NCBI GenBank assembly: GCA_029834535.1
Contig: JAQMWT010000128.1
Location: forward strand, 1-52,156
Reading direction: 5' to 3'
DNA from: Chrysophaeum taylorii
Lineage: Eukaryota > Sar > Pelagophyceae > Pelagomonadales > Pelagomonadaceae
DNA: 52,156 nucleotides
The translations under genes were made by a program, and so were the position numbers. This document shows, piece after piece, positions 1 through 52,156 of the stretch. The notes below the pieces were generated by a model, which worked only from the letters and a program-made list of their open reading frames with translations, had not been told where the DNA came from and made no database searches. Position 1 is the stretch's first letter; every line of letters starts with the position of its first letter.

Positions 1-195
1 ACTGTTGGTATAAGCTGAACGGCGGAAGCTGTTAGCGATGTGGGGTCGCTTACCCACGGCGTTTTGGATTGCTCAGCGGTGGAATTCGTGAGTGCAGTTT
101 TCAGCGACAAATAGCGTTGTGGGATCAAACGTGGAATTACTTCGAGTGATCGGATCCTCCGGTTTCGGAGATTCCTCATCGCCATTTGATACATT

Positions 196-903
196 ATGAT
201 ACAAATGGATACAAACGCAGACGTGCGTGAGGAAGAATCTCCTCCAGTTCTTCCCGCCGCCCCTGAGATAGGCCGCGAGGAAGGTGAATTAAGAGAGGCC
301 GAGGCAGTCGACGTTGCTGACTTGCCCCCTGACGTGCCTCCGGATACTGCCGTTTTTTCGCCGTTGAGTCCTTCGACGCCGGACCGTGGCGAGCGTGTTG
401 CGATTGAGCGCGGATCTGCAGCCCGAAGTCGACTTCGTGAAGACCTCGAGCGGAGACGTCGCGAAAATGAACGAGTAGCCGAGCGTTTTGCCCGTGAAAG
501 GGCTGAAGCGAAAGAGGACGCGGCTCGACGAGAAGTTGACATGCTCAATGACGCATTGCAGCAAGAGATTGCGACATCGAAGACCCTACGTGAAGAGGTT
601 GAACGATTTCGTCGTGAACGAGACGAATTGTTAGCCAAGCGTACGCGTCGTGAGAGTAGCCGCGAACGACCCGTGAGTCGACCCGAACCGGAAACGCCCG
701 TGAGGCAGCCCGAACCGGAAAGGAACACTGAAACGAGGAATGAACCTCCGCCCCGAGTCGATACGGAGACTGAGGGTAGGGCGGAAGCTGAGGATGAAGG
801 TACGAAAATTTTGCGGGGATTATCGCGGGGAATATCGCAGACGGTTGCGGACGCCTTCAAAAGGCCAACTCGAGCCGATCCCGTCGACCCACCTCCAGTT
901 TGA
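196..903 (+). CDS. Gag N-terminal region, acidic and coiled-coil (copy 1)
   Basis: The frame encodes about 235 residues: an acidic, proline-rich first third, then a long charged helix rich in E, R and K (roughly residues 75-150) that should form a coiled coil, then a P/E/R-rich linker. Copy 2 has the same composition and order at 22956-23756, ending in a similar LK-x-x-x-FK segment before the capsid. The ATG at 196 is the first in frame, but the true start is unproven. The frame stops at 903 and the homologous protein continues in another frame from about 899, so a frameshift separates it from the capsid. It is probably the multimerisation region of Gag; no known domain was recognised. Confidence 0.6.
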   Translation: MIQMDTNADVREEESPPVLPAAPEIGREEGELREAEAVDVADLPPDVPPDTAVFSPLSPSTPDRGERVAIERGSAARSRLREDLERRRRENERVAERFARERAEAKEDAARREVDMLNDALQQEIATSKTLREEVERFRRERDELLAKRTRRESSRERPVSRPEPETPVRQPEPERNTETRNEPPPRVDTETEGRAEAEDEGTKILRGLSRGISQTVADAFKRPTRADPVDPPPV

Positions 904-1440
904 AGCCTGACAACTTCAAACTCGTCATCGACGGCCGAGATCAGCGGCAATTCAATTTGGATTCGGCAGCGATGATGCATACTTTAGCAGATGAACATTA
1001 CTCGGTCGAGAAATTACGTTAGCTATTACCGGTGCACTTACGGGACACCGTTGCACCAATTTTCGGGAGCATTCGCGGAAATACGAGGAGCTCTGTGATG
1101 AGCTACCGCACGGTCCGTCGTTTTACTTGAAATAGGATGCTGACGATGAAGAGCATGGAGCCTCCGTTCGTCGCATCCGTCGTCTTAATAAGACGTATTG
1201 CGATAAAACGCTGGATTACTTTAGATCGACTTGCCGACCTCCGAGCACGCAGCAGGAGCTGCTCGACAAGCTGCGGAAGGTCACTCAGGCTTCAGTTCCG
1301 AAGAAGTCTGGGGAGCGGCACATGTAAACGTATTGTACCAAATTTCAATCTGAAGCCCTGGCTTTTTATACCGTGTCCAGCCGCACGATGGATGATGTCG
1401 ATATCCTCGACCACCTTATCAGTGGGTTGACATCCTAGGA
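899..1440 (+). pseudogene. Gag capsid region, broken by stops (copy 1)
   Basis: In frame 2 this reads as the counterpart of the copy 2 capsid at 23717-24300 (shared pieces such as GRDQ, LPV-LRDTVAPIF, ASVPK and TYCTKFQSEA). It carries several in-frame stops where copy 2 has sense codons (near 1021, 1132, 1327 and 1436), plus an apparent small indel near 1070. The capsid of this copy therefore cannot be made as one protein. The domain assignment as retrotransposon capsid rests on its position between the coiled coil and the zinc motif and on its helical character. Confidence 0.65.
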
Positions 1441-1441
1441 G

Positions 1442-2560
1442 TTGAGTACCCGTGTGCGGACTATGAGGAGCGGACATCCTGATAGTTACTTGACTTTTAA
1501 GTCGATGGTGGCGCTTATTACGCGGCTCGATAACGACTTTCGAAAGTTGATGGAAGAGGAGAAGGACCAAGGACCTCCTAATCCGAAATCGAATAAACCG
1601 CCGCGAGGGCGGGGAGGTCGAGCTATGGCCTCCGATCAACAAGCTAAGCAAGATGCGGATAAACCGTCTGGGAATACGGATCCGCTGATCTTACGAGATC
1701 CTTCTTGGTGGTGCAAGAAGACGTGCAAGGACTGCGGATTCTTATGGACCACCCATGATGAAGATGAACACGGAAATCGCGTGTTTTGCAACCGCGATCC
1801 GGACCGTTATTACTGTGCGATGTGGAAACGCATTCAAAAGCAGAAGAAGCAACCCACATCGCGCTCCGATTGGGAGAAGCGTGATGATGCATCTCATGCG
1901 AACGCCACGCGCGGATCGGAGCCCTCTAATGAAATTCAAACGGCCCTCGCCGATCTTGGAACCACAATGGCGACCATGGTGAGCGAGGTCAGAGGCATCA
2001 AGGATACTACGTCGTTTTCTACACGACAGCGAGACGGACGATCACCTTCTAGACGATCGTCGCGCCGACATCGAAGCCAGAGCCCTGATGGAAAGGCCAA
2101 TACTCCTCAAACTAGCCCGAGTCCCCGCCGTCACCGGAGCTCTAGTCGCAATTCGCGCCGGCGCCGACGTCATCGACATTACGATGACGAATATGACGGA
2201 GGTCGATATCAGGATAGTTCGGGACATTCGAGCGCAACTTTCGCGTTCCAATCTTTATGCGACGCGCCGCCATCGTCGGGAGTTGCCTTTTACCCGACGG
2301 CGCGCCCCGCCCGAGTCTCCGATGATGTTGCCGATGTCGCTGTGATGAGCAGCCATCGTTTGCAACAGGAGCAAAATACCACCAACGATCGGATCGTTCG
2401 GTGGCCTTCTACATCGCATGTAGAAGCAATATCAGATGCTACTTTGGATTCTCCGCACTACTGGGAAGACTCAGATTCGGAGACCGACGAGCCCATGCCG
2501 CAGGTTCCAGTGTCCCCCCCATTCGTCAATGTGCATGTCTTGCAGGGCAGTTCACGATGA
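1442..2560 (+). CDS. Gag C-terminal: capsid end, zinc-binding motif, Arg/Ser-rich tail (copy 1)
   Basis: Continues the capsid (RTMRSGHP segment) and then gives a cysteine/histidine cluster reading C-x2-C-x6-H-x4-H-x5-C near 1728-1795. This is not the classical CCHC knuckle but probably plays the same nucleic-acid-binding role. It is followed by an RS-rich stretch (about 2010-2190) and an acidic tail. Copy 2 repeats the same order. The first codon shown is TTG after an in-frame TAG, so this is a piece of a longer frame, not a gene start. The RS-like region is unusual for Gag and may bind RNA or SR-type partners (inference). Confidence 0.65.
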   Translation: MSTRVRTMRSGHPDSYLTFKSMVALITRLDNDFRKLMEEEKDQGPPNPKSNKPPRGRGGRAMASDQQAKQDADKPSGNTDPLILRDPSWWCKKTCKDCGFLWTTHDEDEHGNRVFCNRDPDRYYCAMWKRIQKQKKQPTSRSDWEKRDDASHANATRGSEPSNEIQTALADLGTTMATMVSEVRGIKDTTSFSTRQRDGRSPSRRSSRRHRSQSPDGKANTPQTSPSPRRHRSSSRNSRRRRRHRHYDDEYDGGRYQDSSGHSSATFAFQSLCDAPPSSGVAFYPTARPARVSDDVADVAVMSSHRLQQEQNTTNDRIVRWPSTSHVEAISDATLDSPHYWEDSDSETDEPMPQVPVSPPFVNVHVLQGSSR

Positions 2561-3113
2561 TGACGTTAGACCTTTTGAGTTGACGTCGGGGACGACGTCT
2601 TCTTTTCCTACGCCCTCCCCCGAGACCGTTTTAGCCGATATTTTGGCCGATACAGTTTTGGTCGCAACAGAGCAGACCACAGAGGCGCCGATGGAGGAGA
2701 AGTTGACGGGAATGTCCGATTTGATGGACGAGAAACGACGATTGCTAGAAGAGATAAAGGAGGAAGTATATGTGCCTCCGATTGAGGAGTGTCAGAATTT
2801 GTTGTCAGCGAAACTGGGGAATGAGGAAGCAGCCGATGCGGCGAGCGCCAATATAGATTCAGCGGCGAGATGTGGAACGCCAGATATGGCAGCGGTGACA
2901 ATGCAGATGCCGGGCGATGCGAAACCGGAGATACGATGTCATCACACTGCACTTTCGCCGAGCGATGGGGAAAAGATCGAGCAAGACCTCATCACCATTG
3001 GTTGTTTGGACCCTGGTCCACTTACGTTTATAGTTGGTCATATTTATAGACGACGAGACGGGCCGAAGTTCGCAACGACTTTAGGCGTGGATGGACTGGC
3101 TGATGTCTCCTAA
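2436..3113 (+). CDS. Gag-Pol junction and N-terminal half of protease (copy 1)
   Basis: An acidic linker with a helix (EEKLTG to IKEE) is followed by a conserved block (LSPSDGEKIEQDL, CLDPG, GPKFATT) shared with copy 2 at 26260-26440. It ends at a GVDGLADVS segment that sits where retropepsins have their D-[ST]-G-A active site; here the Asp remains but the following residues differ. The frame runs into a stop a few codons before the short retroposon at 3131. The other half of the protease, with the LLGARDIRVLG signature, resumes beyond the insertion at 3492. Protease function is inferred from these two halves together. Confidence 0.55.
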   Translation: MLLWILRTTGKTQIRRPTSPCRRFQCPPHSSMCMSCRAVHDDDVRPFELTSGTTSSFPTPSPETVLADILADTVLVATEQTTEAPMEEKLTGMSDLMDEKRRLLEEIKEEVYVPPIEECQNLLSAKLGNEEAADAASANIDSAARCGTPDMAAVTMQMPGDAKPEIRCHHTALSPSDGEKIEQDLITIGCLDPGPLTFIVGHIYRRRDGPKFATTLGVDGLADVS

Positions 3114-3130
3114 ATTTGTCGTGGGATGCT

Positions 3131-3491
3131 CTTACCCTGATCGCCGACTGCGGTTGCGATGGAGGACGGTGCCTCATGAATCCTGAGCCTTGCGAGGGCA
3201 TCCGCCCTCCCGGCGTAGGTTGGCACCTATTCGCCTCCCGGGCGGGCCGGTTGGCAGCCGGAACGTTCGCAGTGGGACGGGGTATGGCCGGGGGGCGAAG
3301 ACGGAAGGTTATCGACGAGTTGGTTGTCAGTCACATCGCGGTCTCCTCGTCGCATGGCGACAAGCTTGATGGTCACTCTCCGCCGACCGACCTTTCGGCG
3401 CTCCTCGTCTACAGGCCCGTGATTCCGGACTGGCACCTGTCGGTCCGGCCTGGCTCCCATGCTCGGGAGAGGTCTGAAGTTAGTTAGTTAG
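3131..3491 (+). mobile_element. Short non-autonomous retroposon, family A (copy A1)
   Basis: An element of about 360 bp begins CTTACCCTGATCGCCGA and ends GTCTGAAG(TTAG)n. Its first 150 bases or so and its last 80 or so resemble the two ends of the LINE at 12568-16031, while the middle is unrelated to that LINE copy. Near-identical copies lie at 6148-6516 (+) and 46081-46441 (-), and a 5'-truncated one at 47401-47630 (+). It has interrupted the protease of the Ty3 element; comparison with copy 2 shows little or no target duplication here. The open frame of about 100 codons across it is probably incidental. Confidence 0.85.
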
Positions 3492-5795
3492 GTCGAAAAA
3501 CTGGCAAAGGATAGCATCATCTTTGACCGGGGCGATCTTCCAGTCGAGCGCGCCCTGTACGGGTCAGGATTGAACAAGACGACTATCCACAAATGGGTCG
3601 CATTGCGGATTGCGCTTGTGGACGACGTGGCCGTTCTAGCTGTTGCTATTGTGGCCGATACTAATCATCTATTTTTGCTGGGAGCGCGCGATATTCGGGT
3701 GTTGGGAGCCATAGTGGACTACCCGCGAAATCGCATTGCGTTTCTCCGCACACAAGTCGCTTATGGGCGCAAGAAGTTAGAGGTGCAGGATCGACGAGTC
3801 GATTCTCCGATTTTGACGTTCAGGACAACTTATGACGATCGCAATCCCGTGGTAGTTCAGGTTTATGGGCAACAGCACCATGCGATGCAAAAGAGCCTGA
3901 GCACAGTTGAGAACCGAGTCTACCCTCGCTTGTGCGAGATTGTAGACCTCCAACGTCCATCGCCGAAACGAGCGGGAGCTTCGACGACTTGGGGAGTCCC
4001 TCCAGTTATGCCTTCTCAAAGTTCGAACAGCGATGCCTATGAAGTGATGGCCTATGCTGCGCGCACGATGAAGGTCGAGCCTGTGAGCACCTACTGCGTG
4101 CCAGTCGCTCTTTCAGAGCCCATGGAAACTGGGCAAGTTCTCGTTGCTACGTCTTCCGGGTACGAGCAACTCGGGGTAGTCGATGGAATGTGTTCTTCTC
4201 CTGAGGATCATGATAAGTTCACAGCTCGAGTGGCGATATCCTCTACCCAGGATGTGCCGACCGTGATTACTCAAGGTGAAGTCATTGCGCTGGGCGATAT
4301 TGTTCGTTTTGATGACGAGCTGAATGCTGAGACGGTCGACGATTTAACGAAGGATGGTGAAGCCGAATCTAACAAGGCTAACCTATCATTCACTGTTTCG
4401 GTCGCAAGCCATCTGACTCAAGGCGATGCGGCTCCCGAACCGATGCTTTTGAGCTCGGTGCAGAAGGCGTCTCCTTCTGCCGATCAGAAGAAGAATTCTC
4501 GTCGAGAATCGCTCGGTGACGACGATTTCGACCGACGAACTGACGAGGAGGAAAAGAAATGCCGAGAAGTTACAGAAGGCGAGATTCGCCGAAGGTTTGA
4601 AAAGGTCCATTGGGTGCCGATCACGTATCGCAAGGTTGTGATGCTCTTTAGCGGCGCCGGAGGAAGTACTTTAGGACTGCAACGAGCGAACGAGTTGTGC
4701 GGGATGTCGTTTCGAGTCGTCCTTGCTCTTGACTCTTCAACAGCTGCCAACAAGGTTCATCAGAAGAATTTTCCAAAGATACCTGTGGTTCAGCACACGC
4801 TCTGCGGACGATATGGCTCGACCCTCCGATTGATCAAGGCGTATTTGCCTGAAGCGGAATGGTCATCGTCGATGTGTATAGCGTCTCCACCCTGCGTTCA
4901 TTCAGCACTCTGCAACTTGACATCCAGAGATGTTGGCAGGGGTGTTACGGCCACTAACTGGACGATGAAGCTGTGCAAAATGGCTGGCTTCATGATGTGG
5001 CTGATTGAACAGGAGGCGTCCATTATTTCGTATATAGCGCGCTTACACCCTTACGTGTACGTCGTCAATTTTCATGATATCACGCCCACTCTGATGAGCT
5101 CTCGCGTGCGATTGTTGGTTTCCAGTCACCCACTGCACTTGCAGGAGGCTCCGAAGACATGTGTGAACATGCAACAAAAAATTGCTGCAGCTTTAGGTTA
5201 TGCTCATGAACGCCACCTGCTCCAGCTGAATAATCTTGGCTCGCCCCGAAAAGCAACAGATACGGCTTACACCGTTACGCGAGTTCCTCTTCGTTTGGGA
5301 CCGCATCGCTCGGACACTCAGCCTTTGACTCTCGAGATGACGGCCGAGTTGCTCACGATGCCGGTGGAACAAGATTGGGCTAGCTTGTATAAGACAGATT
5401 CGTGCAAACATTTAGCGTCTGTCGTCACTCCAGACACTCTTGCGATTTTAGCAGTCGATCTGCACAACTCCGTGACCAGAGGTTTCCGCCAAAGTGGCGA
5501 AGTCCTGCCGACCGCGTTGAGCCCGACAGATCGATCCTTTGAGCAGCATTTGCGAATCTCCGACACAACCTTTCGTCACGTACAGATTCCGCTGTTAAAT
5601 GCGCGTACTCGTGTCGTTAAGTGGGTGTCAAAAGATGATCTCCATGATCCCACTAAATCGGTACCGCCAGAAGTCCCTATGCTTCCGCTTCCAGCAGATG
5701 CGCCGGGGACGGCTCATGATTTTTCTGCTGCCCCCCCCGACAATCAAAAATGGACGTTCCGCCGGATCCTGAACCTGAACAGGAGCCGAAAGTAA
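3492..5795 (+). CDS. Protease C-terminal half fused to cytosine-5 DNA methyltransferase (copy 1)
   Basis: One uninterrupted frame. It opens with the end of the protease (LLGARDIRVLGAIVDYP near 3680-3725, the hydrophobic-G-R/D signature of retropepsins). About 200 residues of linker follow, then a C5-methyltransferase. Counting from 3570, residues 360-365 are the SAM-binding motif FSGAGG. ALDSS with N-F-P downstream matches motif II. SPPC has the catalytic Cys at residue 442 (codon 4893-4895). The motif VI position reads E-Q-E rather than E-N-V. S-S-R-V-R-L-L-V matches motif VIII (Q-x-R-x-R), and a degenerate motif X (SVVTPDT) lies near 5420. The likely reaction is methyl transfer from SAM to cytosine C5. 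No chromatin-reading domain is visible. The stop at 5793 precedes the RT linker in another frame. Confidence 0.88.
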   Translation, partial: VEKLAKDSIIFDRGDLPVERALYGSGLNKTTIHKWVALRIALVDDVAVLAVAIVADTNHLFLLGARDIRVLGAIVDYPRNRIAFLRTQVAYGRKKLEVQDRRVDSPILTFRTTYDDRNPVVVQVYGQQHHAMQKSLSTVENRVYPRLCEIVDLQRPSPKRAGASTTWGVPPVMPSQSSNSDAYEVMAYAARTMKVEPVSTYCVPVALSEPMETGQVLVATSSGYEQLGVVDGMCSSPEDHDKFTARVAISSTQDVPTVITQGEVIALGDIVRFDDELNAETVDDLTKDGEAESNKANLSFTVSVASHLTQGDAAPEPMLLSSVQKASPSADQKKNSRRESLGDDDFDRRTDEEEKKCREVTEGEIRRRFEKVHWVPITYRKVVMLFSGAGGSTLGLQRANELCGMSFRVVLALDSSTAANKVHQKNFPKIPVVQHTLCGRYGSTLRLIKAYLPEAEWSSSMCIASPPCVHSALCNLTSRDVGRGVTATNWTMKLCKMAGFMMWLIEQEASIISYIARLHPYVYVVNFHDITPTLMSSRVRLLVSSHPLHLQEAPKTCVNMQQKIAAALGYAHERHLLQLNNLGSPRKATDTAYTVTRVPLRLGPHRSDTQPLTLEMTAELLTMPVEQDWASLYKTDSCKHLASVVTPDTLAILAVDLHNSVTRGFRQSGEVLPTALSPTDRSFEQHLRISDTTFRHVQIPLLNARTRVVKWVSKDDLHDPTKSVPPEVPMLPLPADAPGTAHDFSAAPPDNQKWTFRRILNLNRSRK

Positions 5796-5874
5796 GGAGC
5801 GAGCCGAATGTGCGCGTCAAAGGTGAAAAGACCAATAAGAGCCACCCTGAGGTGAGGTTCAAATACGGAGAAAA

Positions 5875-6147
5875 TTGGATGTGCCATGGAAGGATGCGCC
5901 GCGTGATGCGGGCGGTGTACCGTTACCGCAGACTCCCGAGCACGTCAAGGACAATGATGCGATGAAAGTCGTAATTCCGACGAAGGAAGAAGTCGAAAAA
6001 GTTGTTCGAGATCTGGGAATTCCCGACAACCCGCATCTGGATGATGATGCGAAGATGATGTTGAGCCACTGCGTGCAATACGCGTGGGCTTTCTTTGATC
6101 CGATTATGAGACCCGTGGACTCACCACCGGTTTCTCTACGATTTAAA
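5875..6147 (+). CDS. Linker to reverse transcriptase, N-terminal part (copy 1)
   Basis: Encodes a conserved segment (DVPWKDAPRDA, IPTKEEVEK, NPHLDDDA, MRPVDSPPVS) found in the same place in copy 2 (28845-29115). It joins the methyltransferase to the first strand of RT. The reading frame is interrupted by the family A retroposon at 6148 and resumes beyond it with DANPRPIKMTPYRL. Function is unknown; it is probably part of the Pol polyprotein just before RT. Confidence 0.55.
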
Positions 6148-6516
6148 TCCTTACCCTGATCGCCGACCGCATGGTTGCGATGGAGGACGGTGCCTCATGA
6201 ATCCTGAGCCTTGCGAGGGCATCCGCCCTCCCGGCGTAGGTTGGCACCTACTCGCCTCCCGGGCGGGCCGGTTGGCAGCCGGAACGTTCGCAGTGGGACG
6301 GGGTATGGCCGGGGGGCGCAGACGGAAGGTTATCGACGAGTTGGTTGTCAGTCACATCGCGGTCTCCTCGTCGCATGGCGACAAGCTTGATGATCACTCT
6401 CCGCCGACCCACCTTTCGGCGCCCCTCGTCTACAGGCCCGTGATTCCGGACTGGCTCCTGTCGGTCCGGCCTGGCTCCCATGCTCGGGAGAGGTCTGAAG
6501 TTAGTTAGTTAGTTAG
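6148..6516 (+). mobile_element. Short non-autonomous retroposon, family A (copy A2)
   Basis: Nearly identical to the copies at 3131 and 46081: 5' end CTTACCCTGATCGCCGA, 3' end TCTGAAG(TTAG)n. It interrupts the stretch just before RT. Comparison with the uninterrupted sequence in copy 2 (around 29110) shows the target; TTAAA occurs at 6143-6147 and again at 6517-6521, consistent with a short target duplication, though the tail itself ends in TTA. Confidence 0.87.
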
Positions 6517-6521
6517 TTAAA

Positions 6522-7500
6522 GACGCAAACCCACGACCGATCAAGATGACGCCTTATAGGTTGACGCCAGCAAAGCTCGAGTGTCTCAGAAAGCAGATCA
6601 CTGAGTGGTGTCGCGATGGAGTCATCCGACCGGCGAACTCTCCGTGGGGATTCCCTGTACTGGTGCTGCCTAAGAAGGGAGCAGAGGCCGGGACGTCGAA
6701 CGCTTTTCGTGCTGCAGTTGACTTGCGTCAGCTCAATGACAGTTGGCCGAATATTCGTCATGATGATGCTTTGGCTTTTCTTGTCATGCGCCGTTGGCGG
6801 ACGTGCATTGATATTCGATAGGGTTATCATAACCTACGTTTGGACGCCGCCGCTCAGGACGCCGTTACGATGGTTAGTCCACTTGGAGCCCCTAGTTTCT
6901 TGCGCTTGCCTGTAGGAGCACAAACAGCAGGAGCTCTCTTTTGTAAGCAGATGGCTAGCGATTTGTCCACATGGATGTATAAGGACTTGGTCGGGTTTGT
7001 CGACGATATTATGATGGGATCGGATGAACTCCACCGACATTTACAAGTTTTGATTGAAGTGTTGTGCCATTTAGCGCAGCGATGATATAGTGGGCGAACT
7101 TCGAAGTTCCACCTTCTCAAGGATGAAATCGAGTTTTTGGGACATATTTCGACTCCGGAAGGCTTGAAGCCGAAGCCCAAGACGTTAGAAGCGTTGCAGC
7201 AGATGCCGGTTCCTGGTACGTTGCCTAATACGTCCCCGAAGACCCAGATTCGATCTTCCATTGGCATGAGCAACTATTGCCGCCGATATGTGAAGAATTA
7301 TTCGAAGATTGTGGAGCCGCTTAGCCGATTGTGTCTTGAAGGCGTTAAGTTTGAGTGGACGCCTGAGTGCCAAAGGCATGGGATACGATCATCGAAGCTT
7401 TGGTGGACTCTCGCGGAGTTTATCATCCTGACTACGATCTTCCTTTTCAGATCCGCTCGGATGCTTCCAAGGATGGTCTGGGCGCGTATCTTTTCAGCTC
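6522..7500 (+). pseudogene. Reverse transcriptase, Ty3 type, broken (copy 1)
   Basis: RT motifs appear in order: PYRLTPAKLE, a strand with SPWGFPVLVLPKKG, AAVDLRQLND, TCIDIR, and the catalytic FVDDIMMGSD near 6997-7026. The connection domain (FLGHISTPEG, GMSNYCRRYVKNYSKI) follows. Breaks relative to copy 2 are a TAG at 6819 in place of Trp, an in-frame TGA near 7083, and a frameshift near 7375 that displaces the start of RNase H. The protein is Ty3/gypsy-like by the F-V-D-D box and the order RT-RNase H-integrase. Confidence 0.88.
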
Positions 7501-8154
7501 GTGGAAGTCAAGGACGAAACCGGCAAGGTGACACGAGAGGAACGAGTAATTGAGTATTGGAGCCGAGCTGTGCCGAAAGAGATGCGGAACTATGAGCCTC
7601 GCCGGCTAGAGCTACTGGCAGTTATTCTTTCTCTTGAGCATTTCCGCTCTTATATCGAAGGTCACAAGACGATCCTTGAAACAGATCATCGCAACTTGAC
7701 GTTTTTACGAAAGGCGAAGCACTCGTCTGGGCAGTTGGCTCGATGGGCGATGCGGCTCGCCAACTTTGATCCTGAATTGGGTTACAAACCAGGGAAGTCG
7801 CCGGGAATGAGTATCCCTAACTGTCCCTCTCGCAATCCTATAGATCATGTCATCGAGACGGACGAGTTTGGTGAACCCTTAAACCACGCGTATCTAGTGT
7901 GCCAAGAACTCCCCCGCCCTGTCGATGATGAAGGAGTACCTTTACCTGGGTGCCATGTCATTCTGTCGTTTGTTACGACTGAGTTGCCTGTGGAGGAAGA
8001 GGAAGAAGACCTCGATGATCCGATGCAATTGGTCACGTCTCATGCTACGAAACAACGTCAGAAGCAACGTCTGCAGACCCAGCCTAGTATTTTCCGTTAT
8101 GCCGATGACTACCAAGAGTACATCGGCAAGATTCCTATCATTATTATTGGTTAA
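7501..8154 (+). CDS. RNase H domain, Ty3 type (copy 1)
   Basis: Contains the typical segment EYWSRAVPKEMRNYEPR then RLELLAVILSLEHFR (conserved Glu) and ETDHRNLTFL (conserved Asp). The first catalytic Asp block (SDASKDGLGA in copy 2) lies upstream, frameshifted here. Downstream is a linker rich in acidic residues. The frame ends at 8154, and homology continues in the integrase frame from about 8150, so a small indel separates them. It would degrade the RNA of RNA:DNA hybrids during reverse transcription. Confidence 0.82.
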   Translation: MEVKDETGKVTREERVIEYWSRAVPKEMRNYEPRRLELLAVILSLEHFRSYIEGHKTILETDHRNLTFLRKAKHSSGQLARWAMRLANFDPELGYKPGKSPGMSIPNCPSRNPIDHVIETDEFGEPLNHAYLVCQELPRPVDDEGVPLPGCHVILSFVTTELPVEEEEEDLDDPMQLVTSHATKQRQKQRLQTQPSIFRYADDYQEYIGKIPIIIIG

Positions 8155-9109
8155 TTTGACATTGGAAGAGACAGCCAAAGAGCAGATCACTGATGCTACA
8201 TGCGAGGACATTCGTTATCGCATGGCTCTGGGCCATTCTCTTCGTCGGTACGGGGCCAATTATCGCTATAAAGTGGTGAAAGGAGTTATCTACCGTGCCG
8301 CACCTGACTTGCACCCGATGATAGTCGCACCCCGAACTTTACGGACGCGCATCATCCGATTGTACCATGACACACCTCTCAATGGTGGTCACATGGGTCG
8401 TCAAAGTACAGTGCAGTCGATACTTGAACGTTTTTGGTGGTCCCATATGTCTAATGAGGTGGGTGCTTACATTGCTGGTTGCATAGTGTGCAAGAAAGCT
8501 CGTAGAGCAGGTCTGCTTCAGCAACCGGTGTATGATGGTGATTGCGCCGTCCTTTGTATGGATTTGTTTGGACCTTTGCCCAGTGCTGGTCCCGAGACAT
8601 ATCTGATCATCTTTTTTTATCCATTTTCTCATTTCTTGATTCTCGACGTACTACACCACAAGACTGCTGAGTCAATCCTCGAGTCTTTTGTCGCGAATAT
8701 ATTACTCAAAGGTTATCTACCTCTGAGGATTCGTACCGACAATGGGAAAGAGTTCGTCAACAAGTCGATGGAAGAGTTTTGTCATCTCTTCAATGTTCGG
8801 TATAGTACCACGATTCCGCATCATGCTCAGGCTAATCCTGCGGAAAGGGTCAACCGCTTTGTCAAGGCTTTCCTCCGTGCGTGCCTTCAAAACCGCAAGA
8901 TCACGGAATGGCCCGAATTCGCGGAGTACATTGCTTTTTGCTACAATCGTAAGTTTATTCCGGGAACTCAGATCTCACCTTTCATGCTTCGTCTTAACCG
9001 GCAGCCTTTATTGCCAGCCGATTACACGATTATGGATCTTGATGTCCGCCGCCTGCCGAAAACTCGCTCCGATGTTGTGGCAGAGACTCGCGAGAGGCTG
9101 AAGTTCTAA
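8150..9109 (+). CDS. Integrase, N-terminal zinc and catalytic core (copy 1)
   Basis: The zinc-binding region reads H-x3 to 4-H (LYHDTPLNGGHMG) followed by CIVCKKA. The DDE core follows: CMDLFGPLPS (Asp), IRTDNGKEFVN (Asp) and PAERVNRF (Glu). The frame is open from 7925, but the part before about 8150 overlaps the RNase H frame and is spurious. A TAA at 9107-9109 replaces a Tyr codon seen in copy 2, cutting off the C-terminal third. It would join the element cDNA to host DNA. Confidence 0.85.
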   Translation, partial: VNLTLEETAKEQITDATCEDIRYRMALGHSLRRYGANYRYKVVKGVIYRAAPDLHPMIVAPRTLRTRIIRLYHDTPLNGGHMGRQSTVQSILERFWWSHMSNEVGAYIAGCIVCKKARRAGLLQQPVYDGDCAVLCMDLFGPLPSAGPETYLIIFFYPFSHFLILDVLHHKTAESILESFVANILLKGYLPLRIRTDNGKEFVNKSMEEFCHLFNVRYSTTIPHHAQANPAERVNRFVKAFLRACLQNRKITEWPEFAEYIAFCYNRKFIPGTQISPFMLRLNRQPLLPADYTIMDLDVRRLPKTRSDVVAETRERLKF

Positions 9110-9118
9110 ACCGCTACG

Positions 9119-9910
9119 GTGAACGACGCTCGTGAGAAGGCTCTTCGTAAACAACGTCTCGCCTACAATGCGGACCATGTCGATGTGGAGTATGAAGAAG
9201 GTTCACATGTTCTGCTCTACATCCCTTTTCTTCAGAACGAGCTTCGACCGGAATGGCGCGGTCCATTCGTTATTTTGGAACGCTTGTCCCCGGTCACTTA
9301 CAGGATTGAGTCTATTGATTCTCCTCCTGAACGCCGTTGTGTTCATGTGAGCCAGATCACCCCTGTGATGGTTTCTCCAGTGGTCGATCGAGCTGTGCCC
9401 AAGCCCAAAGAGACCTTTCGGGATGATTACAAGCATGGTAAGTTCGTTATCTTTCGGATTCCGGATAACAAACGGTCCGATTGGCGAAAGAAGATTTACG
9501 TCGCTGAAGTTTATGAACCCTATGATTTTGTGAATGATCGGGTCGCTCCGCATTTCTATGCTGATCTTGGTCCCCACGACAAGGTTTCTTATTACAAGCC
9601 TACCTCACATCTCTCTACTCGCAAGCTTAAGCCGGAATATAAGGACGTGGACGGTCGCAGTTTCACCGACAAGACCAAGGTCAACAACAGTACCGCTCCT
9701 TGTGTCACCGACTTCGCCCCGCATGAGATCGATGCGTTGATTCCTAAGTTCACCTTGCGTGGTGGACGCGTTCCTGAGCCTGTCGTTGAACGTGTCTACA
9801 AGAAGATTCGTTCCCGAGACGCTCATTCAGCCAAGGCTCGTGCTTCTCGCCGGACTCGCGGAGGGCAGCTCGTGTTCTCACCAGGGGAGTCCTGTGGCGG
9901 CAACTCCTGA
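9119..9910 (+). CDS. Integrase C-terminal domain and long conserved extension (copy 1)
   Basis: Continues integrase after the stop at 9109. It has the GPY/F-like module (RPEWRGPFVILERLSPVTYRI split over 9247-9310), then about 170 residues conserved in copy 2 (KFVIFRIPD, WRKKIYVAEVYEPYD, KPTSHLSTRKLKP, DFAPHEIDALIPKF). No chromodomain signature is visible, so the extension is of unknown role; it could serve targeting or be a cleaved tail protein. The frame ends inside the first bases of the 3' LTR. Confidence 0.75.
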   Translation: MNDAREKALRKQRLAYNADHVDVEYEEGSHVLLYIPFLQNELRPEWRGPFVILERLSPVTYRIESIDSPPERRCVHVSQITPVMVSPVVDRAVPKPKETFRDDYKHGKFVIFRIPDNKRSDWRKKIYVAEVYEPYDFVNDRVAPHFYADLGPHDKVSYYKPTSHLSTRKLKPEYKDVDGRSFTDKTKVNNSTAPCVTDFAPHEIDALIPKFTLRGGRVPEPVVERVYKKIRSRDAHSAKARASRRTRGGQLVFSPGESCGGNS

Positions 9911-10229
9911 CCGCTAAGGCTTACCCTCCCTTTCTCGAGGCTTGATACCCGTTCAACGGGACGCCTTTCCCTACCTTCCTAGTGACATCATACCTCTCTC
10001 TTGCGAGAAGCATTCTTGCAGTATTCTTGTAGCATTCTTGCTATCATATACCATCTCTCCATCTTGTTGAGAGGCTTGGTGAGCGTGAGCAAGGTGTGTG
10101 GCGAGCATACCCGACCCCGAGTCCGTGTTTTCCTCGTTCAGTGAGGTCTAGGACGAGTCGGTGAGTACCCCCTTTGTCACCCAGGGGTCGGGAGTGGTTT
10201 TTCTGTGCCGCCATAAGTGTAACGCCCCA
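9893..10229 (+). repeat. 3' LTR of Ty3 copy 1
   Basis: Starts TGTGGCGG directly after a short purine tract (AGGGGAG) and ends TAACGCCCCA. The length, 337 bp, is exactly that of both LTRs of copy 2, whose ends TGTGGCGG and TTACGCCACA correspond. The internal sequence is only weakly similar to copy 2, so these are separate subfamilies. The matching 5' LTR is outside the window, so the target duplication cannot be checked. Confidence 0.78.
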
Positions 10230-10320
10230 TTCCAGTTGTCACGTGGCAGCAGGTGTTCGCTACGATCAAGCCTCTGCTTGACTTCGTGGCGACTCCTCCT
10301 CGGCTTCAGTTCGCTGCTCC

Positions 10321-11095
10321 GTGTTCGGTTCGTTGTCGTCTATCATGTCCTCGATCGAAATCAAAGATAGCAAGCTTTCGCAAAAACTTGATGCCCTCAG
10401 CGGCGAGCGACATTTTTTCCACCAATGGACGCGTCGTCTTGAGAACATGATCATCTCCACCGGCGATCACATTATCTTGACCAACGATACTTGGACTAGC
10501 ATCTCCGCATCTCGCTGCTCTGAAGAAGAATTTCGCGTCAAGCAACAACTTTGATATCCGCAAAAACCGCGACATGAACTTCACGCGGCTTTACAAGCGC
10601 ATTATCGATGTTTACATGGGCCACGGTGACCGCGTAGCTCCATCCGCTATCGCTTCACTGCATTCACTGGTGTGCAACAATATTGATGATCTTGAGAACT
10701 TCCTCAACAAGTTCATCACCGGAGTTCAGGTTGCTCGGCATAGTACCTGATCCGACGTACCCTCGAGTGTGTCCTCGCATTTGCCTGCGTGCATCGTGCT
10801 TCAGGACTTACTGGCCTTGTTTTGTCGTCTCGCGTTTCGTACCGACAAAGGTGGTTGTACCCCTGAGAAGCTCAACAACACACAATTTAGATGGTATGCA
10901 CAGCCCCTGCCGTCGCGCTATCCGCCGCGTCGTCAGCCACAACCCCGACTTCAGACTCTTCCAAACTGACCTACCCTAGACGCCCCCCTTTCCCAACAAC
11001 CTGGCTCTACTCGATTCCGACTCAATACCCCATGTCATTTTGGCGACTGCAAGGATCCCTTTAAGAGGGAATGCCGAAAGTTTCACGGTTCCTAG
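10321..11095 (+). pseudogene. Gag relic of another LTR retrotransposon
   Basis: Starts with an ATG frame (SSIEIKDSKL, then HFFHQWTRRLENMI) typical of the start of copia-type Gag helices. It continues after a frameshift near 10550 (FTRLYKRIIDVYMGHGDR, NIDDLENFLNKFITGV) and ends near 11090 with a Cys/His cluster (CHFGDCKDPFKREC) that resembles a degraded zinc knuckle. It has several stops and frame changes. It lies immediately after the LTR of Ty3 copy 1. The family is uncertain; copia is favoured by the copia fragment further along the same strand at 16230. Confidence 0.5.
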
Positions 11096-11459
11096 CTATT
11101 CGCCTAGAACGCCCTCCCCACCATCACCGTTCTTCTCAACAGCCCAACAATTCCAATGACTCCAAGAACACCCCACAACACCAACCCACCAAAACAAACA
11201 CCACTAACACTACCTTTTCTGCTCCTATGCCGACTCCCACCTTGACTCATCCTAGTTCCACTCCGCCGTTTTCCCATCTCTTACACCCCCTTCACCGCCT
11301 TATCCGGCCACATCCAGCGTCTCACATCCCCCTCCCGATACTCTGTCTTATCATATTTGCACCTTTCTGCCAAGCAAGATAATTCCAAGTCAACGTGTGT
11401 ACCGCCGATTGTCTGACGCAAGCACATCAACAACCCTATCCCACGGGAGCCCCTCGTTG

Positions 11460-11795
11460 TGGATTTTTTTTTAGCTCCCATTGCACAGGCGCCCTTCGTT
11501 CTGTATTTTCCGCTATTCGTTGCTCAACCCCTTTTTTTTTAGCTCCCATTGCACAGGCGCCCTTCGTTCTGTATTTTCCGCTATTCGTTGCTCAACCCCT
11601 CGTTCTGTATTTTCACCTCGTCGTTGCTCCCCTCCTCGTTCTGTATTTTCATCTAGTCGTTGCTCCCATCCTCGTTCTGTATTTCGCCTATTCGTTGATC
11701 CATTCCTCGTTCTATATTTTCAGCTATTCGTTGATCCACTCCCCGTTGTGCATTTTCACCTATTCGTTGATCCACTCCTCGTTGTGCTTGTCGGT
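11460..11795 (+). repeat. Tandem repeats, 66-bp pair and 36-bp units
   Basis: A unit of about 66 bp beginning with eight or more T then AGCTCCCATTGCACAGG occurs twice (11462-11600). About seven degenerate units of 36 bp follow, with core CGTTCTGTATTTTC and ATTCGTTG. The unit length is a multiple of three, so frame 3 reads a repeating 12-residue pattern (RSVFS, RCS/P). It probably arose by slippage or unequal exchange inside the linker after the Gag relic. Confidence 0.8.
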
Positions 11796-12567
11796 TTTGG
11801 TAAAACCAGCGAATCACGCTCCATCGCGCATTTCACCCACCACAACCAAGCTGTGCCTGTCAACTTTTCGCGTGCGCAACTTTCGTGTCTCCTATGTGGT
11901 TGGATCGCTCATCTTCGGGATCCTGGACCGACGCTTCTTTGCTTTGTGATTCGGCTTCTTCATCTCCGGTATCAACACAATGTTGTGGTTCTCCTTCGCG
12001 CACTATCTGCATTTCGCCGCTTTTCTGCTAAAATTCGGTTTTGCTATCGAAGTGAATTCCGTGCTCAGCACCCGCGACGCTAGATGCAATGTTCTTGCGT
12101 GTCACTGCGACGCTATCTGCAACGTTCTTACGTGTCACCACTGTTTTGCCACTATCGCCAAACTTCCACCGCACTCTACTCGAGTATGACGGGCAAAGAT
12201 CGCCGCTTGCTCCTCAAAAGTTGGCTCATATGGCACCTTCGTTCTTGAGAATGCGAAAAAGGGCCACTTTCTTATCAGCCACAGCAGGCTGGCATACTGC
12301 AGCCTGGTCTACCCGTGTTCGTTCCTTACAACGCTGGCGCGTCAGAAGTCTTCCATCTTCGCGTCAAGGACGCGGTCATGAACATGGCAACTTGCTCGCG
12401 CCATATCGACCAAACACCAACGTTCGCATCAAACCTGTTTACGCCTGTTTTTGCTTCAGTCGCCTCCGACCATCGTCATAACCTGGTCACCATGCAACAT
12501 ATCTGCCCAAAGGCAACGTTCTCATCAGACGTCTGGTACACCGCCATCATATATACCAGCATGTGTT
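11796..12567 (+). other. Degenerate retroelement sequence, no clear gene
   Basis: No frame gives recognisable motifs with confidence. A CDSASSSP segment near 11944-11970 could be a decayed D-S-G-A protease site of the LTR element whose Gag lies upstream, but this is weak. Two near-identical bits (GCGACGCTA and GCAACGTTCTTACGTGTCAC) around 12070-12140 form a short direct repeat. The block ends where the LINE begins. Confidence 0.3.
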
Positions 12568-12657
12568 CCTGCGGTCGTTAACCTTATGGTTGCGATGGAG
12601 GACGGCGCCTAATACGCTTGCTCCCTGCGGCGGTCCCGGCCGTCCCGGAGTGAGACG

Positions 12658-13861
12658 GTGCCTGCTCGCCTCCCGGGCTGGCCGGTTAGCACCCGGAAAG
12701 TCTGCGCTGGGATGGGGTTCGCTCGGTTGGGTAGAACGCGACGGACGGGTCGATTATTCGCGGACCAAAACGTTCGCGGTCTACGACGCGACGAGAAGAA
12801 GGAAGAGTTGTTCGCATCTTTACGGCGGCGGGACATCTTCGCGGCCACGTTGCTGGAGACATGGCTCACCGGCAACGAGTTGCTCGAGCGACACGGCTAC
12901 GTCGCTGTTTGTTCCGGTTTGGCAGCCTCCGAGCAGTCTTCCCGCGGCAGCCAAGGTGTGGCCGTGGTGCTGTCCCCTGCGGCGCAACAGGCGTGGCACG
13001 CGAGCGGCAGCACCGTTATCCGCGCATCTGCGCGAGTTATTGCGCTGCGACTCGATGTCCAGGACGATGACGATCGAGACCTCGGCCTCTTCGTCATGAG
13101 CGCCTACGCTCCTGTCGGAACCGCGCCTGACGAGAAGTGGGGCGCGTTCTTCGACGACATTGACCTTGCGCTTCAAGCGCGGCGGCCGGACGACATCCTC
13201 GTCCTGGGGATGGACGGGAACGCGGCTCGGCGAGCGCTCCAAGTACGTCGTCGACGGCCCCTGTGGGCCCTACGGGGCGCCTTACGTCAACGACGCTGGC
13301 CGCCGTCTCCACACGCCCCTCGCAACACGGCGCCTGGCGTCGGTCGGCACGTTCTTCCGCAAGCGCGCCTACGCGTCGTGGCTGCACCCGCGCTCCTGGA
13401 AGACGTACCAGCTCGATCACATGATCTCACGGCGGCGCGACGTGCACCGGTTCGCTGATGTGGGTTTGACCAGCAACCTCGTGGACTCGGACCACCGCGC
13501 TCTCAAGTGCATCCTGCGCGTCAAAGTCCGCCTCGCACGGCCTCCTGGCACACGGCCCTCTCTGGCGCGCCTCGACTACGCTCCCCTGGCCTCAGAAAGC
13601 ACGCGCTTCGGATTCCGGCGCCGGTGGTGCTCGGAAGTGCTCGACATCTTCGGCTTGGGCCGTGGGTCACATGACGACGCGACCGACGACGCACCGACCG
13701 ACGCCACGGACGGGGTACCCGACCCAACCAGGGCTCGCCGTCCTCGCCGTACTCCCGCCTTGCGCGGGCGGCGGCCTCGGCCTCTGACGCCTTACTGCCG
13801 AAGATCCGACGCCTCCGACCCGGATGGTTTGAGGACGCGGCGGAAGGGCTCCAGCCTCTGA
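12658..13861 (+). pseudogene. LINE AP-like endonuclease domain, frameshifted
   Basis: Frame 1 to about 13220 then frame 2. Visible are FAATLLETWL (the T-E-T-W type motif), VLGMDGNA (Asp and Asn of the active site), a LHPRSWKTYQLDHMIS segment (equivalent of Q-I-D-Y-I), and DSDHRAL, the S-D-H catalytic end. This is the endonuclease that nicks the target in target-primed reverse transcription. A one-base shift near 13220 breaks it. The start is unclear: no good ATG precedes the domain in frame apart from internal alternatives, so the copy may be decayed there. Confidence 0.8.
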
Positions 13862-15075
13862 TCGAGCGACGCAAATCCCTCCACGCGTCTGTGCTCTCGC
13901 TCGGTGCCCGGCGCCGTCTTCGCTCGGCGTCCACGGTCCTCGACGACCTTCGGGCGATCAAGTCGCGGCTCGCGAAGGCCGTAGCACGGGCGAAAGGGCG
14001 ATAGATTACTCGTCTGTGCGACGGACTCAACGCGGGAAGCGAGTCGCTCGGCGGCACCTCGAAATACTGGAACACGGTCGGACGGCTCCGACGCGGTCTC
14101 ACGAAGACCACATTGGCTAGGCAGGTACAGATGACGAAGGCCGACGGTAGCAGGAGCTCGTCGCCACAGGAGAACGCCGACGTGTTCAAGGCGCATTTCA
14201 AGCAGCTCTACAGTCGACAAGCTCGCTACGACCCCACCGTGATCAACGACGTTGACCAGTTGCCGATCCGTCCGGAACTCGGGGAACCACCGACGCAGGA
14301 GGAGATAAAACGGGCCGTTGGTCAGCTGAACTGCACCGCGCCCGGCGAATCGGGCCTGCGCGCGGTGGTCTTGAAGGCGCTCGCCACCGACGCTCGCACG
14401 CTCCCGCTGTTGGAGCGTGTAGTCCTCGAGTTCGGGGAGTCCGAAGTCCAGCCGGCCGAGTGGGACGTAGGCCTCCTCGGGATTCTCCCCAAGAAGGGGG
14501 ACCTCTCCCTGCCGGGCAACTACCGCGGGATCATGATGCTCGAGGTCGCGCAGAAGATCGTTTCGAACATCGTCCGTGCGCGACTCTACGTCAACTGCGA
14601 GGCCCTCGATCACGAGTCCCAATGTGGATTCCGACCCGAGCGCGGTACGTCCGACGCCACCTTCTCGCTCAAGCTGGCGCTGAAGAAACGGCGTGAGCAC
14701 GGTCGGGACTCGCGGGTACAGCTCATCGATTTCGTTAAGGCGTTCGACCGCGTCCCGCGAGAGCTGCTCGGGGAGGTGCTCCTGAAGTTCGGCGTCCCGC
14801 CGAAGCTCGTCGAAGTCATCAAGGGCCTCCACCGAATCCAGGTCCACTTCTCGGTCAGCGGTGTCGTCGCCTCGATCGACTCGATCATCGGCGTCAAGCA
14901 GGGCGACGTCCTCGGCCCCGTCCTGTTCGTGCTGTTCATGGCGGCACTGACGACGTCGTTTCGACGACGCCATGGCCGCGCCCCGTGTGTCTACCGTACG
15001 CGGGAGGACTTTCAGATGACGAACCGGGGTTGGTCCGCTCGCGGCGACGAGTTTCCCTTCGATGAATCGGCGTAG
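13862..15075 (+). pseudogene. LINE reverse transcriptase, N-terminal and palm (broken)
   Basis: The linker after endonuclease (KYWNTVGRLRRGL, SPQENADVFKAHF) leads into RT: GILPKKGDLSLPGNYRGI, GFRPERGTSDA, QLIDFVKAFDRV (first catalytic Asp) and GVKQGDVLGPVLF. An in-frame stop lies at 14002 in the linker. The frame ends at 15075 just as the catalytic V-A-D-D box begins in the next frame, so a single-base shift lies between about 14950 and 15070. Confidence 0.85.
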
Positions 15076-15938
15076 CCGACGACGTCGCCTTTCTCTTCTG
15101 GGACCGCCACATCGCCGCCAGCGAGACACCGCGCCTCATCGAACACTGCGACGCCTGGGGCATGGAGGTGCATTGCGGCAACCGACACAAGAAGGCGGCG
15201 TCCAAAACGGAGATTCTGTTCGTCGCTCGCCCGGCACACCTGTACGGCGACCCAAAGTCGTTCGACGACACGGGCCTCTCGGACATCGAGCTCGGGCGAG
15301 GCCGCTTCATACCGGTCGTCGACCAGTTTAAGTACCTCGGCTCGGTCCTCTCGCGCGACTGCCGCGACGACTCCGACGTCGACGCGCGGATCAAGAAGGC
15401 GTCTCAGGCCTTCGGTGCCTTGCGGGACTGCATCTTCGCCTCGAAGTCCGTCTCTGCTCGCGCCAAGCGCCTCGTCTATGTCTCGCTCGTCCTGGCCATC
15501 CTCCTTCACGGTGCGGAATCGTGGTGCCTCACCGAGGTCCTGTTCCGCCGGCTGCGGTGTTTCCACGCGCAGTGCGCCCGCGTCATGTGTCGTGTGACCC
15601 GGAAACACACCTGGCTCCACCACATCTCAACGGAGATCCTGCTGCGGCGCCTCGGCCTCAAGTCCATCGACGTCTACGTCACGCGCCGCCAGCTCCGCTG
15701 GGCCGGTCACGTCGCCCGCATGCCCTTCTCACGACCCCCTCGCAAGATGCTCTCGTCTTGGGTCCGCTCCAAGCGCCCACCGGGGGCTCCGCATATGACG
15801 TACGGGAGGACGCTCGCCAAGGCACGCCGGAAATGCGACATCCCCTTCAACTCGTGGCACGACCTCGCACAAGACCGCGCGCAGTGGCGGTCCGCCATCA
15901 ACGGCTTTTCATCCCTCGCCTCTACCCCAACTGTGTGA
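15072..15938 (+). CDS. LINE reverse transcriptase C-terminal part with VADD box
   Basis: Starts with VADDVAFLFW (the Y-A-D-D box), then WGMEVHCGNRHKKAASKTEI, FKYLGSVLSRDCRDDSDV (thumb) and the widespread C-terminal region of such LINEs: LLHGAESW, a C-x-H-x-Q-C type stretch, and LRWAGHVARM. No RNase H is visible. The frame is open to 15938, near the 3' end. Similar C-terminal segments occur in RTE- and CR1-like elements of animals and algae; the clade cannot be fixed by eye. Confidence 0.83.
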   Translation, partial: VADDVAFLFWDRHIAASETPRLIEHCDAWGMEVHCGNRHKKAASKTEILFVARPAHLYGDPKSFDDTGLSDIELGRGRFIPVVDQFKYLGSVLSRDCRDDSDVDARIKKASQAFGALRDCIFASKSVSARAKRLVYVSLVLAILLHGAESWCLTEVLFRRLRCFHAQCARVMCRVTRKHTWLHHISTEILLRRLGLKSIDVYVTRRQLRWAGHVARMPFSRPPRKMLSSWVRSKRPPGAPHMTYGRTLAKARRKCDIPFNSWHDLAQDRAQWRSAINGFSSLASTPTV

Positions 15939-16031
15939 TTTTGCACTGTGATCCTGGACTGGCTCCTGCCGGCCCAGCCTGGCTCCCATGCCCGGGAGAG
16001 GTCCGAAGTTAGTTAGTTAGTTAGTTAGTTC

Positions 16032-17235
16032 CCGCTATCTTTGCCCCGCTGCGATTCTCAGTGGCAACAATCGCCTAACGCAAGTCTTCCCAGGCACCTT
16101 TCTCGCTATTGTTCTTCAGACCTCGATTTTGCTGACAGTTTCGCTTATCAGATTTCCTTAATGTCAACCACCGAAGGAACTTCGACGTTGTTCCGACTTT
16201 CTCGCATCACGCTTCCAAGCTATCGTGTCGATATCAACTCCTACCCATTCTCCTTGTTGTTGCCTCGCCTGTTCTATTGCCTCCCCCAGTTTGTCTTCCA
16301 TGTCTTCTGCTGTTGCCCGATTGTCACCTGTTCTTCCGCTGTTGCCCCCTTGTCCCCTGTGTTTGATGAGATACGCCGGTTTCACTGGGACTGATCACCC
16401 CATCACGCGAACCGACCCATTCTACGAGCTCATGAACTCAGAAGAACCAACAACCCCCAGAGAAAAGTGCACAACAAAGTCGAGCCAACCAGAGCCGACA
16501 AAACAAAGAGCCCCAAACCTCCTGAGAAAAGTGCAAAACAAAGTCGAGCCAAAGAGAGCCGACCGCGCAAAGTCGACAAAAGCGTACATTATTCAGAAAC
16601 AACTGGAGAAACAACTCAAACCCACAATTCTGGCGTTTTACCACGCACTGTTGATTCTGTCATCTCGAGTCGATTCTGTGTCATCTTGTCATTCCCTGTA
16701 TGTTAATTATGCTAGCTTTCGTTTGTTAGTTCATTGTGTCTTCCTTCCCCTCTGTCTCGCCCACACCCTTGTTGATCCCCAATGTGTCGAAGCCCATCGT
16801 GTCCTCTACTCTGCTTCCGAAGAAACGCCACACTATTCTTACATTGATGACGGCGCTATCACTTCCACTCATTTACGCGAAGCTCTAGCCCATCCAAATC
16901 CTGCACGTCGGTTACAAGCCATTGCCAAAGAATATCATTCCCTCGGTTAGCTCGGTTGCTGGGATGTTGTTCGCGTTCCTTCTACTTTTTCTGGCAACAT
17001 CTGCACTTTGAAGTGGGTCCTCCGCAAGAAGTACGAATCTGGCCGCTTCAAATCGTACAAAGCTCGTCTCGTTGTCCGCGGTTAGACCCAGGTTCACGGC
17101 ATTGATTATCACGACACGTATTCTCCTGTAGCCAACATTGTTACTATACGCTTCTTTCTCACCTTCGTTGCCGTTCATGACTGAGATTTGCATATGTTGG
17201 ATGTCAGCTCTGCTTTCATACAAGCCCCGATCGGA
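16032..17235 (+). pseudogene. Ty1/copia fragment: integrase-RT linker and first part of RT
   Basis: From about 16230 it matches, on the opposite strand, the copia element at 41297-46572: AVAPLS-VFD, then a basic linker (RPRKVDKS), VSSCHSLYV, YSASEET, STHLREAL, LQAIAKEYHSLG, and RT (CWDVVRVPSTFSGN, LKW, YKARLVV, VHGIDYHDTYSPVA, LDVSSAFIQAPI). It has in-frame TAG and TGA codons where the other copy has Gln, Tyr and Trp. Homology stops abruptly near 17235, where the unclassified minus-strand block starts. The segment 16032-16230 is unassigned. Confidence 0.8.
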
Positions 17236-18034
17236 GAGGAGCGAGCCGGCGTCATAAGAGCAAAATATGCCAGTGCAGGCTGAGCTGTGTCCGAAGCAGA
17301 ATTCTGACAGTAATGTCGATAGATGCGAATCGTGGACAGAACTGGGCGAGGATGTCGCGTGAAGTCGTGCTGTAACCGAACCATAGAGATGCAGAGCTTC
17401 GACGTCAAGCATGGTGCTGGGAGGGACGTTATAAGAGGGGAGCAAAGGACTCTGCGTGCGGCTATCATTTAGTGGCGGGCATTTGTTGCGCGAGTTTGGC
17501 GATAACTGCGACATGTGGCGTTGGCATGACAGAACTTCATTTGCATATGGCAGCACACAGGGTGAAATCGAGTGAGCTGAAAAAAATTGGGAGGTGTGAC
17601 CTGCAAGAGGCTGACGGAAGAGCGTGGGAGGCTCAGAATAGCATTGATTACGAAACTTATTGTCATCACAAATCGTCGGGAGTCGCGTTGAAGCGGGGAG
17701 AAACGACGAATGCTCATCAGGTCTTGTCGTGTGACGGAGGTCCTTAGGAAGAGAGACTTCAGTATGTGACTTGAAGTGAGTGTCGATGTAGCTAGAGTAG
17801 CCATAGGCGACGTGACTGATACGAATCGCAACGGTCTTGTCGGCGAGTGAAAAGGAATGCGCCCTCGTAATTTGAACTTGGTGAAATCATCGAATTGCCG
17901 GTGAGGCGGAGAGACCGTGGTTGCGGAACGAGCGCAGAGCCGGGCGGCGGTCGGAGGGGGCGCGTAAGCGGTGACTGGGAAAGCAGTGTTGTGTTGAACC
18001 AGAAACAATAGATGTTCGGGTATCGTACTGTGCA
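17236..18034 (-). other. Minus-strand ORF remnants, unclassified
   Basis: This stretch lies between the copia breakpoint and a longer minus-strand frame. Open minus-strand frames (17469-18050 and 17175-17468) are basic and serine-rich with no recognisable motif, and stops separate them. It probably belongs to the same old element as the frames at 18035-20190, but this is inferred only from strand and composition. Confidence 0.3.
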
Positions 18035-19231
18035 TCAAGCGATCGTGCATCTAAGTTGGCCGTGTATGTACCATGAAGATGGCAAGACGTTGATAGTATA
18101 ACCGAGAGGGGCGGCGAGCGTGCCGTCGCGAGTGCGCAGGAGCCTGTGCGGTGTCTGGGCTGTAATCGGAATATGACGTATGACGTCATACAAGGCGATG
18201 GGAGCTGAATCAGACGTGATAGAGCTGGCTAACAGTGCGGTGAGCAGCATGTCGGGGGTGACGCTCAGAGATGAGGGTGGAATGCAGTCCACGTCGATCT
18301 TGGTTGCCGTATATGGCGGTACCATGAGCGTGAACGTCGGACATGAAGGAAATGCTTGTGTCCCAAACGAGAACGCGGGTATAGTCGCATGGGGTGGTTG
18401 CATCTTGTCTCTGCTGCAGTCAAGAGCTATGGAGGAAACCAATGGATAAACCATGAGCATATGGGTAGAGTCTGGTGGCCAAGGTTCCTGTGGGATAGAC
18501 TGAGTTGAATCCAAAAAAGGGTTCTTGCTCGGAGATGACTCAAGCGTTGCGATGAGTTCGTGCTCGAGATCATAGTCGTCCAGTAGATGACGTGAAGTGG
18601 TCGCGAAGGGGTGATGCATCCACCTGGTGTCAGGGAAGACAGAGGTGGTGCAGTGACCTGCCGGGCTGAGGTAGCCGTGCTGGTAGGAGTCCAGCGGGTG
18701 CGCATACCTCTGGCGAGTGCTGACCTTGGCTAGTGCCTGATCTGCAGTCATGCAGGGAGGCGAGATTGTCTGTGCTGGCGCGGATTGCAGCGGCAGGGGC
18801 GTGTCAGGTGCCTGGGAGGCTGGAAGGCGGCCTTTGTCTTCCAGAGGCAAAGAAAGCGAGCGTTGCTGTAGCGTCATTTCACCGTGATCGGATAGGCGCA
18901 ATACGCTAGTGCGCGTTGTCGCGGTGCGCTTACCTGTATCTTCATGATGTGCCTGTGCGTCCTGCAGTGGTGCTTCTGCAAGCGGGACATGTCTGAAAGA
19001 CTGATCAATCTGATGGGGTGCGTCAGCTGTGAGTGAGACAGGAGCCAGTAGCAGTGCAAGGTCGGGTGACCGAACGTGTGCGTGGTCGAGCGATTGAGCG
19101 TTGGACCTGGGCATTGTCTGCTTAATAAGGAACCGTGCTGTGCAGCTGGTTTGCATTGTCTCGTCTGCTACATCAATGGGCTGACTGGTGTAGCTAGCCG
19201 TTGTGGTCTTGTCTTTCGTCTTTTTGTCCAT
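18035..19231 (-). CDS. Hypothetical protein, Pro/Ser/Thr/His-rich (398 aa)
   Basis: The minus strand is open for 398 codons from an ATG at 19231. The product is rich in P, S, T, H and Q, with acidic patches (HLLDDYDLEHEL) and no transmembrane segment or known catalytic motif. It lies downstream of a similar frame (19270-20190), separated by one stop, so both could be parts of one polyprotein. I could not find RT, integrase or protease signatures in it. It may be a large structural or accessory protein of an old mobile element; the function is unknown. Confidence 0.4.
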   Translation of the reverse strand: MDKKTKDKTTTASYTSQPIDVADETMQTSCTARFLIKQTMPRSNAQSLDHAHVRSPDLALLLAPVSLTADAPHQIDQSFRHVPLAEAPLQDAQAHHEDTGKRTATTRTSVLRLSDHGEMTLQQRSLSLPLEDKGRLPASQAPDTPLPLQSAPAQTISPPCMTADQALAKVSTRQRYAHPLDSYQHGYLSPAGHCTTSVFPDTRWMHHPFATTSRHLLDDYDLEHELIATLESSPSKNPFLDSTQSIPQEPWPPDSTHMLMVYPLVSSIALDCSRDKMQPPHATIPAFSFGTQAFPSCPTFTLMVPPYTATKIDVDCIPPSSLSVTPDMLLTALLASSITSDSAPIALYDVIRHIPITAQTPHRLLRTRDGTLAAPLGYTINVLPSSWYIHGQLRCTIA

Positions 19232-19269
19232 GAGAGACAGCGAGATAGTAGTCGTTGCTATGTGCGAGA

Positions 19270-20190
19270 CTATAAGTAGCTGTTGAGCAGCTGTGGGGAG
19301 CTGAGTGCCGTCTTGTCTGGCAGTTTCTGTGGATGGGGAGTTCCATGGACATGGTCGCGTAGCATCAGACGTCTTGGCATTGGGGTTGCCATAAAGTGAC
19401 TCGTAAGTTCAAAGTCAGGCGTCGGAGAATGCGTCGAAAGACCTGCGAAGTCACCAATTGAAATACGCCCTCGTAAGGCGTGCGCGACTAGGTGTAGGCG
19501 CGAGCGGCTTATGTTGGTGATCGGAAGGTCGTGAGACACATGGCGGCGCGGAGCGTCGGTGGAAATGACGAGTGTCTTGGTGTTAAAGGCGGTGACGCGG
19601 AGAGCATCGAGAAGCGGGTCATACTCCAAGAGCAAAATCGCGTGATGCGATTGTTCCGAAATCAGTGCCAAAAGGGGTGTTGTGCGCGGCTGACCTGTCT
19701 GCAAGGTAGTGCAGATGGGCGCGTGAGCTGAGATCCCGTGGTGGGGAGTATCCGGCCTGGAATGCCTGGGGTTCAGTGCGGGAAATCGCAAAGGGGGATC
19801 GCCGAAGGAGAGTGTGATTTCGCTTGGGTCATTGTACGTGAGTGCAGTAGGACCAAGGGCGATGGAAGGGTCAGTCATGCTGGGTGCATCCTCAATGGCG
19901 GAGATGCGGGGACCAGAGCAGCGAGTGCCGTAGTGACCAGGGTAGCCCATAGGCGCATAGTGCACTCTAAGGTGCGGGCATATGACTTGTGTCCTCGAAT
20001 GAGGAGTGACGTGTGACGTGCCGAGCGATATGACGCTGTTGGAGCCGGCAGCTGGCATGGAACATTCGTCGTACATTCCTGTTATGCGAAAATGCTGACA
20101 GAAGGGGTTCAGGTGGAGCGAGTCTGTGCAGTGCACGCGGGAATGTCGCCTGAGAGCGCAACATCGATTTTCTGGAGGCAGCGTAGGCAT
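19270..20190 (-). CDS. Hypothetical protein (306 aa) in the same minus-strand block
   Basis: Open for 306 codons. It has a Cys/His-containing start, then proline-rich sequence with a hydrophobic stretch around LLALISEQSHHAILLLEYD and regular strands after it (LRVTAFNTKTLVIS). No family was recognised. It ends 38 bases before the 398-codon frame and starts about 30 bases from the J-domain-like insert. It is probably a continuation of the frame 21047-21985 that was interrupted by that insert. Confidence 0.4.
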   Translation of the reverse strand: MPTLPPENRCCALRRHSRVHCTDSLHLNPFCQHFRITGMYDECSMPAAGSNSVISLGTSHVTPHSRTQVICPHLRVHYAPMGYPGHYGTRCSGPRISAIEDAPSMTDPSIALGPTALTYNDPSEITLSFGDPPLRFPALNPRHSRPDTPHHGISAHAPICTTLQTGQPRTTPLLALISEQSHHAILLLEYDPLLDALRVTAFNTKTLVISTDAPRRHVSHDLPITNISRSRLHLVAHALRGRISIGDFAGLSTHSPTPDFELTSHFMATPMPRRLMLRDHVHGTPHPQKLPDKTALSSPQLLNSYL

Positions 20191-20221
20191 GTGGCGTCCA
20201 GAAGAGAGCTATGCAAGCGGA

Positions 20222-21050
20222 CATAAAGGACCGAGGCTCACCGGCGGTGCGCGCTGCGCGTCCATCCCGACGTCCGCGACGGGCGAAAGCGGGCGGCGGC
20301 GAGCGCCGAGTTCGTCGAGCTCACCGCCGCGGCGAGGATCCTGCTGCGCGAGGCGTCGTCGTCGCTGTCGGAAGAGTGTACGAACGAAGAAACCCCGTCG
20401 GAATGGGTGCCGGCGGTGCGGCGCACGACGAGCACGGACGAGGTGTTGCGGTCGGCTCTCCGCAAGGTGCGGGACGGCCCACGACTCGAGGTCGCCGACG
20501 ACTTGTTTCCGGACCAATTCGAGATGGAGGAGCGCAATCTCGGGACCCGCGAGCCCCTCCTGAAACTCGTGCACGGCCAGAGCCGGATCGGCTCTGTCGA
20601 TGATACCCGCGGAGACGGCTTCCTCGCCTTATCGCTCTTCGACCGCGAGGTCGCAACGGCGACGCGGGTGCGACGCGGCGGCGTTGACGAGACGACTTTG
20701 CGGTGCGACGGGGTTTTCAAGGCCAAGCTCGTGAGTCCGGTAAAGCGCGGGGTCACGGTGTTTGGGTGGGGGGGTGCTCAAGACCCACTTCGCGCGTTAC
20801 GCGGCTGGCAGGACGACCCACCGCCTCCTCGAGAGCGTGAGCCCCGGGGTCACCTCGATGCTGTGGTATGTCGCGCGGCCCGGCCTTCCGCCTTAGGTTT
20901 TTCACCCCAGGTATCTCGTCGCAAAGTGCACGCGGGCCTGGTTTCCCTCCGCGGGCTTTTGGCTCCCGTTCTTCCACGACTCCCAGTCCGACCACTACGC
21001 CGAGCGCGAAGTCTGCTCGACATCGCGGCCGCGGCCGCGGCCGCAACTAA
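20222..21050 (+). pseudogene. GC-rich captured gene fragment with J-domain-like start
   Basis: The plus-strand frame from about 20233 reads HRRCALRVHPDVRDG followed by ASAEFVELTAAARILL. This matches the second half of a J domain: the H-P-D tripeptide, then a helix ending in A-x-x-I-L. The frame continues some 170 residues (DDLFPDQFEMEERNLG, LALSLFDREV) and then shifts near 20770 into a second conserved-looking segment (TSMLWYVARPGLPP, HPRYLVAKCTRAWFPS, SDHYAEREV) with one stop. GC content and codon use are much higher than in the flanks. It lies inside, and antiparallel to, the minus-strand ORF block. It is probably a host gene piece carried by an element; the second half might be a lipid-binding START-like fold, but that is a guess. 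Confidence 0.5.
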
Positions 21051-21985
21051 GCGGGATGCCATTCCAGGCTCGGCTGCCACACCACCTCTGTGCGCGTGCC
21101 CACACACCACACCAAAACCTTCAAGCACCCGCACCACCACCTCTTTACGCGTCCCTCTTTTTTTTGGTGGAGCGGCTTCAAGCGAGTCATTTCAGGGTTG
21201 CAGCCACGTAGCACCGTTAAACAAGTGTTGATCCCAACATTCGACTTCCAATAGTGCCATAGGGGTACGCAAAATTTATGATCCCTGGGTACGTAAACCA
21301 TGATCCCAAGAGCGACCCGGTCCAAATCGGTGTCAGTGACTGCGGCCATGATGGAGGCTTGCCAAAAGCTTTGTCGCGCTGAGATGTAAGGGTCGGCATC
21401 CGAAAGGAATGCGTCCTCTGACTGAGAGTTAAAAAGCGGGTGATCACGTGCTGCGACTGATGCTAGTGCGATGACATCCATCGAATCGTAACATGGTAAT
21501 CGCAGATTGGCCCATGCAGCCTGCTGAGCAGCGTCATCCAGTGCGTCCGGCCGGGAAGGTGGATGATGGGTGCAGCCGTGAGTGCCGGTGAGCGGCAGTG
21601 CGTGCCTGTCTTCGGAGAGAGAAGGCAGCGAGGTCGAACCAGCTTTGAAGTGATCGGGTGCGGCTGATCGAGAGATATCGAACAAGGCGGGAGTGGCTGG
21701 CGAATCTGAGCTGATTCCTGCAGGTGCGGTGAGTTCCTGCGAATATGGTGACCGTGGGATCATTGACAGCGTGTCTTGTCCTCGTGGATGCGGCATAGCT
21801 GGGGCATTGGTGATGGCGCTTGGATCAGGTGGCTGATCGGGAATGGTCGGGGAGACTATCTTCGAGATAAGTGAAGTTTGACTTGCTTCTTCGCTGTACG
21901 CATCAGACCAGGGGGCGGAATCCGAGAGGATGTCGTCAGTAGCCTGCAGCTCTGTTGCTTGGGGCATTGAAGACGTTGGGGCCAT
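21047..21985 (-). CDS. Hypothetical protein, upstream part of minus-strand block
   Basis: Open for 312 codons on the minus strand. It is Ser/Pro/Asp-rich and then more structured (AWANLRLPCYDSMDVIALAS, FWQASIMAAV, VALGIMVYVPRD, FCVPLWHYW). The last 30 or so residues (below about 21150) enter the GC-rich insert and look foreign. Upstream, toward 22171, the minus strand continues with an ASSLFGHNGPGSS segment that is repeated beyond the Ty3 insertion at 33220, showing that the block extends to 35260. No known domain. Confidence 0.4.
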   Translation of the reverse strand: MAPTSSMPQATELQATDDILSDSAPWSDAYSEEASQTSLISKIVSPTIPDQPPDPSAITNAPAMPHPRGQDTLSMIPRSPYSQELTAPAGISSDSPATPALFDISRSAAPDHFKAGSTSLPSLSEDRHALPLTGTHGCTHHPPSRPDALDDAAQQAAWANLRLPCYDSMDVIALASVAARDHPLFNSQSEDAFLSDADPYISARQSFWQASIMAAVTDTDLDRVALGIMVYVPRDHKFCVPLWHYWKSNVGINTCLTVLRGCNPEMTRLKPLHQKKEGRVKRWWCGCLKVLVWCVGTRTEVVWQPSLEWHPA

Positions 21986-22171
21986 GGATCCTTGAGTGTG
22001 GTTGCCATAGTCGATGTAGGCGCAATACTCGGGGACATCTCGAAGTGTCTTGTTCGTTGACTTGTCGACCGTGGGAGCGAGGTGGCTTGGCGTTCCGTCG
22101 GCAAGGCTGCTTCCTGGGCCGTTGTGGCCGAAGAGAGAAGAAGCCCTTTTGCATGTCTAGGCAGCATGATG

Positions 22172-22176
22172 GTGAT
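22172..22176. repeat. Target site duplication GTGAT, left
   Basis: GTGAT lies directly before the first base of the 5' LTR and again directly after the 3' LTR at 33114-33118. A perfect 5-bp duplication is typical of Ty3 integration and proves the two LTRs bound a single insertion. Confidence 0.92.
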
Positions 22177-22513
22177 TGTGGCGGAAACTCCCGCCTCCTA
22201 AGGCTTACCCCTCCTTTACCCCCCCCCCTTATCAGGGGCACTCTACTCCGTTCTGATGATGTCAGTTGTCTCTATGACATAATCGTCCTTTTCCGTGACA
22301 TGTGTCACCCTGATTTCTGTGATTCGAGAGTATCTTAATCATAAAGCAACAGTCGACCCTCAAGTTTTGAGGACCAGGCACGGAAGTTGTTTGTGGTTGT
22401 GTGGCGAGTGAACGGCCTTCCTCGTCCAGTGACTCGATCAAGGTCACGGACGCGAGCGGCGAACCTAGATTTGAAGGTGAGCCAGGTAGGGACAATTTCC
22501 CTGTTACGCCACA
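22177..22513 (+). repeat. 5' LTR of Ty3 copy 2
   Basis: Begins TGTGGCGGAAACTCCC and ends CTGTTACGCCACA, with TG...CA termini. The promoter should lie in it, but no convincing TATA box stands out; CATAAAGC near 22340 is a weak AT-rich candidate. Confidence 0.93.
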
Positions 22514-22955
22514 GGTGGTGGAGGAATACGAGAATCGAGCGACCATATCGGTCGCAGCGGACGAGTGCATCTTGCATTCTCTACACGGTCCGGACAAGCC
22601 GTGCGCGCCCTGATCAAGCGCGCCGACGAATAGTTCGAGAGGGACCATCGCCGCGGGAAAGATCCCCGGCCGGATACGTTGGTCGTCGGAGGTGACGACG
22701 CGCGGATCGGTTCGAGCCGACGCGCAACCCGGGTACCGCTGCCGCAGGCGAGCGGAGTGAGATCGCAACTCACTGAGGCATTGATTGCCGGGCAGAGACG
22801 GACTCTGCCGCCCACCGGAACTGATAGATCAGTCGGTGGAAGACGCACGCAGCGACGATATTACGCGTGACGTGGACGAGTAGAAGTCCCAGAGTCGTAG
22901 GAACACGAGAACGACGACGACTCAGCCATTTTGGACCCGTTCAGACTCTAGCCGA
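22514..22955 (+). promoter_or_regulatory. Untranslated leader with candidate primer-binding site
   Basis: Two bases after the LTR comes TGGTGGAGGAATACGAGA, which starts with the TGG expected for pairing with a tRNA CCA end. I could not match it to a particular tRNA. The rest (about 420 bases) is GC-rich with no long frame of its own and leads to the first Gag ATG at 22956; it should hold packaging signals. Confidence 0.45.
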
Positions 22956-23756
22956 TTGGAGCGAGCCGGAGCCGACATGGAGGACGATGATGCTGCTGAC
23001 GAGCAGATACGAGAACCCGAACCTTCAAGTCGTCCCGAGGGGACGAACGAGCGGAACGATGATGATGAAGACGATTTTGATGATATTGATAATGATGATG
23101 ATGAATATGCTAACGATGACGATGACAATGAAGAAGAGCTGAACTACAACGGCGACGAACCGTTGGAAGCGCCGCAGGAGAGGCAACCGACAGCTCAGTC
23201 AACACGTGCACGAAACACAGAAGCACCGATCATGAACGAGATTTACGAGGCTCATCTACGCGAGTTACGCCGAGAAAACGAACGCGCGCAAGAGAGCATT
23301 CTACAGCAGATAGCAGAAGAAAACAAGCGGCGTGAACGGCTACGCCAGAAGGAGTTAGACGAGATGCGAGAGCAACTGCGGAAAGCAAACGCTCTGACGG
23401 AGGAACTCCACGAACAAGTACGGCTACTGACCCGGGAGAGGGACGAATTACGTACGCCGAGTCGCTCGAGGCGAGCGAGCAGCCCGGGGTCCCGACCCGA
23501 GGAAGAGCCGCCGCCTACGCGAACACGCGCGAAAGTTAGGAAACCGCGCTACGACGACGATGATTACGAGACTAAGGAGGAGACGCGTGACGATGGGAAG
23601 GTCAACGACCAGAAGTTCCTCATGGACTTCACTGACCGGTTCGCCAGCGCGGTAGCTAAGCATGATCGCAGTAAGGATCGGCGATCAACCTCCGGATTGA
23701 AGACTGAAACGTTCAAATGGGTCTTGGTGGTCGCGACCAGGACCAGTTCGATTTAG
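22956..23756 (+). CDS. Gag N-terminal region, acidic and coiled-coil (copy 2)
   Basis: An ATG frame of 266 codons. Residues 1-75 are strongly acidic (runs of D and E, with N). Residues 90-165 form a charged helix with heptads (LREL, IAEENKRRERLRQKELDEM in part) likely to be a coiled coil. A Ser/Arg/Pro linker and a short DQKFLMDFTDRFASAV helix follow. The frame ends at 23756, while the capsid continues from 23717 in the -1 frame. Copy 1 changes frame at a different place, so this is probably a mutation rather than a programmed shift. Confidence 0.65.
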   Translation: MERAGADMEDDDAADEQIREPEPSSRPEGTNERNDDDEDDFDDIDNDDDEYANDDDDNEEELNYNGDEPLEAPQERQPTAQSTRARNTEAPIMNEIYEAHLRELRRENERAQESILQQIAEENKRRERLRQKELDEMREQLRKANALTEELHEQVRLLTRERDELRTPSRSRRASSPGSRPEEEPPPTRTRAKVRKPRYDDDDYETKEETRDDGKVNDQKFLMDFTDRFASAVAKHDRSKDRRSTSGLKTETFKWVLVVATRTSSI

Positions 23757-24604
23757 ATGCAGATGCCGTGATGAGCACGTTGGCCGACGACCATTACAGC
23801 ATGGAAAAGCTGCGGTATTTACTGCCGGTCAGCTTACGCGACACGGTCGCACCGATTTTCCGAGAGCACTTGAAGAAATACAAAGAAGAGTGCAAGGACC
23901 TCGACCATCCGGCGTCTTTTTATTTACGTCGGGACGTCGACGATGACGAGTACGGTTCAGTGGTACGAAGACGACGACGACTTAACAGAGAGTACTGCAT
24001 CAAGATTTTGAACTACTTCCGATCGAGTTGCCCTTTGCCTATGACGACAGAGGAGCTACTACGAAAACTTCAGAGTACGACCCAGGCGTCCGTTCCGAAA
24101 AGACCTGGGGAACGCCATGTGCACACTTATTGCACCAAATTCCAGAGCGAGGCGATGGCCTACTGCTCTGTGGCAAATCGAGACCTCAATGATGTTGAGA
24201 TCATTTCTTATTTGATACGTGGACTGGAGTCCAGCGACTTACGATCCCGCGTGCGGACCATGCGCAGCGGGCACCCGACTACGTACGATACGTTTTCGTC
24301 GACGTTGTCACTGATTACGCGGCTCGAGAACGATTACGCGACCGCGTTGGAAGAGCAGAACGACCGCAACTCGAAGAACCCGTCGAACGGGAAATCGCAG
24401 AAACCGCCGCATGGACGCGGAGGCCGAGCACTAGCCTCGGGACTGAAAGATAAGAAGACGAAATATGAATCGACACGATTAGAAGAGAATCCGAAAAAGT
24501 GGTACGAGCTCACATGCGAGAATTGTGGATTTTTTCTCTCGACCCACAACAAGGATGAACATGGGAGCCGCGTTATTTGCAACCGCGAGCCCGATGAGTA
24601 TTAA
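23717..24604 (+). CDS. Gag capsid and zinc-binding motif (copy 2)
   Basis: A 295-residue frame. The helical capsid has YLLPVSLRDTVAPIF, a TYCTKFQSEAMAYCS segment, VEIISYLIRGL, and RTMRSGHPTTY at the end of the domain. Near residue 266 is C-x2-C-x6-H-x4-H-x5-C, the same non-classical cluster as in copy 1. The TAA at 24602-24604 replaces a Tyr codon present in copy 1, cutting the protein within that cluster's tail. The capsid assignment rests on position and helical content. Confidence 0.7.
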   Translation: MGLGGRDQDQFDLDADAVMSTLADDHYSMEKLRYLLPVSLRDTVAPIFREHLKKYKEECKDLDHPASFYLRRDVDDDEYGSVVRRRRRLNREYCIKILNYFRSSCPLPMTTEELLRKLQSTTQASVPKRPGERHVHTYCTKFQSEAMAYCSVANRDLNDVEIISYLIRGLESSDLRSRVRTMRSGHPTTYDTFSSTLSLITRLENDYATALEEQNDRNSKNPSNGKSQKPPHGRGGRALASGLKDKKTKYESTRLEENPKKWYELTCENCGFFLSTHNKDEHGSRVICNREPDEY

Positions 24605-25692
24605 GCTGCGATGTGCAAATACATCGAAAACGACAAGAAACCTCCATCTGAGGCAGATGGGAGAGTGAGAGTCGACAGAAGAAGGATACCCAGTCGCGCG
24701 ATGATGGCAGTTCGAATGCCACTCTCGGTTCGAGCGCCGCTCATGATATTCAGAGCAGGCTCAACGACATAGGCACGCAGCTGACCACGGTCATGGATTC
24801 AGTGAAGCACTTGAAAGATGGACACGGCCGATCGTCTTCGACACGACCGGGCCGTCGAGACTGCCGGAGCCCCCGACGCCGCGACAAGAGCCGCAGTCAC
24901 AGTTCACGTTCGCGCCGACGGAAAGAAAGCCGGAGCCCTAGCAGACATTCGCGCCGACGCCGGCGACGAAGATCTCGCGACCGCGATTCGGACGGTGGAC
25001 GTTGCCGAGAAGATTCGGGACATTCGTCTGCCACGTTCGCGTTTACGACCCCTTGCGGTCAACAGTTACCATTAGCAGTGAGGATGTACCCGGACACGGA
25101 CACTCGCTCCGACGACGCAGCCGACGCTTTTGCCGCGGCCGCATTCGAAGATCGTGCTCGCCCGCCGCCGGACGAGCCACCCAACGAAGTGCTAACCGAT
25201 CGTCGGTCTTTGGCACGGATTTACGAGGAGATGTCGGGCGATGAACCCGGCGAATCGAGCGAGGAACTCGAAGCTCCACGATACTGGGAAGGCGATTCGG
25301 ACTCGGAAGACGACGAAGCCGCACCTTGTGAACCAGTGTCCTCGATTACGTTATTTGACGAGTCGTCCAAGGACGACCCACCGTTGGTTTTTGACGAGGA
25401 AGCCCTCGACGCTACCGGCCTATCTTTGGATCCCCCCGAGATGACCTTTGGCGACCGGACTGGCAGTGAGCCAGACATGAATTTCTGCAGCGATAGCACG
25501 GATGATCATTCGACAGATGAGACGATGACCATTGCGAGTGATGCAGACGACGATCTTACGATAGAGTTGACGTCGGGGACGACGCCATCTTTTCCTGCGG
25601 ACCCCCCCGAAGCGGTTTCGGTAACGACGGATCGAGCCACGGATACGCCGCCGGAAGAAAAGGACACGAAATCGCATAATGCGCCGGACTAG
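24605..25692 (+). CDS. Gag tail: Arg/Ser-rich region and acidic C terminus (copy 2)
   Basis: After the Gag stop the frame shifts once, and from 24793 an open frame of 299 codons runs to 25692. It begins with an RS domain (alternating SRS, RRR and SPSRHSRRR stretches) and then a long acidic, Pro/Ser/Asp-rich tail with SGHSSATFAF, EAPRYWEGDSDSEDDE and ELTSGTTPSFP, all matched in copy 1. Such an RS-rich tail is rare in Gag and suggests RNA or SR-protein binding. 25693-26046 has no open frame of note. Confidence 0.6.
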
Positions 25693-26046
25693 AAGCTACG
25701 TGCACGGTCCGAAGACGAAAGGAACGATTCTCCAATTGAGCAATGCCCGGAGTTGTCACCGCCAGAAGAAGAGAGCAGTGACAGCGCTGCTGGAGTCGAG
25801 CCGAACCCAACCGAAGAAGATGGATTTAAGAAGGAGATTAGCAAAGTTCTCGATTGAAACGAAGATGAGCCGACGTGGAACCTGCAGGATTGGTGGACGA
25901 GAACTCGGAACTTCTTGCTAAAGAAGCCGCCAGAACGACCGCTCAGCTACGGAATCGAAGCCGCAGCTGGCACGGAACCGATCGGCACCGACTGTGACGA
26001 TCAACAGAGGACGAATTAATCTACGGATACATTCTGAAAAGACGAA

Positions 26047-27216
26047 ATGAACGAGTTGTGTGTGAGGTCCTTTGCTTCCGAGAACGCCGAAGACCGGGAT
26101 CCCCTACCAGCATTGATTCCCTCCGAGATTGTCATGGAGGAAGAGCGGAAGCCACCAGATAAAGAGGCTGCCGCGAGCGCTGCGTCGATGACGCCGACGA
26201 CAGATGATACGAGAGCTCAAGCCGCGGTGTCGATGCCCAACCCCGGCGACGAGCGAGTTAGAGCCCAATGTTCTCACACTTCGTTAACGCCGCGAGATGG
26301 CAAGACTATCGAAGAAGATTTGGTTACCCTCAGTTGTTTGGATACGGGTACTCTGACGTTTATGGCCTGTCACATCTACAGGGATGGTGACGGACCGAAA
26401 TTCTCGACGACCATTGGTGTTGATGTAATGGCAGATGTTTCTTATATTTGCCTCGAAATGGTCAGAAAGCTGGCCAAAGATAAGCTGATTTTCGATGAAG
26501 GCGAGCTTCCGATTAAGCGCAAGCTGTACGGCGGGGTAGAATACGACGACGACCTATCGTTGGATCGCGATCCGGGTTGCCCTCGCCGACGACATCGCTG
26601 CCCCCATTGTCGCTGTTGTGGCCGACACCAATTATCTTTTCCTGTTGGGAGGGCGCGATATCCGAGTTTTAGGAGCCGTTGTGGACTACCCCCACGATCG
26701 GATCTGTTTTTATCGGGAACCCAGGTCGTCTACGGGCGCAAGAAGATTAAAGTCAAGGGTGAACGAGTCGATGCACCCATTGTAACCTTTCGATCTGTTT
26801 ACGATCGAGATCCGATAACCGTACCGATTTACAATCACCAGCACGACGCCTATCGGCAGAGTCTCGACCTGGTCAAGACTCGAGTTTACGCTCGTCTGAG
26901 CACGATTAAAGATCTCCGCAGCCCGCCGCCGGAACGAGCGGTAGCCTTGACGACGCGGGGACATTCTACGACCAAACTCTCCCCAGCTCCGGGAGAAGCC
27001 GCGCAGGAAGCGGTTGCTTACGCTGCGCGCACGCTACAAATCGAGCCCGGTAGGACTTACAATTTACCGGTTATTTTGTCGAAGCCTATGGAAAAAGGAC
27101 AGGTCTTCGTCGCTACGTTTGCTGAAAACGAGCAGCTGGGAATTGTCGAAGGGATGTGTTCTTCTTGCGAAGAGCACGACAAGTCATCTGCTCGCGTGGC
27201 TGTTACTTCCCCGTAA
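26047..27216 (+). pseudogene. Protease region (copy 2), frameshifted
   Basis: Shared with copy 1: CSHTSLTPRDG, TIEEDLVTLSCLD, GPKFSTTIGVD, ADVSYICLEMVRKLAKD (the latter in the place of the D-T-G-A-D-V-S strand of retropepsins). The second half (IALADDIAAPIVAVV, LFLLGGRDIRVLGAVVDYP) is present but in another frame between about 26555 and 26705; two compensating indels explain why a single frame still runs through. A TAA at 27214 then separates it from the methyltransferase part. The Asp protease assignment is inferred from the two signature strands. Confidence 0.6.
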
Positions 27217-27219
27217 GAA

Positions 27220-28881
27220 TTGCCAACGGTCGTCACTCAAGGCGAGGTTCTCGCAGTTGCTGATATCGTTCGGTACGAAGATGAGTTGAACGTTTCTACG
27301 ATCAACGAGCTTACGAAAGAATGTGAAGAAGGGTACGACAAGGGTAACCTTTCCTTCACCGTTTCCATCGCTAGTCACTTGACGCGCTGCGATGAATCTC
27401 CCCCGCCGATGTTGCTGTGCACGGCGCAGAAGGACGCTCCAGCCGCTGTTACGGACGAGTCCTCCCCCAAACGACCCAAGCGAGACGACGATTTCGTTCG
27501 ACGGTCTGAAGAAGATGAGAAGAAATGCCGCGAGATCACCGAAGCGGAGATCCGCCGCCGATACGAAAAGGTTCAATGGCTTCCGATCACTTATCGCAAG
27601 GTGGTGATGCTGTTCAGTGGAGCCGGGGGCAGCACTTTAGGTCTCCAACGAGCCAACGAAATGTGTGGAACGTTGTTTCGAGTCGTGTTAGCACTCGATT
27701 CGTCGGACACCGCCAACAAGATCCACCGCAAGAATTTTCCGAACATTCCTGTGGTGCAGCACACGCTTTGTGGTCGCTATATTACAACCTTGCGGTCGAT
27801 CGAATCTTATTTAGCTCACGCGGAATGGTCGTCGTCGATGTGCATCGCGTCGCCACCCTGCGTGCACTCCGCTCTGTGCAACTTGACTTCCCGAGATGCT
27901 GGGAAGGGTGTCACCGCCACCCACTGGACGATGAAATTATGCAAGATGGCTGGTTTCTTCACGTGGTTGATAGAGCAGGGTGCCTCGATTATTTCTTATG
28001 TTGCGCGGTTGCACCCTTATGTGTACGTCGTCAATTCTTACGACATAACGCCCAGTTTGATGAGCTGTCGCGTGCGGTTGTTGGTTTCCAGCCACCCGCT
28101 CCATTTGCGCGCAGTTCCCAAGACTTGCAAGAATATGCAACAAGAGTTCGCCGCTGCGCTTGGCTACGCAGACGAACGGCATTTACTTCAGATGAACAAT
28201 TTAGGATCATCACGAGCCGCGACAGACGCAGCTTATACCGTTGCGCGTGTCCCGCTTCGCGTAGGACCGCACCGTTCCGATTACAGATCTCTGAATCTGA
28301 AAATGACTTCGGAGTTGCTGACGACGCCCCTTGACTTTGATCGGGCCGGCTTCTCCAGGACGACCTCGTTGAAACACTTGGCGTCCGTCGTGCCACCAGA
28401 CACGATGGCTTTATTAGTACTCGATCTGCACAACTCTGTGACCAAGGATTTTCACTTGAGCGGCGAGGCTTTGCCGTCCGCGTTGAGTCCTGCAGACCGA
28501 CCGTTTGATTATTATTTGCAAATCGATGAAACCACCCTTCGTCACGTACAAGTTCCGCTGTTAAACACGCGCACACGTGTCGTAAGATGGGTGTCGACTG
28601 ATGATCTCCAAGATCGCACCATTTGGAAACCTCCAGAAGTGCCTTTGCTTCCGCCTGCAACAGATGAGGCGGGGACGTCTCATGCTTCCTCTGCTGCCCC
28701 GCCCCGCCAACCAAATTTGGACGTTCCGCCAGATCCTGAGCGAGATCGGGAACCGAAGATTAAGAGCGAGCCGAGCGTTCGTGTCAAAGGCGAGAAGATC
28801 AACAAAAGCCACCCGGAAGTGAGACAAAAATATGAGAACAAAGTTCGATGTGCCATGGAAAGATGCGCCGCGCGATGCTGA
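27220..28881 (+). CDS. Cytosine-5 DNA methyltransferase domain (copy 2)
   Basis: A 553-residue open frame. FSGAGG lies at residues 132-137 (SAM binding, motif I). LALDSS...K-N-F-P matches motif II. SPPC has the catalytic Cys at residue 214 (codon 27859-27861, motif IV). E-Q-G stands where family members have E-N-V. S-C-R-V-R-L-L-V is motif VIII-like, and a motif X-like ASVVPPDTMALL lies near residues 388-400. It is collinear with copy 1, with high identity through the catalytic core. No BAH, CXXC, PWWP or helicase domain accompanies it. Predicted to methylate DNA cytosine, perhaps the element's own cDNA (inference). It is preceded by about 125 residues of conserved linker and followed by a Pro-rich tail. 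Confidence 0.9.
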   Translation: MPTVVTQGEVLAVADIVRYEDELNVSTINELTKECEEGYDKGNLSFTVSIASHLTRCDESPPPMLLCTAQKDAPAAVTDESSPKRPKRDDDFVRRSEEDEKKCREITEAEIRRRYEKVQWLPITYRKVVMLFSGAGGSTLGLQRANEMCGTLFRVVLALDSSDTANKIHRKNFPNIPVVQHTLCGRYITTLRSIESYLAHAEWSSSMCIASPPCVHSALCNLTSRDAGKGVTATHWTMKLCKMAGFFTWLIEQGASIISYVARLHPYVYVVNSYDITPSLMSCRVRLLVSSHPLHLRAVPKTCKNMQQEFAAALGYADERHLLQMNNLGSSRAATDAAYTVARVPLRVGPHRSDYRSLNLKMTSELLTTPLDFDRAGFSRTTSLKHLASVVPPDTMALLVLDLHNSVTKDFHLSGEALPSALSPADRPFDYYLQIDETTLRHVQVPLLNTRTRVVRWVSTDDLQDRTIWKPPEVPLLPPATDEAGTSHASSAAPPRQPNLDVPPDPERDREPKIKSEPSVRVKGEKINKSHPEVRQKYENKVRCAMERCAARC

Positions 28882-29674
28882 TGGCGCACCGCGGCCGCAA
28901 ACTCCCGAACATGCCAAGGATAACGACGTTATGAAAGTGAAGATTCCTACGAAGGAAGAAGTGACAAGGTTGTTCAGGAGCTTGGAATTCCTGACAATCC
29001 GCACTTAGATGACTACGCGATGTTGATGCTCCGTCACTGTGTGCAATATTCTTGGGCCTTTTTCGACTATTATGAGACCTGTGGACTCGCCACCTGTGTC
29101 TCCACGATTCAAAGACGCGAATCCGCGACCGATTAAGATGACGCCCTACCGACTGACGCCTGCGAAGCTCGATTGTCTCCGCAAGCAGATCAGTGAGTGG
29201 TGTTGGGATGGAGCCATTCGCCCGGCCAACTCGCCTTGGGGATTTCCTGTGTTGATGCTTCCCAAGAAGGAGCTGAGATTGGAACGTCAAGCGCGTTCCG
29301 TGCTGCAGTGGACTTACGTCAGCTCAACGATCAACTGGTCAATGACAGTTGGCCGAACATTCGACAAGACGATGCTTTAGCCTTTCTCGCCATGCGACGC
29401 TGGCGGACATGCATTGATATTAGATGGGGATACCACAATCTTCGTCTGGATCCGGCAGCGCAAGACGCTGTCACGATGGTTAGCCCACTTGGCGCTCATA
29501 GTTCCTTGCGATTACTCTGGGTGTGAAGACGGCCGGAGCTCTTTTCTGCAAGCAGATGGCGAGCGACCTTTCGAAATGGATGTATCGAGACTTGGTTGCG
29601 TTTGTTGACGATATTATGATGGGATCCGACGATCTTCATCGACATTTACAAGTTTTGATCGAAGTTATGAGCAT
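28845..29674 (+). pseudogene. RT linker and reverse transcriptase palm, broken (copy 2)
   Basis: The linker (FDVPWKDAPRDAD, IPTKEEV) is followed by RT in three frames: MTPYRLTPAKLDCL, SPWGFPVLMLPKK, then AAVDLRQLND, TCIDIRWGYHNLRLD, MVSPLGAHSS, and AFVDDIMMGSDD (catalytic box near 29605-29635). Shifts occur near 29275 and 29520, and a stop falls after the palm. The Trp of IRWGYH, a stop codon in copy 1, is intact here. Confidence 0.85.
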
Positions 29675-30799
29675 TTGGCACAGATAGGGTACAGCGGTCG
29701 AACCGCAAAGTTCCACCATCTCAAGGATAATATAGAATTCCTGGGACACATTTCGACCCCAGAAGGCTCGAAGCCGAATGCGAAGACGCTGGACGCGCTG
29801 CAGAAGATGCCGATTCCAGGTACTTTGCCGAATACTTCTCCGAAGACCCATATACGCTCTTTCATCGGCATGAGTAATTACTGCCGGCGATATGTGAAAG
29901 GCTACTCGAAGATTGTGGAACCGCTGAGACGATTATATCTCTAAGGCGTAAAGTTCGAGTGGACGCCCGAGTGTCAAAAAGCTTGGGATGCGATTATTGA
30001 AGCTCTGGTTGATTCCAGAGGAGTCTACCACCCCGATTGTGATCTGCCCTTTCAGATCCGATCCGATGCTTCCAAGGATGGACTTGGAGCATATCTCTTC
30101 CAGATTGTCGAAGTCAAGGACAAGGCAGGAAGAGTGACTCGAGAAGAACGAGTGATTGAATACTGGAGCCGAGCCGTGCCGAAGGAGATGCGCAATTATG
30201 AGCCCCGTCGGCTGGAGCTGCTGGCTGTTATCATTTCTCTGGAGCACTTTCGAGCCTATATTGAAGGGCACCGGACTGTTTTGGAAGCCGATCACCGAAA
30301 TTTGACGTTTTTATGTAAGGCGACGCACTATTCTGGACAGCTTGCTCGTTGGGCGATGCGCCTCGCCAACTTTGATCCTGAACTTGGCTACAAGCCGGAA
30401 AAGTCGCCGGGTATGAGTATCCCTGACTGTCTCTCCAGCAATCCGATAGATCATGTCATCGAGACTGGCGAGTTTGGTGAACCTTTGAACCATGCTTGTT
30501 TGGTGTCCCAAGAGCTTCCCCGACCTATTGATGACCATGGAATTCCTGCCTCCGGCTGTCACTTCATATTGTCGTTTGTCACGACCGAACTGCCGGAAGA
30601 CGCGGAAGAAGATCCCGAGAAAGATCCGATGAGACTGGCTACGTCCCACGCTAAGAGACAACGTCGGAAGAACCGCGTGCGCGATGAGCCGCAGGTCTTC
30701 AAGGACGCCGCCGCCTGCAAGGATTACATTGATAAAACTCCCGATAATATGACGCTCGATGAGATCGCGCGTGAGCAAGAATCTGATGCTACTTGCTAG
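29675..30799 (+). CDS. RT connection and RNase H (copy 2)
   Basis: The connection is at 29675-29944 (FLGHISTPEG, IRSFIGMSNYCRRYV), ending in a TAA that replaces Glu of copy 1. The same frame then continues through RNase H: IRSDASKDGLGAYL (first Asp), EPRRLELLAVIISLEHF (Glu), EADHRNLTFL (Asp), then GYKPEKSPGMSIPDC. It stops at 30797-30799, again where copy 1 has Glu. It is typical Ty3 RNase H of normal length. Confidence 0.83.
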
Positions 30800-30882
30800 G
30801 ATATTCGCTATCGGATGGTCCAAGATCACACGTCGCGACGTTACCGAGCGGACGAACGATGCGAAGTTGTGAAAGGCATTCT

Positions 30883-31153
30883 AACTAACTAACTAACTAA
30901 CTTCAGACCTCTCCCGAGCATGGGAGCCAGGCCGGACCGGCAGGAGCCGGCACGGAATCACAGAGAAAATTCACGCAGTTGGGGCAGAGGGACGAGGACG
31001 GACTTGTTGATGGTGGACCGCCACTGCGCGCGGTCTTGTGCGAGGTCGTGCAAAAGCGTCGCAGGTCGCGGACGTGTTGGTCCACGAACAAATCGACCTG
31101 TCCGTCGCGTTCTACCCAACCGAGCGAACCCCATCCCAGCGCGGACTTTCCGG
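30883..31153 (-). mobile_element. Short retroposon, family B (copy B1), internally deleted LINE
   Basis: Read on the minus strand, it has LINE 5' sequence (from CCGGAAAGTCCGCGCTGGG to GACCTGCGACGC) joined directly to LINE 3' sequence (GCACGACCTCGCACAAG to the CTGAAG(TTAG)n tail). The whole coding region is gone. It is flanked by GTGAAAGGCATTCT (30869-30882) and GTGAAAGACATTCT (31154-31167), a 14-bp target duplication with one mismatch; Ty3 copy 1 has only one such sequence. The same internal junction recurs in the element at 46964-47381. Confidence 0.9.
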
Positions 31154-31735
31154 GTGAAAGACATTCTTTACCGCATTTCTGCTGATTTGCACCCGATGAT
31201 TGTGGCCCCTGCAACGTTGCGCAAGCGCATTATTCGACTCTACCATGACACTCCGGTTAACAGTGGTCATATGGGACGTCACAGTACTGTCCAGGCTATC
31301 CAGGAACGATTTTGGTGGCCCCAGATGTCGAACGAAGTCGGAGTCTTCATTGCTGAATGTTTAGTTTGCCAGAAAGCTCGCACGCCTGAACCGAAACGAG
31401 CTGGACTCTTGCAGCAGCCTGTCTACGATGGTGATGGCGCTGTTCTATGCATGGATTTATTTGGACCTTTGCCCAGTGCTGGTCCCGAGACGTATCTTCT
31501 AGTGTTTTTCGATCCGTTCTCGCACTTCTTGATTTTGGATGTTTTGAACGATAAGACTGCTGAATCCATTCTCGAGTCTTTTGTCATTAACATCCTCCTC
31601 AAGGGCTATTTGCCCCAGATGATTCGTACCGACAACGGTAAAGAGTTCGTGAACAAGTTGATGCGCGAGTTTTGCCATCTCTTCAACACGCAATACCAGA
31701 CTACGATTCCCTATCATGCCCAGTCGAGCGTGTGA
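31154..31735 (+). CDS. Integrase, zinc domain and most of catalytic core (copy 2)
   Basis: Starts in the target duplication of the retroposon. Zinc domain: LYHDTPVNSGHMG and CLVCQKA. Core: CMDLFGPLPS (Asp) and IRTDNGKEFVN (Asp). The frame ends at 31735 just after YHAQSS, because about nine or ten bases present in copy 1 are missing, so the catalytic Glu block VERVNRF is read in the next frame. An open frame extends upstream into the retroposon but is spurious there. Confidence 0.82.
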   Translation: MKDILYRISADLHPMIVAPATLRKRIIRLYHDTPVNSGHMGRHSTVQAIQERFWWPQMSNEVGVFIAECLVCQKARTPEPKRAGLLQQPVYDGDGAVLCMDLFGPLPSAGPETYLLVFFDPFSHFLILDVLNDKTAESILESFVINILLKGYLPQMIRTDNGKEFVNKLMREFCHLFNTQYQTTIPYHAQSSV

Positions 31736-32736
31736 ACAGATTTATCAAGGCCTTCCTCCGTGCCTGCCTTCAGGGCCGGAACATCACGGATTGGCCCGAC
31801 TTTGCCCACTATATTGCGTTTTGCTACAACCGCAAGTTTATTCCAGGCACGCAGATTTCTCCCTTTATGCTACGCCTGAACCGTCAGCCTATGTTGCCGA
31901 CCGATCATACGCTTATGGACTTTGATACGCGATTGTTGCCGAAGACTCACTCTGATGCAGTCGCTGAAACTCGTGAACGATTGAAGTATTATACGAAGAT
32001 CGTCCACGAAGCTCGTGATAAAGCTTTGAAGAAACAACGACTGGCTTACAACGCCGATCATGTCGATGTCGAATACAAGGAAGGATCGCATGTTTTGCTT
32101 TACATTCCTTTCCTTCAGAACAAGCTTCGACCGGAATGGCGAGGACCGTTTATTATCAAGGAACGCCTTTCCCCGGTCACCTATAGGATTGAGTCTCTCG
32201 ACTCTCCGCCCGAAGAACGACGTGTTCATGTTAGTCAGATCACGCCTGTGATGGTTCCCCCGATCGTTGATCAAGCCATCCGCAAACCCGAAGAAACCTT
32301 CCGTGATGATTATCAGCACGGTAAGTTTGTTGTTTTCCGGATTCCTGACCGGAAGCGCTCTGATTGGCGCAAGAAGATCTATGTTGCTGAAGTTTACGAG
32401 CCTTACGATTACCAGAATGATCGTGTTGCTCTACATTGCTATTCCGATTTGGGTCCGAACGACGATGTCGCTTATTTCAAGCCGACCTCTCACCTTTCGA
32501 AGCGCAAGCTCAAACCCGGGTACAAGGACGTTGACGGTCGCAGTTTCACTGACAAGTCCAAGATCTCATCCAACACAACTCCTCGTGTCACGGATTTCGC
32601 TCCGCACGAGATTGATGTGTTGGTCCCCAAGTTTACTCTACGCAGTGGTCGCGTTCCCGAATCGATCATCACCCGCGTTTACAAGAAGGTTCGTTCACGA
32701 GATGCTCGTGAGGCGAAGCCGCGCTCCTCGCGCTAG
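31726..32736 (+). CDS. Integrase end, GPY/F module and long conserved extension (copy 2)
   Basis: Opens with VERVNRFIKAFL (catalytic Glu), then FIPGTQISPFMLRLNRQ, a helix, and the GPY/F-like LRPEWRGPFIIKERLSP. About 180 further residues are shared with copy 1: KFVVFRIPDRKRSDWRKK, YVAEVYEPYDYQND, KPTSHLSKRKLKP, VDGRSFTDK, DFAPHEIDVLVPKF and RVYKKVRSRDA. The extension has no chromodomain or other domain I recognise. It ends about 40 bases before the 3' LTR. Confidence 0.8.
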   Translation, partial: ERVNRFIKAFLRACLQGRNITDWPDFAHYIAFCYNRKFIPGTQISPFMLRLNRQPMLPTDHTLMDFDTRLLPKTHSDAVAETRERLKYYTKIVHEARDKALKKQRLAYNADHVDVEYKEGSHVLLYIPFLQNKLRPEWRGPFIIKERLSPVTYRIESLDSPPEERRVHVSQITPVMVPPIVDQAIRKPEETFRDDYQHGKFVVFRIPDRKRSDWRKKIYVAEVYEPYDYQNDRVALHCYSDLGPNDDVAYFKPTSHLSKRKLKPGYKDVDGRSFTDKSKISSNTTPRVTDFAPHEIDVLVPKFTLRSGRVPESIITRVYKKVRSRDAREAKPRSSR

Positions 32737-32766
32737 CCGCTCGCTGGGGTAGCTCGTATTCTCACC

Positions 32767-32773
32767 AGGGGAG
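32767..32773 (+). other. Polypurine tract
   Basis: AGGGGAG stands three bases before the 3' LTR, and the identical tract precedes the LTR of copy 1. It is likely the plus-strand primer of reverse transcription. Confidence 0.6.
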
Positions 32774-32776
32774 TCC

Positions 32777-33113
32777 TGTGGCGGAAACTCCCGCCTCCTA
32801 AGGCTTACCCCTCCTTTAGCCCCCCCCCTTATCAGGGGCACCCTACTCCGTTCTGATGATGTCAGTTTTCTCTATGACATCATCTTTCTTTTCCGTGACA
32901 TGTGTCACGCTGATTTCTGTGATTCGAGAGTATCTTAATCATAAAGCAACAGCCGATCCTCAAGTTGTGAGGACCAGGCACGGAAGTTGTTTGTGGTTGT
33001 GTGGCGAGTGAACGGCCTTCCTCGTCCCGTGACTCGATCAAGGGCACGGACGCGAGCGGCGAGCCTAGATTTGAAGGTGAGACAGGTAGACATAATTTCC
33101 CTGTTACGCCACA
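32777..33113 (+). repeat. 3' LTR of Ty3 copy 2
   Basis: Matches 22177-22513 in length and ends, differing at about 17 positions by hand alignment. Confidence 0.93.
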
Positions 33114-33118
33114 GTGAT
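33114..33118. repeat. Target site duplication GTGAT, right
   Basis: Identical to 22172-22176; the plus-strand sequence then continues with CATGACC, restoring the interrupted block. Confidence 0.92.
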
Positions 33119-33723
33119 CATGACCATCGGGAGAGAGCTGTTGGTCGATAATTCGAAATTTGTCGACTTTTGATCTACATTGTTTTGCTTCTTGTTTTCA
33201 CTTTGTATGTCATCCGGGCTGCTGTCTGGGCCGTTGCGCCCAGAGAGAGAGGAAGCGTTTATGCGTGCCGTGGCAGCGTGATGGCGTTCGTTACCATCGT
33301 AGATAGAGCCGTCTGTTGCTGATTCCGAACTTGTCGAATCTTGATTTTGGTGGTCTTGTTTCTCGGTGTGACTTTGCACGTGGAGAACGTCGCCGGTGGT
33401 AGGGGTACGGTCGCCGGTGTTGGATGTGCGCCCTCACAACTCGAACGCGGGGATGTGGTCGAGTTGCTATGAACCAGGTGGCGGAGGAGGCGAGCGGGTG
33501 CAATGGGGTTCGGGGGGTGCCAGAGAGGCGAAGAGTGATTTGGCAGAAGAGGAGGGGCCAGAGATGGTGGGGGGTTGAGAACAGAAAGGCGGAGCGGGCG
33601 GTGAACCAGAAGAACCGGGTCCAGGGCATCCGTGGAGGTGGTGATGGTACTCGGGTAGAATCGGGAGAGAGGCATCGGAGGTTTGTTCGGAAGGGGATGT
33701 AGGTGATGAATGGGGAAAGGAGG
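33119..33723 (-). pseudogene. Minus-strand block, Pro/Ser-rich part split by Ty3 copy 2
   Basis: The minus strand has overlapping frames (33259-33675 and 33104-33379). The second reads ARINASSLSGRNGPDSSPDD, which recurs beyond the Ty3 insertion as an ASSLFGHNGPGSS version near 22110-22160. This imperfect repeat of about 65 bp shows that the flanks belong together. The frame from 33724-34509 ends at 33724, so a frameshift or stop intervenes. No catalytic motif. Confidence 0.4.
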
Positions 33724-34509
33724 TTAAAGATGCAATACAGCATCTTGGGTGGGGTTGGTGGCATCCAAGGAGGCAAGGATGGTGAGGAGGACGGCGTGGG
33801 TTTCATAGTAGGAGTTGCGGATGTCAGCATGGGCATTTTCGAGTGCCTTGAGCTGGGCGTCCTTGAGATGGAGTTCGGCGTTGGTGGAGGCCAGTTCGCG
33901 GGCTTGGATGGCGAGCTTGGCGGTGGCGGAGGCTAAAGCGGCGTCGGCTATGGTGAGTTTGGCGGTTGTGGAGGACAAGGTGTCGTCCTGGAGGGTGAGT
34001 ATGGCCTTAGTTGCGGCCAAGTCGGCGCTTTGGGAGTCGAGTGCAGCCTGGGTGATGGCCAACTCGCGTTGGAGCGCAGACGAAGGTGCATGGGAACTTG
34101 TAGGAGGAGTGTTGAGTGATGCTTGGGTGGTGACGGGAGAAGGGTCGTAGCCGTAGTGTGCATAATCACGCGGGTGTAGGTGAAAATCGGGGGGACAGCG
34201 ACTTTCGAAAGGTGAGGAAGGTCGGGCAGGAGGGTCCGATGATAGGTCGGGCAGGAGGGTCCGATGATGGGGCGGCAGGAGCTTAAGCCGCGGTGGGGGC
34301 TTGATGGTGAACGAAGGTGCCGGGTCCGTCATGGCCGTAGGTGGCATGGTCCTGTGGGTGGAGATGAAAGTCGCGAGGAAAGTGACCTTCGGATGATAAT
34401 GGATATCGGACAGGAGGGTCCCATGGTGGGGCGGCAGGAGCTTTAGCCGCCGCGGTGGGGGGGTTGTCAGGGATGGAGGTGCCGGGGCCGTCATGGCCGT
34501 AGGTGGCAT
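33724..34509 (-). CDS. Coiled-coil Gag-like protein, second part (minus-strand block)
   Basis: The minus strand is open for 261 codons. The first half is proline-rich. The second half is a long regular coiled coil with Ala/Leu/Thr heptads (ELAITQAALDSQSADLAATK and similar), ending in AVLLTILASLDATN. The order proline-rich then coiled coil then short hydrophobic helix resembles the Gag-like frame at 49119-50740 on the same strand. Its proline-rich part also overlaps the preceding frame in a region of 170-bp direct repeats (34146-34500), so part of the open length is repeat-driven. Confidence 0.45.
   Translation of the reverse strand: MPPTAMTAPAPPSLTTPPPRRLKLLPPHHGTLLSDIHYHPKVTFLATFISTHRTMPPTAMTDPAPSFTIKPPPRLKLLPPHHRTLLPDLSSDPPARPSSPFESRCPPDFHLHPRDYAHYGYDPSPVTTQASLNTPPTSSHAPSSALQRELAITQAALDSQSADLAATKAILTLQDDTLSSTTAKLTIADAALASATAKLAIQARELASTNAELHLKDAQLKALENAHADIRNSYYETHAVLLTILASLDATNPTQDAVLHL
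34146..34500 (-). repeat. Direct repeats of about 160-170 bp inside the Pro-rich coding region
   Basis: The plus-strand segments starting near 34146 and 34331, with a partial third near 34490, share GCCGTAG-TG-CAT, CGGGTG/GTGGAGAT-AAA and GTCGGGCAGGAGGGTCC followed by GGGGCGGCAGGAGCTT. A 26-bp sub-repeat (GGTCGGGCAGGAGGGTCCGA) is itself doubled at 34225-34268. They encode the repeated GHDGPG motif. Confidence 0.7.
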
Positions 34510-35260
34510 GATCGTCGCGAAGGGAGTGAGTGGTGCAGCGAGCGGGTGGACGAGGATGTTGGGGAACTTGAAGAGATGGTGAAGGGGGAGTCGCCGAAAG
34601 TGGGGAGTTAGGCTCCAGTGAAGGAGGTGGAGGCTCCGGTGGAGTTGGTGGAGTGAAGGGAGTAATGAAGAGTGGTGGTGGTGGTGGAGTGTTCAACATC
34701 GCTGGTGCGATATTCGAACAAGGTGGAGTGTCCTCGTGTATGTGGGGTGTGCCGGGTTGTGGAGTAATGGCGATGCCAGGTTCCGGAGTGACGGCTGTTG
34801 AGGCCGAGACTTTGGCGTGGGTTGTTTGACATCCGGCGGGGTGGACGGCAGAAGGTGGTGGTTGTCCAATTTCGAGAACTTGTTTGACAGCAGGAGGGGG
34901 GGTGACCATCGAGACAGTCGGGTCTTGGGTCGCGACTTCGTGAGAAGTTTGCTCGAGGGGGGTCTCCGTAAGAACAGCTGGTGGGGGAGCCTGTTCAAGT
35001 TGCTCGTCCTGGTCGAGTTGCTCGTTCATAGCTTCGATTCTTGCGGCGAGCTTATCATAGTCGGCAGCGTGTTTTGCGGCGAGCGCAGCATATGCTGCAG
35101 CATTTGCGTCAAGGCGTTTTGCGAATAACGCATCAAGTTTGGCATCGAAATCAGCTTTGATGTCGTTTTGCTGTTGCAAAAGCCGGAGAGCTTGTTCTAG
35201 TGATGGAATGAATTGCACAAAAAAATCCAGACTCGGACTTGTGTGGTCGTGAGTCGCCAT
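34283..35260 (-). CDS. Coiled-coil, proline-rich Gag-like protein, first part (325 aa)
   Basis: ATG at 35260. Residues 10-85 are a helix with regular hydrophobics (FIPSLEQALRLLQQQNDIKA, then KLDALFAKRL, AAYAALAAKHAADYDKLAAR), likely a coiled coil. After that comes a long Pro/Thr linker, and near the end two copies of a HATYGHDGPGT motif encoded by repeats of about 160-170 bp. No zinc knuckle is seen. Together with 33724-34509, 21047-21985 and 18035-20190 it forms one antisense block, most simply an old LTR element whose pol is decayed or missing. A host gene is not excluded. Confidence 0.45.
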   Translation of the reverse strand: MATHDHTSPSLDFFVQFIPSLEQALRLLQQQNDIKADFDAKLDALFAKRLDANAAAYAALAAKHAADYDKLAARIEAMNEQLDQDEQLEQAPPPAVLTETPLEQTSHEVATQDPTVSMVTPPPAVKQVLEIGQPPPSAVHPAGCQTTHAKVSASTAVTPEPGIAITPQPGTPHIHEDTPPCSNIAPAMLNTPPPPPLFITPFTPPTPPEPPPPSLEPNSPLSATPPSPSLQVPQHPRPPARCTTHSLRDDHATYGHDGPGTSIPDNPPTAAAKAPAAPPWDPPVRYPLSSEGHFPRDFHLHPQDHATYGHDGPGTFVHHQAPTAA

Positions 35261-36349
35261 CGTTTTGGGGTTGCGTTTTTGCGCTGTTGTTGGTTGCTTT
35301 CACACTTTTGCTCCGGTGGCAAGCGATTAGACTTGACTACGGTCTTAGGAACTTCAGGAACTTCAGGAGACTGCTCTTACCTGGAAATCCTGGGTCTTTG
35401 TCCGGCACGTCGATCGAGATCGATGTCTTTCGGAGGGACGTTTCTCTACCAGTACCGGGTCCAAACCTAGAGACAGAAAAAAATCACTGCGCTCCTGGTA
35501 GAGAATGATGGCGGTGGTAGTGCTGCCCTGGCGCCCTGTCCCTAACGACACAAAGAGCAGCACGGTGTTCGACACAGCGATTTTATTGGTGATTGGGAGT
35601 GAGTGATAAGAGGGGGGGGGGTACTGACCCTAAATCAAATTTTATATCTCTAACCTGTAGCAACATGGCGAAAAACAAAGTAATCAAACAATTGCTGCGG
35701 CGTTAATCGAGGCTAACCGCGGTCGATTTTCCCAAAAAAACGGTTTGTGCCCAACCGACGCTTCATGTATCATATATTCTCTATCCGTATTCAATATAAA
35801 ATATCTAGTAATGGTGTCGCCAATCCCTTATCCACGGACGGACACTTCCTCCGTCTACTTAGGCAGCAATTTTTTCTGAACTATATTCAAGTTCAGCCCG
35901 CTGCGATGTCTTTGGAACTCTGGGTTAGGTTTGCATTCGGAGAACATATGGTGCCTAGGCTTGCGGAACTTATGATTAACCGCTGGTTGTTGTGACGATG
36001 ACACATATGCGAATTAAGTTGGGGAAGCAAGTCCCTTCCACCGAAGCTGTCTCCAGTAACCGGAGCAGGGGAGGTTAGGGCCCATCTGCTCAACACCGTA
36101 GCATCCAAGCCGCCTGCTGCTATCCAACCCCACACAATGCCACGTTATCCCGAGTAGCTCGCTGGGCTCTGAGTATCCTCGCACACCGAACACAGATGCA
36201 TTCGGACGACCATGATAGCCAGCCTTCGCCCATAAATGTAACACGGGGCAAAGCACGCCAAGAGAAAAATGGTTGCACGTGGGTATCGAGCAGGTTGGCC
36301 ATCCTAGAAATCTGAATTCGTCCGGCTGGATAGTGGCTGCATCGTGTCG
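35261..36349. other. Spacer: possible 5' end of old LTR element, then AT-rich intergenic DNA
   Basis: 35261-35640 is upstream of the Gag-like ATG on the minus strand and includes AATAAAAT (minus, near 35580), a run of nine or ten G, and CTCTACCAG repeated about 50 bp apart (35448 and 35494 regions). It could be an LTR and leader, but no partner LTR was found. 35641-36349 is AT-richer, with no credible ORF, and probably holds the 3' flank of the bromodomain gene. Confidence 0.35.
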
Positions 36350-38602
36350 CTAGGAGTGATTTGACAGGCCATTTGTAGTGGCGTATTGGTGTTCTATACC
36401 AACAGGAGAAAGATGGGTAGGGTCGCACACTGCGCCGTTCCTCCAAGTTGGCGTTGTGAGGTGAGCTTTGAGTTCTAGTTTAAAGCGGAGGAAAGGGTCT
36501 GCATAACAGTGGTAGGATTGGTTGGTATCCATGTAACTTCGGTCGTCTTGTTTGTGGTTGCAATGCATCTGGTTAACTGTTGCGACCGCGCAGGCTCGTG
36601 CTGCGTTGGTGCGATCCTGACGTTTCTGCATCTCCTCCAGGTGGGCAACGTCAGCCTCGAGGCGCGTTTTGATTGCCACGAGTGCAGATATCCTCTGCGT
36701 CTGCTCAGTCGATCTCAAATCTAGTGTGTTACTACTTTCGCACTCCGAATCGGTCTCATCGTCCAAGGCGCACTTGAAAGCCGCTTGAGCAAGTTCTCGG
36801 TCGATGTTGCGCTGCGTGACCCTCCAACAGCAGTCAAGCTCGGGCTGTGTCAAGGTAGGACCTTCGAGCTCCTCATCTTCCTCGTCTGTCTTTTTGTTGT
36901 ATAATGAACATCTGTCTTTGGGATAATGTTGAGAGGCTGGAGCTGGAGATAGTCCTTTGAGGGGCTTCTTGCGCTTTGAAGTCTCATAGTCGGACTTCCT
37001 CACGACAAAACATGGCTCATCTTTATGAACGCGAATGGCCACGGGTCTACCGTCAAGTGTAGAAGAGAGGAAAGCTGCGACCTTCTTCGCGGAGACTGCC
37101 CGCCGGTCAAGCGTGATTGGTGACGCAACAAGCTCACGCTTTGCTGCACGTGCCGCACGTTCACGTTCGCGTTTCGTTGCTTTTGTCGTGGGCTCTCTGG
37201 GTCTCTGCGAAACAGACTGTTTCTTCGGTGGCGGCGGCAAGTTTTTCGTCATAGCCATGTCTTCGGTGCCTGCTTTGCGTTTGTGGGGCCTCACAACGAT
37301 CTTGGGTATTGGCACTGATTGCTGTTGCCCTGCATCAATTATCGCGGCTTTCATCATAGGACTAATGCTACTCTTTGCCCTCTTGAACCGGGAGCGCTTC
37401 TTGAGTGGGATCCTGGAGTCGTCTTCTGGAGCTTTGGCATCATCGTCGTGCATCAGGGGTGATGCCAATGGGGTTGGTGGTGATGCCAACACACCAGGCA
37501 CTAAAGCGTCATCGTCTGTCGAAGAGTCATCGTCATCGTCCCTAGATTTCCGACCGAATGCCACCTCAGTTGCCACAGTGTCGGCTTCAAGATCGTCCTC
37601 ACGTGCCCGCTCTGACCTTTGTGCCTCATTTAGCGCAAGCTCATAGAGCTCACGATCTTGCTTCCGCTTAGGTGCCTTGGAGCCCTGGTCAAAAAGCAGT
37701 GTATTACTTTTAACCCAAGAAAAATCGTGTGTGCCAAGGAACTCAACGAGTGTATCGCCATCGCCTTTGACCGGCGTCGCACCCAGCCGTTCCAGGTTTG
37801 CAGTTAGGACAATCAAATCTTCTCGCTCGTCGCGCTGCCCTAGTACGAGAACAGGCCACCAGACACTGCTGAGCCGAGTGTACTTCAGCGTGGTTGATGC
37901 AGCCCATGCCACAGACAGCTCAGTGCCACGGGTACGCCGCTCTGAACAGCGCAGAGAAAGCAAGCAAAACAGTGTGTCGAGACGTGCTGGCAACTTCTTC
38001 CGCGCAGCCGGCGAATTGACCACAGCTTCAAACAGCTGCTCCAATGTCGTTGGCTGCTCAGTGAGCAGAAGAGACCGAGCTTCAGGAAACTCATTCTGTG
38101 CCAGCAAGTCCATTGTCCGCTTCTCCTCACTCGCAGACAAAGCCACGGATCGACCAACATTGTACCAATGTTGGCGCCAGGCCTCTTTCTCGCGACGGAA
38201 ATCCTCGTTTCCAACTCGTGATGAGGACGTTGGCCGCAATGGCCACTCAACATAGAACCGCCAAAGCTCGTTGAAGTATCGCTGCAGGTGACGGGCCGCT
38301 TCTCTATACTGGGGGGAATCAAAATTAAACTTTTCGCAGTTCTTGAAGACACGTCGCACTCGCCGGGCGCATTTCGCAGGTTCGGTGGTGTAAACATTGC
38401 ACTTCACACGTGCACAAATGGTCGTCAAGTCCAGGGGTCGTTTTATGACCTGCGCATAGACTTCAGCAATCTCTGGATGCTGCTCCACGACTGGTTGAAG
38501 GAACAGACTCCCGCACACTGGATTGCTACAGAGCTCGTACAATGCGTTCAGCATGCAAAGTTTGACGCTGATCGCAGCCTCTGTGGCCTCTACTTGCACC
38601 AT
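36350..38602 (-). CDS. Bromodomain-PWWP protein (750 aa), probable host chromatin reader
   Basis: ATG at 38602 and an intronless frame of 750 codons. Residues 15-118 form a bromodomain: QPVVEQHPEIAEVYAQVIKRPLDLTTI (ZA loop, in part) and FKNCEKFN with the acetyl-lysine-binding Asn at residue 93, then the C helix. Residues 238-305 form a PWWP domain: YTRLSSVWWPVLVLG and TLVEFLGTHDFSWV. Then come acidic patches, a basic Ser/Arg-rich segment (about 400-510) with possible nuclear signals, and a C-terminal helix around residues 640-680. It should bind acetylated and methylated histone tails in the nucleus; the same domain pair occurs in BRPF and ZMYND11-type proteins, but PHD or MYND fingers are not visible here. 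Codon use is unlike the transposons and no stop breaks it. The last 60 residues are the least certain. Confidence 0.85.
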   Translation of the reverse strand: MVQVEATEAAISVKLCMLNALYELCSNPVCGSLFLQPVVEQHPEIAEVYAQVIKRPLDLTTICARVKCNVYTTEPAKCARRVRRVFKNCEKFNFDSPQYREAARHLQRYFNELWRFYVEWPLRPTSSSRVGNEDFRREKEAWRQHWYNVGRSVALSASEEKRTMDLLAQNEFPEARSLLLTEQPTTLEQLFEAVVNSPAARKKLPARLDTLFCLLSLRCSERRTRGTELSVAWAASTTLKYTRLSSVWWPVLVLGQRDEREDLIVLTANLERLGATPVKGDGDTLVEFLGTHDFSWVKSNTLLFDQGSKAPKRKQDRELYELALNEAQRSERAREDDLEADTVATEVAFGRKSRDDDDDSSTDDDALVPGVLASPPTPLASPLMHDDDAKAPEDDSRIPLKKRSRFKRAKSSISPMMKAAIIDAGQQQSVPIPKIVVRPHKRKAGTEDMAMTKNLPPPPKKQSVSQRPREPTTKATKRERERAARAAKRELVASPITLDRRAVSAKKVAAFLSSTLDGRPVAIRVHKDEPCFVVRKSDYETSKRKKPLKGLSPAPASQHYPKDRCSLYNKKTDEEDEELEGPTLTQPELDCCWRVTQRNIDRELAQAAFKCALDDETDSECESSNTLDLRSTEQTQRISALVAIKTRLEADVAHLEEMQKRQDRTNAARACAVATVNQMHCNHKQDDRSYMDTNQSYHCYADPFLRFKLELKAHLTTPTWRNGAVCDPTHLSPVGIEHQYATTNGLSNHS

Positions 38603-38786
38603 TCAGTAGTCCTAGGAGAATATAAAGAGCCCGCACAGAATTCCTTCAACACATAACTTGTCACGCGAGAGTAGCCATGGCAGCAGCTATCTCTGATAGT
38701 TCGTTGAGAAGTTCGCGCTCGCTGCGCTGTTAACAACTCCGATTCTAGATCCAGTGTGTGCGGTCTTATTTTAATGGGAAACAAGT

Positions 38787-39125
38787 ACAGGCCAGTAAGT
38801 TCACCTAGTCCCAATCTCTAACCCCAGTAAGTTCACCTGGTCCCAGTAAGTTCACCTGGTCAGTAAGTTCACCTAGTCCAAATCTCTAACCCCAGTAAGT
38901 TCGCCGTAAACCCACTCGTGCTCACACCCACTCCTTTGAGCTCGTCGCTCTCACCCCCGCCAATCCAAGCTGCTTTGATCCGCACGCGCCGCCAGCCCTT
39001 GAGTTTACTCTTAAAACCCCAGTAAGTTCACCTGGTCCCAGTAAGTTCACCTGGTCTCTCAGTTCACCTAGTCCCAATCTCGAACCCCAGTAAGTTCACC
39101 TGGTCCAAGTAGTTCACTTACAGCG
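38787..39125. repeat. CAGTAAGTTCACC repeat array, first
   Basis: About eight irregularly spaced copies of CAGTAAGTTCACCT(G/A)GTCC, interspersed with CCCAATCTCTAACC and one unique piece (CACTCGTGCTCACACCC onward). The array starts less than 200 bp upstream of the bromodomain gene start. A second array of the same make-up is at 39812-40148, so the array is part of a unit of about 1 kb that is duplicated. Confidence 0.85.
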
Positions 39126-39730
39126 CGCGTGTAGACGCCGGGAGGGGGCTTATCGGTATTGCGCAGCACGTGTGGGGTAGGGTGGAGTCGTCGACTCAGA
39201 AGAGCATATCCTCGGGGTTGCCGATCGACAGAGAGCCACGTAGAGCTGGACGTGACAGAAGACGGGCTTGGGCAAGAGGACGCCGACCTCGCGGGGCGTC
39301 TGGCCCTGGCTCTTGTTGATCGTTTGGCGTCGGCGGGCCTTAAGGGATACAGGTTGGAGGAGCCTCGGTGACACGACACGATCGATCATGTATCTGGTAC
39401 CGTTGCAGTGGCCGTGCGACGGGTCGAGGTTGCGAAGACTTTAAGCTCGCGATCAAAGTCAGCATGCCGTTGGTTGTCAGGGAGTCGAAAACTCGACTGT
39501 AAAGAGCGAGGCGTCGTCTTCCGACCCAACCTAGTCGGCCGAAAAGAACTCCGACGCCTCGTCTCCGGGGAAAAAAGGCCGCGGTCATGCGCGCGTTGTC
39601 AGCATCGACAACATCGTTTCGACGGGGCGTGAGAATGGCGCGCTGAAAGAGCCGCCGCGGGTCGTGGAAATAGTCTGCGAGGTCGCCGTAGACGGCTTGG
39701 AGGATCAATGCCTGGCTCGCGGGCCTACCT
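39126..39730 (-). pseudogene. Helitron-type PIF1 helicase C-terminal relic, copy 1
   Basis: The minus strand reads, across one frame change near 39370, DPRRLFQRAILTPRRNDVVD, then [17 protein letters not shown], ending with [20 protein letters not shown] and [15 protein letters not shown]. These are the last motifs of the PIF1-like helicase of Helitron Rep/Hel proteins (A-I-L-x-P-x-N-x-x-V, S-L-T-x-[17 protein letters not shown]-x-S-R). The Rep and N-terminal helicase parts are missing. A nearly identical copy is at 40149-40756. Confidence 0.85.
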
Positions 39731-39744
39731 GATCCTTACCCTAA

Positions 39745-39800
39745 ATGGAGGGACAGACAGACAGACAGACAGACAAACATCTGTCGATTAGTAGTAAGGA
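39745..39800 (+). repeat. (GACA)n microsatellite with conserved flank
   Basis: GGGACAGACAGACAGACAGACAG, then AAACATCTGTCGATTAGTAGTAAGGA. The same tract and flank recur at 40961-41020, marking the border of the duplicated unit. Confidence 0.75.
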
Positions 39801-39811
39801 CAGGTGCAGGC

Positions 39812-40148
39812 CAGTAAGTTCGCCAGTAAGTTCACCTAGTCCCAATCTCTAATCCCAGTAAGTTCACCTGGTCCCAGTAAGTTCACCTAGTCCCAATCTC
39901 TAACCCCAGTAAGTTCGGCGTAAGCCCACTCGTGCTCACATCCACTCACCCTCTCCTTTGAACTCGTCCCTCTCGCCCTCGCCAATCTAAGCTGCTTTGA
40001 TCCGCACACGCCGCTAACCTTTGAGTTTACTCTAAAAACCCCAGTAAGTTCACTTGGTCCCAGTAAGTTCACCTGGTCACTAAGTTCACCTAGTCCCAAT
40101 CTCCAACCCCAGTAAGTTCACCTGGTTCCAGTAAGTTCACCTACAGTG
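39812..40148. repeat. CAGTAAGTTCACC repeat array, second
   Basis: About nine copies of the same 13-20 bp motif and the same unique insert as in 38787-39125, but with more differences than the helicase part between the two units, as expected for a slippage-prone array. Confidence 0.85.
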
Positions 40149-40756
40149 CGCGTGTAGACGCCGGGAGGGGGCTTATCGGTATTGCGCAGCACGTGTGGGG
40201 TAGGGTGGAGTCGTCGACTCAGAAGAGCATATCCTCGGGGTTGCCGATCGACAGAGAGCCACGTAGAGCTGGACGTGACAGAAGACGGGCTTGGGCAAGA
40301 GGACGCCGACCTCGCGGGGCGTCTGGCCCTGGCTCTTGTTGATCGTTTGGCGTCGGCGGGCCTTAAGGGATACAGGTTGGAGGAGCCTCGGTGACAACGA
40401 CACGATCGATCATGTATCTGGTACCGTTGCAGTGGCCGTGCGACGGGTCGAGGTTGCGAAGACTTTAAGCTCGCGATCAAAGTCAGCATGCCGTTGGTTG
40501 TCAGGGAGTCGAAAACTCGACTGTAAAGAGCGAGGCGTCGTCTTCCGACCCAACCTAGTCGGCCGAAAAGAACTCCGACGCCTCGTCTCCGGGAAAAAAA
40601 GGCCGCGGTCATGCGCGCGTTGTCAGCATCGACAACATCGTTTCGACGGGGCGTGAGAATGGCGCGCTGAAAGAGCCGCCGCGGGTCGTGGAAATAGTCT
40701 GCGAGGTCGCCGTAGACGGCTTCGAGGATCAATGGTTGGCTCGCGGGCCTACCTGA
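40149..40756 (-). pseudogene. Helitron-type PIF1 helicase C-terminal relic, copy 2
   Basis: Offset by 1023 bp from the copy at 39126-39730 and almost identical (I saw only about half a dozen differences in 600 bp, including one inserted base near 40395). It has the same motifs, with the frame change in the same place. The near identity means a recent tandem duplication of an already dead helicase fragment. Confidence 0.85.
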
Positions 40757-41296
40757 TCCTTACCCTAAATCGAGGGACAAACCCCACACGACCTACGGGC
40801 GGGGCCCGTCCGCTCTTCGCCTGCCCCACGCCTCGGCGATGACCCCGACTAGGTCCCGCGTACTTATCTCCGCCCGTCAGGCACATCCCTCATACCCCAC
40901 AAACCCACTCACATCCTTCATGCTCCCCACACACACCCCCCTCTTAGCAGTCGACATTTAAAGACAAACAAACAGACAAACAGACAGACAAACATCTGTC
41001 GATTAGTAGTAAGGATAACGGACGCAAAAATCTTCAAGAACCGAAAAAAGCCAAATAAAAAAGAAAAACCGTGTCCACGGCGGCCGACGGAGTTGTTGCT
41101 CGGCTCCCAAAGCAGGGCGCGGCTGACGCAGGCCCTGGGGGGTCCGGGGTTCTCCCCCGGCGGGGGGTTTGGGGGCAAAGCCCCCCATTCCCGGGGGGTT
41201 CGGGGTTCTTGCCCCCCGAGAAAAAAAAGAGAAGCCCCCGAAAATTCACTTGGCTTTACTAGTCCACAATATTTAATTGGGAAACGTCAGTGTGTC
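40757..41296. other. Spacer with (GACA)n and a G/C-run palindromic repeat
   Basis: 40757-40960 is C-rich and featureless. 40961-41020 is the (GACAAACA)n tract plus ATCTGTCGATTAGTAGTAAGGA. 41110-41225 is a stretch of alternating G and C runs (CCGGGGTTCTCCCCCGG, GGGGGCAAAGCCCCC, CCCGGGGGGTTCGGGG) that can fold into several hairpins. No gene is visible. The copia element starts at 41297. Confidence 0.6.
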
Positions 41297-41392
41297 TGTT
41301 ACAACTGGAATGGAGCGTTAGACTAGCGATAAGGGAATGACGTCGAGATGCTAGATACGTGGTGCAGGGGTAAGTGTCATAGCTTCCTCACA
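41297..41392 (-). repeat. 3' LTR of copia element
   Basis: On the minus strand it runs TGTGAGGAAGC to GTTGTAACA. Very short for an LTR. Flanked outside by GTGTC. Confidence 0.88.
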
Positions 41393-41515
41393 CAGGTGCT
41401 GGAAAAGAAAGAAAAGGGGAAAGGGGTAAGTGAGGTCCTCACACAGGTGCTGGAAAAGAAAAAAAAAAAAGGAAGAAGGAAAAAAGGGGTAAGTGGGACG
41501 CTCACAGAGGAGAAG
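41393..41515. repeat. Tandem purine-rich repeat next to 3' LTR
   Basis: CTCACACAGGTGCTGGAAAAGAAA, then an A/G-rich tract and GGGGTAAGTG, occurs about twice (from 41388 and 41442), with expanded A and G tracts. The LTR end is included in the unit, so it may have arisen by slippage during reverse transcription. The purine tract is on the plus strand, the opposite of what a copia polypurine tract on this minus-sense element needs. Confidence 0.55.
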
Positions 41516-41577
41516 CTTAGAGGAAGACGTCAATAGAGACATTGTGGCAGAAAGAAACAGGAGAGATCAGGGCGAAG

Positions 41578-41949
41578 TCACGAGGCGAGGTAACGAGCAC
41601 GAAGCCGGCGAAAGGAAGGAGCTTCCGTACTGCGGGTGAAAATATCGCTAAGGTTGTCAAGGCGAGTAATGTTTTGGAGATCAATGATGTGGTTGCGATG
41701 ATATTCGGCGGTGCTGTAAAAGCGAATATCAATATGGCGGGTGCGCCGTGTGAGACATTGGAGACGGACTTGGGTGACGGTGGTGCTATTATCGACATAC
41801 ATTGGTGCCGTTTGACGAGGGAGATCAAAGTCATCAAAAAGTTTGAGAAGCCAAGAGAGCTCAGCAGTAGCGGCGTAAAGAGCGAGCAATTCAGCTTCAA
41901 AAGAAGAGCGAGCAAGTAGGTACTGCGAGCGGGAGCAGTAGGCTATCAT
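41578..41949 (-). CDS. Copia RNase H, C-terminal part
   Basis: Reads CSRSQYLLARSSFEAELLAL (the S-S-x-E-A-E core with the conserved Glu), AELSWLLKLFDDF, MYVDNSTTV (conserved Asp), RTRHIDIRFY and LSDIFTRS near the end. This is the standard end of copia Pol. The upstream part of RNase H lies in the adjoining frame near 41946-42155. Confidence 0.85.
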   Translation of the reverse strand: MIAYCSRSQYLLARSSFEAELLALYAATAELSWLLKLFDDFDLPRQTAPMYVDNSTTVTQVRLQCLTRRTRHIDIRFYSTAEYHRNHIIDLQNITRLDNLSDIFTRSTEAPSFRRLRARYLAS

Positions 41950-42117
41950 AGAGCCAGCAAGGAGAAAACAAAATCCGGTAGTGGAGTGGCGGTCATCAGG
42001 GTCGTCGGCCCAGCTGGGGTCGGAATAACCACAGAGACGAAGGGTAGAATCGCGACCAAGATTAAGGGCAAGATCCTGAGAACCGTTGAGATAACGCAGA
42101 GTGTGGGATAAAGCGTG

Positions 42118-42828
42118 TCAGTGGGGTTTACCAGGATTGTGGGGAAAACGCGCACACTGATCGACGGACCAAGTGATATCAGGGCGAGTCATGATGGAGA
42201 TAAATAGGACACAGCCAACAATACGGCGAAAAGGGATGCGCGCCATGAAGATGTGATCTGGAGAACCAGGAGCAGGACAATCAGCCGCAGAAAGATGAAG
42301 ACCTTTGGGAGCGGGAGTCAGTTCAGGTTTACTGCTGATGAAGCGATGTTCGGTAAGGATTTCACGGATAGCATGGGATTGGTCAAGAGTGAGTGTTCTC
42401 CGAGGGCGATCACGCGTAATGCGAAGACCAACGTAAGTGGTGAGATCAAGCTCATTGACGTCAGTGAAGGTTCTGAAACGGAGGAAGAAGCCTTGGTGAT
42501 GGCCAATGCAATGACGAGGGTACGCCACAAGAAGATCATCAACGACAAGAACGAGACGTAGGACAGCGGTAGAATTAAGCACGAGCTTGTAATGGCAAGT
42601 GTCACCAGATCCGCGGACGAAGCCATAATCATTGATAAGGAAGCGTTCCAAATAAAGCCACCAATTGCGACAAGCTTGTTTGCAACCATACCAAGAGCGA
42701 CGGAGCTTGTAAACGATCTTGGAACCATCGGTGGGTTGGCGAGGAGCATAGCCTTCGGGTGGCCAGACATAGATGTCTTCGTCAATGGGAGCTTGGATAA
42801 AAGCGGAGCTGACATCCAACTTGTGCAA
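42118..42828 (-). CDS. Copia reverse transcriptase, palm and thumb
   Basis: The 236-codon frame opens at LDVSSAFIQAPIDEDIYVW (first catalytic Asp), then YKLRRSWYGCKQACRNW, LVLVVDDLLVAY (the Y-V-D-D box with V-V-D-D here), a YVGLRITRD thumb and GCVLFISIMTRPDI. It is the usual copia RT. A frame break near 42830 separates it from the RT fingers in the next frame. The same sequence, cut short, occurs on the plus strand at 17100-17235. Confidence 0.88.
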   Translation of the reverse strand: MHKLDVSSAFIQAPIDEDIYVWPPEGYAPRQPTDGSKIVYKLRRSWYGCKQACRNWWLYLERFLINDYGFVRGSGDTCHYKLVLNSTAVLRLVLVVDDLLVAYPRHCIGHHQGFFLRFRTFTDVNELDLTTYVGLRITRDRPRRTLTLDQSHAIREILTEHRFISSKPELTPAPKGLHLSAADCPAPGSPDHIFMARIPFRRIVGCVLFISIMTRPDITWSVDQCARFPHNPGKPH

Positions 42829-42854
42829 ATCCCAGTCATGAACAGCGACAAAGG

Positions 42855-43778
42855 TTAGAAAGAAACGGATTGTATGCTAGCAACCGGCGAGTAGGTGTCG
42901 TGATAATCAATGCCGTGAACCTGGGTGTAACCGCGGACAACGAGGCGAGCCTTGTACGATTTGAACCGGCCAGAGTCATACTTCTTGCGGAGGATCCACT
43001 TGAGGGTACAAATGTTGCCAGAAAAAGTCGAAGGAACGCGAACAACATCCCAGCAACCAAGCTGACCAAGGGAGTGATATTCTTTGGCGATGGCTTGCAA
43101 CCAGCCAGGACGCTCAGGATTGGTCTGAGCTAAAGCTTCACGTAAATGGGTGGAAGTAACGGTTGACTCGTCAATGTATGAATACTGAGAGGTTTCTTCG
43201 GAAGCAGAGTAATAAACATGTGCATGGGGATCAACAAGGGTGTTAGCTAAACAAAGGGGAAGGAAGACATGTTGAACTAACAAACGAAAGCTAGCATAAG
43301 AAACATACAAAGAGTGACAGGATGAAACAGAAGCGACAGAGGAAACATAATCGACATTGTGACAGGATGAAACAGAATCGACATTGCGCTGTTGACAAAC
43401 GCCAGTAACATTGCGTTGTTGACAAACGCCAGTATGAAAGTTTGTTGGTTTTTGTAATGCGCTTTGGTCGACTTTGCGCGGTCGGCCCCGTTTGGCTCGA
43501 CGTAATGGTGCACGTTTCGTATTGTCCGTTGACGGTAGTGGTATTGTTTCAGGGGTGATCAGTCCCGATAAGGCCGGCTCCTGAGCATCAAAAACAGAAG
43601 ACAAGGGAGCAACAGCGGAAGATAAACGAGGGTCATAATAAAATAAGTCAGGAAAACGAGAATCCACAAGAGGCGGAGGACGGGGTTGAGAGGACAGAGA
43701 CTTACGCAGAGCAAAATTTCCGTCAAAAACAACGTCAATCGAGGTGTGGCTGACGGGACCAGTGGCGCGTTGAAGCAA
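42855..43778 (-). CDS. Copia integrase tail to RT fingers
   Basis: 307 codons. The first part is the linker after integrase, with short internal repeats (TGVCQQRNV twice, VSSCH three times). Then comes the RT start: YSASEET, STHLREAL, WLQAIAKEYHSLG, CWDVVRVPSTFSGN, LKWILRKKYDSGRFK, YKARLVVRGYTQ and DYHDTYSPVA. The repeats lie in a non-conserved linker and probably arose by slippage. Confidence 0.85.
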   Translation of the reverse strand: MLQRATGPVSHTSIDVVFDGNFALRKSLSSQPRPPPLVDSRFPDLFYYDPRLSSAVAPLSSVFDAQEPALSGLITPETIPLPSTDNTKRAPLRRAKRGRPRKVDQSALQKPTNFHTGVCQQRNVTGVCQQRNVDSVSSCHNVDYVSSVASVSSCHSLYVSYASFRLLVQHVFLPLCLANTLVDPHAHVYYSASEETSQYSYIDESTVTSTHLREALAQTNPERPGWLQAIAKEYHSLGQLGCWDVVRVPSTFSGNICTLKWILRKKYDSGRFKSYKARLVVRGYTQVHGIDYHDTYSPVASIQSVSF

Positions 43779-43825
43779 TATGCGATATCCAGGGCCGGCA
43801 GAGGGATACCCAATGAAGATACCTG

Positions 43826-44785
43826 TTATAGCTTTGGTAGGCCATTTGTCGCCAGTAAGAATTGCAGCAGCACAGCCCCAAACACGAAGAAATCGACACG
43901 GGGGAGAGTTTCATGTAGCATTTCATATGGCGTCATATATCCAGGGTTAGAGGCGGTTGGCATGCGCTCAGAGATGAAGTCAGCCGTTTCCATGGCCCAA
44001 CGCCAAAAATCAGGTGGACGGTGCGCATGCACCAAAAGAGTGCGAGTAATATCAGCAGTTGCGCGATGAGAGCGTTCCACAACACCAGAAAAAGCGTGCG
44101 CCTGTGAAGTTTTGGACTGAGCTGCAAGAGCACGTTTGAGAGCGATGTTGTTGCCCAGACAGAAGGTTTCGAATTGGCCCATAAGAGAGCGGTCACGATC
44201 GGTGTAGATGAGGGCAATGCGATATCCAAATGGGCGAACCACGGTAGACAGAAAAAGTTCGAGTTGACGAGCGTTCGTAAGTGCATCGTGTCGTGGAGCA
44301 ACGTAGCGTGTGCGGCGGCGCGTATGATCATCGACAAACGTGAGGACCGCTCGGTCTTGATAAATGAAGGATGGGACGCCTGCAAACATGAGATCGGCGT
44401 GGATAATAAGGTAGGGCGCAACGGCACGTGGACGAGACAAAGGCTCGGAGGCAGGAAGCGAAGTGGAAGCGGAAGCATGTGCTTTACGTTGGCCAACATG
44501 CGCAGCATGCATTTTACCTAGAGCACAAGCAGGACAAAAAGAAAGAGACGCGGAGCTCGGGAAAAGCGGTGCGCCAACAGCGAGAGAAGACAAACGTCGG
44601 ATATAAGAGGGACTGTAGTGACCAAGACGAGCTTGCCAAAGTTCGAAGGTAAGTTGAGTGCGTTGAGACACAGCGGGAAACGCACAAGGGTCATGGACAC
44701 GAGGGCAAGAAGAGAATGCCACAAAGGGTGAAACGAAGTCCGCGTAGGGCGCAGCGGTCGTATTGCCGATCCAACAGACGATCAA
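43826..44785 (-). CDS. Copia integrase
   Basis: 319 codons. GAG-pre-integrase zinc region: LWQARLGHYSPSYIRRL and CPACALGKMHA (H...H, C-x2-C). Catalytic core: LIIHADLMF (Asp), ALIYTDRDRSLMG (Asp) and SGVVERSHRATADI (Glu), then TADFISERMPT, PYEMLH. All three catalytic acids are present. It is followed, in another frame, by the RT linker. Confidence 0.88.
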   Translation of the reverse strand: MIVCWIGNTTAAPYADFVSPFVAFSSCPRVHDPCAFPAVSQRTQLTFELWQARLGHYSPSYIRRLSSLAVGAPLFPSSASLSFCPACALGKMHAAHVGQRKAHASASTSLPASEPLSRPRAVAPYLIIHADLMFAGVPSFIYQDRAVLTFVDDHTRRRTRYVAPRHDALTNARQLELFLSTVVRPFGYRIALIYTDRDRSLMGQFETFCLGNNIALKRALAAQSKTSQAHAFSGVVERSHRATADITRTLLVHAHRPPDFWRWAMETADFISERMPTASNPGYMTPYEMLHETLPRVDFFVFGAVLLQFLLATNGLPKL

Positions 44786-44830
44786 AAGAAGACCACAGCG
44801 ACGAAGCAGGGTAATAACGTGATGCGCTTG

Positions 44831-46036
44831 TCATTGACGTAAAATGCGTTGCGGATGAGCAGGGCCAACAGCCTGAATTGTGTGGCAATCGTAACGAACT
44901 TGCTCAAGGGCATGATCCGAAAGAATCCGTTTGTCACCAAGGCCAGGAGAAATGAGGGTATGCGGGAACGCGACATGGATACCATGAGGGGCGGAAAGAG
45001 TGGGTGGAGGAGAAGGAAGACCACGATTGTCGAGAGGACCAATTGAAGGAAACGTTAAGTGACCAGTGCCAGAACCAGAAACAGAGCCAGGGCCTATAGC
45101 AGAAGTGATGGAGTGCTGTCGTGTGTTGTCAAGGTCAGTGAAACCAGCTGAAGAATTGAAGAGATTGGCGTTTGCGCCGGTATCGTAGACGACGAGGCGA
45201 AGGTTGTTGCTGTGCAGGTAGTCGCGCTCACGAGCGGCGAGCAGAGCGGTAAGAGCATTGGTGGAGGAAAGAACTTGATGAATGGAGGGGGAGATAGAAA
45301 TAAGATGGTAATTGAAAGACGGGTAGGTGGGTGCAGGAAGAGATGGGTCCGGAGGGGAGATGGCAGTGGGAGGCGGGACAGGGGGTGTGGTGGAGGGTGG
45401 CAAAGCAAGAAGCGGCGGAGAGGGTTGAGATGGAGGCAAGAGTGGGATGGGGGCGGAAAGATAGTTTTGGTAGAATGGTGGATGGGGCCGAGGTGGGTAT
45501 TGGGGATTGGACCGAGGTGGGTATTGGGGATTGGACCGAGGTGGGTATTGGGGATTGGACCGAGGTGGGTATTGAGGCCGAGGGCGAGGGCGGGCGGTGG
45601 CTTGTGAGAGCAAATAGCGCTGGCGCTTACGACAATCTTTCTGGTGATGGCCAGGAATACCACAAAAGTGACAAAGGTCAGTCGGGCGTGGGCGCTTGCG
45701 ATGGAAACCACGGGGAAATGAAGACGAAGGTCGGTTACGGAAAGATGGGCGAAAAGATGGGCGAGGGCTAGAACGTTGTTGGGAGCGCAAATCATGGAGA
45801 CGATGTAGGCATTTATCATCAGGATGGTTGGTACGACCGCAAAGGTTGCAACGTTCACGATGGCGGGGACTTTCACGGAACGTAACATGGACAAGCGCAG
45901 ACTTGGTCTGAAGATAATTGAAAACTTTACTGTTGAGGCGATCAACGAAACCATCATATGTGCGCAGTTTAGGGTCAAGTGCAATGAGATCCTTAGACAA
46001 GATCGAGTCGGGGATTTTCGTCTGAAGCAATTGCAA
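44831..46036 (-). CDS. Copia Gag C-terminal half with two zinc knuckles, and protease
   Basis: 401 codons. The end of Gag is ALDPKLRTYDGFVDRL. The first knuckle is CNLCGRTNHPDDKC and the second CHFCGIPGHHQKDC (both C-x2-C-x4-H-x4-C). Between second knuckle and protease lies a Pro-rich linker with four 8-residue repeats (NPQYPPRS). The protease site is VVYDTGANANLF. Gag and Pol are in one frame, as in most copia elements. The N-terminal half of Gag is absent because of the rearrangement at 46081. Confidence 0.88.
   Translation of the reverse strand: MQLLQTKIPDSILSKDLIALDPKLRTYDGFVDRLNSKVFNYLQTKSALVHVTFRESPRHRERCNLCGRTNHPDDKCLHRLHDLRSQQRSSPRPSFRPSFRNRPSSSFPRGFHRKRPRPTDLCHFCGIPGHHQKDCRKRQRYLLSQATARPRPRPQYPPRSNPQYPPRSNPQYPPRSNPQYPPRPHPPFYQNYLSAPIPLLPPSQPSPPLLALPPSTTPPVPPPTAISPPDPSLPAPTYPSFNYHLISISPSIHQVLSSTNALTALLAARERDYLHSNNLRLVVYDTGANANLFNSSAGFTDLDNTRQHSITSAIGPGSVSGSGTGHLTFPSIGPLDNRGLPSPPPTLSAPHGIHVAFPHTLISPGLGDKRILSDHALEQVRYDCHTIQAVGPAHPQRILRQ
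45485..45580 (-). repeat. 24-bp tandem repeat in Gag linker
   Basis: GGTGGGTATTGGGGATTGGA, then CCGA, four times in a row on the plus strand, coding for NPQYPPRS on the minus strand. The copies are nearly identical, so the expansion is recent. Confidence 0.85.
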
Positions 46037-46080
46037 TGCAAGAGTGTCAGGGAAATCTTGATGATGCCGAGCAACTTGAA

Positions 46081-46441
46081 CTAACTAACTAACTTCCGAC
46101 CTCTCCCGAGCATGGGAGCCAGGCCGGACCGACAGGAGCCAGTCCGGAATCACGGGCCTGTAGACGAGGAGCGCCGAAAGGTCCGTCGGCGGAGAGTGAC
46201 CATCAAGCTTGTCGCCATGCGACGAGGAGACCGCGATGTGACTGACAACCAACTCGTCGACAACCTTCCGTCTTCGCCCCCCGGCCATACCCCGTCCCAC
46301 TGCGAACGTTCCGGCTGCCAACCGGCCCGCCCGGGAGGCGAATAGGTGCCAACCTGCGCCGGGAGGGCGGATGCCCTCGCAAGGCTCCGGATTCATGAGG
46401 CACCGTCCTCCATCGCAACCGCAGTCGGCGATCAGGGTAAG
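46081..46441 (-). mobile_element. Short retroposon, family A (copy A3)
   Basis: Full-length copy on the minus strand, nearly identical to those at 3131 and 6148. Its left flank is Gag coding sequence. Its right flank is only about 35 bases of copia leader, including TGGCAGCAGGTG (minus), which could be the primer-binding site. Insertion must have been accompanied or followed by loss of the Gag N-terminal region. Confidence 0.88.
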
Positions 46442-46476
46442 AGTGGTACCTCAACCGTGGAGAACACCTGCTGCCA

Positions 46477-46572
46477 TGTTACAACTGGAATGGGGCGTTA
46501 GACTAGCGATAAGGGAATAACGTAGGGATACTAGATACGTGGCGCAGGGGTAAGTGTCATAGCTTCCTCACA
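46477..46572 (-). repeat. 5' LTR of copia element
   Basis: Matches 41297-41392 with six differences; directly followed by GTGTC, the target duplication. Confidence 0.88.
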
Positions 46573-46577
46573 GTGTC

Positions 46578-46963
46578 AGTCACTCGAACCTACCGGAACT
46601 CTACTTTATGTTCTTTTCCCTATGTATGTGCCGAACGGCCCGAAAAAAAGTGCGTTTTGTAAAGTCTTCACTTCACCCGTGCTTCACCCGGGGTATACTT
46701 TCTGTTCCTTTCGTAATGTATGTGCCCAAAGAATTCTATTTATAGATTTTTTTTTTGCAGGATCCGTCGACACCATGAGAGCGTAAGAGCGTATGACGCG
46801 CTGGTATGGTAGAATAGAACGACGATGGTCAAACGAAGGTTAACATGGGCAGCTAACGATAAGTCTCGAGTTCGAATCCCGTAGTCGACTTATATGGTGG
46901 AGGTAGACTTAAAGTGGCCCGTAGCGAAGTAGAGGCCGAGTTCGAATCCCGTAGTAGCAATAA
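46578..46963. other. Spacer with tRNA-like B-box motifs
   Basis: The left part is AT-rich with an imperfect direct repeat (TATG/ATAC-TTCTTTTCC to ATGTATGTGCC) at about 46600-46730. CGAGTTCGAATCCCGTAGT occurs at about 46867-46885 and again at about 46937-46955, and a variant GAGTTCGACTCCCGTAGT at about 47659. These look like the T-arm or B box of tRNA genes. I could not build a complete cloverleaf around any of them, so they are probably relics of tRNA-derived short elements. Confidence 0.45.
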
Positions 46964-47381
46964 CTTACTAAACTGACTTCAGACCTCTCTCTCAAGCATG
47001 GGAGGGGAGCCAGGCCGGAGGGGAGCCAGGCCGGACAGGCAGGAGTCGATCCGGAATCATAGAGGAAAAGCACGCAGTTCGGGCAGAGGTGAGGGACGAG
47101 GACTCGTTGATGATGGACCGCCACTGCGCGCGGTCTTGTGCGAAGTTGTGCAAAAGCGTCGCAGGCCGCAAACGTGTTGGTCCACGAACAATCGACCTGT
47201 CCGTCGCGTTCTGCCCAACCGAGCGGAACCCCAGCCCAGCGCGGACTTTCCGGGTGCTAACCGGCCAGCCCGGGAGGCGAGCAGGCACCGTCTCACTCCG
47301 GGACGGCCGGGGCCGCCGCAGGGAGCAAGCGTGTTAGGCGCCGTTCTCCATCGCAACCAACGGTTAGCGATCGCAGGGTTC
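46964..47381 (-). mobile_element. Short retroposon, family B (copy B2), full length
   Basis: Minus strand: begins near CCCTGCGATCGCTAACCG (47378 downward), runs through the LINE 5' region to CGACGC, then directly into TTTTGCACAACTTCGCAC of the LINE 3' region. That is the same junction as B1. A 14-base piece of the 3' end (GGGGAGCCAGGCCG) is doubled. GCAATAA flanks it at 46957-46963 and 47382-47388. Confidence 0.88.
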
Positions 47382-47400
47382 GCAATAAGTTTAGAAATAT

Positions 47401-47630
47401 ACGTTCGCAGTGGGACGGGGTATGGCCGGGGGGCGAAGACGGAAGGTTGTCGACGAGTTGGTTGTCAGTCACATCGCGGTCTCCTCGTCGCATGGCGACA
47501 AGCTTGATGGTCACTCTCCGCCGACGGACCTTTCGGCGCTCCTCGTCTACAGGCCCGTGATTCCGGACTGGCTCCTGTCGGTCCGGCCTGGCTCCCATGC
47601 TCGGGAGAGGTCTGAAGTTAGTTTAGTTAG
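47401..47630 (+). mobile_element. Short retroposon, family A (copy A4), 5'-truncated
   Basis: Begins inside the family A sequence at ACGTTCGCAGTGGG and runs to the TCTGAAG tail with TTAG-like repeats. TTAGAAATAT flanks it at 47391-47400 and 47631-47640. 5' truncation with a target duplication of about 10 bp is the hallmark of target-primed reverse transcription. Confidence 0.9.
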
Positions 47631-47640
47631 TTAGAAATAT

Positions 47641-48300
47641 AAGAAGAGAAATTGTCTGAGTTCGACTCCCGTAGTACTTTGATACAAAGTAAAAAAAATA
47701 GTGGTAAGGTCCGAGTTGGAGAGATTTGACCCTCTCCGGGTACATGGTAGAGACGGCGTGCAGTCTTAGGCGTGTACAGACCATTCCGCTTGTCACATGC
47801 TACTACACAAGGTAGGGATTTAGGCCCTAACTCCATAAGGACATTAGGCCCCATAGAAGCGTTCACACTGACAATGAGGGATGAAGCCTCTATTAGTTAA
47901 ACAGACAACCTCATACCTGACGATACGCACCTGGAGGTCTACTCAGAGTTGGAAGTGAACTGCAGATCTAATTCTTCATAATCGGAGATAATAATGGCGG
48001 AAGGGGTAAGGAAGGAAAGAGGGAAGGCCGTATTACGGAGAGAAAACCCTCTTGTGGAGATAGGTGTGAAAGGAGTGAGATGCTCCAGTGTCGTACACAT
48101 AATAGTGTAGCTCTCTGGACCCCCTCAACGTGTGAAAGAATGGTGTGCGCATTTCGGACGTTCTTGAGGGTGGAACTTGTGTACTGTACATGAGAGCAGC
48201 GAACAGTTTGAACAAACAACAACAAGACTGCAGAGCATTTAGCAAGCAGTGGTAAGTCACATGGGAAACCATCCCGTCTCATCGTGAGCGTCTGGAAAGG
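47641..48300 (-). pseudogene. Copia-type protease relic
   Basis: The minus strand at about 48033-48110 reads YYVYDTGASHSFHTYL, the D-T-G-A-S active site of a copia protease. Further frames downstream to 47640 (VLMELGPKSLPCVVAC, GLYTPKT) carry no sure domain and are separated by stops. It continues the Gag-like region at higher coordinates. The relic is cut at 47640 by the short retroposon's target site. Confidence 0.6.
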
Positions 48301-48900
48301 TTAATTCGGGGAATGAAGGTTATGTTCCCTATATCCTCAGAACACGACAGGCGGCATCTAGAACTACACGAGAAAGGCTAAGTGTATAGTGCTACATACC
48401 TCGGGACGCGCTAGACCATGATGATGAGCGTAAGCACAAATCAGAGGACTATTTGATTGTGTAGAAAGGAAGAATAAGGGTAAGGAAGAGATCACGTTCT
48501 CAACGGACGGATAAGGGTAAGAGGCAGCAGATTTCTCTGCACCCCCTCGAGATGTCTTAAGCGCAAGGTGCAACTGTAGAGCATCTCTTGAGAAAGATGA
48601 TGATGAACAAGAAAGAAAGAAAAAAGAAAGGAAGGAGAATACAGTCTTGGTGGTCTCAGATGTCACATAAGAGGCATCAAGAGAGTAACAGGGTGTCTTG
48701 GGGCTTGGACTTGGTGGAGCTGAGAGTCGACTTGACGCTTTTGAACAGAGCATTACGAAACACAGGTACGACAGACAGTGTGTTAAAGCTATCTGAGGTA
48801 GTGGACGTTACTGGTTCGAGGATATCGGTATCGTCTTCGTCAGCTTCTGCAGTTAGGCGGTGAACGCCAATAGTAGAATGGTGTGGTACCATACGAAACG
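48301..48900 (-). other. Linker between Gag-like region and protease, no clear domain
   Basis: The minus strand has a Ser-rich frame (48364-48753) and no zinc knuckle that I can identify. The sequence is A/G-rich on the plus strand. It is probably the variable end of Gag. Confidence 0.35.
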
Positions 48901-50748
48901 TGAGTGCAAGTAAAGCATTCAGTAGGGATGGCACTAGTGAGTCAAGTTGTGTGGTGTCCAGTTGGTTTTCCAAAAAGTTGGACTCGGCGAACGGATCCGA
49001 GAGGATATAAGGGTCTTCCAATTCACATGCGAAGGGAATACTTCGAATACACGAGAGCAAATTATCACGTAGACGATGGAGGTGATCGTCCGTGGAGGAA
49101 TGGTTGGCGGCATATTGATCATGAGCTGTTAGCGTTAAGCGAGACAGTCGCTCTGTGATCTTGAAACAGTGTTACAAGCAGCACGTGTGTGCATTGGCTG
49201 TAGGAGGAAAGAGCCGGTTTTCCAGGGAAGTAATTGAAGCAATGGCTGCCTGAGTTCTGTGTGCAGAGATAGATTCTCAGCGCTAAAGGGTGTTGACCTT
49301 GCGAATATATGGCGAAGAGTTTCCTGGTGTTGTTCGACTTGTTGACGCATGCATCGACATCATCAGGCGAGGCAGAAGAAGCAGGGTGGTCGATGGCGAA
49401 AGACATTTCCAGAGTAGATTCTGATGATGGAATGAGTTTATATGACATTTCGGTCAACACATGCTGTGCAAGTGAGGGGTATTTCGTGTTTGGGAAGTGC
49501 AGAAAGTCTTGACGTTCGGCCGAAGTATAGGTGGAACCGAACATTACATCCAAGAGTGATGGCGGCTTTGTATCGTCTGAGGATGATACGTAGTCGTCAA
49601 GGTGTTGTACCCACGATTGGATAACAGTATGAATCACATGGTGGTATTTGGTGGCCTTGAACATAGCCTGAGTTTTACGAGCTTGTGTTCGCTCAAGCGT
49701 TACAAGAAAGTTAAGATGCTCCAGGTGCATCTGAGTAATAAGCCGAAGTTCCAGTGCCAATGGTAGTTGAGTAGTGGGGTCTGTGGCTGCATCGGTTACT
49801 GATAAGACTAAATGAGCAAGTGACGAGTGTTGCGTTAGATTTCTGGTCAAGAGAGCATGTAGCTCCGTTGGCAAATGATACGTGCGTATGATGGTTGCGC
49901 GTATATGACCGGCTGAGCATCCATGGCGGCATATTGATCATGAGCTGTTAGCGTTAAGCGAGACAGTAGCTCTGTGATCTTGAACAGTGCTACAAGCAGC
50001 ACGTGTGCATTGGCTGTAGGAGGAAAGAGCCGGTTTTCCAGGGAAGTAATTGAAGCAATGGCTGCCTGTAGTTCTGTGTGCAGAGATGGATTCTCAGCGC
50101 TAAGGGTGTTGACCTTGCGAATATATAGGCGAAGAGTTTCCTGGAGTTGTTCGACTTGTTGACGCAATGCATTGACATCATCAGGAGAGGCAGAAGGAGC
50201 AGGGTGTGTCGATGGCGAAACGTGACCAATTCCGCGATAGATCTGATGAGGAAAGTGAGTAGTTAGATGACATTTCGGTCAACACATTCTGTGCAAGTGA
50301 GGGGTATTTCGTGTTTATGAAGTGCATAAAGTCTTGACGTTCGGCCGACGTATAGGTGGAACCGAACGTTACATCAGAGTGATGGCGGCTTTGTATCGTC
50401 TGGAGGATGATACGTAGTCGTCAAGTGTGTACCCACGATTGGATAACAGTATTAATCAAATGGTGGTATTTGGTGGCCTTGAACATAGCCTTAGTTTTAC
50501 GAGCTTGTGTTCGCTCAACGTTACAAGAAAGTTAAGATGCTCCAGGTGCATCTGAGTAATAAGCCGAAGTTCCAGTTTCAATGGTAGTTGAGTAGTGGGG
50601 TCTGTGGCTGTATCGGTTACTGGATAAGACTAAATGAGCAAGTGACGAGTGTTGCGTTAGATTTTGGTCTATAGAGCATGTAGCTCCCTTGAGACAATGA
50701 TCGTGCGTTGATGGGTTGCGCCGTACTATGACCGTCTGAGCATCCATT
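48901..50748 (-). pseudogene. Gag-like coiled-coil region with tandem duplication
   Basis: Minus-strand frames (50532-50840, 49847-50167, 49119-49874 and others) give a repeated design: helices with ALELRLITQMHLEHLNFLVT, TSAERQDFLHF, then a coiled coil (LRQQVEQLQETLRLYIRKVN) and LLSRLTLTAHDQYAA. Frameshifts and stops break it. It leads into the D-T-G-A-S protease, so it is most likely Gag of a copia-type element. The coiled-coil plus hydrophobic-helix end resembles the Gag-like frame at 33724-34509. Confidence 0.5.
49111..50748. repeat. 819-bp tandem direct duplication
   Basis: The plus-strand sequence from CATATTGATCATGAGCTG (49111) repeats at 49930. The two copies follow each other to GCTGAGCATCCAT (ends at about 49923 and 50741) with many small indels. 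They lie within the Gag-like region and double its coding segment. Confidence 0.88.
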
Positions 50749-51606
50749 ACAGGAGGGTTGGAAAAGAAGTAGGAGTAGACCCTACGTGCACCCCATGCGT
50801 TTAGGTTTGTATGGGCGCTGATCGGTGTTGTGACAAGCACAACAAATGTTAGTGGGATAGTTGAGATGGAATATGACCATTCTTCTTGTGGTCATCTGTG
50901 TTGAGGGGACTCAGTACTTCAGTGGGAGTTCACTAGGTGCTTGTGACTTCGAATATATGTGGTAGAAACAAGAAATGTAGGCTGTCCTAAAGTCATTGAG
51001 ACACGCCGTACATAGGATGACAGGATGTAAACGTCACGTTTGGGGCCTCTGTAGCAGCCATAGAAGTATACAGGAGCAGCTTCCCAAAATGTAGTCATGG
51101 TAGGCGCATAGATATGGAGGAAGGTCGTAAGTTCCACTAACAGTAAAGAGTCCGCAGATTCATATATCGAGTTGAGTGCCGTAGAGATTTCCGCTCCCTA
51201 ACAGAAGAGAGAAAGGGCGTAGCAGGAATTACGGAAGCTCTCAAAAAGAGCAGAATCCTCGTTCAATCAGGGTAATATCCATGTTGAGGCCATCTGTGAA
51301 TGTCAAGGGTTGTAGTAAACAATCCAGGCTCAGCTGGTGTCGGTGAAACAGTAGCAGCCTGGGAGGTAGTAGGAGTGACAGTGGTATGGGGTGTCGCTTG
51401 GGAACCAACTTGGGAAAGGCTCGGCCGTGGAGCGAGCGTGGAATTGTCCTTCGAACGACTGGAGAGATGCCAATGCCACGGCCACGGGAGTGCCAAAGAA
51501 AAGACATGATGACATCACACGACACGTACACAAAAAAATGTGGCAAAAAGAAGGTAGGGCCAGGGCTATAATATATGCGGGTTTTGACGACGCTGCGTCA
51601 CTACGG
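50749..51606 (-). other. Non-coding stretch between two copia relics, possible LTR
   Basis: It lies between the end of RNase H (stop at 51607) and the start of the next Gag-like frame on the same strand, where a 3' LTR, or one LTR shared by two elements, would be expected. TGTTAGGGAGCGG (minus, from about 51201) is a plausible LTR start. I could not find a second copy inside the window to define it. No credible gene. Confidence 0.35.
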
Positions 51607-52156
51607 TTAGGAAATCTTCAATCCTGTAAAGGATTTGTCGTCAGGGCTGATGCTACCGTAGAGAGCGAAAGGTGGAGAACTCAGCAGCAAGTGGCTTTGT
51701 AAAACCATCCGCCACGTTCAGCTTGCCGGGAATATGGTGGACTCGTATTTTCTGTAGCGATATGTACTCACGAATCTCATACCATATAGTCGACAGTGCC
51801 TTGGATCGAGAGGGCCCATCTGGGTATTAGAGGTGTGGACAGCGGGCAGCATTGTCAGACAAGAGAGGGTAGGCTTCCTGATGAGCGCATACTGTCGCTC
51901 AATTGGGTTGTCATTGTCATCGGAAGTCAACAGGGTCAGCGGTGTTCTCACCATTAGCATTGTTGACGTAAAAGTGGGTTGACGACAAAGGGGAGTTCCA
52001 ACAGCAGCTTGCGTAGCCAAACAGCTTCATCAGCACAATACTGAGGGCAATCACTCAGCTTCGTGTAGTTGAGCAGGAGACAATCGGTTGAAGTTTGGTC
52101 TTTTCCAACCAATAAGGCAGTTGAAAAGATAGAGACAAACCCGGTGGTAGATTTCC
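51607..52156 (-). pseudogene. Copia RNase H C-terminal part (continues beyond window)
   Basis: From the window edge the minus strand reads STTGFVSIFSTALLVGKDQ, NYTKLSDCPQYCADEAVWLR, KLLLELP (the R-S-T-x-G, T-E-A-E-like and A-V-W-L-R motifs). After frame changes it reads HHIPGKLNVADGFTKPL near 51690 and stops at 51607. Several shifts break it. This is a different copia lineage from 41297-46572, whose end reads LSDIFTRS. Confidence 0.75.

Follow-up and report, generated by a model that had tools for sequence, protein, structure and literature searches.

A putative C5-cytosine methyltransferase domain within pol of a Ty3/gypsy retrotransposon family of the pelagophyte Chrysophaeum taylorii

The element and its surroundings

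The window, by which we mean the whole stretch of 52,156 nucleotides of Chrysophaeum taylorii DNA that was analysed, carries two related Ty3/gypsy copies on its forward strand. One of them (copy 2, 22172..33118) is bounded by a pair of LTRs (5' LTR, 22177..22513; 3' LTR, 32777..33113), which are 95% identical, have TGTGGCG...CGCCACA ends and are flanked by a target duplication of 5 bp (GTGAT; 22172-22176 and 33114-33118). The protease region of its pol (26038..27216) was identified by eye from retropepsin-like stretches and gave no Pfam match. It is followed by the open reading frame on which this study centres (27217..28881), which opens behind a stop codon that terminates the upstream ORF in that ORF's frame, and whose 3' end departs from the frame of the other copies. 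The methyltransferase core, 287 aa long, lies within it at 27577..28437 and contains motif I (FSGAGG), motif IV (SPPC), a motif VI-like IEQ, motif VIII (CRVR) and a motif IX/X-like end.

Downstream, and on the same strand, lie a frameshifted reverse transcriptase (RT) region (29262..29752), whose limits are approximate as they were transferred by alignment from a copy on contig C5 (P0003, in which RVT_1 covers residues 1740-1904), and three regions delimited by Pfam: an RNase H domain (PF17917, 30035..30373), the integrase zinc-binding and core domains (PF17921 and PF00665, 31208..31717) and the integrase C-terminal part (PF22938, 31642..32736). An insert on the minus strand (30914..31153), which carries a SINE-like repeat, separates RNase H from integrase. 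Copy 2 is disrupted by stops, frameshifts and this insert; the order RT, RNase H, integrase, together with the LTRs and the target duplication, identifies it as a Ty3/gypsy element.

Copy 1, also on the forward strand, has a methyltransferase region (4254..5909) with 66% identity to that of copy 2 and a core (4611-5471) with 78% identity, followed by RT, RNase H and integrase in frameshifted pieces (6504..9850); no 5' LTR of this copy was found within the window. The SINE-like repeat occurs on both strands of the window, at 3129-3494, 6173-6514, 30882-31156, 46078-46443 and 47290-47623, with identities of up to 98%; two of these repeats lie in copy 1 and one in copy 2. Between the elements lies a 750-aa ORF on the minus strand (36353-38602), perhaps a host chromatin gene, which contains a bromodomain and matches PWWP below the cut-off. 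The window also includes a duplication of ~1 kb (38750-40700, 91-100% identity) with CAGTAAGTTCACC-type tandem repeats, and a tandem duplication with a period of ~820 bases (49187-50622, 94-100%).

Assignment of the domain to the C5-methyltransferases

An earlier sequence-only reading had proposed that this frame encodes a DNA cytosine-5 methyltransferase, on the grounds that FSGAGG, SPPC, CRVR and a motif X-like end follow one another in the expected order and spacing. All of these lie where it had placed them, and an unguided MAFFT alignment with five C5-methyltransferases (from phage KP15, two plasmids, host DNMT2 and host DNMT5) brought motifs I (FSGAGG), IV (SPPC), VIII (CRVR), IX and X, along with ALD, into register. 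The profile search that the same reading had suggested was significant: PF00145 scored 26.9 bits (E 4e-6) against the core and 24.4 bits (E 2.4e-5) against the whole ORF, both exceeding its curated cut-off of 22 bits. The profile matched all nine aligned copies at E-values up to 1 (best 3.4e-6), and on longer frames gave 18.4 bits for the whole frame of the C5 copy, which is under the cut-off, 19.4 bits for the longer ORF of copy 1 and 22.0 bits for another copy. PHROG DNA-methyltransferase families matched with E-values of 7.3e-8, over a stretch from motif I up to and including SPPC (core residues 8-95), and 1.6e-6. NCBIfam TIGR00675 scored only 18 bits (E 0.0014); its cut-off, 101 bits, is also missed by host DNMT2 (54 bits) and host DNMT5 (72 bits).

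The two halves of the domain are not equally well supported. When residues of four copies were shuffled and scored with two small profiles, the score of the whole core was reached by 0 of 1000 shuffles in each case, while that of the part from motif IV to X was reached by 10 to 72 per 1000, and that of the tail past PPC by 22 to 286 per 1000. This difference makes the N-terminal half of the predicted methyltransferase domain secure at the level of sequence, and leaves the C-terminal half borderline, with its support coming from motif order and conservation and not from score. AlphaFold models of the two window copies were unreliable (mean pLDDT 32) because the alignment was too shallow; even so modelled, the N-terminal half would have the strand-helix order expected for a methyltransferase.

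The low-confidence models, and a significance that holds by itself only for the N-terminal half, would be expected if the resemblance were due to chance or to a generic Rossmann fold and the domain were no C5-methyltransferase at all. We consider this very improbable, since Pfam and NCBIfam (the latter at E 0.0014 only) name the C5 class and the PHROGs name DNA methyltransferases, whereas the only methyltransferase family of another kind to match did so with one of the nine members and at E 0.062; moreover, motifs IV, VIII, IX and X fell in order in an alignment that had not been guided. Identity of the domain as a methyltransferase part of a Ty3/gypsy pol is, judged from sequence, highly probable, and it lies between the protease region and RT, as the earlier reading had also claimed.

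Motif conservation was assessed in copies fetched from 34 distinct places, mostly the best-scoring ones. FSGAGG is present in 32 of the 34 (the remaining two have FGGAGG and FIGAGA), and SPPC, with the catalytic cysteine, and RVR in every one. Classical C5-methyltransferases have ENV as motif VI and a GN in motif X, and share a characteristic motif spacing. In the gypsy domain the GN is replaced and ENV is absent; instead all 34 copies have IEQ 38 residues past the catalytic cysteine, retaining only the Glu of ENV. The MAFFT alignment with the five references does not place IEQ on ENV, although a distance of 38 residues from the cysteine would suit motif VI. The loss of ENV and GN and the strong divergence of the C-terminal half raise the question of whether catalysis has been lost, with the domain now serving pol only by binding SAM or nucleic acid. 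We regard this as unlikely, given that all 34 fetched copies retain SPPC, RVR and, at the spacing of motif VI, a Glu.

As for its relatives, the host genes identified among the 50 of 57 genomic PF00145 matches that were assigned are a DNMT2 (L001, contig C634; PDB 1g55, E 4e-39) and a DNMT5 (L002, contig C621; PDB 7r76, E 9e-128). The latter structure is titled DNA repair protein Rad8, which we take to be the fungal DNMT5. Both host enzymes have the C5-methyltransferase motifs, as the gypsy domain does, but the latter is distant from both: from motif I as far as SPPC it is 26% identical to host DNMT2 (E 3e-4 in a single comparison), versus a best E of 0.37 with host DNMT5. Among PDB matches to E 1, with sequence or profile queries, there were no DNMT3 chains, and the only methyltransferase chains, weakly matched, were DNMT2 (E 0.17-0.2). 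The domain might then be a DNMT2-like enzyme acting on RNA, either that of the element or a tRNA (the primer, or LTR-targeting fragments), and the missing CpG footprint described below would also fit. We judge this rather improbable: the DNMT2 scores are weak, similar to those of unrelated chains (E 0.35-0.5), and concern the N-terminal half only, and a pattern for tRNAs whose acceptor stem would suit the presumed primer-binding site matched 19 times, versus 7 for the backward control, with none of the 6 viewed being tRNA-like.

No homologues of the ORF (at E 1e-3) or of either the gypsy or the copia-borne domain alignment (at E 1) were found in a search of 5.8 billion proteins, in which up to ~8000 word-sharing candidates of 0.55-1.75 times the query length were scored, a limit under which long polyproteins would escape detection. 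No homologues were found among viral contigs either.

Genomic copies, selection and a second family

Used as a query on the organism's own genome (70.8 Mb in 697 contigs), the ORF had at least 78 matches, the window's own included; this is a lower bound, as 78 of 1375 candidates were scored. The other 77 listed matches have 71-92% identity, and in 48 of the 78, counted by eye, the matched part has no stop. Contigs C10 and C297 in this search, and C25 and C521 in the search with the copia-borne domain, look like mutual duplicates. The C5 copy consists of one open frame (3063 aa as listed, 2806 aa as fetched), in which the methyltransferase domain, at residue 1186, is followed by RVT_1 (1740), RNase H (1999) and integrase (2295; H2C2, then rve). 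The stretch N-terminal of its methyltransferase domain had no Pfam match, and gag and protease were judged there by position and by eye. A chromodomain profile found 4 matches in the genome.

The gypsy copies form two subfamilies. Between them, dN/dS of the methyltransferase region is 0.05-0.10 (16 pairs, with dS saturated at 1.4-2.7), that of RT 0.02-0.05 (6 pairs) and that of integrase at most 0.05 (dS mostly saturated). The N-terminal linker, at 0.08-0.15, is nearly as constrained as the domain, and the C-terminal linker has 0.16-0.27, or 0.38-0.48 in pairs with the broken copy 1; the methyltransferase and linker values come from 8 copies chosen out of 38 that had been extracted, a set in which some places are represented twice. 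Within subfamilies the domain has dN/dS of 0.10-0.43, as expected because the copies are decaying. Judged by these ratios, the gypsy methyltransferase domain is kept under purifying selection. Across 27 copies, methyltransferase distances agreed with RT distances (r 0.59, with 2 of 2000 permutations); among the 24 copies in the main subfamily alone they did not (r 0.14, with 432 of 2000 permutations).

PF00145 had 57 matches in the genome, of which 2 are the host genes and 48 of the other 55, paired by eye, are copies of one further domain; 7 of the 57 fall outside these assignments. A direct search with this second domain gave at least 117 rows at ~110 places (110 of 668 candidates scored). 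Its Ty1/copia context was read from the surroundings of two copies: a single 1952-aa frame on contig C96 with PF00145 (349-475), rve (E 0.006, under the cut-off) and RVT_2 (E 2e-38), and an 1868-aa frame on contig C314 with PF00145 and RVT_2. A protease-like stretch, recognised by reading, lies N-terminal of the methyltransferase. Copies of this family were seen on C96, C314, C582 and other contigs (L046, L047, L048). PCQ is present at all nine fetched places and ENV at eight (L007 has ENA), and motif I is unusual. In 38 of 39 printed pairs below 90% identity dN/dS is 0.10-0.20, with one pair at 0.55 (one place being counted twice); by this measure the copia domain, too, is under selection.

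In this genome both domains sit in LTR elements, behind a protease region, which would be consistent with one capture that was later passed between element types. This is a rather unlikely scenario, as no kinship between the two domains was detected (hhalign probability 0.3%), but since both alignments are shallow, an old common origin could still lie behind them.

The window itself contains, on the minus strand, a Ty1/copia element that showed no methyltransferase (42589-46084; gag_pre-integrs and RVT_2, with zf-CCHC and rve under cut-off), so the plain form seems to coexist with the methyltransferase-bearing one. A stretch at 18176-18949, also on the minus strand, was considered as a third working methyltransferase and rejected: it is the methyltransferase-to-linker region (25% identity) of a decayed relative of the methyltransferase-bearing copia family that lies within 18176-22156, with its protease region at 21935-22156, and it has lost the PCQ stretch.

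Methylation footprint, interpretation and known captures

Across 30 gypsy loci, transitions per site were 0.0313 at CpG versus 0.0301 elsewhere, a ratio of 1.04 (376 of 435 pairs used, the pairs being non-independent). CpG observed/expected is 1.29 in the gypsy copies and 1.18-1.46 at 8 host gene loci; the copia-family copies have a CpG to non-CpG transition ratio of 1.11 and an observed/expected of 1.05. No trinucleotide context of mutation stands out in the copies. Since the gypsy copies show neither CpG depletion nor CpG hypermutation, heavy and lasting CpG methylation of these copies is argued against, and transient methylation is compatible with the data.

Starting from the domain, its position, its copy number, the selection on it and the retained catalytic cysteine, we infer a capture, a complete fold, catalysis, a substrate and a benefit as follows. 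An ancestor of the gypsy family would have captured a C5-methyltransferase, for which no Dnmt3 link was found, between protease and RT, before the two gypsy subfamilies split. Both subfamilies would then have retained it, with RT and integrase, under purifying selection. The enzyme would most likely be freed from the polyprotein inside the particle, where the SPPC cysteine would methylate the element's own nucleic acid, probably the cDNA and less probably RNA or the primer, so that a new copy would be marked before or at integration. We give this explanation as a whole a probability of roughly 60%; taken as a step of its own, self-methylation by the element's enzyme is tentative, at somewhat under even odds. 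The idea put forward at the outset, of an element that methylates DNA, perhaps its own copies, to evade or steer host silencing, has thus held up in part: a methyltransferase domain in the Ty3/gypsy pol, maintained by selection, stands, but the score of the C-terminal half falls short of significance when taken by itself, and the copies have no methylation footprint.

A broader reading, which we offer as speculative, is that Ty3/gypsy and Ty1/copia elements of one ochrophyte genome independently captured different non-Dnmt3 C5-methyltransferases, and that, in a host with DNMT5 and DNMT2 as the only enzymes identified among its own genes, the element enzymes supply de novo methylation that DNMT5 maintains, or that the gypsy enzyme is directed at RNA (its own RNA or the primer). 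To our knowledge, how DNMT5 lineages set new methylation is unclear, and element-borne enzymes are a testable candidate. With its small genome (71 Mb), the organism is suited to testing the capture of DNMTs by retroelements.

That retroelements can carry the very class of enzyme used to silence them is a rare known phenomenon, which would here be extended to a new branch of life. As the sequence-only reading had stated for dinoflagellates and charophyte algae, such captures are established: KnitGypsy-Dnmt3 in one charophyte, and SymbioDIRS-Dnmt3 and SymbioLINE-Dnmt in dinoflagellates, were described in 2018 (PMC5890265). In the literature searched, the matches listed included no report of methyltransferase-carrying retroelements in pelagophytes and nothing pairing 'Chrysophaeum taylorii' with 'retrotransposon', and the string 'retrotranspos' is absent from the main text, as available, of the C. 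taylorii genome paper (PMC10366177).

KnitGypsy-Dnmt3 of Klebsormidium nitens resembles the pelagophyte element: it too is an LTR Gypsy element whose Pol ORF includes a C5-methyltransferase, and it is present in several copies under purifying selection (Ka/Ks < 0.2; PMC5890265). It differs in its charophyte host and in clustering with Dnmt3, whereas the pelagophyte gypsy domain has no detected Dnmt3 link; furthermore, a figure legend (Fig. 4) describes its repeats as a DIRS-like arrangement, while the pelagophyte element has plain LTRs and a 5-bp target duplication. The SymbioDIRS-Dnmt3 and SymbioLINE-Dnmt elements of Symbiodinium are likewise retroelements with embedded C5-methyltransferases, many copies and selection, but they are DIRS and LINE elements, whereas the pelagophyte carriers are gypsy and copia. 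The SymbioLINE domain is described as an orphan lineage, and its copies are CG-depleted, unlike the pelagophyte gypsy copies. In yeast, SymbioDIRS-Dnmt3 enzymes produced CG methylation, and KnitGypsy-Dnmt3 gave no activity in a test that its authors termed inconclusive (all PMC5890265).

One sentence of a later paper, referring to the 2018 study, places DNMT3 in 'LTR Copia and DIRS' retrotransposons (PMC12344493); it thus names Copia as a carrier, as in C. taylorii, but names the class as DNMT3. This may be a slip or reflect new data, because in the 2018 paper the charophyte carrier is Gypsy, and Copia elements of Symbiodinium are reported to lack a DNMT (PMC5890265). Compared with these systems, sequence comparison supports placing the gypsy capture in another phylum and without a detectable Dnmt3 link, and what sets the present case apart is the pelagophyte host, that missing link and a second, copia-borne family. 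With a further host lineage, with gypsy and copia elements both as carriers and with Dnmt3 not detectably involved, capture of C5-methyltransferases would become a recurrent strategy of retroelements.
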